A stretch of DNA of 64,000 nt from positions 31,640 to 95,639 of IMG/VR virus record IMGVR_UViG_3300025151_000019. The stretch is one strand, 5' to 3'. Positions 1 to 64,000 of the stretch are shown here, piece after piece. A program made the position numbers and the translations under genes. The first letter of the stretch is position 1. Each line of letters begins with the position of its first letter. Below the pieces are notes generated by a model that was given only the letters and a program-made list of their open reading frames with translations, made no database searches and was not told the DNA's origin. This DNA comes from a virus.

Positions 1-8
1 CATTCAAT

Positions 9-293
9 ATGTCAATCAGTATTAGAACGAGGCAAGACGATAGAATACTCAATGATGATACAAGAGTAAGTCCTACAAGCGATTTTGGAACTAAAAGAAT
101 CCGTAGCCTTTATTTACTTGTTAGATATATCATTGAACAGAAGAGGCGAGGTTGGTTCAGGTCAGGCTCTATACTTTATGAAAATATTCATGTCATAACA
201 TTTGGCGATAGAACAGAAAGTAATGACAAGAAGAATAGAATTTTTGGATATAAAATAAATGTTGTTATGAAAAGATTTGCACAACCTGTGTAG
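9..293 (+). CDS. Small tail-completion-like protein (possibly 5' truncated)
   Basis: A 94-residue, basic, mostly soluble protein that I do not recognise by sequence. The reading frame is open to the left edge of the window, so the true start may lie upstream; the ATG used is the first one visible. It ends 29 bp before the probable tail tube gene. In siphovirus gene order the gene just before the tail tube usually encodes a tail terminator or head-tail completion protein, and that is the only reason for the call. Confidence 0.55.
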   Translation: MSISIRTRQDDRILNDDTRVSPTSDFGTKRIRSLYLLVRYIIEQKRRGWFRSGSILYENIHVITFGDRTESNDKKNRIFGYKINVVMKRFAQPV

Positions 294-321
294 ACAAAAA
301 GTAAGTAAAAGGTGAACAAAA

Positions 322-2562
322 ATGGTATCAAATGAAGTATGGATGGGTTCAGGACAAAGCGTTACGATGATTCCCGAAAGTGAATTATTCTTAGGCTATA
401 TGCCCTTCGGCCCAACCTTAGGAAGAACAGGAACGAACAGAAGTCATTTAATCAAGTATTCTCTTGGTTATGCTTTAGATGGAACAGGAGTAACTATCGG
501 AACAACAAAAAAGTTTTCCGATTATTATGAATTAGTTCCTGATTTGTATATCGGTTGCACCGCTAAATTTTATTACACTACTGATTCATCAGCCGCAACT
601 CTTAGATTTACAGCAAGAGTGGCCGCTAATGATGCAGATGCTATTTATTTTTCAGGTAATATTGATGATTTTAAATCATTGTATAATAAAGACACACCTA
701 CTGCAACAAACCCAAGAGGTTATATTGTGTTAGAAGCAAATGGGGCAGTTGTGCCTGCACCTCATTCATATGAATTAATTGATAGTGCAGTAACCAGCAC
801 AAATGCTGGCGACTCTACTATTGGTTCTGTTTTAGGTAATGGGCAAAAGTTTGTTATTGGTGATATTATTAGAAATTCATCGGGGACCGAAGTAGGTAGA
901 GTTATTACTACTTCTACTGACGGAAGTTTAACGGCTACTATTACTGACCCTACATCCTCTTCAACACATTTACATCTTATTACTTCTTCAATCGGGACTG
1001 TAAGTGGAACTCCCTCTCTTGCTTCAACAAGCATTAGCACAATTACTACTTCAGTTAATTTAACTGGAACTCTTACTGCTGGTGATTGGATTAGTATTCA
1101 TTCATCAGCGACGGTATCTTCGTCTACTCAGGCGGGTAGAGTTATTTCTACTACTTCTACTACTGTTAAAGTGGGCCTAATTGCTGCATCTGATAATCCT
1201 GCTAATGGGGAACATATTTTCTTGGGTAAAAGAATTACAGATGGTAATGGGCATACGACAGTTTATAGAGTGTCCCCAAGAACACTTTCTAATCATTGGC
1301 TTGGTTTAACTAATTCTATTACTTACCCTACAACAGATATTGAGATGAAGCAAATGAATTTGTCTTTGGGTGGAACGAGAAACTTTAGTTATCAATATAA
1401 GGGTATGGAAACTTCGGGTCAAGCATCACTTGATATTAATTTAAATCACGGTGCTTGGTTGCTTTATGCATTCGGAAGTTTGTCAAGTGTTTCTGCTACT
1501 AAAACGGCAGATAGAACCCACACTAACAATTTCCAAATTGATTCTGCTGATACCGCTTCAAACCATTTACTTTATGCAGGTGTTAATACTGATGCTGATG
1601 ATAGAGCATCTTCAGGACATACAACTCTTAATGGAAAATTCCACAGAACTTTAAAAGGTTCTACTGCTCTGTGTCCTCCGCTATTACCAAACACCAGCGC
1701 ATTTTTAGTTACTGCCCCAACAACTAATGTCTCAAGTGGGGCATTACAGGATGGTATTACATATACTTTGGCTGAGAGCAACGATGCTAAACTCCCCTCG
1801 TTTGCTATGGAGTTATTGGTTCAAAAGCCATCTGTTTTGGATGGAACTTCTCAATCATTAATGGTTGATAGAAACACATACAACGAAAGCGTGTATGCTC
1901 AAATCTATCCTCGCTTGGTTGTTTCTGATATGTCCTTGAGTGCAAATGAAAATGAAGAACTTAAGGCTTCTATTAATCTTAACAGTAAGACTGTCTTTGA
2001 AGCACCCGATGGTTATGTTGGAAAGTGTTATGATTCTACAAATAACGACACTACGGAGTTTAAGAATTTGCTTAACTTTGGACAACAGACTGGCGTTAAT
2101 ACACAAATTGAACAAAGTTTCTTAGACCCATTCTTTTTCAGCAACGGTAGCATTTCATTATTTGGACAGGAATTCCTCAAGGTTTCCTCCTTTTCTCTCA
2201 ACATCCAAAATGGTGTTGCTGACAAAAGATATGTTGGACAATACAACAACCGTATTAAAGACTATGTTACGGGTCAAAGAACCTATGAAGTAACTATTAC
2301 CGCATTAGTTACCGATAGAAGAATCTTTGATGAACTTAGAAAACTCTCCCCGAATCGTGTTGCATTGGGTGATGCACTAATTGATTTAGAATTTACTAAA
2401 GAAAATGGTGAAAGCATTACTCTAAACTTTGACGACTACATGATTTCTACAACAAACTGGCCTTTGCAAGATGATAGAGGTCCAGTATTAGTAGACTTTA
2501 CAATCATGCCGTTAAGAGTCAATAGCGTTAGCACTACGACTCATTGGGTTATGCAATCTTAA
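322..2562 (+). CDS. Probable major tail (tube) protein, enlarged
   Basis: A 746-residue protein rich in Ser, Thr, Gly and beta-branched residues, with no signal peptide or membrane segment. The ATG follows a good GGTGA ribosome binding site. It lies directly upstream of the frameshifting G/GT chaperone and tape measure genes, the position of the tail tube protein in long-tailed viruses. At 746 residues it is much longer than usual tube proteins (about 150-350). The Thr/Ser-rich stretch around residues 150-330 looks like inserted beta-sandwich or decoration domains. The function rests on gene order; a baseplate or other structural role is possible. Confidence 0.55.
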   Translation: MVSNEVWMGSGQSVTMIPESELFLGYMPFGPTLGRTGTNRSHLIKYSLGYALDGTGVTIGTTKKFSDYYELVPDLYIGCTAKFYYTTDSSAATLRFTARVAANDADAIYFSGNIDDFKSLYNKDTPTATNPRGYIVLEANGAVVPAPHSYELIDSAVTSTNAGDSTIGSVLGNGQKFVIGDIIRNSSGTEVGRVITTSTDGSLTATITDPTSSSTHLHLITSSIGTVSGTPSLASTSISTITTSVNLTGTLTAGDWISIHSSATVSSSTQAGRVISTTSTTVKVGLIAASDNPANGEHIFLGKRITDGNGHTTVYRVSPRTLSNHWLGLTNSITYPTTDIEMKQMNLSLGGTRNFSYQYKGMETSGQASLDINLNHGAWLLYAFGSLSSVSATKTADRTHTNNFQIDSADTASNHLLYAGVNTDADDRASSGHTTLNGKFHRTLKGSTALCPPLLPNTSAFLVTAPTTNVSSGALQDGITYTLAESNDAKLPSFAMELLVQKPSVLDGTSQSLMVDRNTYNESVYAQIYPRLVVSDMSLSANENEELKASINLNSKTVFEAPDGYVGKCYDSTNNDTTEFKNLLNFGQQTGVNTQIEQSFLDPFFFSNGSISLFGQEFLKVSSFSLNIQNGVADKRYVGQYNNRIKDYVTGQRTYEVTITALVTDRRIFDELRKLSPNRVALGDALIDLEFTKENGESITLNFDDYMISTTNWPLQDDRGPVLVDFTIMPLRVNSVSTTTHWVMQS

Positions 2563-2595
2563 GGGGATGAAATATTATGAAAAAAGGTGAATATT

Positions 2596-2964
2596 ATGGA
2601 ACAAAAAAAGGTTTTGAGCGATAAAAGTAAATTGTTGGTAGGGAACGAATCTGAATTACATTATGTTAGAATTGACCCTGTTGAAGAAGAATACATTAAA
2701 GTATGGATTAAAGAGCCAACATATCTACAATTAGAAAAAGCACAGATGAAATTATTTAACATGAATATGGGTAAGCAAGAAGTTAATCTTGATATGAACG
2801 AAGTTTATAGATATTTATGGGATGCTTTTGTCCACAAAACCGAACCTCACCTAACCGCATTAGATTTAGTTCGTCTTAAGCCATATGTAGGAAAACAAAT
2901 TAGAGATATTCTTCCAGACCCCTTCGCAATCTTGGAGGGTGATGCTGATTTAAAAGAGCAATAA
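2596..2964 (+). CDS. Tail assembly chaperone, short form (G-like)
   Basis: A 122-residue protein predicted to act, like lambda gpG, as a chaperone that coats the tape measure protein during tail assembly. I chose the ATG at 2596 because an AGGTGA ribosome binding site lies 5 bases upstream; a GTG at 2587 overlaps that site. The frame ends in TAA just after a TTTAAAA heptamer, where a fraction of ribosomes should slip into the -1 frame. It sits between the probable tube gene and the tape measure gene, where this gene belongs in siphoviruses. I see no sequence similarity to lambda G; the call rests on position, size and the frameshift architecture. Confidence 0.75.
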   Translation: MEQKKVLSDKSKLLVGNESELHYVRIDPVEEEYIKVWIKEPTYLQLEKAQMKLFNMNMGKQEVNLDMNEVYRYLWDAFVHKTEPHLTALDLVRLKPYVGKQIRDILPDPFAILEGDADLKEQ

Positions 2965-3170
2965 GGAGTGCTATTAGAACAGGAAAAGTAGACAATCCTA
3001 AAGTAGCATCCCGACTTACTCTTTATACATTAGCAAAACATCTCAATATGAGTCCAAAAGAAGTATTTGATTTACCTATAAGTTTAGTTCAAGAATTACT
3101 ATTAGTGCATCAAGAAATAGAATCATTTAAAGCAGATAAAATACAAGAAAGTTTGAAAAAGGTGAATTAA
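2596..3170 (+). CDS. Tail assembly chaperone, frameshifted long form (GT-like)
   Basis: The long product made when ribosomes slip back one base at 2949-2955. The zero frame is read to the lysine codon ending at 2955. Reading then continues in the -1 frame from 2955 (Arg-Ala-Ile-Arg-...) to TAA at 3168-3170, adding about 71 residues for a total near 191. The extension has no good start of its own: it is open before the G stop, is helical and polar, and ends 1 base before the tape measure ATG. This is the standard layout of a GT protein whose T part contacts the tape measure. Confidence 0.75.
2949..2955 (+). promoter_or_regulatory. -1 programmed ribosomal frameshift site T_TTA_AAA
   Basis: The heptamer TTTAAAA fits the X_XXY_YYZ rule in the zero frame of the upstream gene (…GAT TTA AAA GAG…). 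The zero-frame stop follows two codons later at 2962, and the -1 frame stays open to 3170. Position just before the stop of a G-like gene and upstream of the tape measure matches known tail chaperone frameshifts. I did not identify a clear downstream stimulatory hairpin or pseudoknot by eye. Confidence 0.75.
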
Positions 3171-3171
3171 T

Positions 3172-5253
3172 ATGGCAAGCCAAGCCGAAAGAGATGCTGA
3201 AGTTCTAAAAGACACCTTTAATAATTTAACAGAATCTATTAGAAAAAGTGCCGCAGAAAGCGGTAAATTAAAGCAGACCTTCTTAGATTTATCTTCTACT
3301 GCAAATGCTTCTGGTCAAGCATGGACTGTCGTTTCTCGTCTTACTTCAGGAACAGGTTTTTGGAAAATTCAGAACAGGATTCGTGCATTTTCTAACTTCT
3401 TTCAATTTCAAGAGAAGAGATTAAATGAACAAGTAGAGAGAGAAACAAAACAAATTCAATTAATTAAAGACCAAATTATTGAAAGAGAAAGACTAGCAAA
3501 GGCTCAAGAAACACTTAATAAAATTCAAGCGGGAAGTGCTACATCTGCTGAAAGGCAGGCTTTCTTTATGTCTGACCAATTTAGATACTTGGAAGGTATT
3601 TTTGGTAGAACACAAGCAATTGAAAAAATGTCTACTAAAATTGAAACTGCTCAAAGTAATCTAATAAGAAATGCAGGTATTAGAAGAGAGATTAGAGGAG
3701 AAGCCATGAGGCGAGATTTTGAAAGTGAACTTAGTGCATCTGAAAAATTCTTTAATCCAAGAGGCGGAGTTCTTAGGACTTTAACTGAAGTGGCTGGAGG
3801 AAAATTTGGTTTTAATCCAGGAGGTTTATTTGCAGGTGGGGGTTCAAGAAAAATTGCTAATATATTCCGTAGTGGTGGAAAACTTGCTTTTGGTAAATTT
3901 GGACAACAAGCACCAATAGATGCTATGGACCCAAATAGTAGAACATCAATGTTTAGAAAATTAACAAAAGAGCAAGAAGGATTGTTTGCAGAATTGTATG
4001 ATACTCATGCTAATTTTAGACAACTTCAAGAAGATACTAAGGTAGCAGTAAAAGAAGAGAAAGAAGCAAATGAAGAATATATTAGAATAAGAGAAGAATT
4101 TAATGCTGCAACTGATGAAGCGGATAAAGTTATTTTAAGAGAAAAACTAAAAGAAGCAGCACAAATAAAAGATGAAGCAGAAGAAAGAGCAAAATTACTT
4201 GGTGAGGAAAAGAAAGAAACTCTTGAAAAACGAAATAAACAAAAAGTTGAACTTCAATCTCAGGGTGTTAAAACAGTTTTATCAGGTGATGAAGCAGAAA
4301 TTAAAGATGTAAATAAAAAACAATTAACGCTAATGGAACATATTGAGAAAACTAAATTTTTCCAAAAGGCAAAAGAACGCTATGAAGCAATAAAGGGTAT
4401 TAATTTTAGAGGTATTTTTTCTTCACTAATGACATTTTTAAGAGCCGCCATTATTTATGGTGGTTTAATTATAGGCTTACTAATGCTTCTTAAGACATTA
4501 GGAGTTATTGATTTAGTAGTTGAATACTTTAGTCAATTTGCAAGATTCGCTATATCTATCTATGAAGCAATTGTAGAAGCATTTTCAAAACTTATTGTGT
4601 TTGGTGCCGCCTTATTTACTTTCTTTACTGTTCTATTAACAGGTAATAGGACTGAATCATTCAAAGCATTAGGTGATTTGATATTTACATTTGCAGACTT
4701 TTTGTTAAATGGTATTGGTGGTGTTCTTACTTCTTTAATTGGTGGTGTGTTTAAATTTGTATTGGGTGGTCTTTTTGTTTCTCTTGGTAATATGGTTACC
4801 AGAGGAACTCGTGATGCTGTTCAAGAAGGTCTTGATAAATTAATTGATGCTATTTTAAATGTTCCATTATTAGGTTCTTTTATGAAATCAGGTGGTGCAA
4901 AGGTAGGTGCTACAATTGGATTTGCAGTAGGAGGTCCTGTCGGTGCTATTATTGGTGCAGTAGCAGGATATGGTTTAGGTGCTGGTGTTGATATGATAGC
5001 AGGTGCTAAAGCGATGGGAGGACCAATTAATAAATCAGGAACATACCTTGTAGGTGAACAAGGACCAGAATTAGTTTCATTGGCCGCAGGTCAATATGTT
5101 ACTCCTAATCATCAATTGGGAGGAACAGTTAATATTCACATTAATGGTAGAGTTGGTGCAAGTGAAACTGAACTCCGAGATATTGGAAATAGACTTGGAG
5201 ATATAATTAATAATAGAGGAAATCGTGTAGGAAATACAAGAATGTTTAGGTGA
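3172..5253 (+). CDS. Tape measure protein
   Basis: A 693-residue protein whose length sets tail length and which is likely ejected with the DNA. The N-terminal 370 residues or so are charged and predicted coiled coil (many Glu/Lys/Arg heptads). Strongly hydrophobic segments follow at about residues 420-550 and a Gly/Ala-rich segment at about 575-615. Near the C-terminus are a G-G-P-I followed by Y-L-V-G-E-x-G-P-E-L and a later T-P-N motif, a signature seen in many phage tape measure proteins. The start has an AGGTGA site, and the gene follows the frameshifted chaperone with almost no gap. Confidence 0.92.
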   Translation: MASQAERDAEVLKDTFNNLTESIRKSAAESGKLKQTFLDLSSTANASGQAWTVVSRLTSGTGFWKIQNRIRAFSNFFQFQEKRLNEQVERETKQIQLIKDQIIERERLAKAQETLNKIQAGSATSAERQAFFMSDQFRYLEGIFGRTQAIEKMSTKIETAQSNLIRNAGIRREIRGEAMRRDFESELSASEKFFNPRGGVLRTLTEVAGGKFGFNPGGLFAGGGSRKIANIFRSGGKLAFGKFGQQAPIDAMDPNSRTSMFRKLTKEQEGLFAELYDTHANFRQLQEDTKVAVKEEKEANEEYIRIREEFNAATDEADKVILREKLKEAAQIKDEAEERAKLLGEEKKETLEKRNKQKVELQSQGVKTVLSGDEAEIKDVNKKQLTLMEHIEKTKFFQKAKERYEAIKGINFRGIFSSLMTFLRAAIIYGGLIIGLLMLLKTLGVIDLVVEYFSQFARFAISIYEAIVEAFSKLIVFGAALFTFFTVLLTGNRTESFKALGDLIFTFADFLLNGIGGVLTSLIGGVFKFVLGGLFVSLGNMVTRGTRDAVQEGLDKLIDAILNVPLLGSFMKSGGAKVGATIGFAVGGPVGAIIGAVAGYGLGAGVDMIAGAKAMGGPINKSGTYLVGEQGPELVSLAAGQYVTPNHQLGGTVNIHINGRVGASETELRDIGNRLGDIINNRGNRVGNTRMFR

Positions 5254-5257
5254 TTAA

Positions 5258-6013
5258 ATGACAATTTATAATACAAATTATGTTACAGATGCTATGTCAA
5301 ATGATGATAGTAGCAAGCCATTACATCATGTTTTTCTTAATCTAAAAGCAAGACACCCAGACCATACAAGTAATAATTTTGAAACAAACCGTATTGGTTT
5401 AAAATGTGAAACTATTGGTATTTCAACAGGAAGAACTATTCCTTCTGTTCCAATTCCAGGTATGGGTGTTATTACAGGTGAGTCGCAAACTATTGCTATG
5501 GATTTAGGAATGGCGAGTAAAACAATCAATATGTCAGGAATTATTACTAATCAAGTTATTAATAAAGTATTTGACGATGTAGAAGATGGAGAAGAAGAAA
5601 GTCCAACAGTTGAAATGACAGCATTTGAAGTGGCTCAATTATTACATTCATTTGTTGATTCTTCAGGATTTCAAAAACATCAAACTTTAAACGAATTAAT
5701 TATTTTAATTCCAAGTAGAGTAGACCATAAATATGAATATTATTCTTATTTACCAGAAAAAGACGACCCTACTAATTTATCACCTGTTGAACATCTACCT
5801 TTAATTCCATTTACATACAAAGTTAGAAATCAGGATAACAAAGGAACAATATTTAATGCAATTCCAGGCCATCAAAATTTTCCTAGCCCAATTCAAGATA
5901 CAGAAGAGATTACAGGACTCAGGGGATTCATTAGAAGTTTTAGCACAACACTAACTGCTGGACAACCTTTCGTGCAATTTAACTTAGATTTTGAAGTAGC
6001 ATTAGTTATTTGA
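5258..6013 (+). CDS. Putative distal tail protein
   Basis: A 251-residue soluble protein without a motif I recognise. It starts 4 bases after the tape measure stop behind a GGTGATTAA ribosome binding site. In siphoviruses the gene after the tape measure commonly encodes the distal tail (Dit-like) protein that starts baseplate assembly, and the size is right. The assignment is positional only. Confidence 0.5.
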   Translation: MTIYNTNYVTDAMSNDDSSKPLHHVFLNLKARHPDHTSNNFETNRIGLKCETIGISTGRTIPSVPIPGMGVITGESQTIAMDLGMASKTINMSGIITNQVINKVFDDVEDGEEESPTVEMTAFEVAQLLHSFVDSSGFQKHQTLNELIILIPSRVDHKYEYYSYLPEKDDPTNLSPVEHLPLIPFTYKVRNQDNKGTIFNAIPGHQNFPSPIQDTEEITGLRGFIRSFSTTLTAGQPFVQFNLDFEVALVI

Positions 6014-6022
6014 GGGGTTACA

Positions 6023-7324
6023 ATGACATTTAGCGTTTATAACAAGGACAACAAATGTTTAGTTTTTCCTACAATGTGTGATGCACATATTTTAATTGAT
6101 TATTCAAAACATAATGGGGAAGTTAATACGGGTCTTTGGGCAACCGAAGGTTCATTTACTTGTCAGTTTGTAATTAAGCCATATGATGTAAATGGTTATG
6201 GTGATAATACTGCTGAGACTCAAGTTAATCTAACAGATAATGGTGGTGCTGGTAATAACTCAAATCGCAAAACTATGCCAGCAGTAGCAGATAGTGTTTC
6301 AGCACTTGCAGATAATCAAGACCAAAGATATTTACCTAATAACCAAAGGTATGACCACGCTATGTGTTTATTCCATAATACAAACTTAAAAGTTTCTTTA
6401 GTAAATACAACTACTTATAACCAAAATAATCCTGCTGAATATAAAATTCAATTTAAACTAACTGTAAATGGAACAGAAACTACTCTTGAATCACCTACTG
6501 TATTTACAAGTCGTAAGCATCATTATCATGATATGTCAAGTGTTGTTACAAATAATTCTGAACAGGGTTCAGCAATTACATTATGGAATAACTATCACTT
6601 ACAATTTTTATACAAGGGTTTTAAAATCATTGGAAGAGAAGCAGGACAAAAGAAATTTTATCATAGTGGTGGGGGATATTATGAAGGATATACATTAAAA
6701 GTAACACCTGCTTCAACACCTACTTCTGCATATGACAGTTCAACAAGAGTAGTTAGTCTTACATTTAATGACCCTATACCCACAGATGCACCTACACCTC
6801 AAAATGCTATTCCTGTTGGTTGTGAAATATTTAATGATAGGGGAGAGTCATTGGGAACAGTTGCTACTCATGTTCCTAAAGCGGGAGTTATTACACATCA
6901 TTCTATTGTTATGAATGCATTACCCGCAGGTTCTACTGCACCAACATTAACAAACGGTTCTAAAGTTTATGTCCCTGTTCATCGTGAACCTATGTATATT
7001 CAAACATCAGCCCATGTTGCAGTAGGATATGAAGAGGCTACAAGACGAATGAGTATTTTTTATAACGGTGTTGAGATTGCATCTGGAACTCACGGTGCAA
7101 CAACAGGAAAGTTTTCATTGGATGAGAGTGATATTTATATTGGAAAGAATGCATCGTTAAGTTATCCCAATGATAGAAAAACACAATACATGGGAGAAAT
7201 GAATTATATTGTATTTACAGATGAATACACAAATACATTTACATCTTTATTTAATCCAATTGCACCAAAAGAATCAATTAAACTATACTATGATTTTAAT
7301 GAAGGGAGGAAATTAAATGGGTAG
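6023..7324 (+). CDS. Tail protein with LamG/concanavalin-like C-terminus
   Basis: A 433-residue beta-rich protein. The stretch near residues 350-420 (a Y-I-G-K-N element, then M-G-E-M-N-Y-I-V-F, then Y-Y-D-F-N-E-G) has the periodicity of LamG/concanavalin A-like jelly rolls, which bind sugars. An N-terminal stretch (about residues 25-60, 'G-L-W-A-T-E-G-S-F-T') could be the first strand pair of the same fold. It overlaps the next gene by 8 bases. A role as a carbohydrate-binding baseplate or tail-tip component is likely but inferred. Confidence 0.55.
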   Translation: MTFSVYNKDNKCLVFPTMCDAHILIDYSKHNGEVNTGLWATEGSFTCQFVIKPYDVNGYGDNTAETQVNLTDNGGAGNNSNRKTMPAVADSVSALADNQDQRYLPNNQRYDHAMCLFHNTNLKVSLVNTTTYNQNNPAEYKIQFKLTVNGTETTLESPTVFTSRKHHYHDMSSVVTNNSEQGSAITLWNNYHLQFLYKGFKIIGREAGQKKFYHSGGGYYEGYTLKVTPASTPTSAYDSSTRVVSLTFNDPIPTDAPTPQNAIPVGCEIFNDRGESLGTVATHVPKAGVITHHSIVMNALPAGSTAPTLTNGSKVYVPVHREPMYIQTSAHVAVGYEEATRRMSIFYNGVEIASGTHGATTGKFSLDESDIYIGKNASLSYPNDRKTQYMGEMNYIVFTDEYTNTFTSLFNPIAPKESIKLYYDFNEGRKLNG

Positions 7325-10300
7325 AGCAGTAACAAATGTTAATATTTCTCAAATTATTGCATTAAATAAAGGAGTTCCTTTACTTAGTCCTATTGCTTGG
7401 CCTTACATTTCTCCTAATTATACAGAATTAATTTATAATGATAGTAGCACTATTAAGAGTGCATTTACTAATGTTAGTCTTAATCCCAGAATTATTACTG
7501 TTGGTAGCACAGAAATTCTTACCGCAGGAGTAAAAAGTATTAATTGTTATGAAATTCATAACGCACCTACCGCTACTGTAAATAGTGATTCAGTTTTTGA
7601 AATTTCTAACATTGATGCGTTTAATGCTGATGGAGAAGTTGATACAATTTTAAACAGACTTTATCCCTATGACACAAATATTGAAAGTTATCTTACTGTT
7701 TCTGCATCATCAAGTGGTAATAGAATTAATTTGGAAGGGCAAGGTGCTTTATCTAATTTAATTTCTTCAGGCTCTCTTGACACTACTTATGATTACTTTG
7801 TTTTAATTCATGCCGATGATGCAAAAAATCACCACCTTGCTAAAATTACAGAACTGCATACCTATGAAACTTTTGGAGATGGTTTTGATTTTGCCCCTGC
7901 GTTTGTAGGTGATATTCCAAAAGATACAAAAATTAGTATTTACAAAGGTCCTGCTGCAAGTGATACACATATTGTAGCAGTAGGTTATGGATTGTTAGGA
8001 GATGCCGACGATTCTGATGGAAGACACGATACATATGTTGAAGTTAGCAGACCTACCTTTTATTTTTACGAAGATAGATGTGATAAGGATAAACTTTCAG
8101 CAAACACTAAATATAGAATAATTAAAAATATGGCCTATGAAATTAGTTCTACTTTAAAATTAGATTTTGGTTTAAAATATACTGCTTCGCAATCTGATGT
8201 AGGGGCAACACCAGGAATTTCTGCTCATGGAACTACTGTTCACTTTTTAACCACTTCAGACTATGGAGGATATATTATAGATAAAACGGGATATTCTCAA
8301 TATGGTGAATTGGTAGATAGTTTAGCAGAAGCAGATAGAACAATTTCTGTTCTTGCTGACTCATCATACTCTAATGCTATTTCTAATAGAACTCCCGTTA
8401 GTAATTGGACTACCAATACATACAATAAAACAACTGCAATTCAATTAGGAAAATGGAGTGATTCATTTATTAATTCAATGAGAGATACCCATAACACATC
8501 AACAGGTGTTAGTTCTAATACATATGATTCACCAGTTAAAAGAATTGTAACTTATGAAAATTCTGATTTAAAAAATTATCATCTACCTCATATTCAGTAT
8601 ATTGATTTATTTGATTCTGTTGCCTCCATTGGTAATTTTATGGAAATGAAATTTCCAGATGCTAACAAAATTCTAAATTTTAAATTGAAAAATTTTGATA
8701 ATGTTCTTGTGAAGAAAGAAATTAATTCTGAAGATTATAGCGGTGCTATGAATGTCCAATTGCCTGGAGTTGTTTCTTCAAGCACTACGGGCTGGTCATT
8801 AACTTTTACACAACTAAATGTTGGACAAGACTTTAGAGATATTTGGGGTAGTTCACTTGTAACTACAGAAAATACAAATAAACTTAGAGTAGGAGATTTT
8901 ATTTTTGCGGGAGATTTTACAAGTGCGCCCACTATTGGTGTTAATGGTTATGAACAAATTTTTGCTATTACACATTATAGAAATATAAGAACCGACTATA
9001 CATGGACAGCCACTTCTTCAAATTGGAGTTTGGATGCTATTGAGGATGGTAATGCATTTGTATATCCGTTTATGAACAAGGAAGGAGTAATTGTCGCAGG
9101 ATTTGATATTGATACGGAATATGATGGTGCTAATATTAAAAGAAACGGTAATACAGTTTCTGGAGTTGATAACTTTATTGCAAATACAGAAGTTTTGGTT
9201 CGTGATAAAGAACTTACAGGTTTTACTTTTGATTTAAATTACGGAGATAAGAATTTAAATTATGTAAAACCAAAGACTACCACTTATGATGGGTATCAAA
9301 TAAGAACGAGAATCCGAGGAACCGCTTCAAGAAATACCGTTCCTAATATTCCTGAACTTTATAGTTATATTAACGGGGATATTCTACATTTAGATAAAGT
9401 ATTTGATGGCTACATTGAGTCAATTAAGAGCAATATTCAGGGTGGTATAGTTAGTTATGATATTTCAGGTAGAGATTATACCAACCGTTTGTTAGATTCG
9501 GTGGTCAATAAAAACTTTACACACACTAAAGACTACATTTTTACAACCGTTTCCCCTGAAGCAGACATGAATACTCAGTCGGGAACGGTATATATTCAGG
9601 ACTTTGATATGGGTTCTACTACTATTGTTGTTTCTTCTAATAGCACCTCTACCACACCAACCCTTGAATTTGGAGTAGGAGATGTTATTTATTGCACACT
9701 TAAAGCGCAGACTAAACTATTGGGTATTGTAAGTGCTACTGCTATTAAAACAGGTGGTAGTGGAGGTTTTACATTAGGAACATATTGGAATGGAAGCGCA
9801 CATGTAGCATTTACTTCAAATGCAAAGGCTATTGAAATTACACTAACTGAACCTACCCTTTATTCATCTTACAATAAAGATTATGGTGCTGTTAATCTCA
9901 AGTATTCTAAAAAGGCTACATCATTAGGAAAAGCATTATCAGCAAACACGAGTGATTCTATATTTCCTACAACTTTAACTGGGTGTTCTAATAAAGGTAT
10001 TATTTATAGAAGTGGAGAAAAAATTAGTATTACAACAGGAGCATATGATTCTGATTTAGTAGAAGCATCAGCAAATGAAAGTAAATTTTCAATTGGTTAT
10101 CCTATTTCAAATATTTCTGGAAGTAAATCTAATACTAATTTTGCAGATTACAGATTTAGTATTTCTTCTGATAAGGCTGAAACTAATATTACACAAAATG
10201 ATACCATAAGTAGTTCTACTGAATTTGCTGTTGTTGGAAGACAAGTATCAGAAAATGAATCAATTTTAAGTCTTGCACCTATTTTTCCAGTAGTATTAGC

Positions 10301-13300
10301 AAAAACATCTTCTAATACATCAGACACAAGAATTAGTAATGGTAATGGTTTATACTTTGTAAATACGCAAGGGTTATCTAACGGAGGATTTTTACATTTA
10401 TTAGATAGTGAAACAAGTTCAGTAGGAGCAAGTATTACATTTAGAAGTCCTGGCTACAAGGATTTTTCATCGGGTGTAGATTCTATTGATTATAGACTTG
10501 AAGATAACTTTGGTGCTTTTATTTGGAGATATTCAGGTCTTCAAACAGCAGACTTATTTTGGGATTCAGAATATCTTGACAAAGTATGGGATATGAAAAA
10601 GGATGATATTTTTACTCCTACTAATAGAGTAGTAGATACTGGATGGTTTCAAAATTTAATGTATGGAGAAAAAAGTCCTGTGAAGGGTTATGCTATTGCA
10701 CAGAGAATTAACTATGACGGCGTTGGGGTTGATTTCGGAACAGAAACTAATTTTACTAATCATTATCAAAAGTTAGGTTCTCCTGAAAGTAGAGATGGTT
10801 TTTATCCTATTATTGGCTCAAGATTTTGGGACATAGATAAAATGTCAGATACATTAGCAAGTGTTCATTATGTTAAAACAAAGGCAGTTGTTCAAACCTT
10901 TGAAGATAGAAATAATAGTCTTAGAAGTTATTATCCTCAAATTTCAAGAAGAGGAGGAAAACCTGCTGCTGATTTTAGTAGTTGGTCTTTAACTAAATCA
11001 AGACAATCATTTGAATCTTTTGATAGAAATACTGAAAATTTTTATTTATTTTCTACTGGGGACATTTATCCAGATAGTTATAAAAGAACAAATAGTATCG
11101 GATATGCAAATAGAAATTTACAAAAATATTCAGTTGTTTTAAAATCACAAGGTTCGGATTCATTAACAACTACTAATCACGAAAATTATAAAGGTTCAAC
11201 ACCTTCTAATTTAGTTTCAGATGCTTCTTTTGAAATTTTACCTATACAATCTTCAAATGTAAATACTTCAGAATTAAGAAGATTTGGTTTAGTAAGACTA
11301 ATTGAAGCAACTTATGATTGGCATTTCAATGAAGTAGATTATGAAAATTTACCAACTGAAGTAAAAACAGAATTGAGCGAGTATTCAGTTGTTGCACCTG
11401 CTGGTAGTATTATTGAACATGAACCAGAATTGCAAGATTTAACTGCTGGTTCTGCTTATGGAGAACCTTCAGTTACTGGATTTGGTATTGAATTTATTTC
11501 TTCTTCTACTACTTATCCTGTTGATACTAACCCACCGTCAGGTGCTGAAGGCTATGCATTTTATCAAGTAGATAGAGCACCAAAAGCAGGTGCTTCTAAA
11601 AATATTTATAGCGGATATTTATACACGGACTTTATTAATTTTAATACAGGTTCAACTAATAAATTTGGAGAATATGATGTTGAAGAATTAGGTAGAGTCC
11701 TTGATAAAAACCCACATAATAATTCTGATGATGCGGCATGGGTTAGTCTTACAGGAGTTATTACTGCTTCAGATTTAGTAGGTAGGATTACTTCTGGTGG
11801 AACAGATGGAGGCAGAACAGGAAATACTTATAACAATGTTGGGGTAAGCAGTTCATCTGGTTCTAATTTAAAATTAACAGTAGTAGTTAATGGTAGTGGA
11901 ACAGTTACTGCAATTACTCCTTATGAATATGCAAGCGCACGAATTACAGGAGTTACTGTAAAACATAGAGGTTCAGGATATACGACAAGTAATACCTTAA
12001 CAATAGCAGGTAGTAGTATCGGTGGCGGTGCAGATGTAGTTATTACTTTAGATGCGGCAGATATTTCTACCGAGCATAGAATTTATGTTAGGGGAGATGT
12101 GGCTGGTCAAGACATTTATGAGACTAATATTGGTTCTACATCTACTCTTGGAAGAAGTTATACTGGATTTTTAAAATATAATGATATTGCTAATGTAAAG
12201 GCAGGTGACAGTCCAGCACTTAAAATTAATGATGGTTCATTTAAAAATGCATTATCTAATAGCGCAAGTGGGGATGGGCCGAGACTAATGAATTTAGGTT
12301 TTATTATTGGTGCAACTGGAGATAATAATCCAGGCAGTAACGGTGATTTAGCATACTTGGGTAAAGATGAATTATCGCCTACTACTGTTCATAATGCTGG
12401 TGTAAAACAAACTGGTTATGATTTAATTTTACCCATTTACTTTTCGGCAGGAGGAAGTAGGACAAATAAACATGATAAATTTTTAAAGGACATACCTTCT
12501 AATCATGGAAATGGTGGAAGGTTATCTACTAAATCATATGATAATAACTTTGAACTTTCAAGAGTTATAAATGAACTTGCTCAATGGGATGAAGATACTA
12601 TCATTAGTTATACTGCTAATGCTACTATAAATCCTCTTGGTATTGGTGCAAGTCAATTATATACTGATACAATTGGTATTATTAAAAATTTAAAAATGGA
12701 TAATCATACTAAAATAGAATATACTGAGGGTCGTAATCGTTATCAAGTTGAATTATCTAATTATGATGGTGCTACTATTCCTAACTTACACATTTCTTAT
12801 CTTGAAGGTGATGGAGCAAATAAATACTTTAGTATCAAATATGCTTTTGATTTTACAAACGCTACATCTTGGAAGAATGAAACAAAAGGACATACAGGTA
12901 GCGGTATGCCTTCAACTGTGGGTAGTTTAGGTTTATTTGATGCTAATAGACATGGGTTTGCCTCAAATACCGATAACATGGTGGGTGCTGAATTTTACTT
13001 TAAAATGGTATTAAATACAGGTGCTTCAAATATTACTGTATTTGATACAGACAGTATTACTCAGACTACTAATATTCCATCTTCTACAAGTTTAAAAAGT
13101 AATACACAAATTCAAGGTAGAGCAATTATTAGAATTACTACCCCTGATTTAACTAATCATGCAAACAACGGTAAAAATGCTGCAACTCCAACAAATAACG
13201 GTCCCTTTAATAAAAACAATTTGTGGATTAATTTTGTAAATGATTTAACAGGATATTATTTAGCCTCAGAACCGACAGATAGAAAAGTTAATAATACAAC

Positions 13301-14864
13301 TCCATCTAATATTCATCAAATTATTAACCATACTATTAATACTACGGGTGCAACAGTTACTCATTATTTAGAAATAGATAATGTTACTTATAGCGGAACG
13401 GCACAGTTATCTACATATTATAGACTAATGAGAATTGCTAAAGATTGCACTTTCCAATTTACTCCGAACAATATAGAACTTTTAAATTTAAATAAAAAAT
13501 ATACTAAGAACCCTAATAAAAGAGAATGTTATACAGTAGTAGGTAAGCATAACAATTCTCCTATTAATGGTGGTATTGAAGCAGAAGATGATGTTACTAA
13601 TGAAGCAGTTTTATCCATGTATGCATTATTAGATGTAGATGGAACTGGAGATGTAAATAAAAGACAATATGTTTTAAGAAGAACATTAGGTTCTATGATT
13701 ACTACTGATGGTAGTGATGGAACAATTACAGCAGAAACATCTAAAAATATGCTAATTACTGACGGTATTAATGATGAACGATTATCTGTATCTTTTAATA
13801 TTCTTAATAACAAGCGTTTTATTAACCTATCTGAAATGTATAACATGAAAGGTGTGGTATCTTTTGGTGAAATTTTTGATGTTTCTTTATTTAATTCTCC
13901 TGTAAGTCTATCTGCTAAAAGATGCAATATTGCTTCAGCAGTAGATGTAGTAGAAGAAGTAGATGAAATTGTAAATGAAATTCTTGAAGAAAATGATGTG
14001 CAGTTTGAAACAAACTATGACACCACAAGTGACATGTATTTTATCGGACCTAATTTTTCAGGCGCAAACGGCTTCCATGCAATTAACAATTTGTTAGGTT
14101 TAAAAAATAAACGATTGTTAGTAAATGGAGAAAGGATAGAAGGAAGAGATTTACTTTCTGATAACCTATATACCAATCTTACATTTTCTGAAAACGATGA
14201 AAGTGAGGGTGTTGTTAATCTTAGAATTGATACATCATCATATGACTTCTACAATGAAGTTATTGTGTATGGAGATAATGCAAGGGGAGTAGCAAGGAAT
14301 AACAGGTCAATTCGTGACTTAGGAAGAAAGATTACTTTAGAAATTACAGACCTTAGCCTACAAACTTCTAAGGCGGCTCAAGACAAAGCGAACAAAGAAT
14401 TAGAGGTTGTTGAAATCCTTTCAAGTCAAGTGTCCTTCAATGTGTCTAAGTCCCGAATCCCTTACCTTAGAGCAGGGCAGGTTATCACATTGGACTATCC
14501 CTCACTTGATGTTCAAACGGGCTTCTATCAAGTCCTTGAGATTGAGGACAACTTTGGACAACTTCCCCGCATTACGGTGGGTAAATACACGCAAAGTCTC
14601 GCAAGTCGCTTTGCTGACCTGTCTCTTAAGACGAGAGAGATTCAGGGAGTCCAAAGAGGCAATCGTTTCCAAGAAGGAAACACGATTGTTCAAGAAGCAA
14701 TTATTCCAGAAATCAAACCTTTGAACTTGAAGGTTATTAAAACAGGAACAGCAGGGTCGCTATTAGGATTTACAAATACCTTAGGCTTTAGTTCGGAATT
14801 AGGATTTGAAACATCAAGTTCATTAACAGAAGAAGTAATTCTTAACGAAGATTTAACGGAGTGA
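7317..14864 (+). CDS. Giant tail hub / host-recognition protein
   Basis: The largest gene of the window, 2515 residues, beta-rich and Ser/Thr/Asn/Gly-rich throughout, with no membrane segment. Its place after the distal tail genes and before the tail fibre genes is that of the tail-associated or central-tip protein that contacts the host surface. The last 280 residues or so (from about 14,040) are different: more charged, more helical and encoded by visibly more GC-rich codons. That looks like a conserved hub domain joined to a variable receptor-binding body. The start overlaps the upstream gene and has a GGGAGGAAATTAA ribosome binding site. No enzymatic motif was seen. Confidence 0.65.
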   Translation: MGRAVTNVNISQIIALNKGVPLLSPIAWPYISPNYTELIYNDSSTIKSAFTNVSLNPRIITVGSTEILTAGVKSINCYEIHNAPTATVNSDSVFEISNIDAFNADGEVDTILNRLYPYDTNIESYLTVSASSSGNRINLEGQGALSNLISSGSLDTTYDYFVLIHADDAKNHHLAKITELHTYETFGDGFDFAPAFVGDIPKDTKISIYKGPAASDTHIVAVGYGLLGDADDSDGRHDTYVEVSRPTFYFYEDRCDKDKLSANTKYRIIKNMAYEISSTLKLDFGLKYTASQSDVGATPGISAHGTTVHFLTTSDYGGYIIDKTGYSQYGELVDSLAEADRTISVLADSSYSNAISNRTPVSNWTTNTYNKTTAIQLGKWSDSFINSMRDTHNTSTGVSSNTYDSPVKRIVTYENSDLKNYHLPHIQYIDLFDSVASIGNFMEMKFPDANKILNFKLKNFDNVLVKKEINSEDYSGAMNVQLPGVVSSSTTGWSLTFTQLNVGQDFRDIWGSSLVTTENTNKLRVGDFIFAGDFTSAPTIGVNGYEQIFAITHYRNIRTDYTWTATSSNWSLDAIEDGNAFVYPFMNKEGVIVAGFDIDTEYDGANIKRNGNTVSGVDNFIANTEVLVRDKELTGFTFDLNYGDKNLNYVKPKTTTYDGYQIRTRIRGTASRNTVPNIPELYSYINGDILHLDKVFDGYIESIKSNIQGGIVSYDISGRDYTNRLLDSVVNKNFTHTKDYIFTTVSPEADMNTQSGTVYIQDFDMGSTTIVVSSNSTSTTPTLEFGVGDVIYCTLKAQTKLLGIVSATAIKTGGSGGFTLGTYWNGSAHVAFTSNAKAIEITLTEPTLYSSYNKDYGAVNLKYSKKATSLGKALSANTSDSIFPTTLTGCSNKGIIYRSGEKISITTGAYDSDLVEASANESKFSIGYPISNISGSKSNTNFADYRFSISSDKAETNITQNDTISSSTEFAVVGRQVSENESILSLAPIFPVVLAKTSSNTSDTRISNGNGLYFVNTQGLSNGGFLHLLDSETSSVGASITFRSPGYKDFSSGVDSIDYRLEDNFGAFIWRYSGLQTADLFWDSEYLDKVWDMKKDDIFTPTNRVVDTGWFQNLMYGEKSPVKGYAIAQRINYDGVGVDFGTETNFTNHYQKLGSPESRDGFYPIIGSRFWDIDKMSDTLASVHYVKTKAVVQTFEDRNNSLRSYYPQISRRGGKPAADFSSWSLTKSRQSFESFDRNTENFYLFSTGDIYPDSYKRTNSIGYANRNLQKYSVVLKSQGSDSLTTTNHENYKGSTPSNLVSDASFEILPIQSSNVNTSELRRFGLVRLIEATYDWHFNEVDYENLPTEVKTELSEYSVVAPAGSIIEHEPELQDLTAGSAYGEPSVTGFGIEFISSSTTYPVDTNPPSGAEGYAFYQVDRAPKAGASKNIYSGYLYTDFINFNTGSTNKFGEYDVEELGRVLDKNPHNNSDDAAWVSLTGVITASDLVGRITSGGTDGGRTGNTYNNVGVSSSSGSNLKLTVVVNGSGTVTAITPYEYASARITGVTVKHRGSGYTTSNTLTIAGSSIGGGADVVITLDAADISTEHRIYVRGDVAGQDIYETNIGSTSTLGRSYTGFLKYNDIANVKAGDSPALKINDGSFKNALSNSASGDGPRLMNLGFIIGATGDNNPGSNGDLAYLGKDELSPTTVHNAGVKQTGYDLILPIYFSAGGSRTNKHDKFLKDIPSNHGNGGRLSTKSYDNNFELSRVINELAQWDEDTIISYTANATINPLGIGASQLYTDTIGIIKNLKMDNHTKIEYTEGRNRYQVELSNYDGATIPNLHISYLEGDGANKYFSIKYAFDFTNATSWKNETKGHTGSGMPSTVGSLGLFDANRHGFASNTDNMVGAEFYFKMVLNTGASNITVFDTDSITQTTNIPSSTSLKSNTQIQGRAIIRITTPDLTNHANNGKNAATPTNNGPFNKNNLWINFVNDLTGYYLASEPTDRKVNNTTPSNIHQIINHTINTTGATVTHYLEIDNVTYSGTAQLSTYYRLMRIAKDCTFQFTPNNIELLNLNKKYTKNPNKRECYTVVGKHNNSPINGGIEAEDDVTNEAVLSMYALLDVDGTGDVNKRQYVLRRTLGSMITTDGSDGTITAETSKNMLITDGINDERLSVSFNILNNKRFINLSEMYNMKGVVSFGEIFDVSLFNSPVSLSAKRCNIASAVDVVEEVDEIVNEILEENDVQFETNYDTTSDMYFIGPNFSGANGFHAINNLLGLKNKRLLVNGERIEGRDLLSDNLYTNLTFSENDESEGVVNLRIDTSSYDFYNEVIVYGDNARGVARNNRSIRDLGRKITLEITDLSLQTSKAAQDKANKELEVVEILSSQVSFNVSKSRIPYLRAGQVITLDYPSLDVQTGFYQVLEIEDNFGQLPRITVGKYTQSLASRFADLSLKTREIQGVQRGNRFQEGNTIVQEAIIPEIKPLNLKVIKTGTAGSLLGFTNTLGFSSELGFETSSSLTEEVILNEDLTE

Positions 14865-14868
14865 TAAA

Positions 14869-15204
14869 ATGATAACAGAAACAGGAAAAGCAAAAATTAG
14901 AGATTTAGTCTCTACAACATATACGACGATGAAGATTGGTAATGGCGGAGATTCAACAAACCCGTTAGCAACAGACTTGGATTTACCCGTAGCGTCAGCA
15001 ACATTAAGTGCAGTAACTACTACGCAAAGTGGATTAGATTTTAAGGCCACCTTTACAGGCTCAGATATTTCAGGGCAAACTATTAAGGAGGTCGGGGTAT
15101 TTGATGGAAGTGGGAATATGTTTGCAAGGGTGGCTATTAGAGGGGTCGGCCCATTTACATCAAGTGATTCGGTAGAATTTATTTTATCAGTAGAGGTGGT
15201 ATGA
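14869..15204 (+). CDS. Small tail-fibre-associated protein
   Basis: A 111-residue protein that starts 4 bases after the giant tail gene. The 'I-K-E-V-G-V-F-D-G-S-G-N' segment, followed by 'A-R-V-A-I-R-G-V', resembles the 'EVG.F' core found in N-terminal attachment domains of phage tail fibres and collar proteins. It probably joins the fibre encoded next to the tail tip. Its stop overlaps the ATG of the next gene. Family membership is from memory and is not certain. Confidence 0.6.
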   Translation: MITETGKAKIRDLVSTTYTTMKIGNGGDSTNPLATDLDLPVASATLSAVTTTQSGLDFKATFTGSDISGQTIKEVGVFDGSGNMFARVAIRGVGPFTSSDSVEFILSVEVV

Positions 15205-16394
15205 TGGTATCAAACGAAGGAATTATTACAACATTTGGAACAACAGGAACATTAGGAAATTTAGACGACACAGTAGATAAAATGCATAGTGGACTAATTA
15301 AGACATTATGGAATACTGCAACAGGTTCAAGAGTAGTTAGTAGTGGAACATTAACACAATCAAGTGGTGTTTTCACATTAGCAACTCCTGTTATTTATCG
15401 TTCTCAAGGAACTAAGATTACTTTAGGAACTACTGCTTCTCATGGACAAGCCACAGTTACTGCTAATTCTACATCTAATGATAGATATGATTTATTGTAT
15501 ATTGACCAAAGCGGTAATAGTGGAACAGGACAACTTAGTATTGCTGTTGGAACATTTAATGTTAATAGTCCAAAGGTTGCAGATTTAGCAAAGGAGGATG
15601 TTCCTATTGCTATAATTAAAGTGGCGGCTGGTGCGGCTGCATCTGCTACGCATAGTTTCCAACTTCTAATGTCTACTTTTAATAAAGATGTATTAGATGA
15701 TGATGAAGTTACTTACGCTAAAATTCAAAATGTATCAGCAACAAATCGCATTCTTGGAAGAGATTCTTCTGGTGCAGGTGTTATTGAGGAAATTACCCCT
15801 GCTAATTTAAGGACTATGATTAATGTAGAAGACGGAGCAGATGTTACTGATGCTACAAATGTAAATGCCGCAGGTGCAATTATGCATTCGGATATTCCTG
15901 ATAGCGATACGGGATTTGTTAAAAGAACTGGTTCAGAAACTTATGATATTGATACCAGCACATATTTAACTACTGAATCAGATACATTAACCACAGTTAC
16001 TGGAAGAGGCAATACAACTACAAATAGCATATCAGTAGGGACTATTACTTCAACTGCTAATGAAAATATTTCTTTAGAATTGGTTGGGGCGGCTGGTCTC
16101 GCTGCTATTTCTGGAACAAAAACAGTTATTTATACACATACACTTACAGGAAATACTACAGTATTACCACCAACTCCCTCAGGAACTATACTTTATGTTA
16201 AAAATATTGACCCTGCCGCACCGATAACCCTCACTATTGTTGGACTTGTAATTGATAATGGTGTTCATCCAGGGCATCCTAAACTTACAGCAGCAAATGT
16301 TATTACATTAGCACCTCAAGAACATGTGACTTTACAATCTGTTGTTGATACTGGTGGAGTAATAAATGCAGGATATATGATTATTAGTGATTGA
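15204..16394 (+). CDS. Tail fibre protein
   Basis: About 396 residues; two adjacent ATG codons (15201 and 15204) overlap the preceding stop, and I use the second for better spacing from the AGGTGG site. The middle carries 'S-D-T-L-T-T-V-T-G-R-G-N-T-T-T-N', a motif common in trimeric tail fibres of marine phages. Around it are beta-helical repeats and a small C-terminal domain rich in Gly, Thr and Val. Likely a fibre for host adsorption. The upstream part (residues 1-180) would be the attachment and shaft. Confidence 0.75.
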   Translation: MVSNEGIITTFGTTGTLGNLDDTVDKMHSGLIKTLWNTATGSRVVSSGTLTQSSGVFTLATPVIYRSQGTKITLGTTASHGQATVTANSTSNDRYDLLYIDQSGNSGTGQLSIAVGTFNVNSPKVADLAKEDVPIAIIKVAAGAAASATHSFQLLMSTFNKDVLDDDEVTYAKIQNVSATNRILGRDSSGAGVIEEITPANLRTMINVEDGADVTDATNVNAAGAIMHSDIPDSDTGFVKRTGSETYDIDTSTYLTTESDTLTTVTGRGNTTTNSISVGTITSTANENISLELVGAAGLAAISGTKTVIYTHTLTGNTTVLPPTPSGTILYVKNIDPAAPITLTIVGLVIDNGVHPGHPKLTAANVITLAPQEHVTLQSVVDTGGVINAGYMIISD

Positions 16395-16395
16395 T

Positions 16396-16578
16396 ATGCA
16401 CGAGGTTTGTTTGGAAGACTTCTGTGTTTCAGTATATGTATTAGGATTACTAATTATATTAGAATTAGCAATCTATACGGCAATAGGTTTAGGTGTATAC
16501 AAATTATACCATAAGATAAAATCCAAATTAGAATATAAAGTGCCTCTAAATAAAAAACGCAAAAAATCAAAAAATTGA
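16396..16578 (+). CDS. Small single-pass membrane protein with polybasic tail
   Basis: A 60-residue protein: short N-terminus with two Cys, one long hydrophobic segment (about residues 13-36), then a strongly basic C-terminus ending in K-K-R-K-K-S-K-N. This is the general build of small holins or other membrane-permeabilising proteins. It is the last gene of the tail operon before the terminator, a plausible place for a lysis gene. No family was recognised and the holin idea is inference. A GTG at 16387 is an alternative start. Confidence 0.55.
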   Translation: MHEVCLEDFCVSVYVLGLLIILELAIYTAIGLGVYKLYHKIKSKLEYKVPLNKKRKKSKN

Positions 16579-16596
16579 AAAATAGGCGTGAAAAAA

Positions 16597-16624
16597 GGGA
16601 GCAGGGACAAAAATCCCCACTCCC
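16597..16624. terminator. Bidirectional hairpin terminator between convergent operons
   Basis: The inverted repeat GGGAG-CA-GGGA / TCCC-CA-CTCCC has a 6-base CAAAAA loop. It is preceded by an A run and followed by a T-rich run, so it can serve both directions. It sits exactly between the end of the plus-strand tail operon (16578) and the end of the minus-strand replication operon (16648). Confidence 0.8.
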
Positions 16625-16647
16625 AGTTTTCTTTATTTTATGGGTCT

Positions 16648-17253
16648 TTACCACTCAACATTAAGTTCTTCAAACTTATTTTCTACTTCATCAAAGTATT
16701 TTACAATACCATTTTCCTTACCATGCATCCACAAATCATAAGTTAATTGTGAATCCTTTAAACAATAGTCTGCAACACTTGAATACAAACCTTCATTCCA
16801 TTTAAATACGGAATCAATACTACTCATATTTTTCTGGTCAGAAATTGTATTCTTAACCAGATTATCCAAATGAATTCTTTTACCGTGGTTTTTTAATAGA
16901 TACGCTGAGGTATCAATACAACGAGATTCTTTATCCTCAAGATATTTTCTAACGATATAAATATCCATAGCGTCCCTAAGGACAGGCAAATCAAAAGCAT
17001 TAATGTTATGCCCTAATAGAATTCCACCCTTTTGGAAGTGTTCATCTAAATCAAATTTTAATTGTCTAAGAGGTTTAATTTCTACACTTTCTTCCTTTTT
17101 CAAGTCGCCAATTTCCTCATCAATATAAATTACACCTTTATTCCCATCCCATGTAGTTACACAGGCAACTTTGAATAGATGGGTATTATCCCACCCACCA
17201 ATATCATAACTCAAGTTTTTAGTTTCAATATCAAACGATAATACATTACTCAT
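16648..17253 (-). CDS. DEDDy-type 3'-5' exonuclease (RNase H fold)
   Basis: A 201-residue stand-alone exonuclease. Exo I is visible as F-D-I-E-T near the N-terminus (D8, E10). Exo II is G-H-N-I-N-A-F-D-L-P (about residues 81-90) and exo III is Y-C-L-K-D near residue 165, giving the DEDDy set. The family degrades DNA or RNA 3' ends for proofreading or recycling. It is the last gene of the minus-strand run, overlaps the ATPase gene upstream by 8 bases, and ends at the convergent terminator. The polymerase has its own exonuclease domain, so repair or host DNA degradation are possible roles. Confidence 0.8.
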   Translation of the reverse strand: MSNVLSFDIETKNLSYDIGGWDNTHLFKVACVTTWDGNKGVIYIDEEIGDLKKEESVEIKPLRQLKFDLDEHFQKGGILLGHNINAFDLPVLRDAMDIYIVRKYLEDKESRCIDTSAYLLKNHGKRIHLDNLVKNTISDQKNMSSIDSVFKWNEGLYSSVADYCLKDSQLTYDLWMHGKENGIVKYFDEVENKFEELNVEW

Positions 17254-18784
17254 CTTCTTTCACCTTTAATTTTACATATGTTTTTGTTTTTCTAACCTCT
17301 TCAAATAGATGCTTTACACTTTCCCAATGGCGATAAAATTTATTCCTTCCACATTGTTCATTCTTTCTGAATGCTTCAATCATTAAACGCTTATCAACCC
17401 AACCCGCACTACCATCAATGGTCGTCTTTGGTTGTGTAGTATTGTAGGCGTTAATAAACATTTTCTCGTTATTCTTGTCAGCCATACGCTTGGGTCGCTT
17501 TTTCAGTTTCTCTTCAAACCATTTTGTGATAGAGTCAAAAGATTGGTCGGTCAATCTCCTACCTTGATTAATGTGGCGGGCAGTAATTTTATGACTTCTT
17601 TCACTAATAGCACAAAGGGCGGCGGCAATACAAATGTTGTTAATCATGTTCATAAAGAAAGTATTAATAGCAACATAAATATTATCGTCAAAGGTATTCA
17701 TGTATTTTTTCATAGCAGACCAAACAATCTTGATTGCACCTTTGGCTTCGGGGGTCATTATCAGAACCCTTCTCTTATCGCCATCAACCTTTTCTAATCG
17801 CTCTTGAACCCACTTGTATGAAGAGTAAAGCATTTCAGCAAACTCTTCTTGGTATGGTGCCGCCCCTCCATCATCTTCAACAATTTCTCCAATCATGTCC
17901 AAATAATCTTCTTCCATCTGTCTCCTCAAAGACTCAGGGATTTCACGAACATAAAGCCACATACGCTGAAAAACACCCTTTGTTAAGATAACTCTTTCCA
18001 ATCCTTCGGGCGGTAGCGTCGTAGCCCAAAGAGAGCGTTGCGAATCAACAATCAAATCTCTCCCAAAGTTAGTCAAACGCTTCTTGATTAGATGTGATTT
18101 AGAATCAAGACGGTTCATAAACTTCTGAAACAGCATGACTGTTTCTTGTTTGTGTTGCGACTCCTTGAAAATACCAGAATGCTCAAACTCATCAAAAGCA
18201 ATAATACCAGAACCATACAAACTCCCATAAATTGTTTTATCAATTGTTTCGGGAATATCATAATCCTCACCATCTGCTTCTGCGGCTCTTTTATCAGCCC
18301 TACTAAAATCAGGATTAGGGGCATCAATTTGCATTGTCCCTAACAATCCTTGGTCGGTAAAACTGTCTGGGTTTTCAAGAGTAAAATGCTTTACACCTGT
18401 AAGTGGCGTTTGGTCTTGTGTTGTAGGCCAAGCATTAATCAAATCAAAGGTCTTAGACCAGACAGGCTCAAGGAAATCAAACATGGTTGTTTTACCACTT
18501 CTTGATGTTTGAATCCAACAAAAATGAATCCTTGGTTCAAGTGCAAGTCTCCCAACAGGAATTCTAACTACATCCTTTAGAATCTGCCCTAAAGTTACAA
18601 AGTATGACATTTGTGCTGGATATTCATTGTGGAGAGAAAACTCTCCCACTACATCTGTCCATTTATTTACACTCTTAGGCAACTCTACTTTCTTTGAACG
18701 AATTGTTTCAAGTCCACTTTCCGTGTCAGTAATTTTAGCCAAAGCATCATACATTTCCCATTCATCTACATTTAAATCTTCCAT
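17246..18784 (-). CDS. P-loop (AAA+-like) ATPase, candidate replicative helicase
   Basis: A 512-residue protein. A Walker A motif (T-S-R-S-G-K-T-T) lies near residue 93-100 and a Walker B (I-I-A-F-D-E-F-E) near 190. A sensor-like S-L-W-A-T-T-L-P-P and a downstream V-F-Q-R-M-W arginine-containing segment suit a ring ATPase. It lies between the XPF-type nuclease/primase genes and the exonuclease. As no other replicative helicase is obvious in the window, it is the best candidate, perhaps a diverged MCM-like or primase-associated helicase. Family placement is unsure. It overlaps the nuclease gene by one base. Confidence 0.6.
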   Translation of the reverse strand: MEDLNVDEWEMYDALAKITDTESGLETIRSKKVELPKSVNKWTDVVGEFSLHNEYPAQMSYFVTLGQILKDVVRIPVGRLALEPRIHFCWIQTSRSGKTTMFDFLEPVWSKTFDLINAWPTTQDQTPLTGVKHFTLENPDSFTDQGLLGTMQIDAPNPDFSRADKRAAEADGEDYDIPETIDKTIYGSLYGSGIIAFDEFEHSGIFKESQHKQETVMLFQKFMNRLDSKSHLIKKRLTNFGRDLIVDSQRSLWATTLPPEGLERVILTKGVFQRMWLYVREIPESLRRQMEEDYLDMIGEIVEDDGGAAPYQEEFAEMLYSSYKWVQERLEKVDGDKRRVLIMTPEAKGAIKIVWSAMKKYMNTFDDNIYVAINTFFMNMINNICIAAALCAISERSHKITARHINQGRRLTDQSFDSITKWFEEKLKKRPKRMADKNNEKMFINAYNTTQPKTTIDGSAGWVDKRLMIEAFRKNEQCGRNKFYRHWESVKHLFEEVRKTKTYVKLKVKEDE

Positions 18785-19461
18785 TAATATTTCACCTCTT
18801 CTTCTGTATTCAACGCCTTTAGAATATTGTATGCGGTTTTATTCCCAATACCTTTTAATTTGGTTATGTCTGGAATATTAGCCATTGATAATTCTGCAAT
18901 ACTTCCAAAGGTCTTTAGTAAGGCTTTTGCTTTTTCAACTGAAACGCCTTTGATTTCAGTCAATATGTCTACTCTAACATCATCTGTTTTTATTTTCTTC
19001 GGTAATTCTTTGTGTATAACTAATTCTTTGTCTATATGTTGTGTGGTTGCTACTATAATATGTGATGCTGTCTTGTAATTATCTACCCAGATTGGTTTAA
19101 CATCGGTGTGTAATGCAATAGAGGTTATTGCCCCTACAAACATTTTCTTAAGTTTGACTCTCCAAGCGGGTGAATTGTGTTGTGTTCTTTGTAAATATGA
19201 AATTGCGTCGTCTAATGTTCCGTAAATTAAAATAATGTTTTTATTATAGGCCCTGTCCATATTATCTAATTGATTAAAAATTCTTTTGTTTCTTATTGAT
19301 TGCAAAAAGTCTGCGGCTGATTTTGCCTCAATGCAACAATCTCCAATTACATAATCTCCTATCTCTAACCATTTCTTTTCTGTTTCAATCTTTTTTCTTT
19401 CGGCAATAGTTTCTACTGCTCTACTTAACTGTGAATCTTCTCTACTGTCAATAATAATCAT
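18784..19461 (-). CDS. XPF/ERCC4-type structure-specific endonuclease
   Basis: A 225-residue nuclease. The N-terminal ERCC4 domain shows I-I-I-D-S-R-E, then G-D-Y-V-I-G-D and the E-A-K-S-A-A-D-F catalytic segment (the ERKxxxD position is varied here). The C-terminus has a tandem helix-hairpin-helix (E-I-K-G-V-S and L-K-G-I-G-N-K-T-A), as in archaeal XPF/Hef and Mus81. Expected role: cutting branched or flap DNA at forks or recombination intermediates. The ATG at 19461 is chosen because it forms an ATGA overlap with the primase stop and is preceded by a GGAG site. Confidence 0.88.
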   Translation of the reverse strand: MIIIDSREDSQLSRAVETIAERKKIETEKKWLEIGDYVIGDCCIEAKSAADFLQSIRNKRIFNQLDNMDRAYNKNIILIYGTLDDAISYLQRTQHNSPAWRVKLKKMFVGAITSIALHTDVKPIWVDNYKTASHIIVATTQHIDKELVIHKELPKKIKTDDVRVDILTEIKGVSVEKAKALLKTFGSIAELSMANIPDITKLKGIGNKTAYNILKALNTEEEVKY

Positions 19462-20495
19462 TCTCCATACCTCCAACATTTACCTACACAAAGACCTTCT
19501 TCAATCAATGTTTCACAATGAGGAGACATGTATCTTTTATCTACAATGAACGATACTTGTTCCTGCGTGGTATACTGATTGTAATCAATCCAAATGTCTT
19601 CATTAGAAGCAATCAATTTAATCTCATTACAGATAATTGCTTTTATGTCAATTAAGGAATCGCCAGATAATTGCCTCGGAGTGCATTTAAGTTCATTTTT
19701 CATGATTGCATATTCTGATAAAAACTCGTTATACCATTGAACAAGTAAAACTCTCGCACGATGATTAGGGTTTTCAACCATTATAGCATTTTTAAGACAC
19801 GGTAAAATAGGTAAATCACCAGGACTTTCAACACTATGAATTTCAACTTCCATGTTTTCCATCTTTTTAACAGACGGCCAAGACACTAAACGGTGTCCGA
19901 AAACCGTAGGCTTTTCTTTAACAGGTCCATTTTTAGATAATTTTAGGATGTTTGCTATTCCAGAAGAAATTGTTTTATCCGTAAGCGGAATACACCAACG
20001 ACCAGCACCCAGATGATATGTATTTTGAACCCTTCTTAAACGACCAGTATTAATAACAACAGTATCAAGGTAGGGACTTTTATCAATAACATCATGACAT
20101 ATGTTAAAAAATGCTTTGATTTCACGAAGCGACCTTGCTTGAATACCATAAACAAACATATGAAAACCACGACCTGAAAAGGAAACCGTGTGTTTGTATT
20201 TCTTTTCTAAAAGCCAACGGTGCAAAACGAGCATATGTTCATATAGGTCGCCCAATTCTTCTTCATTTCCATGAGCATCAAAATCAAGAAAGATTCTATC
20301 AAGAATAATTGAGTATTCAAGACCACGATTATTTGAGAAATGTTCATAATCATAAACAGAAGTAAAGACATTCATCTTACCATTATAGATTGAAATAAAA
20401 TCCTTATACTCTTTTAGATTTTTTACAACAATTCGGGAAGGTTCTCTTGCTCTATTACGCAAACTGCCTGCCCACATTTCTCTCGGAAAATACAT
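19458..20495 (-). CDS. Archaeo-eukaryotic-type DNA primase (small subunit-like)
   Basis: A 345-residue primase-polymerase of the AEP superfamily, expected to make primers for the family B polymerase. The metal-binding pair is F-L-D-F-D-A-H (D71, D73), followed by S-F-S-G-R-G-F-H (S107-H112), the nucleotide-binding motif of AEP primases. The C-terminus carries Cys residues (P-H-C-E-T-L … C-V-G-K-C) that could bind a metal, as in PriL-like or PrimPol C-terminal domains. No separate large subunit was seen. It is packed between a small unknown gene and the XPF nuclease. Confidence 0.88.
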   Translation of the reverse strand: MYFPREMWAGSLRNRAREPSRIVVKNLKEYKDFISIYNGKMNVFTSVYDYEHFSNNRGLEYSIILDRIFLDFDAHGNEEELGDLYEHMLVLHRWLLEKKYKHTVSFSGRGFHMFVYGIQARSLREIKAFFNICHDVIDKSPYLDTVVINTGRLRRVQNTYHLGAGRWCIPLTDKTISSGIANILKLSKNGPVKEKPTVFGHRLVSWPSVKKMENMEVEIHSVESPGDLPILPCLKNAIMVENPNHRARVLLVQWYNEFLSEYAIMKNELKCTPRQLSGDSLIDIKAIICNEIKLIASNEDIWIDYNQYTTQEQVSFIVDKRYMSPHCETLIEEGLCVGKCWRYGE

Positions 20496-20942
20496 TCATA
20501 CCATCCCTGCTTTTTTCTTTTCTTCTTCGGACATTAATTTAGTGTCCTGTCTAATTCTTTCTTTTAGAGTCATTACCTTAGGCTCAGTCTCCACCATATT
20601 TGTTGTATCTGTCTCCACCTGTCTTTTAACAGGTTTTTGAATTTCTTCAGTCTCTTCAAAATCTTTTTCACCACCAAAATCAACAGTTGCTGTCTTTAGA
20701 AAACTTGTTAATACAAATGAAACCATACTGTTTAGTTCCTTTCTAAGATGTGCAGACATATCATTTGCTAAATCCGATTGCTTAAGAATGTCCCATTTAG
20801 TGCTACTGTCCATATCATTAATTAAACTATCAACGATAGATACAGTTATTTCATCAGCATTAAGAATGTCATTGATAGTCCATATCCTTTGCTGAATTGC
20901 CTTTTCAATAAGACCACTTTTTAGAAATTTAGAACCAGTCAT
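20496..20942 (-). CDS. Hypothetical replication-operon protein
   Basis: A 148-residue protein with no recognised domain. The N-terminal 95 residues are predicted helical, with a short 'W-T-I-N-D-I-L-N-A-D' segment. The C-terminal 50 residues are polar and charged, probably disordered, ending in E-E-K-K-K-A-G-M-V. I start it at the ATG at 20942, which overlaps the nuclease gene by 14 bases; an earlier ATG at 21047 would lie deep inside that gene. Sitting just before the primase, it might be a primase partner, but nothing in the sequence proves it. Confidence 0.65.
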   Translation of the reverse strand: MTGSKFLKSGLIEKAIQQRIWTINDILNADEITVSIVDSLINDMDSSTKWDILKQSDLANDMSAHLRKELNSMVSFVLTSFLKTATVDFGGEKDFEETEEIQKPVKRQVETDTTNMVETEPKVMTLKERIRQDTKLMSEEEKKKAGMV

Positions 20943-21831
20943 ATTGGTCGCCCCCGTCTGCCGCTTCACAATGGTCATAATGTCCACAATGAATACACTT
21001 CTTGTAAAAGAAAGATGCCTTGAAATCGTTTTCCATATACGCTTCAATCAACTTATCAATAGACCTCAATACAGCAGTTTCGGAACGCTTACTAACCTTT
21101 TCAGCATAAACATAATTAGATGCTGGATAATACCAAGCCCAATGGGTAAATTGAATATTAGGGTCAAGACCATTTTCAATAAGCAACTCTCTATCAGCGT
21201 TATCAAAGAGCAACTTATAGAAAGCCATCTCTTTACGCATCATTGTTTTCTTACTGTCTTTCCAAGCACCAGTTTTTAATTCCATAGGAATATAACCATT
21301 GTCCTCAAAAAACAATCTATCAATAATACCCTGAAGGTGAACTGTAATTCCACTTTCGGTTGTGAACTTGGCATCCAACTTAATCTCATTTCCAATAGGT
21401 ATAAATGTATCAAGTGTATCATCCTCATTACATTCAATGAATCTCTCAGTATTATATGCTGACATAGCCGTATAAAGAACTTCGTATTCCTCGTTATCTG
21501 TTTCTGGGTAAAGACTTCTGAAATGCTTTTGTAATTCCATAGGGTCTTTGACTAATTTTTTTGCGTCGTCAATCTTAACAATCTTCCAAAATTCTTCTTG
21601 TGCGTTGTGAACAATAGTTCCTTTAATCATCGCAGGGGAAGTTTTCTGTTTAATGCTCTCAATGTAGTTATACCTATAAGACAAATTACAGAAGTTAAAA
21701 GTTCCAATAGAAGATTTAGTAATCTTCAACATCGGTCCTTCTTCATTATTTGGTTCCCATAAATATGTATATTCTCCGTTTTCTGTTCTCAATTCAATCA
21801 CCTTTTCTTTTGTTTTGTCGGGAAGAATCAT
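20929..21831 (-). CDS. Cas4/RecB-family PD-(D/E)XK nuclease with likely Fe-S cluster
   Basis: A 300-residue nuclease. The catalytic core is visible as G-I-I-D-R-L-F followed by P-M-E-L-K-T-G (D and ExK). A lone Cys near residue 48 (F-N-F-C-N-L) and a C-terminal C-I-H-C-G-H-Y-D-H-C make the split four-cysteine pattern of Cas4/AddB-type 4Fe-4S nucleases. Such enzymes process DNA ends in recombination; viral copies often act in replication-coupled recombination together with Sak4-like annealing proteins, one of which is encoded at 27482. It overlaps the HNH gene by 4 bases. Confidence 0.85.
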   Translation of the reverse strand: MILPDKTKEKVIELRTENGEYTYLWEPNNEEGPMLKITKSSIGTFNFCNLSYRYNYIESIKQKTSPAMIKGTIVHNAQEEFWKIVKIDDAKKLVKDPMELQKHFRSLYPETDNEEYEVLYTAMSAYNTERFIECNEDDTLDTFIPIGNEIKLDAKFTTESGITVHLQGIIDRLFFEDNGYIPMELKTGAWKDSKKTMMRKEMAFYKLLFDNADRELLIENGLDPNIQFTHWAWYYPASNYVYAEKVSKRSETAVLRSIDKLIEAYMENDFKASFFYKKCIHCGHYDHCEAADGGDQYDWF

Positions 21832-22310
21832 TTCCTCCCTTTCTCTTTTTTTAGTTCGTCAATGTAATGACTTGCCTCCTGTCGTGTATTGATACCTTCC
21901 ATATCTCCACCAAGTTTCTTAATGAACTTAATTTGATTTTCAGTAGGCTCTTTATCTGCGTTTTCTTTGGAGACTTTCTTTGTTGCACTTTCTAAGTTTG
22001 ACCTTAACATAGATGCAGTAGTTAAATCATGACAACGCTTACATAACTCAACTACATTAGACCTTGCACTAATTAGATGGTCTAAACCTTCTTTTTTGCA
22101 TTTGTGTTGTGAAATAATGTGGTGCCATTCGGTATAACCGTCTTTAGGTGTGCAACCACAAATAGTGCAAGAGCCTTTTTTGACCCATAGTTTTTGTTCT
22201 TCTTCTTGTAGTTCTACAAGTTTTATTTCTAATGAATCATATGTGTCTGATAGCAATTGCATCTCACTTTTGATTTCTAATATTTTCTTAATATTACTTT
22301 TACTTCTCAT
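21828..22310 (-). CDS. HNH endonuclease-like protein
   Basis: A 160-residue protein. After an N-terminal coiled coil (about residues 5-40) comes a zinc-stabilised HNH core: C-T-I-C-G at about 48-52, E-W-H-H-I-I, S-N-V-V-E-L-C-K-R-C-H-D. This covers the H-H, N and C-x2-C-H elements. The C-terminal 50 residues hold a short N-Q-I-K-F-I-K-K-L-G segment like that of small DNA-binding tails. It lies between the polymerase and the Cas4-like nuclease with overlapping ends. It could be a free-standing homing nuclease or a recombination nuclease. Confidence 0.8.
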   Translation of the reverse strand: MRSKSNIKKILEIKSEMQLLSDTYDSLEIKLVELQEEEQKLWVKKGSCTICGCTPKDGYTEWHHIISQHKCKKEGLDHLISARSNVVELCKRCHDLTTASMLRSNLESATKKVSKENADKEPTENQIKFIKKLGGDMEGINTRQEASHYIDELKKEKGRK

Positions 22311-22311
22311 T

Positions 22312-24714
22312 TTACCACCAACTATCTAATGTAGTCTGTCGGCCTTCATTGGCTATTCCCATTAAATCCCACCTTAGAGATTCATAAATCAATTTGACTT
22401 TCTTCACAATTTCAGATTCAGCAAGTCTATTCCAATTGATAGGATAGAAGTCTTCTACTTCTTCATACTTCTTAAATGCAATATACTCAACATTCCTTGT
22501 TTTATCACCAACATTGTATTTTGTTGGATATTTTTTAATACGCTTATTATCTACATTGTAGTAATAATAACTATCACCAACCTCAATCGTTCCAATTTGT
22601 TCATTATAAATTAGAACACCAGCAGAACCACCAGCGATTGATTCATATTCATCTAATGACTTTCGCAATCGGGTTCTCTTAATGACGGATTTAGGGTCAT
22701 ACTTTCCGTTCTTTACAAGTTTATACATGGCTCTTGTATATTTAGTGACTTCATTTTCATCTTTTCCAGATGCTACCATTTCAAGCACCTGTTTTTGAAC
22801 CTTTTTAGCCAACTTGGTTTCGTTAGATTTTTTCATTTCAAAGCCCATAACGAAAAATTGTTTTTCAGAAATAGTTTCGCCTTCTTTCCAACTCAGGAAT
22901 CCACAGTAGCGATTCTTTTTCTTAGATAAAAAGAAGGTTTCTGCATACTTCTCAAACTCCAAAACTACATTGTCATTGAACACTTCTTTTTGGATGTATT
23001 CATTTAACTTAATACACAATTGTTCGGCATCTGCAATATCCTTTACCTTCACAAAGATTGAATCCGTGTGTCCATAGATAACCGAATAACCCAACTCTTG
23101 AGACTTGAATGCAACACTTCTCATAGCCTCTCTCGCTGAAGCCGTAATTGCTTGAGCCATTTCCATATCTCCCCATCCATAACCGTCTTTCGCCAAAACG
23201 CCATAGAGAGCGTTCACACCACGCTTTGTAGCCATTTGTGCTGAATCCCACTTTCGGTATTCCTCATCATTCTTGGCCTCCTTTCGCTTCTTCTTGTATT
23301 CATCACGCAACTTCATTAGGGTCAAAACCGCCTTCGGCAACACGCCCAATGAATCCTTCGTAAAGGAAACACTTGGTTTATCTGGTTTGTATGCTACAAG
23401 ATTTTTAGGTGTTGGAAAGTATACTTTGTGAGCATCTTGGTTTTGAGTTTTTGTTTCCCATGAAATGTTTCGTGCGGCCATCATGCTTGGGTATAGAGAT
23501 TTAAAATCAAAGATGGCTACATTTTCATGTCTTCCATAAGTGTCTTCTTCATCTGGGTCCATAACGAAAGCCGCTTCATATTTTGTTTTATTACCTTTAA
23601 CTCCTGTCGGTGCTTTCCAATCCGAATGACGCATAAAATATGCCGCACCCATTTGTGAATTATGGAACACGCATTCAAATGGACAGATAAATAACTGCTG
23701 AAGTGCAATATCATTCTGTGTGATGTTCATCTCATTATCCATGCGAACCATCAATTCTACATCCACTCGGTTATACTCAAGGAATGTTTCACTATCTTCT
23801 AACCAAGAACGCAGAAAAAATTCATCCTCATCAAATTTAGATGTTTTAGAAACTTTACCTGCGTCTTCACCAAGCACTAACTTGGAACAGTCGTCTAATT
23901 TAAGAGATGGTAGTGTTCCTCTTTGTGCATCAAGCCAAAGTCGTTCAAAGCGAGTCATTAGACAATAGGTAATTCTACCCTTAATAGGTTGAGCCGCATT
24001 AGTGTAATTGATATTGTATAATTTAGTGTCAGACACTCCACGCACTTCACGATGAGGACTTAACTTTCGTGGGCTAATATCATTAAGATGCATTCTTTCA
24101 ATAATCTTAGGAATATCAAAACCAAGAAGATACCAACCAATAATCATATCTGGGTCTTTTTCTTGGACGAATGCAACAAACGCTTCTAACAAATCATGCT
24201 CATCCTCATAGACCAATACCCCATCATATTCTGGAAGAGGTTCTTGTGGAAAATGAGTCATAACAAAGTATTCCTTATCATAAGAATCATAGAAAGTTAA
24301 TGCGTTAATTTGACCATCATAACGACCACCGACTTGTGTTTCAATATCAAGATACCATTTACGCATATTATATTCAGGAATTTCTGTAAGCACATCATTA
24401 GCATATTTACGGGCAAGTGAAATATCACCTTCATATGTATAGTCCCAAAAATCACGGGCTTCATATAAGTCCTGTGTAGTGTTAAATGAAACCTTAATTA
24501 ACTCACGGTTATCAAGAGAATGATAATCACCAAAGTTATACTGAGGCTTAATATTCTCCATCCAACGCTTTTTAGTAGGAATAGTAGTGGGCATTTCACT
24601 ACCTTTCCTAATATAAAAATAAGGCTTAAAAGTTGTAATACTACTTGTCATTCTTTTTCCTTCTTCATCTCTCCATCTAAGTTCAACATTGCTTCTTGCA
24701 TCACTAATAATCAA
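22312..24714 (-). CDS. polB: Family B DNA polymerase with proofreading domain and PIP box
   Basis: An 800-residue replicative polymerase. Exo I is Y-L-D-I-E-T (D123, E125), exo II is W-Y-L-L-G-F-D, and exo III is Y-N-R-V-D. Polymerase motif A is D-F-K-S-L-Y-P-S near 401, motif B is K-R-G-V-N-A-L-Y-G near 498, and motif C near 549 reads Y-G-H-T-D-S instead of the usual Y-G-D-T-D-S; the essential second Asp is kept. The protein ends in Q-T-T-L-D-S-W-W, a classic PCNA-interacting peptide matching the PCNA encoded at 26601. No intein is present. The start overlaps the small zinc-protein gene by 4 bases. Confidence 0.97.
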   Translation of the reverse strand: MIISDARSNVELRWRDEEGKRMTSSITTFKPYFYIRKGSEMPTTIPTKKRWMENIKPQYNFGDYHSLDNRELIKVSFNTTQDLYEARDFWDYTYEGDISLARKYANDVLTEIPEYNMRKWYLDIETQVGGRYDGQINALTFYDSYDKEYFVMTHFPQEPLPEYDGVLVYEDEHDLLEAFVAFVQEKDPDMIIGWYLLGFDIPKIIERMHLNDISPRKLSPHREVRGVSDTKLYNINYTNAAQPIKGRITYCLMTRFERLWLDAQRGTLPSLKLDDCSKLVLGEDAGKVSKTSKFDEDEFFLRSWLEDSETFLEYNRVDVELMVRMDNEMNITQNDIALQQLFICPFECVFHNSQMGAAYFMRHSDWKAPTGVKGNKTKYEAAFVMDPDEEDTYGRHENVAIFDFKSLYPSMMAARNISWETKTQNQDAHKVYFPTPKNLVAYKPDKPSVSFTKDSLGVLPKAVLTLMKLRDEYKKKRKEAKNDEEYRKWDSAQMATKRGVNALYGVLAKDGYGWGDMEMAQAITASAREAMRSVAFKSQELGYSVIYGHTDSIFVKVKDIADAEQLCIKLNEYIQKEVFNDNVVLEFEKYAETFFLSKKKNRYCGFLSWKEGETISEKQFFVMGFEMKKSNETKLAKKVQKQVLEMVASGKDENEVTKYTRAMYKLVKNGKYDPKSVIKRTRLRKSLDEYESIAGGSAGVLIYNEQIGTIEVGDSYYYYNVDNKRIKKYPTKYNVGDKTRNVEYIAFKKYEEVEDFYPINWNRLAESEIVKKVKLIYESLRWDLMGIANEGRQTTLDSWW

Positions 24715-24899
24715 TCTATCACATCCATTTCTAATAGTCTATCATGTAGGTATTGACATTGTTCAGGTAATACATGACATTGACCACTTGCTCGGTAGCC
24801 GCTAACATAAATAGCAGGCTGTCCTTTGAATATAGGATTCATACAAAGTTTGCATCTCGCTAACCCTGTTCCTTTCTTTACACCAAATCCAATAGCCAT
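24711..24899 (-). CDS. Small zinc-knuckle protein
   Basis: A 62-residue protein with C-K-L-C and later H/C ligands, and the segment Y-V-S-G-Y-R-A-S-G-Q. I use the ATG at 24899 because a GTGATATA ribosome binding site precedes it and it begins 4 bases after the upstream stop; an upstream in-frame ATG would overlap the IMPDH gene. It is clearly related to the 70-residue protein at 36634-36846, which has the matching C-x2-C, V-G-Y-R-V-S-G-Q and final C. Probably a nucleic-acid- or protein-binding zinc ribbon; function unknown. Confidence 0.75.
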   Translation of the reverse strand: MAIGFGVKKGTGLARCKLCMNPIFKGQPAIYVSGYRASGQCHVLPEQCQYLHDRLLEMDVID

Positions 24900-24903
24900 T
24901 ATA

Positions 24904-25944
24904 TCACAATCCATGAGGTTGTGCTTCAATTTGTCCTGCTTGAGTTACTCGGCAAAATTTAGCATTGTTTCTAAATTCGTTTAGGTCAATAGCACCAACA
25001 TAACTCATTGACGACCTAACACCATCATTAATATCCTGAACAATCCTACTTACCTTACCCTTGTAAGGAGTAATCTTTGAATTACCTTCAACATTTTTAA
25101 CCTCTTCACCACGAGCAACTTTAGATTCAATAGATGCAGACCCTTGATACTTTTTGAATAGTTTCTCATTAGGCCATTTACCCGTTTTAGCAATAGAACC
25201 TGGAGTTTCTTTTGTTCCTGAAAACAAAGAACCAATCATAACTGCATCAGCACCAAGAGCCAAAGCCTTAGCAACATCACCTGTTGTTTTAATTCCACCA
25301 TCAGCAACAATAGCAACATCCAATAATTCTTCTTCAAGGAAAGAGAAAATGTCATTAAGAGCCGTTGCTTGAGGAACACCTACTCCAGCCCTAATGCGAG
25401 TTTCACACATTGAACCATTACCAATACCGACTCTAAGTGTATCAGCACCTTCTTTAATTAAGTCCATAGCACCAGCCTTAGAAACAATATTACCTACCAT
25501 GACATGAATATCAGGATATTCAGATTTAATATAACTCGTCATTTCCATAGGAAGAGAATGATGCCCGTTAGCAACATCAATACAAACACCGCCAACTTGA
25601 GTATATTTAAGCAACTTGTCCAGCCTTTCAATACCGTTATTGCCGACACCAATGGCCGCCATATAATTTTGAACACCGTTAGCATCAATTTCATCACACA
25701 TATCAACCTGTTCATCTACACTTTGGAAACGATGCAAAACACCCATTCCTCCAAGTTTAGATAATTCAACGCACATATTAACGCCACAAACCGTGTCCAT
25801 TGGAGAAGCAATAAGAGGTGTAGCAAGAGAATATTCTCCAATATTGGTGTATAATTCGCATTCAGCACGACTACCAATACCAGACCATGTAGGTATAATA
25901 CTAATGTCGTCATAAGTCAAACTCATTCTTTCTTCAATTTTCAT
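24904..25944 (-). CDS. IMP dehydrogenase / GMP reductase family enzyme
   Basis: A 346-residue TIM-barrel enzyme of purine nucleotide metabolism. Visible signatures are P-L-I-A-S-P-M-D-T-V, V-G-N-I-V, G-I-G-N-G-S-M-C-E-T-R (catalytic Cys loop), A-D-G-G-I-K-T-T-G-D and G-A-D-A-V-M-I-G-S-L. The late segment P-Y-K-G-K-V-S-R-I-V and G-V-R-S-S-M-S-Y-V-G-A matches the flap region. CBS domains are absent. I cannot decide from sequence between IMPDH (IMP to XMP) and GMP reductase (GMP to IMP). Either would adjust the guanine nucleotide pool and complements the virus-encoded ribonucleotide reductase. Confidence 0.9.
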   Translation of the reverse strand: MKIEERMSLTYDDISIIPTWSGIGSRAECELYTNIGEYSLATPLIASPMDTVCGVNMCVELSKLGGMGVLHRFQSVDEQVDMCDEIDANGVQNYMAAIGVGNNGIERLDKLLKYTQVGGVCIDVANGHHSLPMEMTSYIKSEYPDIHVMVGNIVSKAGAMDLIKEGADTLRVGIGNGSMCETRIRAGVGVPQATALNDIFSFLEEELLDVAIVADGGIKTTGDVAKALALGADAVMIGSLFSGTKETPGSIAKTGKWPNEKLFKKYQGSASIESKVARGEEVKNVEGNSKITPYKGKVSRIVQDINDGVRSSMSYVGAIDLNEFRNNAKFCRVTQAGQIEAQPHGL

Positions 25945-26192
25945 TTTTTCTCTCTCCCTAATACTTTTTCTTCATTAATTTTTAAGTCCCCAAGAACCCA
26001 TCGGAGGGCATTAATAACTCCCTCTAATCCTTTGTAGTTTCTCATGTGTTTCATAAGAAGCGGTTTTGGTTTTCTCATTTGTAGTGCCGTTAGATGTTTG
26101 TTTTGTTCTCTTTCGGCTTTACTCAATAAGTTTTCTATCTCTTCCCATGTTCTTTCATATGAAAAGTTTTCACTATCTTGGTGGTCATTCAT
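25941..26192 (-). CDS. Hypothetical small protein
   Basis: An 83-residue, mostly helical and charged protein (an E-E-I-E-N-L-L-S-K-A-E-R-E-Q coiled-coil-like start, then a basic middle), with no recognised domain. The ATG at 26192 follows a GGAGATGA site and overlaps the end of the upstream gene by 8 bases; an in-frame ATG at 26207 is less well placed. Its stop overlaps the IMPDH start by 4 bases, so the two are translationally coupled. Confidence 0.6.
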   Translation of the reverse strand: MNDHQDSENFSYERTWEEIENLLSKAEREQNKHLTALQMRKPKPLLMKHMRNYKGLEGVINALRWVLGDLKINEEKVLGREKK

Positions 26193-26397
26193 CTTCTTCA
26201 TCTCCATATATTTTGTAGGTCACATTATACATGTAATCTTTGTCGGCTGTTAGTCCTGCAAGGTTAAATTTTTGATAAACAACCACACCATAATAGCATG
26301 ATTTACAACACTTACCTTCCATTACAGGTTCGGCGTTGTATGCTTCATCAAGATGTTCTTCTTTACAGATGCAACATTTATTGCTTTGCATCCTCAT
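26185..26397 (-). CDS. Small zinc-binding protein of a common phage type
   Basis: A 70-residue protein with C-C-I-C-K-E … N-A-E-P-V-M-E-G-K-C-C-K-S-C and V-V-V-Y-Q-K. The 'NAxPVxxGxCCxxC' pattern is one I recall from many small uncharacterised phage proteins, with a C-x2-C / C-x2-C zinc site. Function unknown. I start it at 26397; other in-frame ATGs lie at 26403 and 26391. It overlaps its neighbours on both sides. Confidence 0.7.
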   Translation of the reverse strand: MRMQSNKCCICKEEHLDEAYNAEPVMEGKCCKSCYYGVVVYQKFNLAGLTADKDYMYNVTYKIYGDEEDE

Positions 26398-26596
26398 TAC
26401 CATTTTGTTCAGCCTCCATCTTACAAATTGGACATTCACTTGTAATCAAATCTTTACACCATCCACCGTTATGTATGATGCCTGCCGCTTCAATATTCAT
26501 AGCATTAGCCATATATTGAATCATGCCTGTCATTTGTAAGAGCATATCTAATGGTTCTGCTCTGCTTTCTTGTTCTTTGTTTTGTTCTTCATTCAT
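26378..26596 (-). CDS. Hypothetical small protein with Cys pair
   Basis: A 72-residue protein with a polar start, a Met-rich hydrophobic helix (M-L-L-Q-M-T-G-M-I-Q-Y-M, residues 19-30) and a C-terminal C-x9-C-x2-C cluster (W-C-K-D … C-P-I-C-K) that may bind zinc. It lies 4 bases after the PCNA stop and overlaps the next small zinc-protein gene. Function unknown. Confidence 0.6.
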   Translation of the reverse strand: MNEEQNKEQESRAEPLDMLLQMTGMIQYMANAMNIEAAGIIHNGGWCKDLITSECPICKMEAEQNGNEDAKQ

Positions 26597-26600
26597 TTTA

Positions 26601-27368
26601 TCAACCTTCTATTCTTGGTGCTCTCAGTAATTTGTAGTCGCCATTGATAACTGAGATTGGCGATTCATCATTGTATGAAATGTAAGTAATACCAGCCTTT
26701 AGGTATTTGAAAAATGGTGCAGAGAACTCAACAATAGCATCTTCACCAACAGATTCCATAGGCTCAATATCAAATTCAACAGACTCGCTACCTTTAGTAG
26801 ACGAAATTCTAAGTTCAGTATTAACAACATAAGTCATTTTGTATACTGAATTACCCACAACTTCACATTCTTTGAAAGCCTCCACTAAGTCAGCAGTAGG
26901 AACTTTAAGACGAGTAGTTAGGGAAGTTCTTGAACTAATAACAACAGGTTCTTCCATGTTGCGACTCATAGTAATATTAGATACGCTATGGATAATATTA
27001 TCGTTGTATTGGTGTCGTTCAAGAACAGGCAACTTTACAGACTTCTTTTCTGTGCTAATAATAAGTCCATTATCTTCCAATCGGAATAAACAGACTTCAT
27101 TACTAAGATACTTTAGTAAAATATCCGTATCAATTGCAAAACGCCCTTCAACAGTATTCTCATATTCTTCCAGAGAAATTTTATTCTCTACGAATGTTGC
27201 AGGGTCAGCATTCCAAATACTACATTTCATCTCTTCAGCATCAACACCCATAACAATAGATGAAGATAGAGTGGTTTGTTTGTTATTTGTTCCATAGTTC
27301 CACTTTCCTTTAAGCAACACGCTTTCAATTTTTTCTTTCATTTCTTTTCCATTTACTTTAAATTTCAT
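26601..27368 (-). CDS. pcn: PCNA sliding clamp
   Basis: A 255-residue protein, the normal PCNA length. Signatures: D-T-D-I-L-L-K-Y-L in the first domain's interface region, V-E-F-D-I-E-P-M, E-F-S-A-P-F-F-K-Y-L-K-A and a terminal Y-K-L-L-R-A-P-R-I-E, all typical of the second PCNA domain and C-terminus. It should form a trimeric ring that tethers the polymerase (whose C-terminus is a PIP box), loaded by the RFC encoded at 30148. The ATG is preceded by AAGGAGTTGATAAT. Confidence 0.9.
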   Translation of the reverse strand: MKFKVNGKEMKEKIESVLLKGKWNYGTNNKQTTLSSSIVMGVDAEEMKCSIWNADPATFVENKISLEEYENTVEGRFAIDTDILLKYLSNEVCLFRLEDNGLIISTEKKSVKLPVLERHQYNDNIIHSVSNITMSRNMEEPVVISSRTSLTTRLKVPTADLVEAFKECEVVGNSVYKMTYVVNTELRISSTKGSESVEFDIEPMESVGEDAIVEFSAPFFKYLKAGITYISYNDESPISVINGDYKLLRAPRIEG

Positions 27369-27384
27369 ATTATCAACTCCTTAA

Positions 27385-27481
27385 TGGGGAAACGGCAACG
27401 AATTGGAGGCGAATTCGTTGTCAGCAATAAAGCCGTTATTATCTGACTAACCCCAACATTAGGCTCACACCCTTAGCCTAA
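27385..27481 (-). ncRNA. Structured intergenic RNA segment between recombinase and PCNA genes
   Basis: The 113-bp gap holds three inverted repeats in a row. TTAGGCT/AGCCTAA (27459-27465 and 27475-27481) abuts the recombinase stop. AATAA/TTATT lies around 27425-27440. CAACGAATT/AATTCGTTG (27396-27404 and 27112+300, that is 27412-27420) has a 7-base loop just before the PCNA ribosome binding site. In a genome where genes normally overlap, this spacing and pairing suggest an RNA element: a processing site, a partial terminator or a leader controlling PCNA. No known riboswitch was recognised. Confidence 0.45.
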
Positions 27482-28396
27482 TCAAAGAGAGCCATTTCTA
27501 ATAGCCTCAATACCTGTCCATTCAACCTTTCCACCATTACTTTGCATAACAGTAAAGGTCTGCCCAACATTTTCATTGTTGGTTTTAGACTTTCGGACAT
27601 GGGCAGTAAGTTTGAAAGTCTTTCCCTTTTCTTCCTTTTTACACTCAATATATTGGAACAGTTTTGCCGTGGTATTCTTTTCCCAATCTGGCTTTGTTCC
27701 AACAATAGAAAATCCATCATGCACTTCTTTCATGTGCGTGATGAAAAATTTGTGGCATCGCAATTGACAAGCAGCCTTAAACAAACGCTTGTATTCCTCA
27801 GTCCTTGCATACCATTGGGTTGGAACCATTTTAACTTTATCAGCCTGTCGTGGGTCGCCACCCTTAATATGATTCAAACGAGCAATCATGTTTGTAGTAT
27901 CAAGCCAAGTATCAAGACCATCAAAAACAATAGCCTTAACTGCTTCAATTTCAACTTCATCGTCGCCATCTTCAATCTTACCTGTTTCAATTGCTTCATT
28001 AACCATAGCAATAAAATAACGAGCCATGTCAGCAGTAGCCAAATAATCAACAGTCATATCTTCATTATAGACATGAGGATTGAAGATAACAATCTTTTCA
28101 TCTTCACTCCAATGTTGTCGCCATGTAGGTTCTGCACCTTCATCAAAATCAAGAATGAAAAGCCAATGCGTTTCACGCTCTTCTTTTGTTCGGCAATCCA
28201 ATGCTAAACCCGTTTTACCCGTTCCAGGATTTCCACTAATTCCACAAATTAGAAACGCCTGTTCTTGTTCAAGCAATTTCTTTCGTTGGTTCATAGCACG
28301 AAGTTTGGCTTGTTTGAAAGCCGAAGCACTATTGTTTTCTTTTGCTGCTTGGAGAGTAGCCCCTGCTGCATTTCCTTTCTTATTTCCAATTCCCAT
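27482..28396 (-). CDS. RecA/RadA-superfamily recombinase (Sak4-like ATPase)
   Basis: About 304 residues. A Walker A loop (S-G-N-P-G-T-G-K-T-G) lies after a short basic N-terminus, a D-F-D-E-G segment follows, and a Walker B-like strand (K-A-I-V-F-D-G-L-D-T-W) lies near the middle. There is no N-terminal HhH domain and the size matches the viral Sak4 type of RecA-fold single-strand annealing proteins. It likely acts with the nearby SSB-like protein and Cas4-like nuclease in recombination-dependent replication or repair. The ATG at 28396 has better spacing from the GGAGATGA site than one at 28405. Confidence 0.8.
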   Translation of the reverse strand: MGIGNKKGNAAGATLQAAKENNSASAFKQAKLRAMNQRKKLLEQEQAFLICGISGNPGTGKTGLALDCRTKEERETHWLFILDFDEGAEPTWRQHWSEDEKIVIFNPHVYNEDMTVDYLATADMARYFIAMVNEAIETGKIEDGDDEVEIEAVKAIVFDGLDTWLDTTNMIARLNHIKGGDPRQADKVKMVPTQWYARTEEYKRLFKAACQLRCHKFFITHMKEVHDGFSIVGTKPDWEKNTTAKLFQYIECKKEEKGKTFKLTAHVRKSKTNNENVGQTFTVMQSNGGKVEWTGIEAIRNGSL

Positions 28397-28397
28397 A

Positions 28398-28616
28398 TTA
28401 TTCATCTCCTAATTGGTGTTTAAATTGTTCTTTTAATTGCTTAAACTGTTGCTCAAACAATTGACGGGTGAACTGTTTCCCGCTTTTCAAATGGATTCTT
28501 ACTGAATATGGATTATCTGGTTCTTCTTCCAATCTCTTCCATTCAATAGATTCCACTTCGGCCATATCAAAACAAAGTTGATGTAGCCTAAAATAAGTTG
28601 TGTTTTCTCTAATCAT
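28398..28616 (-). CDS. Hypothetical small protein
   Basis: A 72-residue protein. The ATG at 28616 follows an excellent AGGTGATATAC site, which decides the start against longer in-frame versions. The sequence V-E-S-I-E-W-K-R-L followed by Y-S-V-R-I-H-L-K-S-G-K-Q resembles a small beta-barrel for single-strand or peptide binding. The C-terminus is a helical repeat rich in Gln, Phe and Lys. No family recognised. Its stop lies right before the recombinase start. Confidence 0.65.
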   Translation of the reverse strand: MIRENTTYFRLHQLCFDMAEVESIEWKRLEEEPDNPYSVRIHLKSGKQFTRQLFEQQFKQLKEQFKHQLGDE

Positions 28617-28728
28617 GTATATCACCTGTTTGGGCATCGCACCCTTTCGTATGTCATTCAAACCGCCACATATACACGGCAACTCGTAGATTGTTGGTGT
28701 ATCTCTATGACAACAACCTAAGCGAGAT

Positions 28729-28881
28729 TTACAATTCAGCCAACCTATCGCTAAGAAGCAAAAGTGCTGATGCCCAAAGACCGACAAAAATTCCTAAGTC
28801 GTGGTCATAAAAAGCATAGATACCGATACTTCCAATAATAGATGTAAGGCTACTGTAAAGTCCAATCTTTCTGTAATCCAT
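28729..28881 (-). CDS. Small membrane protein, two hydrophobic segments
   Basis: A 50-residue gene read directly from the sequence: start behind a perfect GGTGATTTTTA site that overlaps the stop of the SSB-like gene. Two hydrophobic stretches (about residues 7-24 and 30-44) are separated by F-Y-D-H-D. It resembles other tiny virus membrane proteins. Function unknown; superinfection exclusion, membrane remodelling or lysis are possible and unproven. Confidence 0.6.
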   Translation of the reverse strand: MDYRKIGLYSSLTSIIGSIGIYAFYDHDLGIFVGLWASALLLLSDRLAEL

Positions 28882-28887
28882 TAAAAA

Positions 28888-30129
28888 TCACCAATAAGAT
28901 AGTTCTTCATCGCTTTCGGTTTCTTCCACTTCAGGCGCAACACCCAAAGCAATACGGGGAAGAATACCATACACATTCAATGAAACAGGATTCCATTCAT
29001 CATCAAGAACATTTCCGTCTGAATCCTTCTTCTTGGTTTGATTGGTTCGGCCAATGACAATAACATCGGAACCAACACCGAAATCAATATCCACATTAGA
29101 TGGAACCCAACATGGGGTTGAATCGGGAATCTCTTCTTCTTCAAAACCATAATTTCCATCAGCAGGTTCAATCCAAATAACACGGTTGCCCGTTCTTTCA
29201 TTAACAGTCAAGTTCATGCTACTTACAATTCCATCCGTGATACAAAGTTTCATTCCAGGATTTGACATAATTTGCTGGTGATAGTCTTCAATCTCCATCA
29301 AGTCGGCAACATAACTTTCCATGTGTTCAGCCAAAAGGTCTTCCATAGAAGGAGTATTACCAACAAACAAATCATCTTCAGCATCAAGATTGTCATTGTA
29401 GCGGATAGAACTAAGTGTGCTGGTTCTAATTCCATAACAAGCATTACGCTGGTCATTAAAGAAAGCGTGGAGGTGAACCCATCGGAAAGATTCAACAGAC
29501 CAATTCTTTGCGAGACTGTCTTTCAAACCAAGTGTCCAATACTGATAATCTCCACCCTCTTTCTTTGCGATAAAGTGAACTCGTCGTCGCCATTCTTCAG
29601 CAGGAAGAGGCTTACCGAAACGACTGTTTTTATCACCACTTGAATATGCTTCCAAGTTATCAATAGGAACAATCCACTTTCCTTCATCCACTTCAATAGA
29701 GGAGTTAGGTAGGTCGGGGATAACCTTTGTTTCAACATCACCGTTTCGCAGTTGGCTCTTTTCATAAACACCGTTTTCAAGAACCACTTCAGCAACACGG
29801 CCTTCGTTAAAAACAGTATTTGCATTTGTGTTGTAGTCATTCAATAGAGTCTTACGACTCCATTCCTGAATATCACGGGCAGGTTCAGCACCAACTACAA
29901 AGCCAAAAGCCATATCGCCAAATGAATCAGTTGAGACTTTGCCGCTTTTCTTGGTTGCACTTCGCACAAATTGGCGAGTCAAAGCAAGAGCAGACCTCAT
30001 GTGCTTTTCATTTTCCAAATCCAACCCATTAGCGGTTGCAATTTCTTCCATCTTCGTTGTCATTTCTTCAGAACTGATACCAAGTTTGTTAGCCAATCCA
30101 TTCAGTTCATTCGTCATTCTTTCATTCAT
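28888..30129 (-). CDS. Putative single-stranded DNA-binding (RPA-like) protein
   Basis: A 413-residue acidic protein. The N-terminal 70 residues are helical (L-A-N-K-L-G-I-S-S-E-E-M-T-T and a following T-R-Q-F-V-R). Long beta-rich stretches follow that could be OB folds (around residues 70-210 and 270-400), and the C-terminus is acidic (E-V-E-E-T-E-S-D-E-E-L). An acidic tail and OB-like body are typical of replication ssDNA-binding proteins, and it lies between the clamp loader and the recombinase. The call is inference from build and context. The ATG at 30129 is used because GGTGA lies just upstream and the GTG at 30138 overlaps it. Confidence 0.5.
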   Translation of the reverse strand: MNERMTNELNGLANKLGISSEEMTTKMEEIATANGLDLENEKHMRSALALTRQFVRSATKKSGKVSTDSFGDMAFGFVVGAEPARDIQEWSRKTLLNDYNTNANTVFNEGRVAEVVLENGVYEKSQLRNGDVETKVIPDLPNSSIEVDEGKWIVPIDNLEAYSSGDKNSRFGKPLPAEEWRRRVHFIAKKEGGDYQYWTLGLKDSLAKNWSVESFRWVHLHAFFNDQRNACYGIRTSTLSSIRYNDNLDAEDDLFVGNTPSMEDLLAEHMESYVADLMEIEDYHQQIMSNPGMKLCITDGIVSSMNLTVNERTGNRVIWIEPADGNYGFEEEEIPDSTPCWVPSNVDIDFGVGSDVIVIGRTNQTKKKDSDGNVLDDEWNPVSLNVYGILPRIALGVAPEVEETESDEELSYW

Positions 30130-30147
30130 TTTTTTCACCTTTTTGTT

Positions 30148-31053
30148 TTACTGGGTAAATTGCGCCACAAACCATGACACAATAATTTTCGGAGTCATTA
30201 CCCTTTGTCTCCATTCCATTTCTCCAATTGCACTAAGGCACTTAAATGTAGTTGCCCTGTCCAATTCCATATCTAACACACAATGATGCAGATTAACACA
30301 AATTTCCTTAACAGAATTACCACCTAATACACGCTTCATCAAAAGACCGTGTGCTTTGGTGGGGTCGTCTGTAAGGTATTTCACAATATCATAATAGTCG
30401 TTCATAAATTCCTTTGCCTTTGTTTTCAAGTCGGAATTAGTAAAGGCGACGGCTTGTAATTCATTAACCGCCCTTCTCATATCTCCGTTCATCATACCAG
30501 CAAAGGATTGTATATCTTCATCTGGGAATGAAAGGTTCTCATTCTCACAGATGTTTTTGAGCATACTTGTCATGGACTCATTATCTAATGACGAAAAGTG
30601 ATAATTTGCACAACGACTACGGATAGCATAATCCACAGATGTTTCATCGTTGCAAGTTATCATGAAACGAACTCCCGTGGCTCTTTCCATAGTTCGCTTC
30701 AAGGCTCGTTGTGAGTCTTTTAGCATACCGTCAATTTCGTCAAGTAGAATAATCTTGAAGGGCACATTATCTGACCCCTTAGTATTTGCAAAATTTGTAA
30801 TAGTGTTGCGGATAGTATCTAACTTTCTGTCTTGACTTGCATTGATTTCCATGAAGTTATTCCTCATTTCATCTCCAAGATACTGCATAGCCAATACATA
30901 GACGGCTGATGTTTTACCCGTTCCAGGTCTTCCGTATAACAAAATATTAGGAAGATTAGTTTTATCTATCCATGATAGTGAGTCTTCTACAAATTTATGT
31001 TGTCCTACAATCTCTTCAATCTTTTTTGGTCTGTATTTTTCTGTCCAATTCAT
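30148..31053 (-). CDS. rfcS: Clamp loader, RFC small subunit
   Basis: A 301-residue AAA+ protein. N-terminal W-T-E-K-Y-R-P-K is the RFC box. Walker A is G-R-P-G-T-G-K-T (41-48), Walker B is I-I-L-L-D-E-I-D, sensor 1 is F-M-I-T-C-N-D, and the arginine finger motif is I-R-S-R-C. It loads the PCNA encoded nearby. Slightly shorter than cellular RFC-S (about 320). No canonical RFC-L is visible; the P-loop protein at 31591 may be its partner. The start overlaps the end of the DnaJ-type zinc protein gene. Confidence 0.95.
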   Translation of the reverse strand: MNWTEKYRPKKIEEIVGQHKFVEDSLSWIDKTNLPNILLYGRPGTGKTSAVYVLAMQYLGDEMRNNFMEINASQDRKLDTIRNTITNFANTKGSDNVPFKIILLDEIDGMLKDSQRALKRTMERATGVRFMITCNDETSVDYAIRSRCANYHFSSLDNESMTSMLKNICENENLSFPDEDIQSFAGMMNGDMRRAVNELQAVAFTNSDLKTKAKEFMNDYYDIVKYLTDDPTKAHGLLMKRVLGGNSVKEICVNLHHCVLDMELDRATTFKCLSAIGEMEWRQRVMTPKIIVSWFVAQFTQ

Positions 31054-31441
31054 TTTCAATCTCTCCTATTCCTTTACAATAACCACAGGGCATTTCAAGT
31101 GCCTGCCCTGTTCCAGCACATTGTTTGCATATCCTCGGTTTATTTTCGGGATTGCATTCGCTACAATTCTTATGATTTTTAAATCCTGAACCGTCGCATG
31201 TATTACATAATTTCGTTTTAACATACATATTAGAATGTCTGCTATTAGATTTCTTTGTAATTTTATAATTTTTGTTGGTTCCTACATATGAAGTTACTTT
31301 TCTTTCAGTCGGAACATATGTAAATGTTCCACCTTTCTCCTCAATGTAAGACATAATAGCACTAATGATGCCGTTTGATGTTCTTTCAACACCATCGTTC
31401 ATAGCCCTATCAATATATCTTTCAGCATAACTTTTGTTCAT
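31016..31441 (-). CDS. DnaJ-type zinc finger protein
   Basis: A 141-residue protein. The first 70 residues are soluble with a basic middle. The second half has four C-x2-C pairs (C-N-T-C-D-G-S-G, C-S-E-C, C-K-Q-C-A-G-T-G, C-G-Y-C-K-G-I-G), three of them with the G-x-G tail of the DnaJ cysteine-rich domain, which binds two zinc ions. No J domain is present, so it is a stand-alone zinc domain for protein binding. It is coupled to the RFC gene by a 38-base overlap. Confidence 0.8.
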   Translation of the reverse strand: MNKSYAERYIDRAMNDGVERTSNGIISAIMSYIEEKGGTFTYVPTERKVTSYVGTNKNYKITKKSNSRHSNMYVKTKLCNTCDGSGFKNHKNCSECNPENKPRICKQCAGTGQALEMPCGYCKGIGEIENELDRKIQTKKD

Positions 31442-31453
31442 CTTTCTGCCTAT

Positions 31454-31591
31454 TTAATCACCCACCGTTTTTACTTCAGATGAATCTACATCCTTATCAT
31501 ACAATTCAGATAGGTCTTTAATTTTAAATCTGCCCGCCTTAACAACATCAGCAAGCCATACAGTAAATGATACTCCTTGAGATTTCTTCAT
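31454..31591 (-). CDS. Tiny hypothetical protein (45 residues)
   Basis: Read directly from the sequence: ATG at 31591 overlaps the TAA of the preceding ATPase gene and is preceded by AGGTGATTTTTA. The product begins M-K-K-S-Q-G-V-S-F and ends in S-E-V-K-T-V-G-D; it is amphipathic and acidic at the C-terminus. Its stop region supplies the GGTGATTAA in front of the DnaJ-type gene. Function unknown. Confidence 0.6.
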   Translation of the reverse strand: MKKSQGVSFTVWLADVVKAGRFKIKDLSELYDKDVDSSEVKTVGD

Positions 31592-32421
31592 TAAAAATCA
31601 CCTAACTTAGTATTCGTGTATCTAATTGATTGCCTTCTCGGTTTTTTCAACCCAAGAATCTTACATTCTTCAGCATCAAGTTTTGAAATTGCCCATTCTT
31701 TCCATTCGGGATTTTTTAGATACGCCCTAACGAGATAAGCATCCTTTTCTTTTAAACCTAATTTATGACAAATTTTTGGGACTGGAGAATAAGAGTTTCT
31801 CTGTGGAAAATTTACTCTTCCATGATGATTACCACTCCAAGAAAAAACAAAGATTTCCATAAAGTAATCTTTATTCCACCTTCTCATAATCTGGTCAGAA
31901 AAGGCAATCTTTCTAACATCAATATTTGGGGCAACCCAACTCAATATTTGCATATCTGGCGGGCTATTAAATTTCATGTATCTCAATACTTCATGTCTGT
32001 CCTTGTTCTTCAAATACTCAATGTTTAAATCATAGACACTTTTATCAAACTTTAATGGTTTAGAACAATTTGGCGCATCTCTTTTGATTAATTCTTGGCG
32101 ATTATCAGTCTGTCCCATACGCTTTCTTACACACATATTCATAATTGACTTAGGCACATCCTTCTCATTGATAGATGTAAGCACCACATTTTTATGAATT
32201 GTTAAGATGTTAATAATTTTCTTAGTTTCAGGCTTGTAGTTCACTTCCTCAATAAGAATTCCATGATTTTTTGGGTATGAATATATGTCATCAATTGTAA
32301 TATTACAAGCATCCATCACAATAAAAGGGCGGGAACCCAAGATTTGTTTTGCTCTCTTGGTTTTACCTGCACCATGCCCGCCTACAAGCAATTTAAATTT
32401 TGTTGAAGTAGTTTTCATCAT
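31591..32421 (-). CDS. P-loop ATPase, possibly a diverged clamp-loader subunit
   Basis: A 276-residue protein with a Walker A near the N-terminus (G-G-H-G-A-G-K-T, about residues 14-21). A Walker B-like strand (G-I-L-I-E-E-V-N) and a sensor-like segment (V-V-L-T-S-I-N-E-K-D-V-P, ending in a Cys) follow, in the order and spacing of AAA+ clamp loaders. The C-terminal half is unlike RFC and basic. As the virus encodes only one clear RFC subunit, this could be the second subunit of the loader; this is inference. Alternatives: a helicase loader or an unrelated AAA+ protein. Confidence 0.6.
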   Translation of the reverse strand: MMKTTSTKFKLLVGGHGAGKTKRAKQILGSRPFIVMDACNITIDDIYSYPKNHGILIEEVNYKPETKKIINILTIHKNVVLTSINEKDVPKSIMNMCVRKRMGQTDNRQELIKRDAPNCSKPLKFDKSVYDLNIEYLKNKDRHEVLRYMKFNSPPDMQILSWVAPNIDVRKIAFSDQIMRRWNKDYFMEIFVFSWSGNHHGRVNFPQRNSYSPVPKICHKLGLKEKDAYLVRAYLKNPEWKEWAISKLDAEECKILGLKKPRRQSIRYTNTKLGDF

Positions 32422-32812
32422 TCATCATCTCCCTAATTCTATTCATTCCTTCTTCTTCTAAATGATTTTTTTCTGATATTTCTTCTGATACTGCATCAAA
32501 TAAACGCCAATCAGCATGAGAACATGGAAGATTTTTATTCATCAATTCTCTAACTGCGTTAAGTGCGGCTCTTTTACCTACAATTAATACTGGTGCCTTT
32601 CTATTCGGACCTTCAACAGTTCGCAAATTACAATCAATATCCAATGTCTTAAATTTTCTTTCTAATGCTAATAGAAAGTCATGTGATGCTCTAAACATAA
32701 TTCTAACTCTAATGTTCCATCCTGTTTTACTTGTATTAGATTGATAACTTGTAATTTCAGGTCGGGCAATTGTTAGTAAAATCCCACTCAATTCCCCATT
32801 GTTAAACATCAC
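32393..32812 (-). CDS. Hypothetical protein with LAGLIDADG-like pattern
   Basis: A 139-residue protein. It starts N-N-G-E-L-S-G-I-L-L-T-I-A-R, then has a V-R-I-M-F-R-A-S strand, an L-L-A-L-E-R-K-F helix and a V-L-I-V-G-K-R-A-A strand-helix. This order mimics one repeat of a LAGLIDADG fold, but the acidic catalytic position is not clear. It may be a degenerate homing-type fold reused for DNA binding. Confidence in the fold is low. It overlaps the ATPase gene by 29 bases and the zinc protein by 4. Confidence 0.55.
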   Translation of the reverse strand: MMFNNGELSGILLTIARPEITSYQSNTSKTGWNIRVRIMFRASHDFLLALERKFKTLDIDCNLRTVEGPNRKAPVLIVGKRAALNAVRELMNKNLPCSHADWRLFDAVSEEISEKNHLEEEGMNRIREMMNDENYFNKI

Positions 32813-33075
32813 GATTCCTCATGTTCATCAAGGGTTGTCTGGTCTGGGTGTAGTAAAGACATGGGTAAAGGCTTGTTCAATTCCTCAATACAAGCACTAA
32901 ACAAATGCTTAGGCAACACACCTTCAATTCTATACAGCATCAATTTACCTGCACATCGCAAATGGTAATAAGATTCGCCGCCTTCAATTTCCTGCACTAA
33001 TCCTTCCTCTATACCGTTAAACGGTTCGTGGCAGTAATGGCAAAATTTTCCTTCTTCAATAGTTTTAATGTTCAT
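32809..33075 (-). CDS. Small zinc-binding protein
   Basis: An 88-residue protein with C-H-Y-C-H-E-P-F near the N-terminus and H-L-R-C-A-G-K about 25 residues later, a Cys/His zinc site of a small ribbon or LIM-like type. The C-terminal half is helical with a P-D-Q-T-T-L-D-E end that faintly resembles a PCNA-binding peptide (Q-x-x-L). It lies between the ligase and the LAGLIDADG-like gene with 4-base overlaps. Function unknown. Confidence 0.65.
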   Translation of the reverse strand: MNIKTIEEGKFCHYCHEPFNGIEEGLVQEIEGGESYYHLRCAGKLMLYRIEGVLPKHLFSACIEELNKPLPMSLLHPDQTTLDEHEES

Positions 33076-34580
33076 TCCAATAACTCCTCTAATTGTGTTG
33101 GTTCTTCTTTATCATCTCGGTATTTTACATAGCGGGGGAATCGCAAACCATACTCTCCGTTTTCATTTTGAGTGAGAATGTCGCCCTTCACTTCAATAAG
33201 CATATTCCCTGCACCTAACCTATTATATTCTTGGCTTAAGAAGTTTAGGTCTGATTCTGTAAATCCTGAACCCACCCATCCAATAGGGACTAAATCATTT
33301 CCATTCTTAATAGCAATCTTGAAAGAAGCATAAACACCGACACGCTTTCCACGACCTTCAGCCGCATCAGTAATAACACAATCAACATCAACCAAAGGTG
33401 GCTTGTATTTTGCCCAATCTTTAGACCTTGCACCAAATTGATAAACGGCAGTTGGTGATTTAACAATAACTCCCTCATAACCTGCTTCAATTGCTTCTTT
33501 ATAAACATCCATAAATTCATCATGGGTTTCAATTTCTACGGTATGAGCCAGAATATCTTCCCCAAAGTGCATATTCAAAGTTTGTAGTCGTGTGTCCAAT
33601 GGGTCTTCAAACACAGGTTGTCCACCATACATTAAACAATCAAACAAAACAAGTTTAACTTCATGGCGATAAATAACCTCTTCAGTTTTTCCATGAATAC
33701 GACTCATAATGTTCTTGAAATCGGCAGGGTTTCCATTGGTATCAATAGGGAAAATCTCACCATCAACAATCCAATCAACGGGGTCGGTATTATCCTTAAT
33801 AATTGGAATGAGGTCATTCTCAAACTTAGAAGTAATATCATCACCCTTTCGGTTAAAGATAAAAATACCCTCCTCATTCTGATGAATTTGTGCACGAATA
33901 CCATCATACTTGTAATCACAAAATTTCTTGCCACGCACCGTGAAGTTAATATTTTTAGCAAGCATTGGATTCATGTAATTTCCTGCTTCGGGGATGCAAA
34001 CAATAGCACCGTTTGAAACAGATTGTTCAATACATTCTCCCATGCTCAAAAAGGATGTAGCCTTCTTAATATCACCATTAGGAACACCGTAGGTTTTATT
34101 CATAATTTTCTTAACAACATTCTTACCGCATTTGTTTCGGGTTTCGTTAAGAGCGAAAGCGAGCATCCATCGCTTCCCAACATGATTAAAGGAATCCCAT
34201 GCCGCCATAAGCAAACCATAAGTTTCTTCACGGTCATAAACAGGACTACTCAAGGCATTGTAAATACTACTAACGGTAATTAGAGTATTGTTATGTGTGT
34301 GTCCTTCTGTCAATTCCTCAACCGCTTCACCAAGTCCACCGAAGGTATCAATAAAACCTTCAACAACATCAGTCTCCACATTTAGTTTTTCTGCGATACG
34401 GCTGATTAGTCCCGCTTCACCTACACCTTTGTTTGGGTAATTTCTTGCCCAAAGGTTTAGCATAGCCATTGACTGTTGTTCATCGGCGTTAATGTTATCA
34501 TCATAATACTTCACCATCTGTGTAGGTGTCATATTCATAAATCGCTCGTTAATTTCTGCAAATTCATTCCAATTCATCAT
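33072..34580 (-). CDS. lig: ATP-dependent DNA ligase
   Basis: A 502-residue ligase that seals nicks such as those between Okazaki fragments. The adenylation motif is D-Y-K-Y-D-G-I-R-A near residue 222 (lysine nucleophile). Motif III is V-D-G-E-I-F and motif IV is Y-E-G-V-I-V-K. The C-terminal OB domain carries V-D-V-D-C-V-I and the G-L-R-F-P-R motif VI-like end. An N-terminal helical domain precedes the core, as in archaeal ligases. The ATG at 34580 follows a GGAGAG site and overlaps the histone-fold gene. Confidence 0.96.
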   Translation of the reverse strand: MMNWNEFAEINERFMNMTPTQMVKYYDDNINADEQQSMAMLNLWARNYPNKGVGEAGLISRIAEKLNVETDVVEGFIDTFGGLGEAVEELTEGHTHNNTLITVSSIYNALSSPVYDREETYGLLMAAWDSFNHVGKRWMLAFALNETRNKCGKNVVKKIMNKTYGVPNGDIKKATSFLSMGECIEQSVSNGAIVCIPEAGNYMNPMLAKNINFTVRGKKFCDYKYDGIRAQIHQNEEGIFIFNRKGDDITSKFENDLIPIIKDNTDPVDWIVDGEIFPIDTNGNPADFKNIMSRIHGKTEEVIYRHEVKLVLFDCLMYGGQPVFEDPLDTRLQTLNMHFGEDILAHTVEIETHDEFMDVYKEAIEAGYEGVIVKSPTAVYQFGARSKDWAKYKPPLVDVDCVITDAAEGRGKRVGVYASFKIAIKNGNDLVPIGWVGSGFTESDLNFLSQEYNRLGAGNMLIEVKGDILTQNENGEYGLRFPRYVKYRDDKEEPTQLEELLE

Positions 34581-34866
34581 TCCACTCTCCAAATTCTTCT
34601 TCCTTTTCTTCTTCTTCTTCTTTTACTTGTTCTTCCACGGGGGAACGGTCAAGTGAATCCTTCATTTTCAAATATGCAAGTTTGACATTATGAATAGTCA
34701 ATCGCTTATTTGATTCTTCGCCGCCTGCTTCCAATTCACAATGTTCTGCAAGAGACTTCAATAGTGATTCTGCTCTAAAAGCAAATTCTTCTATTGTTGC
34801 ATCAGGCAATTGTCGGCTCGGTGCTACGGTTTTAAATATTCTTTTTACTTCTCTTTTACTAACCAT
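34564..34866 (-). CDS. Histone-fold protein with acidic tail
   Basis: A 100-residue protein. Residues 4-67 follow the histone fold: helix 1 'V-K-R-I-F-K-T-V-A', a 'P-S-R-Q-L-P-D-A-T' loop, a long helix 2 'F-A-F-R-A-E-S-L-L-K-S-L', then 'N-K-R-L-T-I-H-N-V-K-L-A-Y' as loop 2 and helix 3 (compare G-R-K-T-V-K…D-I-x-L-A in archaeal histones). The last 22 residues are almost all Glu/Asp. I start it at 34866, which has a GGAGAG site; longer versions run into the upstream gene. It could coat viral DNA, act as a TAF-like factor, or disturb host chromatin. Confidence 0.7.
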   Translation of the reverse strand: MVSKREVKRIFKTVAPSRQLPDATIEEFAFRAESLLKSLAEHCELEAGGEESNKRLTIHNVKLAYLKMKDSLDRSPVEEQVKEEEEEKEEEFGEWNDELE

Positions 34867-35183
34867 TTTTCCATACTCTCCTTTTGGTAAAAGTATTTTG
34901 GACTTTCTATCTTCTTCAGGTTCAGGCAAATCCAAACCGAACCACTTAACGAATCTATTCGTATAACCTCATAATCTTGCGTTACGATTTCTGTGTCAAT
35001 CTCTGGTGTTTTTCCATATAGTCTGGATAACTCACTTGAAACTACCTTTATATTATCAGCAACATATTTTATGATAAGAGGTCGTTGTATTTCCACATAA
35101 GGTGCATACTCTAATTCATACTCTCCTGTCTTATTACAAACATTGCAACCCGCCCCACCACAAATAGGACATACAATACTCAT
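34845..35183 (-). CDS. Hypothetical protein with N-terminal zinc ribbon
   Basis: A 112-residue protein that opens with C-P-I-C-G-G-A-G-C-N-V-C, a compact four-cysteine zinc site with the C-x2-C-G-x-G look of DnaJ zinc modules. The remaining 90 residues are mixed alpha/beta with a V-T-Q-D-Y-E-V-I-R-I segment. The ATG at 35183 is preferred because longer forms overlap the JAMM gene. It overlaps the histone-fold gene by 22 bases. Function unknown. Confidence 0.65.
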   Translation of the reverse strand: MSIVCPICGGAGCNVCNKTGEYELEYAPYVEIQRPLIIKYVADNIKVVSSELSRLYGKTPEIDTEIVTQDYEVIRIDSLSGSVWICLNLKKIESPKYFYQKESMEKWLVKEK

Positions 35184-35203
35184 GTTTGTTAATACAGGAA
35201 ACC

Positions 35204-35653
35204 TTACTCTTCGGAGTCGTCTATCACGAAGACTCTTGTGTGTCTCAGGGTTTGACTGTTTTTGTCTTTCTCCCATGTGCAATACTCTCCATTACCTAAT
35301 ACAATTGCTGAATCTAAAATAGGTCGTTGAATCCTCAGGGTGTTCCAATCAGTTGAACTAAAGTAAGCCTTACCAAATGGATGCGTATGAATCCAACATT
35401 TCATAGGAATAGTCATACCCTTAACACTCTCATCCTCATAATCAACAAATGAGGCTGTTCCCTTACTGATAAACAACTTTTCGTCACGGTCAATAACTAC
35501 CGAAACTTCAAGTCCGGGTAAGATATTGGTGCTAAGATTCCAGACGGCTTCCCAGAATTTAGTAGTATTACCATTATTCTTATAATTCGTCCTCAGCAAT
35601 CTCTTCATTTTATTCCATTCCGCCAAAGGCATTTCATAGTTTTCTTCTTTCAT
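35204..35653 (-). CDS. JAMM/MPN-domain metalloprotease
   Basis: A 149-residue protein with a complete JAMM motif: W-I-H-T-H-P with H89 and H91, then ten residues to D102 (S-S-T-D-W). JAMM enzymes are zinc proteases that cut isopeptide bonds to ubiquitin-like proteins (including archaeal SAMPs), or are peptidases in phage tails. Here it lies in the replication/regulation operon, about 1.3 kb from an E1-like gene, which favours a ubiquitin-like pathway over a tail role. The ATG at 35653 has a GGATGTGA site; upstream in-frame ATGs overlap the next gene. Confidence 0.82.
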   Translation of the reverse strand: MKEENYEMPLAEWNKMKRLLRTNYKNNGNTTKFWEAVWNLSTNILPGLEVSVVIDRDEKLFISKGTASFVDYEDESVKGMTIPMKCWIHTHPFGKAYFSSTDWNTLRIQRPILDSAIVLGNGEYCTWEKDKNSQTLRHTRVFVIDDSEE

Positions 35654-35657
35654 TTTT

Positions 35658-36188
35658 TCACATCCATGTAGGTTTTGCTCGCTTAGTGTATTTACTTCGC
35701 CAACTGTTCCATTGTTTATCACCACGATAATAATTTCGGTATGCTTGAATAGAGCATTCCGTTTTGTATTCATCGGGCATACATTGGGGTGGCTGAGTAA
35801 ATCCATTGTCCTCAATTAGAGTAGGAGGATTACGCAAGACTTCTCGCAAGCATCTGTCGGTCTTGTGTTCTTTTCCATAACGATAAGTGTATTCAATGCA
35901 CAATGATTCAAACAACTTAAATGTCCATTGATAGTGCTGGAGACTTGAACGAACCCAAATTGTTGAAGGGTGGCTGATATGTGCAGTTTTGTAAAGCACA
36001 TTGAGTTTGTCTTCGGGCAACTTTTGAAACACATATTCATTATCGTCGTTGCAGTAATAGTATTGGTCTACAACACGATGGGCTGTTGATAACATCTGCG
36101 CTGTTTCTAAAATCATTTTGATACAATGAGCATCATTGTGCATAATAGCAGCATTAGCAGGATTTTCGTGTAGGTAAAAGATATTCAT
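35658..36188 (-). CDS. Conserved phage protein of unknown function (glycosylase-like)
   Basis: A 176-residue protein: M-N-I-F-Y-L-H-E-N-P, D-A-H-C-I-K-M-I-L-E-T-A-Q, H-P-S-T-I-W-V-R-S-S, F-T-Q-P-P-Q-C-M-P-D-E-Y-K and A-Y-R-N-Y-Y. I recognise this pattern from a protein widespread in tailed phages, sometimes annotated as pyrimidine-dimer DNA glycosylase-like; the activity is not established to my knowledge. The ATG at 36188 forms an ATGA with the preceding small frame. Confidence 0.75.
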   Translation of the reverse strand: MNIFYLHENPANAAIMHNDAHCIKMILETAQMLSTAHRVVDQYYYCNDDNEYVFQKLPEDKLNVLYKTAHISHPSTIWVRSSLQHYQWTFKLFESLCIEYTYRYGKEHKTDRCLREVLRNPPTLIEDNGFTQPPQCMPDEYKTECSIQAYRNYYRGDKQWNSWRSKYTKRAKPTWM

Positions 36189-36253
36189 TGCAACCAAGCC
36201 TCACATGTCCAATAATTAATTTCAAATTTAAGATTATAGTAATAGTAATTCAT
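36185..36253 (-). CDS. Possible 22-residue peptide
   Basis: A very short frame (begins M-N-Y-Y-Y-Y-N-L, ends W-L-Q) whose ATG overlaps the previous stop and whose TGA overlaps the next ATG, as neighbouring real genes do. Too short to judge by content; it may be a leader that couples translation of the downstream gene. Confidence 0.3.
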   Translation of the reverse strand: MNYYYYNLKFEINYWTCEAWLQ

Positions 36254-36396
36254 ACTTTATCTCTCCACATATTATTTATTTCTTCTGCACATTTAAAACA
36301 CCAGAAAACCTGATTGTTCAAATAATGAACAGATTTACCGATACATACTTTACATTCAGTGCAATTCATTTCCTTCATTGTATCTTTATATTTCAT
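36250..36396 (-). CDS. Tiny zinc-ribbon protein (48 residues)
   Basis: Read directly from the sequence. C-T-E-C-K-V-C near the N-terminus and C-F-K-C about 20 residues later form a zinc ribbon. It starts in an ATGA overlap with the small membrane protein gene upstream and is preceded by GGGGGAAGAAGA. Function unknown; one of many tiny zinc proteins in this operon. Confidence 0.6.
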   Translation of the reverse strand: MKYKDTMKEMNCTECKVCIGKSVHYLNNQVFWCFKCAEEINNMWRDKV

Positions 36397-36512
36397 TCTT
36401 CTTCCCCCAATAGATTGTTTGGCTCAGAATAATCCGACAAAACTCTATGAATAATCTCAGACATAACTCCAATAAATACAATCAGAACCGCCAGCGTAAT
36501 AATAGGATTCAT
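36393..36512 (-). CDS. Tiny single-pass membrane protein (39 residues)
   Basis: Read directly from the sequence. A hydrophobic helix fills residues 3-20 (I-T-L-A-V-L-I-V-F-I-G-V), followed by a charged tail ending G-E-E-E. The ATG follows GGTGAAAGA and overlaps the stop of the zinc peptide gene upstream. Function unknown. Confidence 0.6.
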   Translation of the reverse strand: MNPIITLAVLIVFIGVMSEIIHRVLSDYSEPNNLLGEEE

Positions 36513-36628
36513 TCTTTCACCTCTTCCCAAGTAGATGCTACATTACAACAGGTAATAGCATTAACAATAACTGGAGTTTTTCGTTCATAGTGGCGACCAC
36601 ATCTCGGACAATCATATACTACTGTCAT
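36509..36628 (-). CDS. Tiny zinc-ribbon protein (39 residues)
   Basis: Read directly from the sequence: C-P-R-C-G-R-H-Y-E near the start and C-C later give a zinc ribbon resembling those of small transcription or translation factors. The start follows GTGATTAAC and the stop overlaps the next ATG. It is four bases from the upstream zinc-knuckle gene. Confidence 0.6.
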   Translation of the reverse strand: MTVVYDCPRCGRHYERKTPVIVNAITCCNVASTWEEVKE

Positions 36629-36633
36629 GTTAA

Positions 36634-36846
36634 TCACTCCAATGGTTCAAATCCAAGTGCAATTTGTCGCTCAGCAGAACAGTCAAATGGGTTAGAATGA
36701 ATCTGCCCACTTACACGATACCCTACCAATTTAATATTGCTTTGTTCAGTCGTAATAATTTGTCCACATACACGACAAGTAGCATTACCTGTTCCCATAC
36801 CGACAATCCAGCCTTTTGTTTGTTCTTTCTTTTCTTCACTCGCCAT
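36634..36846 (-). CDS. Small zinc-knuckle protein, paralogue of the 24711 gene
   Basis: A 70-residue protein with C-R-V-C-G-Q, L-V-G-Y-R-V-S-G-Q-I-H and a final F-D-C. The same three elements in the same spacing occur in the product of 24711-24899, so the two are duplicates. The likely start is the third of three consecutive ATGs at 36846; this overlaps the end of a 26-residue membrane peptide gene. Function unknown; zinc binding is likely. Confidence 0.7.
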   Translation of the reverse strand: MASEEKKEQTKGWIVGMGTGNATCRVCGQIITTEQSNIKLVGYRVSGQIHSNPFDCSAERQIALGFEPLE

Positions 36847-36916
36847 CATCATCACATCCTTCATCCATTGTTCCAATACCAATTGCAGCACCAATCAACC
36901 AACTTAATAGACCCAT
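36836..36916 (-). CDS. Possible 26-residue membrane peptide
   Basis: A short frame behind a perfect GGTGATTTAA ribosome binding site, the strongest in this area. The product has one hydrophobic Gly/Ala/Ile segment (L-L-S-W-L-I-G-A-A-I-G-I-G) and an acidic end (D-E-G-C-D-D-D). The ribosome binding site cannot serve the next gene, which starts 70 bases on, so I accept this as a translated peptide. Confidence 0.5.
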   Translation of the reverse strand: MGLLSWLIGAAIGIGTMDEGCDDDGE

Positions 36917-36921
36917 TTAAA

Positions 36922-37488
36922 TCACCCGTTAATCCTGAAGTGCTTTTCAACATAATTCCCAATGAAATAATTTTGCATCCATTGAGCACCATAACCTGCA
37001 ATAACAACCTGCATAAACTTTACACCTTCTGGCTTTCCATCCCAATCATTTCCTTGACAAGAAAAAGAACCATCAGGACCACTTGTAAATGCATTGTAAA
37101 ACTTAGGGTCTTCTTGATATGAAATCATAGCGGCATTCCTACCCTGCGCTCGCAAATCTAACCACTTAACATCAGAGTTATACATAACCCTACGAATATC
37201 AAGATTATCTGCACAACAAACAACCAAATCAAATCCTTTAATCTGTCCAGCAGTTAAAACGGGGAAAGGTTTAGCGTCAATTTTGTATCGCTTAGCCATA
37301 GCATCTACCTTTTTTGTCTCAACTTCATCTTTGGCAAAATTTTGGTATGTTATATTCTTTTCCTCCACAATATCTGGGTCATAAACAGTCATATTATACA
37401 ACCCTGTCTTGTCCAAAAGAGGAATTAGAAAACTTCCAATTCCACCTGCTCCAATTATTAGCACATTTCTTTTCTTTCCTTTCTTCAT
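36922..37488 (-). CDS. E1/ThiF-like Rossmann protein
   Basis: A 188-residue protein of the E1-like family that adenylates the C-terminus of ubiquitin-like proteins. The nucleotide loop is G-A-G-G-I-G (13-18), then Y-D-P-D-I-V-E-E-K-N-I-T-Y-Q and D-N-L-D-I-R-R. The Arg of the usual N-x-N-R-Q motif is Tyr here (Y48), and no obvious catalytic Cys follows at the usual place, so the enzyme may be inactive or act differently. It is shorter than canonical E1-like enzymes (about 240 or more). Neighbours: TFB-like gene upstream (4-base overlap), JAMM protease 1.3 kb downstream. Confidence 0.82.
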   Translation of the reverse strand: MKKGKKRNVLIIGAGGIGSFLIPLLDKTGLYNMTVYDPDIVEEKNITYQNFAKDEVETKKVDAMAKRYKIDAKPFPVLTAGQIKGFDLVVCCADNLDIRRVMYNSDVKWLDLRAQGRNAAMISYQEDPKFYNAFTSGPDGSFSCQGNDWDGKPEGVKFMQVVIAGYGAQWMQNYFIGNYVEKHFRING

Positions 37489-38108
37489 TTTTTCACCTTC
37501 TTTATGTTTCTTTTTAGTCTCGGCAAACTAATACCGAATTTTTCACACACTTCTTTTTGGGTATATGGTGCGTGGACATATACAAAAGCAGCAATAATAC
37601 CTCTCGTTAAAGTTTCTTGCTCTTCCCAATCTTTACAAGCCTTAGCAACTTCTTTATTACTAATCTCATAGTTAGATAAAAACTCGTCAATATCATTTAG
37701 ACTAAACACTCCTGCGTTACTAAAGTATCTTGCAATCTTTTTACTTAGTCTGGTTGTTTTTGCTGTATTACATCCTAAGAACTTACAGAACTGTCTAAGC
37801 ACAACTGGTTTATTTAAATCACTCATAGTATAATACAAAATAGCACAGGCTCTCTCAGCCAAATCATAGCCTTGATAAAGCGTTGTTTTGCTAATATGTT
37901 CATGATTTTTATTGACCTCATCAGTATCATCAATATTAAACTGGTTGCATAGTAGGAGTAACTCAGAAGTCTTTACCTCTTTTACTTCAGTTAGTCTTCC
38001 AATTTCTACTATCCTATACGCTTGTATGCAACCACATTCTTGACAAACGGGCAACCCAATATCACGATTTAATTTTAGGTGCTTTGCTTGACAATTTACA
38101 CATGGCAT
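37485..38108 (-). CDS. TFB/TFIIB-like transcription factor
   Basis: A 207-residue protein. The N-terminal zinc ribbon is C-V-N-C and C-Q-E-C-G (C3, C6, C22, C25). Two shortened cyclin-like helical repeats follow, the second ending in T-Q-K-E-V-C-E-K-F-G-I-S-L-P-R-L, the HTH of TFIIB (compare T-Q-x-E-V-A-x-x-x-G-V). Cellular TFB is about 300 residues, so this is a compact version. It could redirect host RNA polymerase to viral promoters such as the repeated palindrome element in 46-50 kb. Its first 46 bases overlap the upstream gene. Confidence 0.75.
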   Translation of the reverse strand: MPCVNCQAKHLKLNRDIGLPVCQECGCIQAYRIVEIGRLTEVKEVKTSELLLLCNQFNIDDTDEVNKNHEHISKTTLYQGYDLAERACAILYYTMSDLNKPVVLRQFCKFLGCNTAKTTRLSKKIARYFSNAGVFSLNDIDEFLSNYEISNKEVAKACKDWEEQETLTRGIIAAFVYVHAPYTQKEVCEKFGISLPRLKRNIKKVKK

Positions 38109-39300
38109 CCCAATCCAACCTAATATCCTGTTGATTTTCTTTGTGATGTTGAATGTAGCGTGATACAGTAGAAACTAATTTCTTCAACATAGCATCATTT
38201 TTACATGCAAACGCTCTCGCCGCAAATTGGTCGCCCTTTGTAGCACCATTACTTAGATTGTCAATACAAATTGGGCCATTCCATCTGGCTACTCTATCAG
38301 TCTTATTGATAACAGGATGGCTAAATGGTTGAGTTTGCGCTTCTCCAGCAGTTCCTGTTGTTAGAACATAAGTAGATACATCTTGAATACCTCGTTTTGA
38401 TTTATTATCAACAATCATCCAATCAGCAAACTTACCACGAACAAACATAGCAAGAACACCATTATGTTGTCCCTTAGTAATTTCAGGGTAATCACGACAC
38501 ATATTTTCAAACAATTCCATCGCTCGCTTTTCTGCACCCTCAGGTTTTCGGTTCTGTTTCAAAAATTCCTTCATAATCTTAACCTGCGCTTTTGTAGGCA
38601 TTTCTCCAACCGTTTGATAAAACAATTTAGCGGGAGGTAGATTAGACCACTTCTTAGAACGCTTTCGGCCAATAAGATAAGAATCTACAAGAGAGTTTAG
38701 TTCTTTGACACCAATTTCACCCCAGAGACCAGAACTCACTTCAATTGCAAATTTGTCTTCATCAATTTGCATTAGATTAAGACGGGTCATTCTCTTTTCA
38801 ATTTCATTATCTGTTCGCTCATAGAAATGATAAGGCACACGGTTTTCCATAGCATATGCAACATTTTCTGGAATGTTAATGCATCGGTTTAGATAATCGT
38901 CAAGAGCCATTTGAGCATCAATCCCTTTACCATCTAAGTAGGCGGCTCGCATAATAGTTCGTGCTAATGCTTTAAGAATAATTTCAACATTGCACTTTTC
39001 ACCATTAATAGCATATCTCGCACCATCCTTATGAATTGAAATTAAATAACGACAACGACCAATACGGAAAAGAACGGGGCGTGGACTTCTCCTCACCATA
39101 CCAAGAATGTCATTATTTTTTAACCCTTGATAGATAGACTGAATTGTTGGTTCAGTAGCATCAGAACGATTACCTCGTCGTGCATAAATATCTACATTTC
39201 TTGAACGACGAATACTTCTTGATGATAGAGGAGTTTCTAAAATACTCGTTCTATCATCTGATGCGTGTCTAATTCTAAAGTTTAGTGTATTTTCAGTCAT
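38062..39300 (-). CDS. Hypothetical protein (412 residues)
   Basis: A basic N-terminal stretch (S-S-R-S-I-R-R-S-R-N, residues 26-36) is followed by a mixed alpha/beta body with a P-V-L-F-R-I-G-R-C-R-Y-L-I-S-I-H strand pair and a helical C-terminal third (Y-I-Q-H-H-K-E-N-Q-Q). I do not recognise a family. The basic, helical and strand-rich build would suit a nucleic-acid protein. The start at 39300 overlaps the next gene by 8 bases; the end overlaps the TFB-like gene by 47 bases, so the two are co-translated. Confidence 0.65.
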   Translation of the reverse strand: MTENTLNFRIRHASDDRTSILETPLSSRSIRRSRNVDIYARRGNRSDATEPTIQSIYQGLKNNDILGMVRRSPRPVLFRIGRCRYLISIHKDGARYAINGEKCNVEIILKALARTIMRAAYLDGKGIDAQMALDDYLNRCINIPENVAYAMENRVPYHFYERTDNEIEKRMTRLNLMQIDEDKFAIEVSSGLWGEIGVKELNSLVDSYLIGRKRSKKWSNLPPAKLFYQTVGEMPTKAQVKIMKEFLKQNRKPEGAEKRAMELFENMCRDYPEITKGQHNGVLAMFVRGKFADWMIVDNKSKRGIQDVSTYVLTTGTAGEAQTQPFSHPVINKTDRVARWNGPICIDNLSNGATKGDQFAARAFACKNDAMLKKLVSTVSRYIQHHKENQQDIRLDWDAMCKLSSKAPKIKS

Positions 39301-40324
39301 TTTTATCACCTAATATTTTCATTACAACATTTAATTGTTTTACACTTAGTTCCTTTCCGTCAATAATCTGTTGCCTAATACTGACAAGGAAATTCTTTTC
39401 CCATGTATTTCTTCCGTCTTCACTACTAAATGCGGGGAGGTCATAAAGTGCTAATGCCTCAGTAAATAGTTCGTTTGATTGTTGTTCATATGTGGTAGCC
39501 CTTATATCTTCTGCAATCTTTTTTGTAGGATTTAGATATGCGATTCTTGCCGCCTTTTCTTCATCCTTATCATCCATCATTTTTGTTAGGCGTTCTTTCT
39601 TAGCAAATAAAAGTTGCACATCACGCCATAGCCTTTCGTTAGGATAACCACGGGTTTCAATTTGTTTTCTTGGATTATTGGGATGATTCCAACGCCAAAC
39701 AACCGAAGCCATCCTACCCAATGAACCTTGTTTTGTTTTAGCAATAACAAAGGTTGGTTCGTAGCGTCGTGTTTGATGAGAATACTTTCTACCTTTTGAA
39801 CGAACATTAACTCTCAAGTCTAATTCCTTAACTTCATTGAACATTTCTTCCCATTCATCACCATATTCATTCCACCACCATTCGGCCTTCATACTCTTCA
39901 CGGCTTCCTTCAACCATTCTTGAATTAACTCTTCAGTAATGGCTTCGGGGTTGATACCTTTATGTTCAATCAGGTGGCGAATAATCATCCAGTTAGTGAT
40001 ATGCTCACTACCAAGAATTTCAAGTTCGCCGTTTTCAGTATTCTCAATCTCAAAATGCCATGCAATTTCATGTCCGCATATACAATAATGTGGATGTTTA
40101 TGTTGATGGACTTCTGGTAAAACCTCAGCGTCTTTATCACGCAAGGGGATATACCATGTATTTCCCGTTGCTCTCCATTCATGCTTTGCTTCTTCCCAAT
40201 TATCAGACACAGATTCTTTTGTTAAGCGGTCAATAAGTGCCTTGTTTAGAGCACCTGAGCGACTAACACTAATGTTATCCAACAATTCACCGTCAGCAAA
40301 ATGTGTTCCTACAAATTCAGTCAT
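39293..40324 (-). CDS. Conserved phage-type protein with Cys/His site
   Basis: A 343-residue protein. The segment H-Y-C-I-C-G-H-E-I-A-W-H-F-E-I-E-N, followed after a gap by L-G-S-E-H-I-T-N-W, is one I recall from uncharacterised phage proteins ('CxCGH…LGSxHI'). The two Cys and His residues are probable zinc ligands. The second half is helical and basic, with many Lys/Arg and Trp. Likely nucleic-acid-related; function unknown. The start at 40324 overlaps the small gene upstream. Confidence 0.7.
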   Translation of the reverse strand: MTEFVGTHFADGELLDNISVSRSGALNKALIDRLTKESVSDNWEEAKHEWRATGNTWYIPLRDKDAEVLPEVHQHKHPHYCICGHEIAWHFEIENTENGELEILGSEHITNWMIIRHLIEHKGINPEAITEELIQEWLKEAVKSMKAEWWWNEYGDEWEEMFNEVKELDLRVNVRSKGRKYSHQTRRYEPTFVIAKTKQGSLGRMASVVWRWNHPNNPRKQIETRGYPNERLWRDVQLLFAKKERLTKMMDDKDEEKAARIAYLNPTKKIAEDIRATTYEQQSNELFTEALALYDLPAFSSEDGRNTWEKNFLVSIRQQIIDGKELSVKQLNVVMKILGDKND

Positions 40325-40568
40325 TTTCAACCCTCAACCATGCTAATTGTTCTGTTAGATGTGCATCACACAAATCATTTAATTTACCATGTAGGCTTTC
40401 TGTAATTCCAGGAATTGTATTTCGGTGTAGTGATAACCAAACCTGATGATATTGATTAAGGACAATAACCAATCCTTCTCCATCTTCATGAGGTTTAATC
40501 ACAATAGGTGGCATTTCGTTGCTGTCAATCAGCCTAAATTCTACTTCTTTCTTCTTTCTCATTTGCAT
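40317..40568 (-). CDS. Hypothetical small protein
   Basis: An 83-residue protein with a basic start (Q-M-R-K-K-K-E), a beta-rich middle (G-L-V-I-V-L-N-Q) and a helical C-terminus. No family recognised. The ATG at 40568 has a GGAGTGAAAAAA site. Overlaps its downstream neighbour by 8 bases. Confidence 0.6.
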   Translation of the reverse strand: MQMRKKKEVEFRLIDSNEMPPIVIKPHEDGEGLVIVLNQYHQVWLSLHRNTIPGITESLHGKLNDLCDAHLTEQLAWLRVEND

Positions 40569-40573
40569 TTTTT

Positions 40574-40777
40574 TCACTCCATATTCAATAGGTGTGTTAG
40601 TGGGTCTTGTTTTAGAGTTTGTTTGCTCAACAAAATGTGAGGAAACTTACTCAATAGTAAAGGAACGACCTTATTCCAATCTATTTCTCCGTCATACTGT
40701 TTAGTCCAAACTGAACCGTTGGATTTCAACGAAGTGACTCTATATACTTCATGTTTTTCTTCCTTGCTTTCGCTCAT
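40574..40777 (-). CDS. Hypothetical small protein
   Basis: A 67-residue soluble protein with K-Q-Y-D-G-E-I-D-W and a helical L-L-L-S-K-F-P-H-I end. No motif recognised. It starts behind GGAGAAATAAGT, 60 bases after the ribonucleotide reductase stop, one of the wider gaps in this part of the operon. Confidence 0.6.
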   Translation of the reverse strand: MSESKEEKHEVYRVTSLKSNGSVWTKQYDGEIDWNKVVPLLLSKFPHILLSKQTLKQDPLTHLLNME

Positions 40778-40836
40778 ACTTATTTCTCCATTGTCCTTCC
40801 GTTTATGGTAATTTTTGTATCTTTACTGTCATGCAA

Positions 40837-42705
40837 TCAAAAAATTTCGCATGACCCTCCAGAACAGGCAATTTCACCGCTTAGGTCTGTTTCATCTTCT
40901 GTTTCCACAATCTTAGAAAGGTCTACTGCTGTCAAAGTATTAACCATGTCATAGTATTGAGCCATTCTAATAGTTTCAAAGGGTGCTTGTTTGTATGTCC
41001 CACCATCATAGGGTAAAACGGACAAGCCATTGTAGTATTTTCTGTTATTCCACATCCATTCCCCGACTTCATCCCATTCATATTTGCGAATTGATACAGT
41101 AGCGGAGACATTATGGGAGTTCATACCTGAAACATGGCCTCCTTTGACCCATGTGCGACTAATGTTCTTCACCCTATGAAGCATATTCAAAGCGGTTTCC
41201 TCGCCACGGAGGATGGCTTTATCGGGTGCTTTTTGGGGTAATGAAATGACCGCCGTATCATGTGGTCGGAAGTATTCATCCTCAATCAGTTCTGGGTGAT
41301 TTTGAGCCAGATAATTGTAAATGGCTTCATTCTTTCCAACACGGATTCTTCTAATGTAAAATTCGTCGTGCCATGCGTGAATACCGCTTGATGTTCCAAG
41401 AACACATGAAGTTGTTCCTGCTGGTTTAACACAAGTTTGTCTCGCAGCAGGGTTAATTCCAATCTCTTTTGCAATTGATTCATTTGTTGCTTTTATAGCA
41501 TTAGTGATAGCCTTAAAATCCATTTTCCTAACACGATTAGAAGCAATACCTGTCATAGATACACCAATTAGTGCATCACGCTCGGTATTTTTCTGCCAAA
41601 TCTCTCGCAAGTAATGGAAATCAGTATATCCTGCTTGTAGAGTAGCGATAATGGTGGCCGCAGTTGCTCTTTTTAGTAAATCCTCTTCATCAATAACATC
41701 AGAAGCATTAATTTCTACCAAGTTGCAAAACTGATTTGGTCGCAAAGCAATTTCACAGCATGGGTTCGTGCCCCAATCTTTATCATTAGTAAAATAAATT
41801 CCTGGTTCACCTGCACCAGATAATTCAATATATTTCCAAAGTTCTTCAAAGTCCTTTTTCTCAACTTTACTTCGCACTAAGACAGCCGAATTGTTTGCAC
41901 GACCACGCTGAGGATTTAGTTCCCACCAATTGCCTGATTTTGCAGTAAGCATATCATAATCGTCACGGCTAAATAAAGAAATTAAAGCCGCACGACGAAT
42001 ACCGCCAGCCAAAACTGCATCAGCAATATGACACATAATATCATGGACTTGAATAGGTTCTAATTGTTCATGATTGGGGGTGTTTTTTAGAATGCCTTCA
42101 ATTTTATTAATGGCAATTTTTAGTGGTTCAGGGCCTGGGGCTTTTCCTCCAGAAGTAATTAAACGCTCTCCTTTCAAACGAACATCCGAATAATCAAAGA
42201 TTGGCGTTGAGGTGTTTCGGCCAAAGTAAGATTTCATTAAAACTTTTATTGCGTCTGACCATCCCTCAATAGAATCGCCAACTAAATAACGACGAGTTCT
42301 ATTAGGATTAGGGTGTATAACAGACGGTAATCGGGAAACATGATGTTTTTGCACCGAATAACCTACTCCTGTCCCGCCAAGTAAAAGAAACATTGACTCA
42401 CTAAATGCTGCAATGTTATCAATAGGCATATATGCACAATTATAGATTCGGTTTGGGCTTAGTTCAATAGGCTTCCCAGCAAATTGCATTGAACGCATAG
42501 ATGGTAGAACCTTTTTACTCCTCACAAAGTTGTAGGCGTTAGTAATAACTTTCTTCAATTCGGGATATTTCTTAATATGCATATTCATATTTCTGTCGCA
42601 TAGTTCTTCCCAAGTCTCTCTTCGTTGTAGTTCAGGTGCGTATTTTGCATATTTCATATGAACGGTAATATCGCTCAAAATTTCATTAGGATTTATGTTT
42701 GTCAT
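40837..42705 (-). CDS. nrdJ: Class II ribonucleotide reductase (adenosylcobalamin-dependent)
   Basis: A 622-residue enzyme that reduces ribonucleotides to deoxyribonucleotides for viral replication. Signatures: L-L-L-G-G-T-G-V-G-Y-S-V, N-P-C-C-E-I-A-L (active-site Cys), F-C-N-L-V-E-I-N (Cys/Glu radical site), C-V-K-P-A-G-T-T-S and a terminal A-C-S-G-G-S-C-E-I-F redox pair. The shape fits the monomeric RTPR-like class II group and no small radical subunit gene is needed or seen. B12 must come from the host. The start follows AAGTGAAATT. Confidence 0.93.
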   Translation of the reverse strand: MTNINPNEILSDITVHMKYAKYAPELQRRETWEELCDRNMNMHIKKYPELKKVITNAYNFVRSKKVLPSMRSMQFAGKPIELSPNRIYNCAYMPIDNIAAFSESMFLLLGGTGVGYSVQKHHVSRLPSVIHPNPNRTRRYLVGDSIEGWSDAIKVLMKSYFGRNTSTPIFDYSDVRLKGERLITSGGKAPGPEPLKIAINKIEGILKNTPNHEQLEPIQVHDIMCHIADAVLAGGIRRAALISLFSRDDYDMLTAKSGNWWELNPQRGRANNSAVLVRSKVEKKDFEELWKYIELSGAGEPGIYFTNDKDWGTNPCCEIALRPNQFCNLVEINASDVIDEEDLLKRATAATIIATLQAGYTDFHYLREIWQKNTERDALIGVSMTGIASNRVRKMDFKAITNAIKATNESIAKEIGINPAARQTCVKPAGTTSCVLGTSSGIHAWHDEFYIRRIRVGKNEAIYNYLAQNHPELIEDEYFRPHDTAVISLPQKAPDKAILRGEETALNMLHRVKNISRTWVKGGHVSGMNSHNVSATVSIRKYEWDEVGEWMWNNRKYYNGLSVLPYDGGTYKQAPFETIRMAQYYDMVNTLTAVDLSKIVETEDETDLSGEIACSGGSCEIF

Positions 42706-42752
42706 AATTTCACTTCCAGTATTTTTTCATAGTTTATCTTTATTATAAAAGT

Positions 42753-43001
42753 TTAGATTTTGGCTGAAAAGTTATTCCATTCATTAACACATTTTGGGTT
42801 GTAGCACCCATCACATATATATCCGTATAGAGGTTTAGTATTAACACTTGCCCATGATTTAGGAGCATTAACTACCGTTTTTTTCTCAACATTACCATGC
42901 TTACTTGATGGTGTGGGTAGTGCAATTACACTAACAGCACCATAAGGTTGCTTAGTTTCTTTATTCACAATTATTTTCTTTTTACATGTTATACATTTCA
43001 T
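42753..43001 (-). CDS. Small zinc-binding protein
   Basis: An 82-residue protein with C-I-T-C-K-K-K at the N-terminus and C-D-G-C … C near the C-terminus (I-C-D-G-C-Y-N-P-K-C), so the Cys pairs at both ends may form one zinc site around a central strand region. Function unknown. Overlaps the upstream gene by 4 bases; 48 bases before the reductase gene. Confidence 0.6.
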   Translation of the reverse strand: MKCITCKKKIIVNKETKQPYGAVSVIALPTPSSKHGNVEKKTVVNAPKSWASVNTKPLYGYICDGCYNPKCVNEWNNFSAKI

Positions 43002-43222
43002 ATTTGTTCACCATCCTTTCTAAAAACCTTCCTAACAGAAGATTTAATTTCGTGGTAGATACCCTTTACTTTAGGGCTTTTAGATACGCTGACAGTTTTG
43101 ATAGTCCCCGTATCTTTATTTTGAATCTTGAATATTAGATGTTTCTTGATTTCATAACCAATAACCTCCACATTCAAGGTTTCTATTTCTTTCGTTATTT
43201 TGTCTATTTCTTTCTTTTTCAT
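42998..43222 (-). CDS. Hypothetical small basic protein
   Basis: A 74-residue, Lys-rich protein with two amphipathic strands (V-I-G-Y-E-I-K-K-H-L-I-F-K) and a basic end. The ATG at 43222 is preferred over 43228 because the GGAGGT site overlaps the earlier one. Immediately downstream of the tRNA genes in the direction of transcription. Confidence 0.55.
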   Translation of the reverse strand: MKKKEIDKITKEIETLNVEVIGYEIKKHLIFKIQNKDTGTIKTVSVSKSPKVKGIYHEIKSSVRKVFRKDGEQI

Positions 43223-43246
43223 TCGCATACCTCCGTATTGAATAGG

Positions 43247-43320
43247 CGGGCATAGGAGGATTTGAACCCCCGTTTTCGGTTTAGAAGACCGAAGTGATTT
43301 CCAAACTACACTATATGCCC
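43247..43320 (-). tRNA. tRNA-Arg (UCU)
   Basis: A complete 74-nt cloverleaf: acceptor GGGCATA/TATGCCC, anticodon stem TCGGT/ACCGA around the loop CTTCTAA (anticodon TCT), and a T arm with GGTTCAAATCC. CCA is not encoded. It reads AGA codons, abundant in this AT-rich genome. Lies 5 bases from the tRNA-Leu gene, in the same orientation, inside the operon. Confidence 0.93.
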
Positions 43321-43325
43321 ATTGG

Positions 43326-43410
43326 TGGCGAGAGTGGGATTTGAACCCACGAATCTCTTAGGAACAGGATTTTAAGCCCTGCGCTTTTAACCATGCTCAG
43401 CCATCTCGCC
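43326..43410 (-). tRNA. tRNA-Leu (UAA)
   Basis: An 85-nt class II tRNA: acceptor GGCGAGA/TCTCGCC, anticodon stem CAGGG/TCCTG with loop CTTAAAA (anticodon TAA), an extended variable arm around TCCTAAGAGATTC, and a T arm GTGGG-TTCAAAT-CCCAC. CCA is not encoded. It decodes UUA, a very frequent codon here. Its 5' end overlaps the stop of the upstream coding gene. Confidence 0.92.
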
Positions 43411-43702
43411 GTATGTATTCCACATTGTAATCTTTACAATATTTCTTTAGAGCACTTACATGAACATCATCCTTTTCATTATAGTCCATGTCATTATAAA
43501 CTCGCATGAGTTCATTTAGATACATTCCTTTCATCTCGTCTGGAATTTCAGAATTTACTGCATCTTCAAAATGACGAAGTAAAATTTCTAAGCCACCATA
43601 AGTAGCAATATCCTTTTCTTGTTGTTTCATATCCTTTATTTCTTGGCGGAAAGTCAAGTATAATTTAGGAATATTCTTAATAGTATACCATATTGCCTTC
43701 AT
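43397..43702 (-). CDS. Hypothetical protein (101 residues)
   Basis: Mostly helical, with a hydrophobic-basic start (I-W-Y-T-I-K-N-I-P-K-L-Y) and charged helices after it. No family recognised. Its last codons lie inside the tRNA-Leu gene, so tRNA maturation would cut the mRNA at its 3' end. Overlaps the upstream gene by 4 bases. Confidence 0.6.
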   Translation of the reverse strand: MKAIWYTIKNIPKLYLTFRQEIKDMKQQEKDIATYGGLEILLRHFEDAVNSEIPDEMKGMYLNELMRVYNDMDYNEKDDVHVSALKKYCKDYNVEYIRRDG

Positions 43703-44046
43703 TCCAATCCCGCCTCAAATTCCGCTTCATCTTCAAGATATATAAAAATTTGAAGGGCTTCTTTTATTCGCTTATCTTGACTTTTACCATGTCTCCATTG
43801 ACAGGTTCTTCGCATCAAGTTAATAATTTCCCCACGATGAGTTTCGGGCTTTTTACCATACATAGTCTTTAGGTTTGCTATTTGAGTTCGCACACCTAAA
43901 ATAGTAAATTCCTTTTTCATCCATTGGAAAGGACTTCCATAAGTTGTAAATTCTATCTTATCATCACGATAGTCTTCTGCAAGATAAATCGTCATGCTTT
44001 CTAAAACTTCAGTATCAATTTCTGTAAATTCAATCATATTAATCAC
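43699..44046 (-). CDS. Hypothetical protein (115 residues)
   Basis: A soluble mixed protein with T-Y-G-S-P-F-Q-W-M-K and a basic helical middle (N-L-M-R-R-T-C-Q-W-R-H-G-K-S) and acidic C-terminus. No family recognised. The 77-bp gap upstream contains short inverted repeats (GTAGG/CCTAC around 44076-44095). Confidence 0.6.
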   Translation of the reverse strand: MINMIEFTEIDTEVLESMTIYLAEDYRDDKIEFTTYGSPFQWMKKEFTILGVRTQIANLKTMYGKKPETHRGEIINLMRRTCQWRHGKSQDKRIKEALQIFIYLEDEAEFEAGLE

Positions 44047-44123
44047 TTAAAAAAAATGGTTCTAACCGCTAAACGGCTACATAAGAGTAGGTCAAACCAA
44101 GCCTACAATTCGGATTAAAATCC

Positions 44124-44336
44124 TTACTCTTCTTCGTTTCCACCAACAATTGCCTGAGCAAGCATAACTTCATTGACTTCATCAAAGTTGATGTTTGTAA
44201 TATCCTCACGGGTTACAAGTTCACCATCAACATAAGTCCAATGAGTAGGATGCTCAATAATTTGGTCAAGAACCTCGCTCGCAGAAAGAGAAAGTTCGGT
44301 GTGTCCTGTTTCGTTAAGAATAGTTAGTTTCACCAT
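44124..44336 (-). CDS. Hypothetical small acidic protein
   Basis: A 70-residue acidic protein of about six strands and one helix, with L-T-I-L-N-E-T-G-H-T-E-L and a terminal G-N-E-E-E. It starts behind GAGAGTGAATTAA. Function unknown; small and acidic enough to be an inhibitor or DNA mimic, but nothing in the sequence shows this. Confidence 0.6.
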   Translation of the reverse strand: MVKLTILNETGHTELSLSASEVLDQIIEHPTHWTYVDGELVTREDITNINFDEVNEVMLAQAIVGGNEEE

Positions 44337-44341
44337 TTAAT

Positions 44342-44650
44342 TCACTCTCCAAAAACAGGGCGGCCATCGTTAGTAAATTCACCACCGTTAGTCAAATGCT
44401 TGACAACGGCCTTTTCCATCTTTCGGCGGGTTGAGCCAATACGCTTTTCGCTAATAACTCCAAGAGTCAAAAGCGTGTTCAGCGTTTCGTTGATGTATTC
44501 GCTTGCAGTTGCGTATTGCTCTTTTTGCGTTGCATCAAGATAAACTCCACCCGTTGCACGACTCATAATTCGTCGCATCTCAAACTCGGTAATGAGTCCT
44601 TCGTTCATTTGTTCATTCAGTTGTTGTTCCAATTGGTTCACATCAGTCAT
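44342..44650 (-). CDS. Hypothetical protein (102 residues)
   Basis: A helical, soluble protein with L-E-Q-Q-L-N-E-Q-M-N coiled-coil-like start, then M-S-R-A-T-G-G-V-Y-L and a basic R-I-G-S-T-R-R-K-M segment, suggesting a small DNA-binding or adaptor protein. It has a GGTGAAAAAAT ribosome binding site. A possible TATA box (TTTATA on the minus strand at 44721-44726) lies about 70 bases upstream, so this could head a sub-operon. Confidence 0.6.
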   Translation of the reverse strand: MTDVNQLEQQLNEQMNEGLITEFEMRRIMSRATGGVYLDATQKEQYATASEYINETLNTLLTLGVISEKRIGSTRRKMEKAVVKHLTNGGEFTNDGRPVFGE

Positions 44651-44720
44651 ATTTTTTCACCTTTTTTTTCGTAGAACACTAAAGCAGTTCCGTTCTGTCT
44701 TTAACACAGTTGTTCAAGCC

Positions 44721-44726
44721 TATAAA
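44721..44726 (-). promoter_or_regulatory. Possible TATA box
   Basis: TGTTTATAGG on the minus strand lies in the 127-bp gap before the 44342-44650 gene, at the right distance (about 70 bases) for a promoter with a leader of some 45 bases. Weak evidence alone. Confidence 0.3.
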
Positions 44727-44777
44727 CATTTACAGTCTCTAATCATTCGCATTTTGGGCGACAACCCAATATCAAAG

Positions 44778-45029
44778 TCAGTCATTTTGACTAACCTTTG
44801 AATCGCATATTTTCCAAACACCCACTTCATAAGGACTGACAATTCCTTGAACAGTCTCTAAGCCCACTTTCTCAAATGAGGGATGTTTGGATAGTAAGTT
44901 TCCGAGAGCCTTTGTAGTTATCCCTCTTCCTCTGGAATTAGCAAAGTCATAGATTTGACAGGTATTAGCCGTTCCTTTTTCGGCCAACCATTTCTCAATC
45001 CTTATTGTCAGTTTTTTGTTTTTCCACAT
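44778..45029 (-). CDS. Hypothetical winged-helix-like protein
   Basis: An 83-residue protein: R-I-E-K-W-L-A-E-K-G-T, then T-C-Q-I-Y-D-F-A-N, then T-T-K-A-L-G-N-L-L-S and a strand pair ending G-V-W-K-I. This helix-helix-helix-strand-strand order fits a small winged helix (compare 'L..LL...P.F.K.G'). Probably a DNA-binding regulator. The ATG overlaps the tiny zinc gene upstream, with a GGAGATG site. Confidence 0.65.
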   Translation of the reverse strand: MWKNKKLTIRIEKWLAEKGTANTCQIYDFANSRGRGITTKALGNLLSKHPSFEKVGLETVQGIVSPYEVGVWKICDSKVSQND

Positions 45030-45132
45030 AAAAATACATCTCCTTTTGACTACTTAAAGTATTAGTCCAGCAAGTGCAACACATGGCATTTTTGCTGGGA
45101 ATATACACATTACACATTACACAAGAAGGCAT
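44995..45132 (-). CDS. Tiny zinc-binding protein (45 residues)
   Basis: Read directly from the sequence. C-V-M-C-N near the start and C-C-T-C-W some 12 residues later form a zinc site; the tail is polar and basic. The ATG overlaps the stop region of the upstream 53-residue gene. Function unknown. Confidence 0.55.
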   Translation of the reverse strand: MPSCVMCNVYIPSKNAMCCTCWTNTLSSQKEMYFYVEKQKTDNKD

Positions 45133-45294
45133 TCACAGTTCCTCCTTATATTCACTTATTATCTTCAAAGCAATTATCTTAGCGTCATACCAAGATTTGC
45201 CCAATTGAAGGAAGATAAACCATGCAATCTTGTCAGCACTATATTTTCGCACCAACATTTGCTCAATTCTTCGGTTTATGGTCTCTTTTTTCAT
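45133..45294 (-). CDS. Tiny hypothetical protein (53 residues)
   Basis: Read directly from the sequence. A basic helical start (E-T-I-N-R-R-I-E-Q-M-L) then I-A-W-F-I-F-L-Q-L-G and another helix, an HTH-like spacing that might bind DNA. A GGTGTAGTAAA site precedes the ATG. Its stop overlaps the next ATG. Confidence 0.55.
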   Translation of the reverse strand: MKKETINRRIEQMLVRKYSADKIAWFIFLQLGKSWYDAKIIALKIISEYKEEL

Positions 45295-45304
45295 TTTACT
45301 ACAC

Positions 45305-45592
45305 CTACTTGTTGGATAAGATATTTTCAGACTCTTGTCTCAAAGCAATCAGAAGTAAAGTGAGATAGCCAATCAAATCTTTCACCACATCCTCATCACT
45401 TTCCATCGTATCGTTGCCCTGCATTAAACGGTTTAACTTATCGTCAATCCTGATTCGCAGACCAGCATCAGTATCAGCCTTTGAGAAGATTCTAATTGGT
45501 TGCATAACAGAATCGCCATATTGTTCATTCTTCTGAATCAAGAAATCTCTCAATTCGTTCATCGTATTTCGTATCTTTTCTTGGGTATCCAT
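45305..45592 (-). CDS. Hypothetical protein, first gene of the long minus-strand operon
   Basis: A 95-residue helical protein with M-Q-P-I-R-I-F-S-K-A-D and a helical end (Y-L-T-L-L-L-I-A-L-R-Q-E). The pattern of a conserved short helical domain with 'D-D-K-L-N-R-L' is one I associate with phage proteins of unknown function (nucleotide-modification region), but I am not sure. The ATG at 45592 has a GGTGAAAAAT site; 30 kb of co-directional genes follow. Confidence 0.6.
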   Translation of the reverse strand: MDTQEKIRNTMNELRDFLIQKNEQYGDSVMQPIRIFSKADTDAGLRIRIDDKLNRLMQGNDTMESDEDVVKDLIGYLTLLLIALRQESENILSNK

Positions 45593-45635
45593 ATTTTTCA
45601 CCATTGTTCTTTAAGCAAGGAAGTTTGACACTTTG

Positions 45636-45999
45636 CATTTTGTTATATGATAAGTGAGTCATTTTGGGTGCTTTTCCCATTATCCCATCGTGCAAAATGA
45701 GCGAGAAAACAAAACGACCAACCTTCTCCGAACTTTCTCGGACAAAATGACCATTTTCCCACTTTTCCCATTTTCCCACAGGGGGTTCAGCCACATACAC
45801 ACACACATTCATATAACTCATACATTTTGTCATAGATAGATAGTAGTGTAGTAAGTAAGTAAGGAAGGGATGGGAAAAGGGGAAAAGGTAAGAAATAGAA
45901 CATAATGAGTTAGATAATATAAATATCTCATACAAAATGTTTTCTCATACCAATGGGAAAAGATGGGATTTCCCATTTGAGATTAAGTAGGACAAAATG
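45636..45999. repeat. Iteron-like ACAAAATG cluster
   Basis: Exact ACAAAATG (or its reverse CATTTTGT) at 45636-45643, 45742-45749, 45823-45830, 45932-45939 and 45992-45999, with near copies GCAAAATG (45692-45699) and CCAAAATG in reverse (45660-45667). The three forward copies at 45742, 45932 and 45992 share the longer [GT]ACAAAATG[AT]. Seven copies within 365 bp suggest protein binding sites. Confidence 0.6.
45672..45961. repeat. TTTTCCCA repeat cluster
   Basis: Exact TTTTCCCA at 45672-45679, 45754-45761, 45763-45770 and 45771-45778, and its reverse TGGGAAAA at 45871-45878 and 45954-45961. Three forward copies are nearly back to back, and the two reverse copies lie on the far side, giving a symmetrical array. 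An additional TGGGA/TCCCA inverted repeat lies at 45964-45975. Confidence 0.65.
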
Positions 46000-46255
46000 A
46001 TAGAGATAAATACACATAATATAATTGAATAAATTAAATCAGTTAAAATTATGTTGATAATAATAGATATAGTTTATATATTGATTAGGATATAACTACA
46101 TAAAAGAAGTAAATTGATTGAGAAAAGTCGGCCTCCGACCCCCTCAAGGGACACCCCATGCGACCCCGACCCCCTTATAAGCGGGCGGCCACCCTGAGCC
46201 AGCCCCTATATGATAACAAAAGGAGGCTTCATTATAATGTTATGACGCATCTACA

Positions 46256-46265
46256 ACCATATGGT
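46256..46265. promoter_or_regulatory. ACCATATGGT palindrome, copy 1
   Basis: Perfect palindrome in CTACAACCATATGGTATTAG. Lies in the 815-bp gap, 143 bp downstream of the 46408 gene's stop and 664 bp upstream of the first gene of the minus-strand operon. No CTTTG box at the usual spacing. Confidence 0.55.
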
Positions 46266-46368
46266 ATTAGCGACTCTTAATAAGCGTGTAATTGCGCTCT
46301 TTGGGAAGCAATAAAAGACCCCGAAGGGCGGATATTTTTTGGGGCTGTGAAATATCCGAAAAACACAG

Positions 46369-46388
46369 GGATTGATTTTCATCAATCC
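46369..46388 (-). terminator. Hairpin terminator after the 46408 gene
   Basis: Perfect 8-bp inverted repeat GGATTGAT/ATCAATCC with a 4-base loop, 20 bases past the stop of the minus-strand gene. In its direction of transcription it is followed by CTGTGTTTTTC, a weak U tract. Terminates or stabilises that mRNA. Confidence 0.6.
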
Positions 46389-46407
46389 TCTTCGTCAAAG
46401 ACCCCCA

Positions 46408-46941
46408 TCATGCGGATTCCTCCTTTTCTTCGGTCTTGATTTCAAAGACGGGTGCGGTTTGTGTCCAATCCTCGCCATCACGGAACATCTTTTTCAAGCG
46501 GCTCATGTGTGCTTTGTCCTCCTTCTCGTTCCAATGTTCAAACGAAGGGTGGCGGAAGGTTTGGCGTTCTTCACCGACCTTGATTGAGAAGGTTGGCTTT
46601 TGATTGTCGGGACAAGCATCCCAAAATGCCTTTCGTGCTGGGTGCATGGATTTGACATCCTTTTCCATCGCACGAATCACCTTTTTGTCAATCTTCGTGT
46701 TTGACCAATTGTTGAAGCCGTATTCTCCCGATTCAATCTCAGCAGAAAATTCGCTTCGCCACTGTTTCACGATGTTTGAACGAATTGACGCAGAACGGGT
46801 TCCACGCCGTAGGTTCATCTTCACCAATTCCACACGGTCTTCTTCATCATCATTTGTAGGAACAAACCCTTCCAACCACGCATTAACGGGTTTGGTCATG
46901 TTCATCCATCGTTCTTCGCTCATCTCTTTTTTGGCTACCAT
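46408..46941 (-). CDS. Hypothetical protein of a paralogous pair
   Basis: A 177-residue charged, helical protein. The segment V-E-L-V-K-M-N-L-R-R-G-T-R is shared with V-E-L-I-R-M-N-I-R-R-G-N-R in the gene at 48412, with similar spacing to a following K-Q. The pair is therefore homologous, and both lie under the palindrome element. The Arg-rich helix suggests nucleic-acid binding. Tail of Glu/Lys. No family recognised. Starts behind GGTGAAACA, 59 bases from palindrome copy 2. Confidence 0.65.
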   Translation of the reverse strand: MVAKKEMSEERWMNMTKPVNAWLEGFVPTNDDEEDRVELVKMNLRRGTRSASIRSNIVKQWRSEFSAEIESGEYGFNNWSNTKIDKKVIRAMEKDVKSMHPARKAFWDACPDNQKPTFSIKVGEERQTFRHPSFEHWNEKEDKAHMSRLKKMFRDGEDWTQTAPVFEIKTEEKEESA

Positions 46942-46999
46942 TGTTTCACCGATATTAGCACCATCAACCCACTAATAGGGTTGCGTATACAAAGTAGCA

Positions 47000-47009
47000 A
47001 CCATATGGT
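47000..47009. promoter_or_regulatory. ACCATATGGT palindrome, copy 2 (divergent promoter)
   Basis: AACCATATGGTT flanked on both sides by CAAAG/CTTTG boxes (CAAAGTAG to the left, ATGCTTTG to the right). It sits between divergent genes: 59 bases from the minus-strand start at 46941 and about 60 bases from the plus-strand start at 47069. Best symmetric copy, so a shared operator or promoter. Confidence 0.75.
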
Positions 47010-47035
47010 TGTAATGCTTTGCAATGAAAACCTTA

Positions 47036-47061
47036 ACCGATTACAATATCATAGAATCGGT
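47036..47061 (+). promoter_or_regulatory. Hairpin that covers a ribosome binding site
   Basis: ACCGATT (47036-47042) pairs perfectly with AATCGGT (47055-47061), whose GGT is the start of the GGTGA site of the gene starting at 47069. In the RNA the site would be hidden until the hairpin is opened. A start codon at 47024 upstream could translate into the stem. Confidence 0.45.
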
Positions 47062-47068
47062 GAAACCA

Positions 47069-47377
47069 ATGGTAAAAACCCAAGAAATAACAGAAACCCA
47101 CGGCCAAAACATTGTTTTAGGCAAATACAAAAAGAACACCCACATTAAGTGCGCCCATGAAGGCATTTTTTGGTTGGTCATGAAGCGATACGAAGATAAG
47201 GATATTATGGGGAATCTAAAAACCCTGACTATCACTTTTGAAGAATGGCTATCATGGCGACAACATCCAAATTATGTTGAGAACGAACAAATCGTCAATC
47301 AGTCTGTCAAAGAATGGGAAACCTTTTTGAAAACGGAAGAAGGCCAAAAGTGGATAAAAGGAGAGGAAGAAGAATGA
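47069..47377 (+). CDS. Hypothetical protein (102 residues)
   Basis: A soluble protein with two Cys/His positions (H-I-K-C-A-H-E), T-I-T-F-E-E-W-L-S-W and an acidic end. The ATG at 47069 is chosen since GGTGAAACCA precedes it; the ATG at 47024 has no ribosome binding site. First gene of a plus-strand unit of five short, overlapping genes under palindrome copy 2. Confidence 0.6.
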   Translation: MVKTQEITETHGQNIVLGKYKKNTHIKCAHEGIFWLVMKRYEDKDIMGNLKTLTITFEEWLSWRQHPNYVENEQIVNQSVKEWETFLKTEEGQKWIKGEEEE

Positions 47378-47463
47378 ATCCTAATTATTTTGATGGGCGT
47401 TGTTCATATTGTGGTAAAGATGAAACCATTTGTGCAGAAAATTGTGAAGGTGAAGAAGAATGA
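47374..47463 (+). CDS. Tiny zinc-ribbon peptide (29 residues)
   Basis: Read directly from the sequence. C-S-Y-C-G-K and C-A-E-N-C in 29 residues make a minimal zinc knuckle. ATGA overlap with the gene upstream; its own stop overlaps the next ATG; preceded by GGAGAGGAAGA. Function unknown. Confidence 0.6.
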   Translation: MNPNYFDGRCSYCGKDETICAENCEGEEE

Positions 47464-47555
47464 TTAAGTGTGAAAAGCCTAAGTCCTGTCAATGTCGTGA
47501 ATGCATTGAAGAAATGTATTCGTTTTATTTTCGTTTGAAGGAGGAAAAACAATGA
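47460..47555 (+). CDS. Tiny Cys-rich peptide (31 residues)
   Basis: Read directly from the sequence. Four Cys in C-E-K-P-K-S-C-Q-C-R-E-C, then a helical F-Y-F-R-L-K-E-E. Coupled by ATGA overlaps on both sides, with GGTGAAGAA upstream. Probably a zinc peptide. Confidence 0.55.
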   Translation: MIKCEKPKSCQCRECIEEMYSFYFRLKEEKQ

Positions 47556-47671
47556 AGCGAGGCAACCTTGATTTTACAATCTGTCTAAAAGATACACTCG
47601 CTAACTGTATGTGTGATAAGTGTTGGGACGAAAGTGTTGGAGAATATCAGCGAAGGGGGAATTCACAATGA
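47552..47671 (+). CDS. Tiny Cys-containing protein (39 residues)
   Basis: Read directly from the sequence. C-M-C-D-K-C-W in the middle plus an upstream Cys (T-I-C-L) form a possible zinc site. Coupled by overlaps to its neighbours. Function unknown. Confidence 0.55.
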   Translation: MKRGNLDFTICLKDTLANCMCDKCWDESVGEYQRRGNSQ

Positions 47672-48015
47672 AATTTTGCCGATGCAATAATTATGAACAC
47701 AATGAATACAATATTGATTGTCCACACAATGATGAAATGGATTTTGTTTTATTTACACGGGCTATTTCAGAAAACTTTTCTCTTGATGGAAAACAGCGTT
47801 GGTCTGATTCTGATGTTATCAATTTCATGATTGAGGATAATAAGTGCAACGACATGATTATGCATTTAATTGCTACAAATTTTCATAAATTTGCAAAATT
47901 CACACTTGAAGATGTTGCAGATTGGGAAGAGCGTGTGATAAACAAAAAGAAGGCATCGTTTTTGATAGGCAATTCGCCTGTTCCACCATATGACCCAGAA
48001 TATAAAGGTGATTGA
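47668..48015 (+). CDS. Hypothetical protein with Cys-rich N-terminus
   Basis: A 115-residue protein opening with F-C-R-C-N-N and I-D-C-P-H, a likely zinc site, followed by a helical body. The ATG at 47668 forms an ATGA with the gene upstream and has an AGGGGGAATTC site, so a longer form from 47620 is not used. Function unknown. Confidence 0.6.
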   Translation: MKFCRCNNYEHNEYNIDCPHNDEMDFVLFTRAISENFSLDGKQRWSDSDVINFMIEDNKCNDMIMHLIATNFHKFAKFTLEDVADWEERVINKKKASFLIGNSPVPPYDPEYKGD

Positions 48016-48016
48016 A

Positions 48017-48205
48017 ATGTTCCGAAAGAAGAAAGAAGTGCAACAACAACCAAAACCATTCGTGGTTAAACTCAAACAAGACCGATACCAAAATTGGGTA
48101 TGTGGTGAATTGCGTTGTGAGGCTGATACAATGGAAGAATTACAGGCTGTCGTTCAAGAAGCAACGAAGCAAATTACGGAGGAATTACGGAAGTTAAATG
48201 AATGA
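48017..48205 (+). CDS. Hypothetical small protein (62 residues)
   Basis: Basic start (F-R-K-K-K-E), then two strands and a helix with D-T-M-E-E-L-Q-A-V-V-Q-E. The sequence 'F-V-V-K-L…W-V-C-G-E-L-R-C-E-A-D-T-M-E-E' suggests a small alpha/beta fold common in phages. The ATG at 48017 has a strong GGTGATTGAA site. Last gene of its unit. Confidence 0.6.
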   Translation: MFRKKKEVQQQPKPFVVKLKQDRYQNWVCGELRCEADTMEELQAVVQEATKQITEELRKLNE

Positions 48206-48269
48206 TGCTCTTTGAAAGTTTTGTATGTTTCTTTCAGGTTCTTGGGCTTCGGGTTAAAAAACATACACC

Positions 48270-48293
48270 TTTTTTTATTTTTTATTTAATTTA
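48270..48293 (+). terminator. Poly-T terminator
   Basis: A near-continuous T run (CCTTTTTTTATTTTTTATTTAATTT) about 65 bases after the last gene of the plus-strand unit, the usual archaeal termination signal. Confidence 0.6.
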
Positions 48294-48312
48294 GGGTTCT
48301 CTACAAAGTAGA

Positions 48313-48322
48313 ACCATATGGT
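48313..48322. promoter_or_regulatory. ACCATATGGT palindrome, copy 3
   Basis: In CAAAGTAGAACCATATGGTTTGTGCTTTG, with CAAAG and CTTTG boxes on both sides. Lies 90 bases upstream of the plus-strand start at 48412. Confidence 0.7.
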
Positions 48323-48411
48323 TTGTGCTTTGCTACAACACCCCATAAGTGATTTTGAGGGGCTAATATCGTTCCTCAAGTGGGAACAAAAGAAAAAAAA
48401 GGTGAAAAAAA

Positions 48412-49032
48412 ATGCCAAAGAAAAACAACGAAAAGAAAGACCTGAGCATGGAAGATGAAGCATGGAACAGCCGTGTTGAAGATGTTGAAACATTTTTAGC
48501 ACACGCTGGAAACCAAGCGTTTCTTTCATCAGACGAAACGATTGAAGATGGTGTGGAATTAATCCGCATGAATATTCGTCGTGGAAACCGAAACCCTGCA
48601 AAGCGGAAGACATTTTGGAAGCAAATCCTTGATGAAGGCCGTGAGTGGAAAAAAGAACATGGCGCAGATGTGGAAATGGATTGGCCGACTTCTCAAGGAA
48701 AGCCATCAAATCTCCCTGTTCATGTTCAACAATCCACTACGGATATTTACAACATGACTTTTGATGCCGCCGTTGATTATTGGAACAATAACCAAATTGT
48801 TCAAATTACTGCAATTCGTTCGGGTCGCAACAAAGAAGAAGGTGGACAACCTTACGCTGATGCTGAAGAATACGCAAAGACTCGTGCTTTTGCTATGAAG
48901 CAACGCTTTGTGAAATTGTTCAATGATGGCCGATGGGATGGAAATTATTCCCTTGAAGAAGGCATGACAATTGCACTACCACCCGCAACAGAAAACGCAG
49001 AAGGTGAAGAAGATGTTTCTGACGATGCTTGA
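48412..49032 (+). CDS. Hypothetical protein, second member of the paralogous pair
   Basis: A 206-residue charged protein with V-E-L-I-R-M-N-I-R-R-G-N-R near residue 50, homologous to the 46408 gene. The middle (D-A-A-V-D-Y-W-N-N-N, T-A-I-R-S-G-R-N) is extra. Acidic C-terminus (E-G-E-E-D-V-S-D-D-A). Excellent ribosome binding site (AAAGGTGAAAAAAA). Palindrome copy 3 lies upstream and a hairpin terminator follows. The arrangement of two diverged copies under one regulatory element suggests they act in the same step, perhaps as regulators. Confidence 0.65.
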   Translation: MPKKNNEKKDLSMEDEAWNSRVEDVETFLAHAGNQAFLSSDETIEDGVELIRMNIRRGNRNPAKRKTFWKQILDEGREWKKEHGADVEMDWPTSQGKPSNLPVHVQQSTTDIYNMTFDAAVDYWNNNQIVQITAIRSGRNKEEGGQPYADAEEYAKTRAFAMKQRFVKLFNDGRWDGNYSLEEGMTIALPPATENAEGEEDVSDDA

Positions 49033-49034
49033 GG

Positions 49035-49080
49035 AGGAAGATTGACTTAGGTCAATAATCCTCTGGTTTTGAGTTTTTTT
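49035..49080 (+). terminator. Hairpin plus T-tract terminator
   Basis: ATTGAC/GTCAAT with loop TTAG, extended by AGGA/TCCT around two mismatches, followed by GGTTTTGAGTTTTTTT. Starts 3 bases after the stop of the 48412 gene. A second T-rich stretch lies at about 49152-49188. Confidence 0.7.
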
Positions 49081-49212
49081 CGCAGGGTTTTTCTATCAAA
49101 ACCGTAAGTATTTGTTCGTGTGCCTCCTCCGACCACAGAACAAACCCTGCACCTTTTTAAAAATTATTTTTTCTTTTTTTAATTTTTGATAAGGTATGCC
49201 TGCAAAGCGGCA

Positions 49213-49221
49213 ACCATATGG
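49213..49221. promoter_or_regulatory. ACCATATGG palindrome, copy 4 (imperfect)
   Basis: CAAAGCGGCAACCATATGGATTG: CAAAG box to the left, last base of the palindrome changed (A for T). No gene starts nearby: the 49316 gene ends towards it. Possibly an antisense promoter or a remnant. Confidence 0.5.
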
Positions 49222-49315
49222 ATTGAAATAAAATTTTAGGTTGAAAGCCCCGAAGTGGGACATACCGTGAGCCGCCCAAAAAGCCCACGATATGCCCCGT
49301 TTCGGAGGTATGTGA

Positions 49316-49768
49316 TTACTCTATATCAAAAAATTCCTCGTCTAAGTCCATCTTTTCCAACAACGCAAAGCGAAGTATGTCGGTCATGGCTCGTTCACGG
49401 TTTGCTTGACGACGCAATTTGTTTAACTTGCCTTCAGCGTCATACATTTTACGCTCGGCTTGTGATTTTCCCATTCGGTCATTTTTTGCACCCTTCATCA
49501 TATCGTCAATTCCCTTCATCGTTTTATTCAGACGGTCAAACGAATCAGCAGGCAATTCAGCGAATACACGCTTGAAGCAATCAAAATTCATTGTTCGGCT
49601 CTCAGTTGGGCGACCCAAAAGAACAGACAACAGATAGACGAAGTTGGTGAACACATTGTTCATATTGCAATATGTCTGTCCCTTCTTCACCCCTGCGTAT
49701 TCACCCAATTGGATGATTTGTTCTTCGGTCAGGTTCTTGTTTTCTTGTGTATGGTCTTCTTCTTCCAT
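49316..49768 (-). CDS. Hypothetical protein (150 residues)
   Basis: A charged helical protein. The middle has V-F-T-N-F-V-Y-L-L-S-V-L-L-G-R-P-T-E-S-R, then K-G-I-D-D-M-M-K-G-A-K-N-D and a long basic helix (L-N-K-L-R-R-Q-A-N-R-E-R), ending acidic (D-E-E-F-F-D-I-E). It has an AAGGAGGCATAGAAC site and lies 68 bases from palindrome copy 5. Probable regulatory or nucleic-acid-binding protein; family unknown. Confidence 0.6.
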   Translation of the reverse strand: MEEEDHTQENKNLTEEQIIQLGEYAGVKKGQTYCNMNNVFTNFVYLLSVLLGRPTESRTMNFDCFKRVFAELPADSFDRLNKTMKGIDDMMKGAKNDRMGKSQAERKMYDAEGKLNKLRRQANRERAMTDILRFALLEKMDLDEEFFDIE

Positions 49769-49835
49769 GTTCTATGCCTCCTTAGGCAATAAGATGTTTT
49801 ACAGAAATAAGATAAGGTTGTGACACAAAGTTACA

Positions 49836-49845
49836 ACCATATGGT
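49836..49845. promoter_or_regulatory. ACCATATGGT palindrome, copy 5
   Basis: In CACAAAGTTACAACCATATGGTTCATG. CAAAG box at left, which is the downstream side for the minus-strand gene starting at 49768, 68 bases away. Confidence 0.7.
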
Positions 49846-49931
49846 TCATGCGCCAGCATATTATGAACCATGCAGGGGTGAGCATTAATGTATTGCGATG
49901 ATGAGTGAGTTTTTATTAGTCATTCAATGCT

Positions 49932-49941
49932 ACCATATGGT
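49932..49941. promoter_or_regulatory. ACCATATGGT palindrome, copy 6
   Basis: TACCATATGGTTCGC in the 254-bp gap between the minus-strand genes at 49316-49768 and 50023-50283. Not immediately upstream of any gene start; a CTTTG lies further right at about 49961. May work with copy 5. Confidence 0.5.
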
Positions 49942-50002
49942 TCGCATAACGATACGAGCACTTTGTATTAGTGAGTGGGACAGAACCTTGTCTGCCCCTG
50001 AC

Positions 50003-50021
50003 GGATGATTATTCATCATCC
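50003..50021 (-). terminator. Hairpin after the 50023 gene
   Basis: GGATGAT/ATCATCC with a 5-base loop, starting 2 bases past the stop of the minus-strand gene; no clear U tract follows. Processing or termination signal. Confidence 0.5.
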
Positions 50022-50022
50022 A

Positions 50023-50283
50023 TCAGTATTCCACCCCCAACCGAACAATCTTGAATCCCTTGCGAGCGTTGAGAACATCATCCTGCATCTTGAGGAATTT
50101 CTCACGGTTCACCCCACGAACCGCCGAGGTCATTCGGACAGCATCATTCAATGCACGAATCACCAACATCTCAATGTGGCGGTCAATCACTTGACGGGCT
50201 TTTTCTTCGCTTCGGTAGGCAGTATGGGTGAAAAGCACCCATGCGTTTTCTTGGTTCTTCTTCATCACTATGAATTGGCTCAT
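50023..50283 (-). CDS. Hypothetical protein (86 residues)
   Basis: A small soluble protein: F-I-V-M-K-K-N-Q-E strand, then W-V-L-F-T-H-T, a basic helix (V-I-D-R-H-I-E-M-L-V-I-R), and a final strand. This alpha/beta order resembles a small regulatory or ssDNA-binding fold; family unknown. The ATG at 50283 has a CGGTGAATGAA site. Palindrome copy 7 lies 59 bases upstream, as for the 46408 gene. Confidence 0.6.
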   Translation of the reverse strand: MSQFIVMKKNQENAWVLFTHTAYRSEEKARQVIDRHIEMLVIRALNDAVRMTSAVRGVNREKFLKMQDDVLNARKGFKIVRLGVEY

Positions 50284-50341
50284 TTCATTCACCGAAGTTA
50301 TGTTGTTCAGTATAGGTATAGGGTAAAATCACAAAGTTATT

Positions 50342-50351
50342 ACCATATGGT
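50342..50351. promoter_or_regulatory. ACCATATGGT palindrome, copy 7
   Basis: In CAAAGTTATTACCATATGGTTCTACTTTG, with both boxes. 59 bases from the minus-strand start at 50283. The rest of the 295-bp gap to 50579 is AT-rich with no gene seen. Confidence 0.7.
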
Positions 50352-50578
50352 TCTACTTTGGAGGTTCCCAATTTTTTTCTAATTAAAAATAAAACTTCAC
50401 ATGGTAGCATGGTCAAAAGCCATCATAGTGAAAATCGCCAATCTTGCAGACCCTAACACCATACAATTTACCGTTTTGTGGAAATCAATTTGCATTATAG
50501 TGTAATTTTGCGGCTAAGCCAGGAATACATAGGCTTATATCTGTAATAACCACCTACTACATACAAGGAGATACTAAA

Positions 50579-50947
50579 ATGGTCTTCAACTTTTACATAA
50601 ACAGCCAGCCAGACGAAAAACCTAACCCCACCCTTGAGGAAATTATGAAAAGATTAGAAATTCACTTCGCAGACTGGGAAGACTTCTATCAATATTATAT
50701 GAAGACGGCCAAACCTCCAGAAAGGAATGTCAAAAAAATACAGCAGTTATTTGGAGATTTGCGAAACGACTTTGTTGAGATTATCACTGAATATAATACT
50801 AAAATTAACAAATTTGCAGACATACAAGAAATAGATTCCCCCAATACAGATGAATTTGATGAGGCTGTTATTGATTATTTACAGAATGCTGCTAAACAAT
50901 CACCAAAGAAACCTAAAGATAATAAAGATAATCACATGTATGGCTAA
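50579..50947 (+). CDS. Hypothetical protein (122 residues)
   Basis: A soluble helical protein with F-N-F-Y-I-N-S-Q at the start, an E-I-M-K-R-L-E-I-H-F-A-D-W-E-D-F helix and a Lys/Asp-rich tail. It lacks the N-terminal tag that marks the genes after it, so it marks the boundary. Good AAGGAGATACTAAA site; a TTATAT motif lies about 45 bases upstream. No family recognised. Confidence 0.6.
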   Translation: MVFNFYINSQPDEKPNPTLEEIMKRLEIHFADWEDFYQYYMKTAKPPERNVKKIQQLFGDLRNDFVEIITEYNTKINKFADIQEIDSPNTDEFDEAVIDYLQNAAKQSPKKPKDNKDNHMYG

Positions 50948-51033
50948 TTTTTATTCTGGAAATAGAATTATATTATAAAAAAAATTTTTGCTGATGCCAA
51001 AAAAATTTGCGGGCATTTTTTGAAAAAGCCTTG

Positions 51034-51049
51034 GGTATATATTTATACC
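51034..51049 (+). promoter_or_regulatory. Palindromic TATA-like promoter of the tagged gene run
   Basis: GGTATATATTTATACC, an imperfect palindrome containing a TATA box, about 46-60 bases upstream of the first tagged gene. The following genes are spaced as one transcription unit to the window end, so this probably is their main promoter. Confidence 0.5.
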
Positions 51050-51094
51050 TAAGTTGCATAGTGTTAATATAGTAAAATAAATATGGTTTATAAC

Positions 51095-51439
51095 ATGGGC
51101 TGGTTTAACCTATTGAAGAGTCCCAAAGGGTATTATTCTTCTGATTCGGAAAAGAGATATAATTACCACTTTAGAAAAATGAAAGAATTTAAGGATGATT
51201 ACAAAGAGTATTGGTATAAGTCCGACAAATGGGGAATATCAATGAAAAGGGTCTATGGTGGAAAATATGAATTTCATAAAAAAATGGCTGAAAAGGCAAG
51301 TAAAGGATTAACGACTCTCTATGAACCTGAGAATGGTTATGAGGAATATGAATCTGAAGAATATAAAAATGCAGAAAAGACTCAGCATCTTGCCTTTGAC
51401 CCATTTAATTTAAAAGACGAGCCATATGTTGAAGGTTGA
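51095..51439 (+). CDS. Tagged protein 1 (M-G-W-F-N-L-L-K)
   Basis: A 114-residue protein, first of 24 in a row with the tag M-x-W-x-x-[IL]-[LIV]-K. I start it at 51095 so that the tag is at the N-terminus; no ribosome binding site is seen. The rest is polar, with many Tyr, Lys and Glu (D-Y-K-E-Y-W-Y-K) and an acidic C-terminal part. Function unknown; proposed virion cargo because of the tag. Confidence 0.65.
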   Translation: MGWFNLLKSPKGYYSSDSEKRYNYHFRKMKEFKDDYKEYWYKSDKWGISMKRVYGGKYEFHKKMAEKASKGLTTLYEPENGYEEYESEEYKNAEKTQHLAFDPFNLKDEPYVEG

Positions 51440-51444
51440 TTATT

Positions 51445-51858
51445 ATGGGCTGGTTTGACTTATTGAAGCAGTTCACTTTAGAGCATAACAGGGAAAGATT
51501 GGCTCAATTAGAAAATCAGTTTAGAAATCCTAAAAAGGCAATTGGTTATTTACCTATTGTTTGGGCGGCAGGTATTGAGGATGAGGTTCGCAGTTTAGCA
51601 TCAAATTTAGATTTAGAGTATAAAATGTATGATGCTAAGGGTAGGCCAAGAAGAGAGGATGGTAATTCTTTTGGTAATGGTGGGCATTTTATGTGGAGGC
51701 CAGAAGATGTTGAGCAGGTCTTAGATAAAACGGAATTTCAAGATGTGCAAAGTTTAATTGATTTTATTGCATATAATTCCTATGTTAATAAGCCGTATAG
51801 AAGAGTTATTGATGGCTTATTTGGAACTCCTAATGTAGTCTTGGGGTGTGAAAGATGA
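51445..51858 (+). CDS. Tagged protein 2 (M-G-W-F-D-L-L-K)
   Basis: A 137-residue protein, tag at residues 1-8, then a helical segment and a mixed alpha/beta body with A-I-G-Y-L-P-I-V-W-A. The C-terminus has R-R-V-I-D-G-L-F-G-T-P, an element similar to A-V-I-D-G-L-F-W in tagged protein 3. Its stop overlaps the next start. Function unknown. Confidence 0.7.
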   Translation: MGWFDLLKQFTLEHNRERLAQLENQFRNPKKAIGYLPIVWAAGIEDEVRSLASNLDLEYKMYDAKGRPRREDGNSFGNGGHFMWRPEDVEQVLDKTEFQDVQSLIDFIAYNSYVNKPYRRVIDGLFGTPNVVLGCER

Positions 51859-52196
51859 GTTGGTTCGGTATATTGAAAATGTCCAAGTTTGAAAAGTTTG
51901 GGCAAGCCGCCGTTATTGATGGATTATTTTGGGACAGAATAAAATATACGGAAGATTTTCCTGAGGGTAGACCAGCAGATGAAGGTGATGGAAAAAAGGG
52001 ATATTATAGATTTTTTATTTATCAGGATGAAGTAGATTGGAAAACTAAAAAGGAAGAGCCTCCATTTATGGCACCAAGATTAAATGTGCCCTATGCTGAT
52101 ATATTTGTAAATAAAGAGGCAACCGATTTTAAATTTATTGCGGGTGATGAAGATTTTTACAATAGACTTAGAAATTTGTGGGATGGGGTAGAATGA
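51855..52196 (+). CDS. Tagged protein 3 (M-S-W-F-G-I-L-K)
   Basis: A 113-residue acidic protein with the tag, then A-V-I-D-G-L-F-W and a beta-rich middle (Y-Y-R-F-F-I-Y-Q-D-E-V). Lacks the second conserved block. ATGA-type overlaps on both sides. Function unknown. Confidence 0.7.
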   Translation: MSWFGILKMSKFEKFGQAAVIDGLFWDRIKYTEDFPEGRPADEGDGKKGYYRFFIYQDEVDWKTKKEEPPFMAPRLNVPYADIFVNKEATDFKFIAGDEDFYNRLRNLWDGVE

Positions 52197-52747
52197 GTTG
52201 GTTTGACTTATTAAAGAATATTCAAATCTCAAGTCAGAAGACTTCTTCTAAGGACTATGTGTTACCAGAAGAAGATGAAGAATGTAAAGAATGGTGGTTA
52301 AATCTGGAAGATATGTTAAATGCTCTTGCATCTAAACTTCACCCCGAAAATGGTGATAAAGCATTTTACTTTGACTTTGTTAGAAGTAAATCTGAAGATG
52401 AACTTTGTATTTTGAGAGATGATGTTACAAGAAGATGGAGTTTTTCATATTATTCAAAAGAAACATTATTGAGGAATGTATTTAGGTCTAATAAAAGTCA
52501 CTTTTGGATAAGTGCCTATGAAATAAGACCAGACTATACTTGCATAATATCTTTAAGCGTCAGTGGACCAGAAGACTATTATTCCGAAGAAATTTTATGG
52601 AAAGATTTAAACGAATACCCAGCCGATTACAGAACAGAGATTGATGCTATTGGTAAGCAATTAAAAACGGGAGGTCTATTACTATCATTTATGGACAAGA
52701 CTTCTGACATGGCGAGAGACATGGCGAGAGAGGAGGAAGAAAAATGA
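52193..52747 (+). CDS. Tagged two-cysteine module protein 4
   Basis: A 184-residue protein. Tag M-S-W-F-D-L-L-K, then the second conserved block (N-I-Q-I-S-S-Q-K-T-S-S-K-D-Y-V, ending L-P-E-E-D-E-E-C with C31), then W-W in the first module helix and a second conserved Cys in D-E-L-C. The rest is mixed alpha/beta. First of six single-module proteins in succession. Function unknown. Confidence 0.75.
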   Translation: MSWFDLLKNIQISSQKTSSKDYVLPEEDEECKEWWLNLEDMLNALASKLHPENGDKAFYFDFVRSKSEDELCILRDDVTRRWSFSYYSKETLLRNVFRSNKSHFWISAYEIRPDYTCIISLSVSGPEDYYSEEILWKDLNEYPADYRTEIDAIGKQLKTGGLLLSFMDKTSDMARDMAREEEEK

Positions 52748-53247
52748 AGTGGCAGGAAATTTTAAAAAATATTCAAATTAGTAGTCAAAGGACTTCATCA
52801 AAGGACTATGTTAAGCCTGATGAAAAGGAAGATTGCTTTCAGTATTTTTACGATTTAGTTAAAATATTAGATAAGAAATTTGAACTAAAAAGAACGATAT
52901 TTCCTGAAGACTATTGGTGTGAGTTATTTAAACAAGAATGGGTAATAGATACTAGGGCAGATGATACTTGGGCATATTTGGGGGATAACCCTGAAAGCCG
53001 AACCGAACTTGAATATGATATTGTGATAATAATGAGTAAGGACAAATTTAGATTAGGGGACGCATATGTTGATATTATATTTGGAGATGTGGGGGAAGGT
53101 CGTGAATTTGTGGTTAAAACCCCTACTGAGGATAGTGGATTTTGGCTTCGTAACTACCACCCTGAAATGCCTAATTTAAAATATGAAACTTCTGATAGAA
53201 TAGGTTCTATTATTGATGAAGTTAATAGACATGTGAGGGGCAAATAA
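52744..53247 (+). CDS. Tagged two-cysteine module protein 5
   Basis: A 167-residue protein: tag M-K-W-Q-E-I-L-K, second block N-I-Q-I-S-S-Q-R-T-S-S-K-D-Y-V-K-P-D-E, then E-D-C-F-Q-Y-F and D-Y-W-C. Beta-rich C-terminal half. Same layout as its neighbours, although the bodies differ in sequence. The conserved codons differ synonymously from those of its neighbours. Confidence 0.75.
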   Translation: MKWQEILKNIQISSQRTSSKDYVKPDEKEDCFQYFYDLVKILDKKFELKRTIFPEDYWCELFKQEWVIDTRADDTWAYLGDNPESRTELEYDIVIIMSKDKFRLGDAYVDIIFGDVGEGREFVVKTPTEDSGFWLRNYHPEMPNLKYETSDRIGSIIDEVNRHVRGK

Positions 53248-53864
53248 TGTGGCGAGATATTCTTAAAAATATACAGATTAGTGGACAGAGGACTTCCTCA
53301 AGAGATTATGTCCTACCTGATGAAGAAGACGATAGTTGTAAAGAAAGATTTTTTGAGATGATGGAGTTCATTGAAAATAATTGGGAAGGTTCGGTAGATA
53401 GTGATGATGAGGGTGTAGAAGAATGGCCTGAGGAGGTCTACTGTAAGGCTTTAGAATTTATCAATAAGCATACATTCCTATTTCACAATCCTATCCATGA
53501 AGGAAATCCTGAAACTAAATGGACTGACCTTTACAAATATGATAACGCCTTTTCCTTTTATGAGGACACGGGTTTTAAAAGTGATTATGAAGTGAATTTG
53601 GGAATGGGTTTTAAATTAAGATTAACTTATAGAATGGTGGCGTTAAGACCGAATGTAATTAATATTTTTTGTCAAGCAATTATGGGAAATATTAATTTTA
53701 TGTCCTTTGCATCATTTCAAATTTATGAAACATTTAATATTTCAGGTGATGAATTTTCGGCTTTGCTTAGTGAAGAACCGTATGATGATGGTGTGACCAT
53801 TGTTGGAATACCTAAGAATATTGACCCAAGTTATATCAAGAACAAGGATTGGAGGAATTTTTAA
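53247..53864 (+). CDS. Tagged two-cysteine module protein 6
   Basis: A 205-residue protein with tag M-W-R-D-I-L-K (one residue shorter than the others), second block N-I-Q-I-S-G-Q-R-T-S-S-R-D-Y-V, then D-S-C-K-E-R-F-F and E-V-Y-C-K-A. A hydrophobic beta-rich body near residues 110-180. The stop shares the last base A with the next ATG. Confidence 0.75.
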   Translation: MWRDILKNIQISGQRTSSRDYVLPDEEDDSCKERFFEMMEFIENNWEGSVDSDDEGVEEWPEEVYCKALEFINKHTFLFHNPIHEGNPETKWTDLYKYDNAFSFYEDTGFKSDYEVNLGMGFKLRLTYRMVALRPNVINIFCQAIMGNINFMSFASFQIYETFNISGDEFSALLSEEPYDDGVTIVGIPKNIDPSYIKNKDWRNF

Positions 53865-54457
53865 TGTGGCGTGATGTTCTCAAGAATATTCAAATTAGTT
53901 CTCAAAGAACGGGCAGCAAGAACTATGCAGAACCCGACGAAGAAGATGATTGTGTAAAAAGATTTTATGCAGTTATGGAAAAATTAAAAAATCTTCAAAT
54001 TGACGGCCTTGAAAAAGAGGAAACAGAATATGGGCAATTTTTCTTTTATGAAGATGGGAAAGAGTTTGAAGATTTTAAAAATATGGATATGCAAATTGCA
54101 GTTTATCCAGATGCTTTTGGTAATGTGCCCAATGAAATTTTTTGTCTTGCTATTGAGCAATATGAAAATACACCCATAGGAGGTCATAAATTTAAAAAAC
54201 ATGACACCTTTAGAATAATAACAGACAGAGGCAAAGTAGCATCAAGCACATCTAATTACATGACAAGTTATGATGAATTAGTATACTACATAATTATTGC
54301 TAAGGGAGACCATATTGATGATTCCCCTTATGAGGCAGCAAGTATTTTTGTCCGTATTAGAAAATATCGCAAAGGTAGGTATGGAGAAGATGGATTTGTA
54401 AATTTAGAGTTAGTTGATAAACTTAAAAATACAATAGATAAGGTGATGTTATTTTGA
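53864..54457 (+). CDS. Tagged two-cysteine module protein 7
   Basis: A 197-residue protein, tag M-W-R-D-V-L-K, second block N-I-Q-I-S-S-Q-R-T-G-S-K-N-Y-A-E-P-D-E, then D-D-C-V-K-R-F-Y and N-E-I-F-C-L-A-I. The ATG at 53864 puts the tag first; a start 15 bases earlier is possible. Function unknown. Confidence 0.75.
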   Translation: MWRDVLKNIQISSQRTGSKNYAEPDEEDDCVKRFYAVMEKLKNLQIDGLEKEETEYGQFFFYEDGKEFEDFKNMDMQIAVYPDAFGNVPNEIFCLAIEQYENTPIGGHKFKKHDTFRIITDRGKVASSTSNYMTSYDELVYYIIIAKGDHIDDSPYEAASIFVRIRKYRKGRYGEDGFVNLELVDKLKNTIDKVMLF

Positions 54458-54993
54458 AGTGGGAAGACATTCTTAAAAATATCCAAATTGCTGGTCAAAG
54501 AACCAGCAGTAAGGATTATGTAAAACCTGATGAGCCTGACGAATGTTTAACGAAGTTATTGAATCTATCAGATGAGTATCTTAAACTACAAAGAGTGATT
54601 AATTGGAGATATTACTTAGACACATATTGGAATACAGGTGATTTAGCCGTAACACAGGGTTTTAAAGACCCTATCATGGAAGAAACTTGGCCGAGCAAAT
54701 ATGGAATTAGCGAAGATATTCTTTGTTGGTGGGTTGAGAATTTAAAATTACCAGACCATAAATTACCAACTAATAGAGAAGAAAATTATATAGGATTTGC
54801 CACCAAAAAAGACGGCGAAGATAGGGCTTGGTTTTATGCAGACTTTTTTGAATATAAAAGTAAAGGTAAAAAATGTGTAAGGGTTAAAGTTAGATTAATT
54901 TACAAAACAGCCACACATTTTTATTCCGTCTTTAATATTACAGGGCCATCCTACGAAGAGGTTAGAGATTTTATAGCGGAGGCGGTATCATGA
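54454..54993 (+). CDS. Tagged two-cysteine module protein 8 (TTG start)
   Basis: A 179-residue protein, tag M-K-W-E-D-I-L-K, second block N-I-Q-I-A-G-Q-R-T-S-S-K-D-Y-V-K-P-D-E, then D-E-C-L-T-K-L-L and D-I-L-C-W-W. The start must be TTG: no ATG is in frame upstream and an AGGTGATG site lies 9 bases before. Overlaps the upstream stop. Confidence 0.75.
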   Translation: MKWEDILKNIQIAGQRTSSKDYVKPDEPDECLTKLLNLSDEYLKLQRVINWRYYLDTYWNTGDLAVTQGFKDPIMEETWPSKYGISEDILCWWVENLKLPDHKLPTNREENYIGFATKKDGEDRAWFYADFFEYKSKGKKCVRVKVRLIYKTATHFYSVFNITGPSYEEVRDFIAEAVS

Positions 54994-55544
54994 AATGGTT
55001 TCAAATACTAAAGAACATACAAATTGGTAGTCAAAAAACAGGTAGTAAGAATTATGTTAAGCCCGATGAACCTGAAGAGGATTGCTTTGAATGGTTTAAA
55101 CAGTTATATTACCTAATGCAAGGTGAAGAGATTATTGAGCCAGATATGGATATACAACCTTTTAGGGAATACACTAATGAAAAATTATGGTGTCCATTGA
55201 AAAAAGGTATTAAATTTTCAAGAACGACAATGATGAGACAGCCTGGAGTTCAGACTTTGAATTTTAAATCAACAGTATTATTATCGGGAGAAAAGGTTAC
55301 ATTCACTTTATGGGTAGATGTTCCCGAACCAAGTTCAAGATTCGGAGATGATAACTCCTACAATATGTATTTTTCATTGGACTCTACTGCACGAGAAAGA
55401 ATTGATGTAGAATTTTTCCAAATGGCTCAAACAAGAAAACCAACAAAATATGATTTGTATGGTGGAACCCGCAGAATACAGTTTGAGAATTATAAGAAAA
55501 TTGCTGTCAAGGTCGTGAATTATATGAAGGAGGCGATGGGATGA
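54990..55544 (+). CDS. Tagged two-cysteine module protein 9
   Basis: A 184-residue protein, tag M-K-W-F-Q-I-L-K, second block N-I-Q-I-G-S-Q-K-T-G-S-K-N-Y-V-K-P-D-E, then E-D-C-F-E-W-F and K-L-W-C-P-L. The body has a beta-rich T-F-T-L-W-V-D segment. ATGA overlaps on both sides. Function unknown. Confidence 0.75.
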   Translation: MKWFQILKNIQIGSQKTGSKNYVKPDEPEEDCFEWFKQLYYLMQGEEIIEPDMDIQPFREYTNEKLWCPLKKGIKFSRTTMMRQPGVQTLNFKSTVLLSGEKVTFTLWVDVPEPSSRFGDDNSYNMYFSLDSTARERIDVEFFQMAQTRKPTKYDLYGGTRRIQFENYKKIAVKVVNYMKEAMG

Positions 55545-57961
55545 ATTGGGAAGATATTTTGAAAAATATACAGATTAGTAGCCAAAGGACAGGAAGCCGT
55601 GAATATGTAAAGCCTGACGAAGATGAAGAAGTTCCAAATGTGGAACAGGAAGATGAAGATTGTCGTCAATGGTGGAAAGATTTAATGGATATGTGTGATA
55701 AACTATTAGATTATGTATCAGTTGCTAAATACAAAAGGTCGGGATATTTCAAAAATCCAGAATATATGGATAATGAACTATTATGTAAAGCAAAGGAAGT
55801 AATAATTGACCCATCAAAAGACCACAGACTTACGGGAAGATTTAGTTCTAAGCCAGATTGGTATAAATATGACTTTAGGGTAATAGCATTTGGTTCATTG
55901 CAAACATCTTTATCTTTTATTTTTAATACTAACGATGATAACACAATGAGGCCGCGACCTACTTTAACAATTAAGATGCTTATTGAAGGTGAACCAATTT
56001 ATGATAAGACTTCCTCTTTTAATTATGACCATCTCAGTTCGTGGATGGAAATTTCAACAGAGTATGTTATTGAAGAAATTAGTAGTCATATTGACACATC
56101 TAAATTGAGAGAATATATAGAAGAGGTTGATAGGTTATACATAGGATGGGCTAATTCACAAGATGAATTAAACAAGTCCACAATTCAAATTGGTTCACAA
56201 AAGACCTCAAGTAGAGATTATGTGAAGCCAGAAGAAGATGATGAAGATTGTTTTAAATGGTGGAATGGTCTATTTAAAATTATAAAAAGAATGATTTTAG
56301 AGGTGAATAGTGAGTATTCCTCCGACACTCTTGATAATATCAATTTTAAAAATTTAACTAATAAGTATTTATGCGAAAGAAAGGAAAAAATTCTTAAAAA
56401 TCCTCCTCAGTTTTATTTATTAGTAGCGGGATATTATAAATATATGAGTGAACCCGGAGACCCGCTTAATTTTTCTGCATCTGTTGATAAATTAACTCCC
56501 TCAATATTTTTTTATGTGAAATTACATGCACATGTAACTCCCATAAAAGAAGAAGTTTGGGTTCAACTTGAAGAAAATACAAAGGATATTAAGACCTATA
56601 CTCCAGCCGCAGCATTAGAATTAGTAAAGAAATTTCATACTGCTGAATTAGATTTAATGGATTATTTAAATATTGATGGTAACCCTTTAATGACAGCAGA
56701 ACTTATTGAAATTTATGACGATTACCTTAGAGAAACTTTTGATGTAAAGAAAAACATTCAAATTAGCGGACAAAGGACAAGTAGTAGGGACTATGTTAAA
56801 CCTGACGAAGATGATGAAGATTGTAGAGAATGGTGGAGAGAACTTCATAAAATTTTTAATAAAATGATTAGTGCTATTGATAGAAATGCTACACTTGTTA
56901 TTGATAATAAAGTTGAGAAAACGGACAACCAAATCTTATGCGAACTTAGAGATGCTATTCTTAAGATGGATGTAGAGCAAAATACAGCAGGCACATATGG
57001 AAGAAATTTTGTATATAGAAAGGAAGTCATTAAACCTTCTACTCGTGGTGATAAAGTTATCAATATGGGAAACGGAGGTTTAGGTATATATGGAAAAATG
57101 TTAGATACTAAACCCGGCCCTTATTCTGGCTCATACGCCACACGCTTAAACGATAAAATAAATTTCTATTCTTATTATGGCCCTGTGTTCAATCAAACTA
57201 CTTTATTTGATGCAAATGTTTCAATTTGGAACGATAGCATTCTATACGAATTAAACAGAATAAAGGAAAAAACAGGTGAAGGAAAATTGTATGCTTATAG
57301 TGTTGTTGAACCATTTTTGGAAGCAGAACTGGAACTTAAGAAACACATCAACGACCCCAACCCTGCACCATTTATTGCTTCAAAAATAATTGCTATTTAT
57401 GAAACCTACCTCAATTCGGATGTTAAGAAATCTATTACAGTTAGTTCCCAGAAAATATCAGGTAGGAACTATGTCAAACCAGAAGAACCAAATTGCTATG
57501 AGAAAGTTCAAAAAATTGCAGATAAAATTATGAAATTTACTTATCCTGATAAATTTAATATGGACAACCCAGTTAGGGAAAGTAAATATTCTAAATTCTA
57601 CATTAAGGATTATTATCAAGGAATGCCTGTTTCTGAAATAAATGAAAGTGACCGTTTATCTTTAGAAACACACTTTATTGAAAATTTAGATGAAGAAACT
57701 TGTTGTTTAATTTTAGAGACTATTGATAAATACAAAGGACAAAATTTTGTTGAAGCAGAAGTTTCCGCACCAATGGCTGATGGCGCAGAAAAGGGACTAT
57801 TTATTTATACTAAAGAAATTACTACCCAGACCTGTTGGATTCAGATATTTTTCTCGTCAGGGAAACATATCGCCGCCACATTATCTATAAAGTTAGACAT
57901 ACAAACATACATACACCCAAACACTATTATAGATATTGAAGACATATTTGAATCACGATAA
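55541..57961 (+). CDS. Tagged four-module protein (806 residues), polyprotein candidate
   Basis: Starts with the tag M-N-W-E-D-I-L-K and second block, then repeats the second block three more times: near residues 215 (I-Q-I-G-S-Q-K-T-S-S-R-D-Y-V), 406 (I-Q-I-S-G-Q-R-T-S-S-R-D-Y-V) and 632 (I-T-V-S-S-Q-K-I-S-G-R-N-Y-V). Each is followed by an acid-Cys pair (D-C or N-C) and, about 40-70 residues on, a second Cys. Module lengths (about 190-225) match the single-module neighbours. It looks like four such proteins fused. If the second block is a cleavage site it would release four chains. Function unknown. Confidence 0.78.
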   Translation: MNWEDILKNIQISSQRTGSREYVKPDEDEEVPNVEQEDEDCRQWWKDLMDMCDKLLDYVSVAKYKRSGYFKNPEYMDNELLCKAKEVIIDPSKDHRLTGRFSSKPDWYKYDFRVIAFGSLQTSLSFIFNTNDDNTMRPRPTLTIKMLIEGEPIYDKTSSFNYDHLSSWMEISTEYVIEEISSHIDTSKLREYIEEVDRLYIGWANSQDELNKSTIQIGSQKTSSRDYVKPEEDDEDCFKWWNGLFKIIKRMILEVNSEYSSDTLDNINFKNLTNKYLCERKEKILKNPPQFYLLVAGYYKYMSEPGDPLNFSASVDKLTPSIFFYVKLHAHVTPIKEEVWVQLEENTKDIKTYTPAAALELVKKFHTAELDLMDYLNIDGNPLMTAELIEIYDDYLRETFDVKKNIQISGQRTSSRDYVKPDEDDEDCREWWRELHKIFNKMISAIDRNATLVIDNKVEKTDNQILCELRDAILKMDVEQNTAGTYGRNFVYRKEVIKPSTRGDKVINMGNGGLGIYGKMLDTKPGPYSGSYATRLNDKINFYSYYGPVFNQTTLFDANVSIWNDSILYELNRIKEKTGEGKLYAYSVVEPFLEAELELKKHINDPNPAPFIASKIIAIYETYLNSDVKKSITVSSQKISGRNYVKPEEPNCYEKVQKIADKIMKFTYPDKFNMDNPVRESKYSKFYIKDYYQGMPVSEINESDRLSLETHFIENLDEETCCLILETIDKYKGQNFVEAEVSAPMADGAEKGLFIYTKEITTQTCWIQIFFSSGKHIAATLSIKLDIQTYIHPNTIIDIEDIFESR

Positions 57962-57999
57962 GATTATATAATAGTTAAATAAATAATGAGGTGAGCAAC

Positions 58000-58272
58000 A
58001 TGAGTTGGCGAGATATTTTAAAATCTAATTGCACCGAAAAAATGGGATGCCGTTGTGAAGAATGTGCAAAGAAAGCAGAACTTTCTCCTAAGCAAAAGAA
58101 AATCGCTGAAGCGGCAGAACCTAAAGATAAAATTACAGGTGAGGATTTTAAAGAACTAAAGAAGAAGGCTAAGGTCAAGTGTCCTAAGTGTAAGGGAAAG
58201 GGTTGCGACCATTGTAAAAATACAGGCTATCACGAAGTAAGAAGTAGAGGCGCATTTACGGACAGGGATTAA
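58000..58272 (+). CDS. Tagged small zinc protein 11
   Basis: A 90-residue protein, tag M-S-W-R-D-I-L-K, then C-R-C-E-E-C and, near the end, C-P-K-C-K-G-K-G-C-D-H-C-K-N-T-G, a DnaJ-like C-x2-C-x-G-x-G pattern with a basic, Lys-rich middle. A good GAGGTGAGCAAC site. Likely zinc-stabilised and nucleic-acid-binding. Confidence 0.75.
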   Translation: MSWRDILKSNCTEKMGCRCEECAKKAELSPKQKKIAEAAEPKDKITGEDFKELKKKAKVKCPKCKGKGCDHCKNTGYHEVRSRGAFTDRD

Positions 58273-58273
58273 A

Positions 58274-58543
58274 ATGTCATGGGAAGATACTCTTTGTAAA
58301 GGTGGTCGTTGCACAAGAGCAACAAAAAAGACCTCCTCAACAAGAAAGGGTAAAAAATGGATGAAGTGTGTTAAAAACCGTAAAGGTAAAGGATATGTTA
58401 GAAGACATTGGGGGCAAAAGGGAGTTACTGTTTCTGGTAAAAGAAGCGGTAAGCGAAGGAGTCAGTTTAGAGCAAGACATAATTGTAAATCTTGTAAAGG
58501 TGGAGACAATTCTCCGAGATGTTTGGCTTGTGGGGATTGGTAA
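58274..58543 (+). CDS. Tagged basic Cys protein 12 (F-R-A-R-H-N-C family)
   Basis: An 89-residue, very basic protein. Variant tag M-S-W-E-D-T-L-C, then R-R-H-W-G-Q-K-G-V and Q-F-R-A-R-H-N-C, ending R-C-L-A-C-G-D-W. This 'FRARHNC…C..W' pattern is one I recall in small proteins of cyanophages and large marine viruses. The Lys/Arg content and Cys residues suit a DNA-binding structural protein inside the virion. Confidence 0.75.
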   Translation: MSWEDTLCKGGRCTRATKKTSSTRKGKKWMKCVKNRKGKGYVRRHWGQKGVTVSGKRSGKRRSQFRARHNCKSCKGGDNSPRCLACGDW

Positions 58544-58545
58544 TT

Positions 58546-59271
58546 ATGGATTGGTTTGATGAACTCCAAAAAAAGAAAGAGAAGGGAATGAGAAAACTAT
58601 CACAATATTTAGAGGATAACGGATTTAGTATCGTTGAACAAGAAGAAGGAGGAAAGCATTTAACAATCAAGGTTAGGAGACTTGAAGATAAAAATGATGT
58701 TGATGCACAAACAGTCGTTACAACAGTTTCACATAAAACATCTGGAGATTCGGGAAAGGGTCGTCTAAAAATGGTATTAAGAGAAATTCAAAATTTATTT
58801 AGAGGTAGAAAAAGAAGAGGACAAGGTGAGTTTAAGTTGTCGGAAAATTATAAAGAAGAAACATGGACAGATATTTTAAAAATAGATGGTGGTTCTATTG
58901 TGCAGTTTATTCAACTGTTAGTAGATGCAGATTTACCGCTTCAAATGGCGAGAAAATTAAATGGGAAAATGAAGGAATTATATCCTACTGGAGATAGCGA
59001 AAGCATCCGACCTAAACGAAGACTTTCTGATAATAAGTCTATTAGATATTTTAATGATAAGGTTAAAGCGATGTCTGTTCAAAAAAGAGCAAGAATCGCA
59101 TCCAAAATAGCAGGACTTTATGAGACTACTGACGACACTTCAATGAAACCTGGAGAGGGTTATGATGGTTCAGTTCGTTCACAAACACGACCAGAACAAT
59201 TTGAAAATATCACAGATGCTGAATTAGAAATGTTAGTTAAATATATGCTACACCTAATTGAAACGATGTGA
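58546..59271 (+). CDS. Tagged protein 13 with an internal tag
   Basis: A 241-residue protein starting with a variant tag (M-D-W-F-D-E-L-Q). At residues 106-112 it has T-W-T-D-I-L-K, a second tag, preceded by a Lys/Arg-rich stretch (G-R-K-R-R-G-Q-G). The part after this looks like a separate protein: helical, with L-P-L-Q-M-A-R-K-L-N and V-K-A-M-S-V-Q-K-R. Likely a fusion of two tagged genes. Function unknown. Confidence 0.72.
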   Translation: MDWFDELQKKKEKGMRKLSQYLEDNGFSIVEQEEGGKHLTIKVRRLEDKNDVDAQTVVTTVSHKTSGDSGKGRLKMVLREIQNLFRGRKRRGQGEFKLSENYKEETWTDILKIDGGSIVQFIQLLVDADLPLQMARKLNGKMKELYPTGDSESIRPKRRLSDNKSIRYFNDKVKAMSVQKRARIASKIAGLYETTDDTSMKPGEGYDGSVRSQTRPEQFENITDAELEMLVKYMLHLIETM

Positions 59272-59276
59272 TATGT

Positions 59277-59564
59277 ATGGCTTGGGAAAGTATCATCAAG
59301 AGAAAGGAATTGCCCGCACCTAAAAATAGTGGTGTTAAAGACAGGGTTCTTTCAGATTTTGAAGTGCCTACCCTAAGAGATAGACTTGGCCCGTATGAAA
59401 AAAAGGTTCCTGGAATTGAAATTTTTGAAGCCCTTCACGAAAGATTAGTTAGTATTATAACTTTTATTATTTTGGAAGAAAATAAGTATAAAATTTCTCC
59501 AGAACTTAAAGAAATCAAAAGAGAGATAAAGGAGTTACAAGAATTATTTGAGAATTTTTATTGA
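59277..59564 (+). CDS. Tagged protein 14 (M-A-W-E-S-I-I-K)
   Basis: A 95-residue mostly helical protein; after the tag, P-A-P-K-N-S-G-V, then R-D-R-L-G-P-Y-E and two helices (E-R-L-V-S-I-I-T-F-I-I). Helical content and size suit a small structural or adaptor part. Start at 59277 places the tag first; a GATGTGATATGT site precedes. Confidence 0.65.
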   Translation: MAWESIIKRKELPAPKNSGVKDRVLSDFEVPTLRDRLGPYEKKVPGIEIFEALHERLVSIITFIILEENKYKISPELKEIKREIKELQELFENFY

Positions 59565-59573
59565 GGGGTAAAT

Positions 59574-59933
59574 ATGACTTGGGAAAATATTTTAAAAACC
59601 GAATTTGAAGTGGTTGAAGAATATAATATATACGACGACCCAAAGTTTTACACACCTAAACAACGAGACAGAAAGAAAAAGGAAATGGAAGAGGCTAAAC
59701 GAAGATTAGGTCGGGATAATTTCATGGTGAGAGAGATTCCAGATATGGAACAAGTAAGACATAGAAATATTAACATTAGTATCATGAGAGAGGCAATAGA
59801 TGATGCTTTAGAATTAGTTGATTTGTATAAAGATATTCCTTCAGTAGATAAAATGAAAGTTAGGGAAATTGAGCGTAGAATAAAAAAGATAGCAACAATG
59901 CTTCAAAGTTCTAAATTAACACAACCATTGTAG
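59574..59933 (+). CDS. Tagged protein 15 (M-T-W-E-N-I-L-K)
   Basis: A 119-residue helical protein rich in Lys, Arg and Glu, e.g. R-D-R-K-K-K-E-M-E-E-A-K. The C-terminal half (I-S-I-M-R-E-A-I-D-D-A-L-E-L) is a helical pair like that of tagged protein 14 (E-A-L-H-E-R-L). Preceded by GAGGGGTAAAT. Function unknown. Confidence 0.7.
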   Translation: MTWENILKTEFEVVEEYNIYDDPKFYTPKQRDRKKKEMEEAKRRLGRDNFMVREIPDMEQVRHRNINISIMREAIDDALELVDLYKDIPSVDKMKVREIERRIKKIATMLQSSKLTQPL

Positions 59934-59943
59934 GAGGGATAAA

Positions 59944-60789
59944 ATGTCTTGGGAAAATATTGTTAAAAGAACCAATAAGATTAATCTTATTAATGCCTAC
60001 AAAGAAGCCATTAAAAAATATTATGAAGAAAATGATTTAGGTGAATTTGATTTAGAAAGACTCCACTCAGAAAGTAAAGATTATGCAATTACATATCTTC
60101 GCAGGCATCCAAATGTAAATCCAAGGGCAGTAAGTTCTTGGTTTAAACACAAGTCAAAAAACGTATTACGACAAGTTATTTTACCAGCGATGCAAAATGA
60201 GGGATTAATTGAAAGAATTAATTCTAAAAGACAAACAGGTTTATACAAATCTTGGGACTCTACATTAAAATCAAAAGCAACTAAGGCAAGAAGATTAGTT
60301 GAAAAGACTATCAAGGAAATGGTAGAACAATATGTTGAAGGTAAAGATAAAATTTTTACTGAGGATTTAAAGCAGCATATTATTGATAATTTAAAAGCCG
60401 AGCATATTAAAAGACACTCAGTTGATGGTAAAGTAAGTAATGTTATTTCACGACAGCCTACCCAATATATTCAACATAAATTAGAGACTACATTCCCTAC
60501 TAAAATTATACCAATGGCAAAAAGTTTTGGGTATGGTATAGTATATGGAAGACCGAGCCGAGGAAAACCTACATATCTTATTAAGAAATCAGACTCTTGG
60601 GAATCAATGACTGATTCCATGATTGCAGAAGGTAAATTATTTGAAGCAATCTACGCCGCTATCTTGCAGAAATTTAAATTCTCAGCACCATCTAAGGAAA
60701 AGGTTGTTGCCTACCTAAATGCTAATTATGAAAGGCATCCTTTATTTAGTAATAAGTGGTCTACTAAAAATGAGGGTGAGGGTCAATGA
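59944..60789 (+). CDS. Tagged protein 16, three-part fusion with internal tags
   Basis: A 281-residue protein starting with M-S-W-E-N-I-V-K. Degraded tags recur at residues 103-109 (S-W-D-S-T-L-K) and 218-224 (S-W-E-S-M-T-D). The piece after the first internal tag (A-R-R-L-V-E-K-T-I-K, K-G/E-G-K-D-K…F-T-E-D-L) aligns with the N-terminal half of tagged protein 21 at 62098 (V-I-H-K-S-V-K-K-L, K-G-K-D-S-F). The three parts are similar in size (about 60-115) and helical, probably winged-helix-like. Function unknown. Confidence 0.72.
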   Translation: MSWENIVKRTNKINLINAYKEAIKKYYEENDLGEFDLERLHSESKDYAITYLRRHPNVNPRAVSSWFKHKSKNVLRQVILPAMQNEGLIERINSKRQTGLYKSWDSTLKSKATKARRLVEKTIKEMVEQYVEGKDKIFTEDLKQHIIDNLKAEHIKRHSVDGKVSNVISRQPTQYIQHKLETTFPTKIIPMAKSFGYGIVYGRPSRGKPTYLIKKSDSWESMTDSMIAEGKLFEAIYAAILQKFKFSAPSKEKVVAYLNANYERHPLFSNKWSTKNEGEGQ

Positions 60790-61301
60790 GTTGGAAACAA
60801 ATTTTAAAACTTGCCAGAACAAATAATCCTACTCCTGAAAAACTACACGGAAACGATGCGTATTTAGTAAATGATGATATTTATAGAGAGGCTGGCGGTT
60901 CAGTAATAGATTTTAGTAGAATGAAACCAGACGGAACCTATGAGTCCAGCGAAGGCGATAGATTTATGGATATTGAAGATATTGAAGAAGCCATAGGAAG
61001 AAAATTAACAATTAATGATTTTAAAAACCATCACCTTAATTGGAAAAGCAACACAAATAAAACTCTATTAGATAGAGTCGGCGGTCTTAGGGGACAACAA
61101 CAATTAGCAGAAAATCAAATTGAAGAAATGCTTGATGGGTTACATAGAGGACAACCTGTTGATTCACCGCAAACATATTTTAATATTTTTAAAGCATTTA
61201 TGGAAATATTTGGTGATAAATCCCGACTTGTTGATGAGGTTATTTATGCCTTAAGAACATACATGGGTATTTATGCTACAAGGCAAGGTGATGGTCAATG
61301 A
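60786..61301 (+). CDS. Tagged protein 17 (M-S-W-K-Q-I-L-K)
   Basis: A 171-residue soluble protein: tag, then N-D-A-Y-L-V-N-D-D-I-Y, D-I-E-E-A-I-G-R-K-L, a T-L-L-D-R-V-G-G-L-R-G loop and a helical C-terminus. No family recognised. ATGA overlaps on both sides. Confidence 0.7.
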   Translation: MSWKQILKLARTNNPTPEKLHGNDAYLVNDDIYREAGGSVIDFSRMKPDGTYESSEGDRFMDIEDIEEAIGRKLTINDFKNHHLNWKSNTNKTLLDRVGGLRGQQQLAENQIEEMLDGLHRGQPVDSPQTYFNIFKAFMEIFGDKSRLVDEVIYALRTYMGIYATRQGDGQ

Positions 61302-61474
61302 GTTGGAAAAGGTTAATCAAAGAATATACTCGTGAGGATAGTTTAGAATATTTATTTGGTCAAGTTTATGAAGTGCTTGGGGACTTAGAATTTAATGTTA
61401 TGAAAGAAAAAGATTACTCGGATGAGTTCAAAACTTTTAAAAAAGTATTAGAGGATTTATTTAAGGAGTTGTAA
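61298..61474 (+). CDS. Tagged protein 18 (58 residues)
   Basis: Read directly from the sequence, in an ATGA overlap with the gene upstream. Tag variant M-S-W-K-R-L-I-K, then a short helical body (L-E-Y-L-F-G-Q-V-Y-E-V-L) with charged ends. The tag shows that this small gene belongs to the series. Function unknown. Confidence 0.7.
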   Translation: MSWKRLIKEYTREDSLEYLFGQVYEVLGDLEFNVMKEKDYSDEFKTFKKVLEDLFKEL

Positions 61475-61476
61475 TA

Positions 61477-61707
61477 ATGAGTTGGGAAGACATTCTTAAG
61501 AGAAATAAGGGTGGAAGAGGTCGCACCCGTAAAAAGGGCAAGGCTCGCAAGAAAAGAAAAAAGGCGAGCAGAAAAAAAGATGCCTGTTATAATAAGGTTC
61601 GTTCTCGCTACAAAAAATGGCCTTCTGCGTATGCTTCAGGTGCATTAGTTCGTTGTCGTAAGGTGGGTGCTAAAAATTGGGGCAACAAATCAAAGAAAAA
61701 GAAGTGA
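61477..61707 (+). CDS. Tagged very basic protein 19 (K-W-P-S-A-Y-A-S-G family)
   Basis: A 76-residue protein, tag M-S-W-E-D-I-L-K, then a Lys/Arg stretch (about 15 basic residues in 25), followed by K-K-W-P-S-A-Y-A-S-G-A-L-V and C-R-K-V-G-A-K-N-W-G. This motif belongs to a small basic domain I recall as DUF5872, also found in algal large DNA viruses and marine phages. It is probably a DNA-condensing or packaging-linked protein. Ends in a Lys-rich tail. Confidence 0.82.
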   Translation: MSWEDILKRNKGGRGRTRKKGKARKKRKKASRKKDACYNKVRSRYKKWPSAYASGALVRCRKVGAKNWGNKSKKKK

Positions 61708-61711
61708 TAAT

Positions 61712-62101
61712 ATGAATTGGGAAATTATTTTAAAGGAACTTGCCTGTCCAAGAGCAACACAGGATTTAAAACTAAATACTAAAAATCGTGATGCTTCTAT
61801 TAAAGCAGAACACATCCAATACGGACCACTTAATTTAGAAGACGAAGGTTATTGGGTTAAAGCCGCAGACCATTGGAATACCACACCAGAAGTTGCTAAA
61901 AAATCTCTTTGTAGTAATTGTGTAGCCTTTGATATTTCACCTCGCATGGAAAAGTGTATGCCTTTGGAGGGCGATTTAGGCTACTGTTGGATGCATCACT
62001 TCAAATGTCATAAAGATAGAACTTGCTATACTTGGGCAAAGGGCGGACCTATTGACGACGATAAAACTTCAAAAGAAAATCAAATGAGGGGAAAACAATG
62101 A
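61712..62101 (+). CDS. Tagged Cys-rich protein 20 (possible HiPIP-like)
   Basis: A 129-residue protein with a variant tag (M-N-W-E-I-I-L-K). The second half has L-C-S-N-C-V-A-F-D-I-S, C-M-P, Y-C-W-M-H-H-F-K-C and C-Y-T-W-A-K-G-G-P-I. I recall similar C-x2-C…C…C patterns with this G-G-P ending in marine phage proteins, sometimes described as high-potential iron-sulfur-like. Six Cys could hold zinc or an Fe-S cluster. The start at 61712 is set by the tag. Confidence 0.72.
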   Translation: MNWEIILKELACPRATQDLKLNTKNRDASIKAEHIQYGPLNLEDEGYWVKAADHWNTTPEVAKKSLCSNCVAFDISPRMEKCMPLEGDLGYCWMHHFKCHKDRTCYTWAKGGPIDDDKTSKENQMRGKQ

Positions 62102-62682
62102 GTTGGGAAGACATTTTAAAATCAGGCTCTCAAAGTCGTAGAACTAAAAATGTTATACACAAGTCAGTTAAAAAATTAATTTTAGAATTTGCTAAAGGAA
62201 AAGATTCTTTTGATAAATTTGACCTTATGAATTATATTGATAATAATTTAGTTGAGCAGGTTAAACAGGATGGAGAACTTGCTAAAATAATTAATGAAAA
62301 TCAGGTCGCAAGAAGAACTAATGCTTATTTAAAAATTGTTGATAATTATTCAACAATTTGGCATAAATATCTTGCGATACAAGGTTATACATTTACAAGA
62401 GAATCTTCTGGAACTAATCGTGGTGGCTCTTTTTCTAAAAATACATTATCTAAAGCAAAACTGCCAGCCGTTAAAACGGAAAAATATAATCTCTATGTTG
62501 TGTTCCTAAAGAAAATTCTAAAGAAAGAAGGTGGTGCTGCTGGAATGAAAAATTTCCTTGAAGAAGGAAAGAAGATGAAAAACTTTGATGAGAGATTCTT
62601 AAACTATGTAATTAGTGATGCACTTGACCACGGCAATTGGTTAGCCGAACACGAATATGGAGACTTTTATTTAAAGGAGTGA
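62098..62682 (+). CDS. Tagged protein 21 (M-S-W-E-D-I-L-K)
   Basis: A 194-residue basic protein. After the tag comes a helical domain (N-V-I-H-K-S-V-K-K-L, K-G-K-D-S-F-D-K-F-D-L) that aligns with the second part of tagged protein 16, then a helical C-terminal half (F-L-K-K-I-L-K-K-E). Probably a winged-helix or similar DNA-binding fold; function unknown. Confidence 0.72.
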   Translation: MSWEDILKSGSQSRRTKNVIHKSVKKLILEFAKGKDSFDKFDLMNYIDNNLVEQVKQDGELAKIINENQVARRTNAYLKIVDNYSTIWHKYLAIQGYTFTRESSGTNRGGSFSKNTLSKAKLPAVKTEKYNLYVVFLKKILKKEGGAAGMKNFLEEGKKMKNFDERFLNYVISDALDHGNWLAEHEYGDFYLKE

Positions 62683-62687
62683 TTTAG

Positions 62688-63053
62688 GTGTCTTGGGAAG
62701 ATATTCTTCAAAAGAAATCAGCGGCCCGACGAAAGAAGGGTTCTAAGTCCCGTAAAAAGAAAGCACGAAGAGGTGGTAAGTCTCGTAAAAGAAGTGGGAA
62801 GTCTCGTAAAAGAAGTGGGGATAATTTAAAGCGTGAAAAAGACAAGGGACTTCACGGATGGTTTGAAAGAGCAGGTGGAAAAGAAAACAAGGATGGTAAA
62901 AGACAGAAAGGTTGGATTGCTTGCGGAACCTGTAATCAAAAAAATGGTCCGAAACCATGTGGAAGAAAGGATGCTTCAAAGGGAAGAAAAAGAAGATGCA
63001 GACCAACATGTGCTGCCTGTAAAACATACAAAAGAAGGAAGGGAACACCATGA
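62688..63053 (+). CDS. Tagged basic Cys protein 22 (G-L-H-G-W-F family; GTG start)
   Basis: A 121-residue protein with GTG start and tag (V/M)-S-W-E-D-I-L-Q, followed by a strongly basic stretch (about residues 12-46), then K-G-L-H-G-W-F-E-R, G-W-I-A-C-G-T-C, K-P-C-G-R and C-R-P-T-C-A-A-C. The second half is the DUF5872-like partner domain that I know from algal viruses and marine phages (W-F … G-W-x-x-C … P-C-G-R … C-R-P-T). Probably DNA-binding and virion-associated. Confidence 0.82.
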   Translation: MSWEDILQKKSAARRKKGSKSRKKKARRGGKSRKRSGKSRKRSGDNLKREKDKGLHGWFERAGGKENKDGKRQKGWIACGTCNQKNGPKPCGRKDASKGRKRRCRPTCAACKTYKRRKGTP

Positions 63054-63913
63054 ATAATTGGAAGAATATTCTTAAGGCCGACAATATTGGTTTTTACGGA
63101 AGTAAATCGGCTGCTTGGTATGACCCCACTACTAAAGAAACATATGTAAATTTAAATAGAATAGTAGGTTTAGATGATTTTTTAGATGCCGACTTACATG
63201 AAACTATACACCAATTTACATATGACGACATACAAGAAAAAATAAAAGAAGTTGTAGACGAAGAAACTAAATTTCTAATAAATAGACCTGATTTATATAG
63301 AGTTGAAGGAAACAAAGTTCAACCTAAGAGACAACTTTTCAATGAAGTTATTTATCACAGTGATAAAATAGCATCCCACATAGCATTTACAGAAATTGTA
63401 ACACTTATTCAGTCCCGAACTAAAGTAAATTATGAAAATGTTGCTCGTGATGAACAGGGCGAGTCTAATTATGCAGAACTTGACCAACATTATAGCGATA
63501 GACAGAATGTATTAGGTTATAGTAATCAATTTACGGAGGAAATGAAAGCGGCATATGCCCCCATGTGGATAAATATTATGAGAGGGGCGTTAAATGCTTT
63601 AGGTGTAGACTATGACGAAGATAAACCTGGGAGAAATTTTCGTGAACATATAACGGAAAGGGGTTTTAACAGACTTAGAAAATTAAGAGATGATTTTTTC
63701 CGCAACATGGGAAATGAGGCGGCATATATATTGTTAAAGGTTTTAGAAGCAAATGAACAAGCCTTTGAACCAACGCTGGATTATATTAAAAAACCAGAAT
63801 CCTACGCTGATGCTAAGGAAAGAATGAAAAGGTTTGAAGAAGAATCCCCTGAAGATAGAGCAAAGAGAATTAAAGATAAAGTTAAGAAAGCCCTGAGGAA
63901 AAAAAATGAATAA
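63050..63913 (+). CDS. Tagged metalloprotease-like protein 23 (HExxH)
   Basis: A 287-residue protein with tag variant M-N-N-W-K-N-I-L-K. The motif L-H-E-T-I-H at residues 49-54 (H50, E51, H54) is a zinc-protease motif, and a preceding L-D-A-D and a following E-x-x-x-H (E-V-I-Y-H at about 108-112) could hold further ligands. Helical, basic end (K-D-K-V-K-K-A-L-R-K-K). It may be a peptidase carried in the virion, possibly acting on other tagged proteins or at the host surface. Only the motif supports this. Confidence 0.68.
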   Translation: MNNWKNILKADNIGFYGSKSAAWYDPTTKETYVNLNRIVGLDDFLDADLHETIHQFTYDDIQEKIKEVVDEETKFLINRPDLYRVEGNKVQPKRQLFNEVIYHSDKIASHIAFTEIVTLIQSRTKVNYENVARDEQGESNYAELDQHYSDRQNVLGYSNQFTEEMKAAYAPMWINIMRGALNALGVDYDEDKPGRNFREHITERGFNRLRKLRDDFFRNMGNEAAYILLKVLEANEQAFEPTLDYIKKPESYADAKERMKRFEEESPEDRAKRIKDKVKKALRKKNE

Positions 63914-64000
63914 ATCTTGGAGTGATATTTTAAAAAATATCCAAATTTCTGGACAGAGAACATCAAGTAGAGATTATGTAAAACCAGAAAAAGACGACGA
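63906..64000 (+). CDS. Tagged two-cysteine module protein 24 (3' truncated by the window)
   Basis: Starts in an overlap with the previous gene and runs off the right edge. Shows the tag (M-N-K-S-W-S-D-I-L-K) and the second block (N-I-Q-I-S-G-Q-R-T-S-S-R-D-Y-V-K-P-E-K), so the tagged series continues past 64,000. Confidence 0.75.
   Translation, partial: MNKSWSDILKNIQISGQRTSSRDYVKPEKDD

Follow-up and report, generated by a model that had tools for sequence, protein, structure and literature searches.

The right end of a viral DNA window raises the question of why a long run of genes encoding dissimilar proteins should begin with the same few residues. The window, the whole 64,000-nt stretch analysed here, covers positions 31,640 to 95,639 of a 95,639-base virus record (IMGVR_UViG_3300025151_000019). 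As proposed in an initial annotation made from the sequence alone, all genes from position 51,095 to the right edge carried the tag M-x-W-x-x-[IL]-[LIV]-K or a close variant; gene calls confirmed 24 consecutive plus-strand genes, 21 with an exact tag and three with variants (Table 1). The form W-x-x-[ILV]-[ILV]-K was likewise fitted by 21 of the 24, the variants being WEDTLC (58,274), WFDELQ (58,546) and WEDILQ (62,688). The tag was also said to occur nowhere else in the window, and the sole further match to the regular expression was a 41-aa ORF with a TTG start at 33,093.

Table 1 Tagged genes and tag copies at the right end of the window (positions are those of the window)
Position	Strand	Tag	Description
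51,095–51,439	+	MGWFNLLK	114 aa, body of no known family
51,445–51,858	+	MGWFDLLK	137 aa
51,855–52,196	+	MSWFGILK	113 aa
52,193–52,747	+	MSWFDLLK	Followed by second shared block NIQISSQKTSSKDYV
52,744–53,247	+	MKWQEILK	Followed by block NIQISSQRTSSKDYVKPDE
53,247–53,864	+	MWRDILK	NIQIS block
53,864–54,457	+	MWRDVLK	NIQIS block
54,454–54,993	+	MKWEDILK	NIQIA block, TTG start
54,990–55,544	+	MKWFQILK	NIQIG block
55,541–57,961	+	MNWEDILK	Four-module fusion, 806 aa, tag at N-terminus only
58,000–58,272	+	MSWRDILK	Cys-rich
58,274–58,543	+	MSWEDTLC	Variant tag, basic Cys protein
58,546–59,271	+	MDWFDELQ	Variant tag, ATG at 58,546
58,861–58,881	+	TWTDILK	Internal tag within gene 58,546–59,271
59,277–59,564	+	MAWESIIK	
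59,574–59,933	+	MTWENILK	
59,944–60,789	+	MSWENIVK	281 aa
60,786–61,301	+	MSWKQILK	
61,298–61,474	+	MSWKRLIK	
61,477–61,707	+	MSWEDILK	Basic module DACYNKVRSRYKKWPSAYASGALVRCRKVGAKNWG
61,712–62,101	+	MNWEIILK	Cys-rich
62,098–62,682	+	MSWEDILK	Two-protein fusion, inner tag decayed
62,688–63,053	+	MSWEDILQ	Variant tag, LHGWF Cys-rich basic module, GTG start
63,050–63,913	+	MNNWKNILK	HETIH (HExxH) motif, metallopeptidase-like
63,906–64,000	+		Start of tagged gene MNKSWSDILKNIQISGQRTSS, same sequence at record 5–679

The block was not limited to the window. According to gene calls on the whole record, the final gene (MNKSWSDILKNIQISGQRTSS...) repeats the first one, indicating that the genome was circularly assembled or is terminally redundant. 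Across these overlapping ends, the tagged genes went on at record positions 5–12,095 and 16,995, with tags in the genes at 5, 1626, 4743, 5000, 11,793 and 16,995 and looser forms at 1477 and 16,546. The tag block thus extends over the joined ends of the record, towards the large terminase gene.

The same gene calls revealed two opposed modules, a plus-strand late module and a minus-strand replication module with a family B polymerase, a clamp-loader-like (RFC-like) AAA protein and an ATP-dependent ligase. Pfam assignments were obtained for TerL, an S78 prohead protease (Peptidase_S78) and a capsid protein of the SU10 type. The order Magrovirales, comprising viruses of marine Poseidoniales, is characterized by genomes of 90–110 kb with opposed replication and morphogenesis modules, a family B polymerase, a clamp loader and an ATP-dependent ligase (PMC12999244, PMC10768690). 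All of these features were found here at 95.6 kb, together with a further Magrovirales trait, a capsid protein related to those of Druskaviridae haloviruses (nearest to HVTV-1, HCTV-1 and HCTV-5, 27–28% identity). Judged by gene content and layout, the window belongs to a magrovirus-type tailed virus of archaea with a genome of 95.6 kb, and marine Poseidoniales archaea are the presumed host because the genome resembles the Magrovirales layout.

Among the 2492 proteins of all fetched magrovirus loci, 499 carried the strict motif within their first 9 residues, compared with 3.6 on average when each N-terminus was shuffled, and the motif was about 400 times as frequent per position as in protein interiors. 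The 632 distinct tagged proteins of these loci formed 286 clusters that were mutually unrelated once the tag was removed, in agreement with the earlier remark that the protein bodies differ. Alignment of 98 representatives gave the consensus MxWxDILK and then nothing, the information content per position being about 3 bits at the final K and no more than 0.32 bits directly after it. The tag remained unchanged across clades whose capsid proteins are 57–58% identical. Additionally, the synonymous codons of 25 tags matched genome usage (P = 0.24), indicating that the similarity is kept at the protein level, as first claimed. The tag peptide is short and helix-like, with W, I and L spaced for one face.

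The initial annotation described the tag as N-terminal, and this restriction was not borne out. A profile built from the N-terminal tags and applied to 220,316 non-N-terminal positions recovered internal copies, among them KSWEDILQ, KKSWENIIK, KSWKYILK and ENSWQSILK. Comparison of homologs showed that separate tagged genes of one virus are fused in another, with the tag at the junction. Specifically, in two genomes AMKKAWDIIKGR forms the end of an acetyltransferase-like gene located upstream of TerL, and in other genomes this gene continues beyond the same motif into modules known elsewhere as independent tagged proteins. The tag is therefore a position-independent motif, found at N-termini, at fusion points inside proteins and at C-termini, which excludes a signal tied to the start codon or to the N-terminus only.

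Not every fusion has kept an intact inner tag; in some it has decayed. The gene at 62,098 joins two proteins that are each a separate tagged gene in a related genome (G002), and it reads FSKNTLSKAKLPAVKT where the second gene of G002 starts with MWKNILKAKVPAVKT. In the 806-aa protein, the inner modules still have the IQIS block at their starts, as in TFDVKKNIQIS, and no W..IL from the tag. Since inner tags were lost in these few cases, one tag per chain seems to suffice, as for a targeting label.

An explanation at the level of DNA or of the start site was ruled out by codon usage and the internal copies. A related proposal is that the tag is a functionless relic, a start cassette of ribosome site and first codons copied by duplication or module swapping, and tag sites indeed coincide with points of module exchange, with a second block, NIQISSQRTSS, common to some tagged genes. 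We consider this very unlikely, given residues that are conserved though their codons are at background usage, tags that persist within fused proteins and at C-termini, and an identical tag in clades with such diverged capsid proteins. Scarcely credible, and slightly less so than a relic, is an N-terminal signal for membrane anchoring, secretion or translation start. The helix-like peptide with W, I and L on one face would suit it, but the internal and C-terminal copies already largely refute such a signal; moreover, the tag contains acidic residues and showed no clustered occurrence in 257 Gb of cellular genomes.

Tagged genes were confined to the late genes of magroviruses. In this genome, 24 of the 44 late genes upstream of TerL were tagged, together with 1 of 11 in the interval from TerL to the capsid gene (MCP) and 0 of 15 after it. 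Two related genomes (G001 and G002) showed the same distribution, and 6 of 25 and 5 of 25 genes after the capsid gene were tagged in G005 and G006, respectively. A large tagged protein was encoded after the portal gene in many genomes. No early-strand gene was tagged in this genome or in five others with the late strand assigned. The motif search in related viral genomes that had been suggested at the outset thus placed the tag in late genes near the terminase, portal, protease and capsid genes.

A TerL search provided 89 related viral contigs, and the tag was present in every magrovirus genome examined. A DNA-pattern scan of IMG/VR found more than 118 tag stretches versus 8 for a codon-permuted control. 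Of the 20 carriers that differed most from the initial set of ten genomes, the capsid protein was shared by 16 and TerL by 18. Occurrence outside magroviruses was considered and rejected, as the few matches without tagged neighbours look like chance and divergent carriers mostly share capsid protein or TerL. A host-derived signal was likewise rejected: the DNA pattern gave 99 single scattered matches in 84,980 cellular genomes (257 Gb), and none of the 80 cellular matches listed came from Poseidoniales. Because the most divergent IMG/VR carriers mostly share capsid protein or TerL and the cellular matches are isolated, the tag appears specific to magroviruses as far as these collections show. 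The half of the HVTV-1 genome examined, which holds the head genes, contained no tagged genes. The tag strings had no match in the literature searched; the founding magrovirus paper lay outside that search and may hold an earlier mention.

Most tagged families had no match to known families, and Pfam and PHROGs searches with the tagged proteins of the window returned almost nothing; the HExxH protein at 63,050 matched neither collection and had no relatives in IMG/VR. The cargo identified in the wider set included a soluble-type PAP2 acid phosphatase, a CCA-adding tRNA nucleotidyltransferase with all three domains, GNAT acetyltransferases, a pentapeptide-repeat protein, several HExxH proteins and small basic Cys proteins. 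The tag was absent from some orthologs of these and other tagged families. Enzymes and basic Cys proteins are expected of internal proteins and thus support virion loading.

A second line of evidence came from the head proteins themselves. The protease protein has a long acidic and coiled-coil extension, by analogy presumably a scaffold. In 15 magroviruses, this protease-scaffold ended in sequences such as EMSWDEINEL, EMSWNEVHEL, EMSWGDIHNL and EMNWSDIHKM, with W as the sole invariant residue. When 77 untagged families were ranked by the tag core M-[SND]-W-x-[DE]-I in their last 25 residues, the protease-scaffold fusion came first (mean 8.9; second 5.5), and a conserved 75-residue head-module protein came fourth. 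The latter ended in KM[DSE]W[SKTD][DEQ][IL] in nearly all of 40 homologs among the matches listed. The residues common to the tag and both tails were M, S/D/N, W, D/E and I, and the L-K that follows I in the tag was absent from both tails. In a scan of any position within proteins, the scaffold tail ranked 4 of 2868 windows, beneath windows of two other families. In an AlphaFold model of the protease-scaffold (mean pLDDT 46, with the C-terminal helices alone usable), the tail formed a separate short helix after the coiled coil and a low-confidence linker. In the model of a two-tag cargo protein, the N-terminal tag (pLDDT below 50) lay outside the confidently folded phosphatase core. No such scaffold tail was found in the examined half-genome of HVTV-1, which is among the nearest isolates by capsid protein. 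Additionally, no covariation of tag and tail was seen between three clades; the tail changes while the tag consensus stays constant, so covariation lends no support to a common partner. The resemblance of the tails to the tag supports, but does not prove, that cargo and scaffold may dock at the same place.

The tag is probably a label for loading, by which cargo docks in the capsid during its assembly. M-[SNT]-W-x-[DN]-I-L-K would be a short docking peptide put on many unrelated late proteins; the tag, the scaffold tail and the tail of the 75-aa protein would most likely bind one conserved site on the growing head, for which the inner face of the capsid protein is the simplest candidate. Tagged cargo would then co-assemble with the scaffold into the prohead, end up in the virion and probably be delivered into the next host cell. 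We regard this reading, from docking to virion-borne cargo, as fairly probable. We give about even chances to the broader proposal of a general loading system, in which a peptide copied from the scaffold tail, placed at either end of a protein or between domains, would permit its packing and thereby a large, fast-changing delivered repertoire. A literature search found no virion proteomics or particle experiments on any magrovirus.

Two other destinations were weighed against this loading label. The tag might bring late proteins to an intracellular factory, a membrane site or an assembly platform without packaging, which would equally explain why many unlike late proteins and the tail of a scaffold protein share one peptide. 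This seems improbable, as the genome-replication genes expected at a factory are never tagged and a cargo of acid phosphatase and basic Cys proteins fits delivery better than assembly. Somewhat less probable still is a route to the portal, neck or tail, instead of the capsid interior, for ejection via the tail. The tagged genes that follow the capsid gene in genomes G005 and G006 and the large tagged protein after the portal gene agree with it, but tagged genes lie mostly upstream of TerL and the motif is also on the protease-scaffold, a head protein.

Loading by a scaffold-like peptide has partial parallels. The scaffolds of herpesviruses and of P22 bind the capsid protein by C-terminal tails, and the magrovirus protease-scaffold fusion similarly has a short C-terminal helix, with a putative docking role, after a coiled coil; we know of no instance in herpesviruses or P22 in which many cargo genes share the scaffold-tail motif. 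Encapsulin cargo-loading peptides are short, occur on one or a few cargo enzymes and belong to a non-viral HK97-fold shell. The magrovirus tag resembles them in being short, on putative cargo and presumably linked to an HK97-fold shell, and differs in its sequence, its many families and its viral setting.

The T4 capsid-targeting sequence (CTS) is carried by the internal proteins IPI-III and Alt, which are loaded in the prohead core; about 10 residues suffice, and the sequence is transplantable and permits the packing of foreign proteins (PMC9026906, PMC5694885). The magrovirus tag resembles it as a shared N-terminus of about 10 residues on unlike proteins, with basic cargo and an enzyme. Unlike the CTS, however, it has an unrelated, W-based sequence, is also internal and C-terminal, marks hundreds of families instead of a handful, shares its motif with the scaffold tail and belongs to an archaeal virus. 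The T4 CTS is removed by gp21, and a T4-type [LI]xE site was not enriched after the tag (89 of 286 had [LIVMA]xE in the next 15 residues, versus a shuffled mean of 90). Its internal and C-terminal copies and the lack of a T4-type processing motif behind it set the tag apart from T4-type sequences; cleavage by a protease that recognizes some other site is conceivable. Of the sorting and virion loading first proposed on the T4 model, the general idea was strengthened by the group-wide occurrence, the late genes near head genes, the freedom of the motif from any one position and the scaffold-tail motif, whereas N-terminal-only placement and the T4-type site fell away. Head proteins of the giant phage SPN3US have N-terminal targeting propeptides, and two paralogs are identical in their first 15 residues (PMC5694885). 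These propeptides are mostly longer than 100 residues and are cut, whereas the magrovirus tag has 8 residues and no detected cleavage motif.

If it is a loading signal, the tag would be a further capsid-loading signal distinct from the T4-type sequence. To our knowledge, no capsid-loading code has been described for any archaeal virus; this one would be the first, and its breadth of use would exceed that of any known code by a wide margin (286 protein families across the genomes examined). Its mimicry of the scaffold tail would be a simple rule, and the tag would reveal, straight from sequence, which proteins abundant but uncultured ocean viruses deliver, most of these proteins being without a known family.

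The basic module DACYNKVRSRYKKWPSAYASGALVRCRKVGAKNWG of the gene at 61,477 was common to 366 phage records, nearly all of cyanophages, with 83–86% identity over 36 residues among the records listed. It is neutral on virion loading because the cyanophage copies have no virion-protein annotation. In the cyanophages inspected, this type of module adjoins the small terminase gene, followed in two of them by the large terminase gene.

Positions 5-97 of the record were repeated at 95545-95637 (window 63906-63998), that is, at its opposite ends. This repeat indicates a genome that was either assembled as a circle or is terminally redundant, with the block of tagged genes running unbroken over the record ends. 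A second common block, NIQISSQRTSSKDYVKPDE, was found behind the N-terminal tag in approximately eight genes (window 52193-57961 and record 5-679), and it also occurred at the start of the inner modules in the 806-aa four-module fusion protein. Related blocks were present in other magroviruses: NQIQVGRQKLRTD.

The basic module of the tagged gene at window 61477-61707 was nearly identical to a module in proteins of T4-like cyanophages. This near-identity is a sign that ocean archaeal and cyanobacterial viruses exchange modules.

Two ligases, a homing-endonuclease-like sequence and a tagged tRNA nucleotidyltransferase of a related viral contig are listed below. If packaged, the last of these could allow tRNA repair in a freshly infected cell. 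Additionally, the early module carried IMP dehydrogenase and B12-dependent ribonucleotide reductase-like genes (window 24904-25944 and 40837-42705).

Coordinates of ligase, homing-endonuclease-like and tagged enzyme sequences in the record and a related contig
Feature	Coordinates	Context
912-aa protein with ATP-dependent DNA ligase domain	record 20252-22990 (L003:4753-7491)	within head gene cluster
Second ligase	window 33072-34580	early module
LAGLIDADG-like homing-endonuclease sequence YVAGFIDSDGFITMDA	record 13504-14904 (L002)	between TerL and portal genes
CCA-adding tRNA nucleotidyltransferase, apparently complete	L210:875-2122	tagged (MGWMQILK...)

Among the related contigs, that of locus L164 (G014; 184,733 bases) contained two magrovirus-type capsid-protein genes and two genes for the large terminase (TerL), approximately 90 kb apart, and may represent two genomes merged by assembly or one doubled genome. 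In the contig of locus L157, the TerL reading frame (G020:C1:9838-11250) contained one in-frame TGA.
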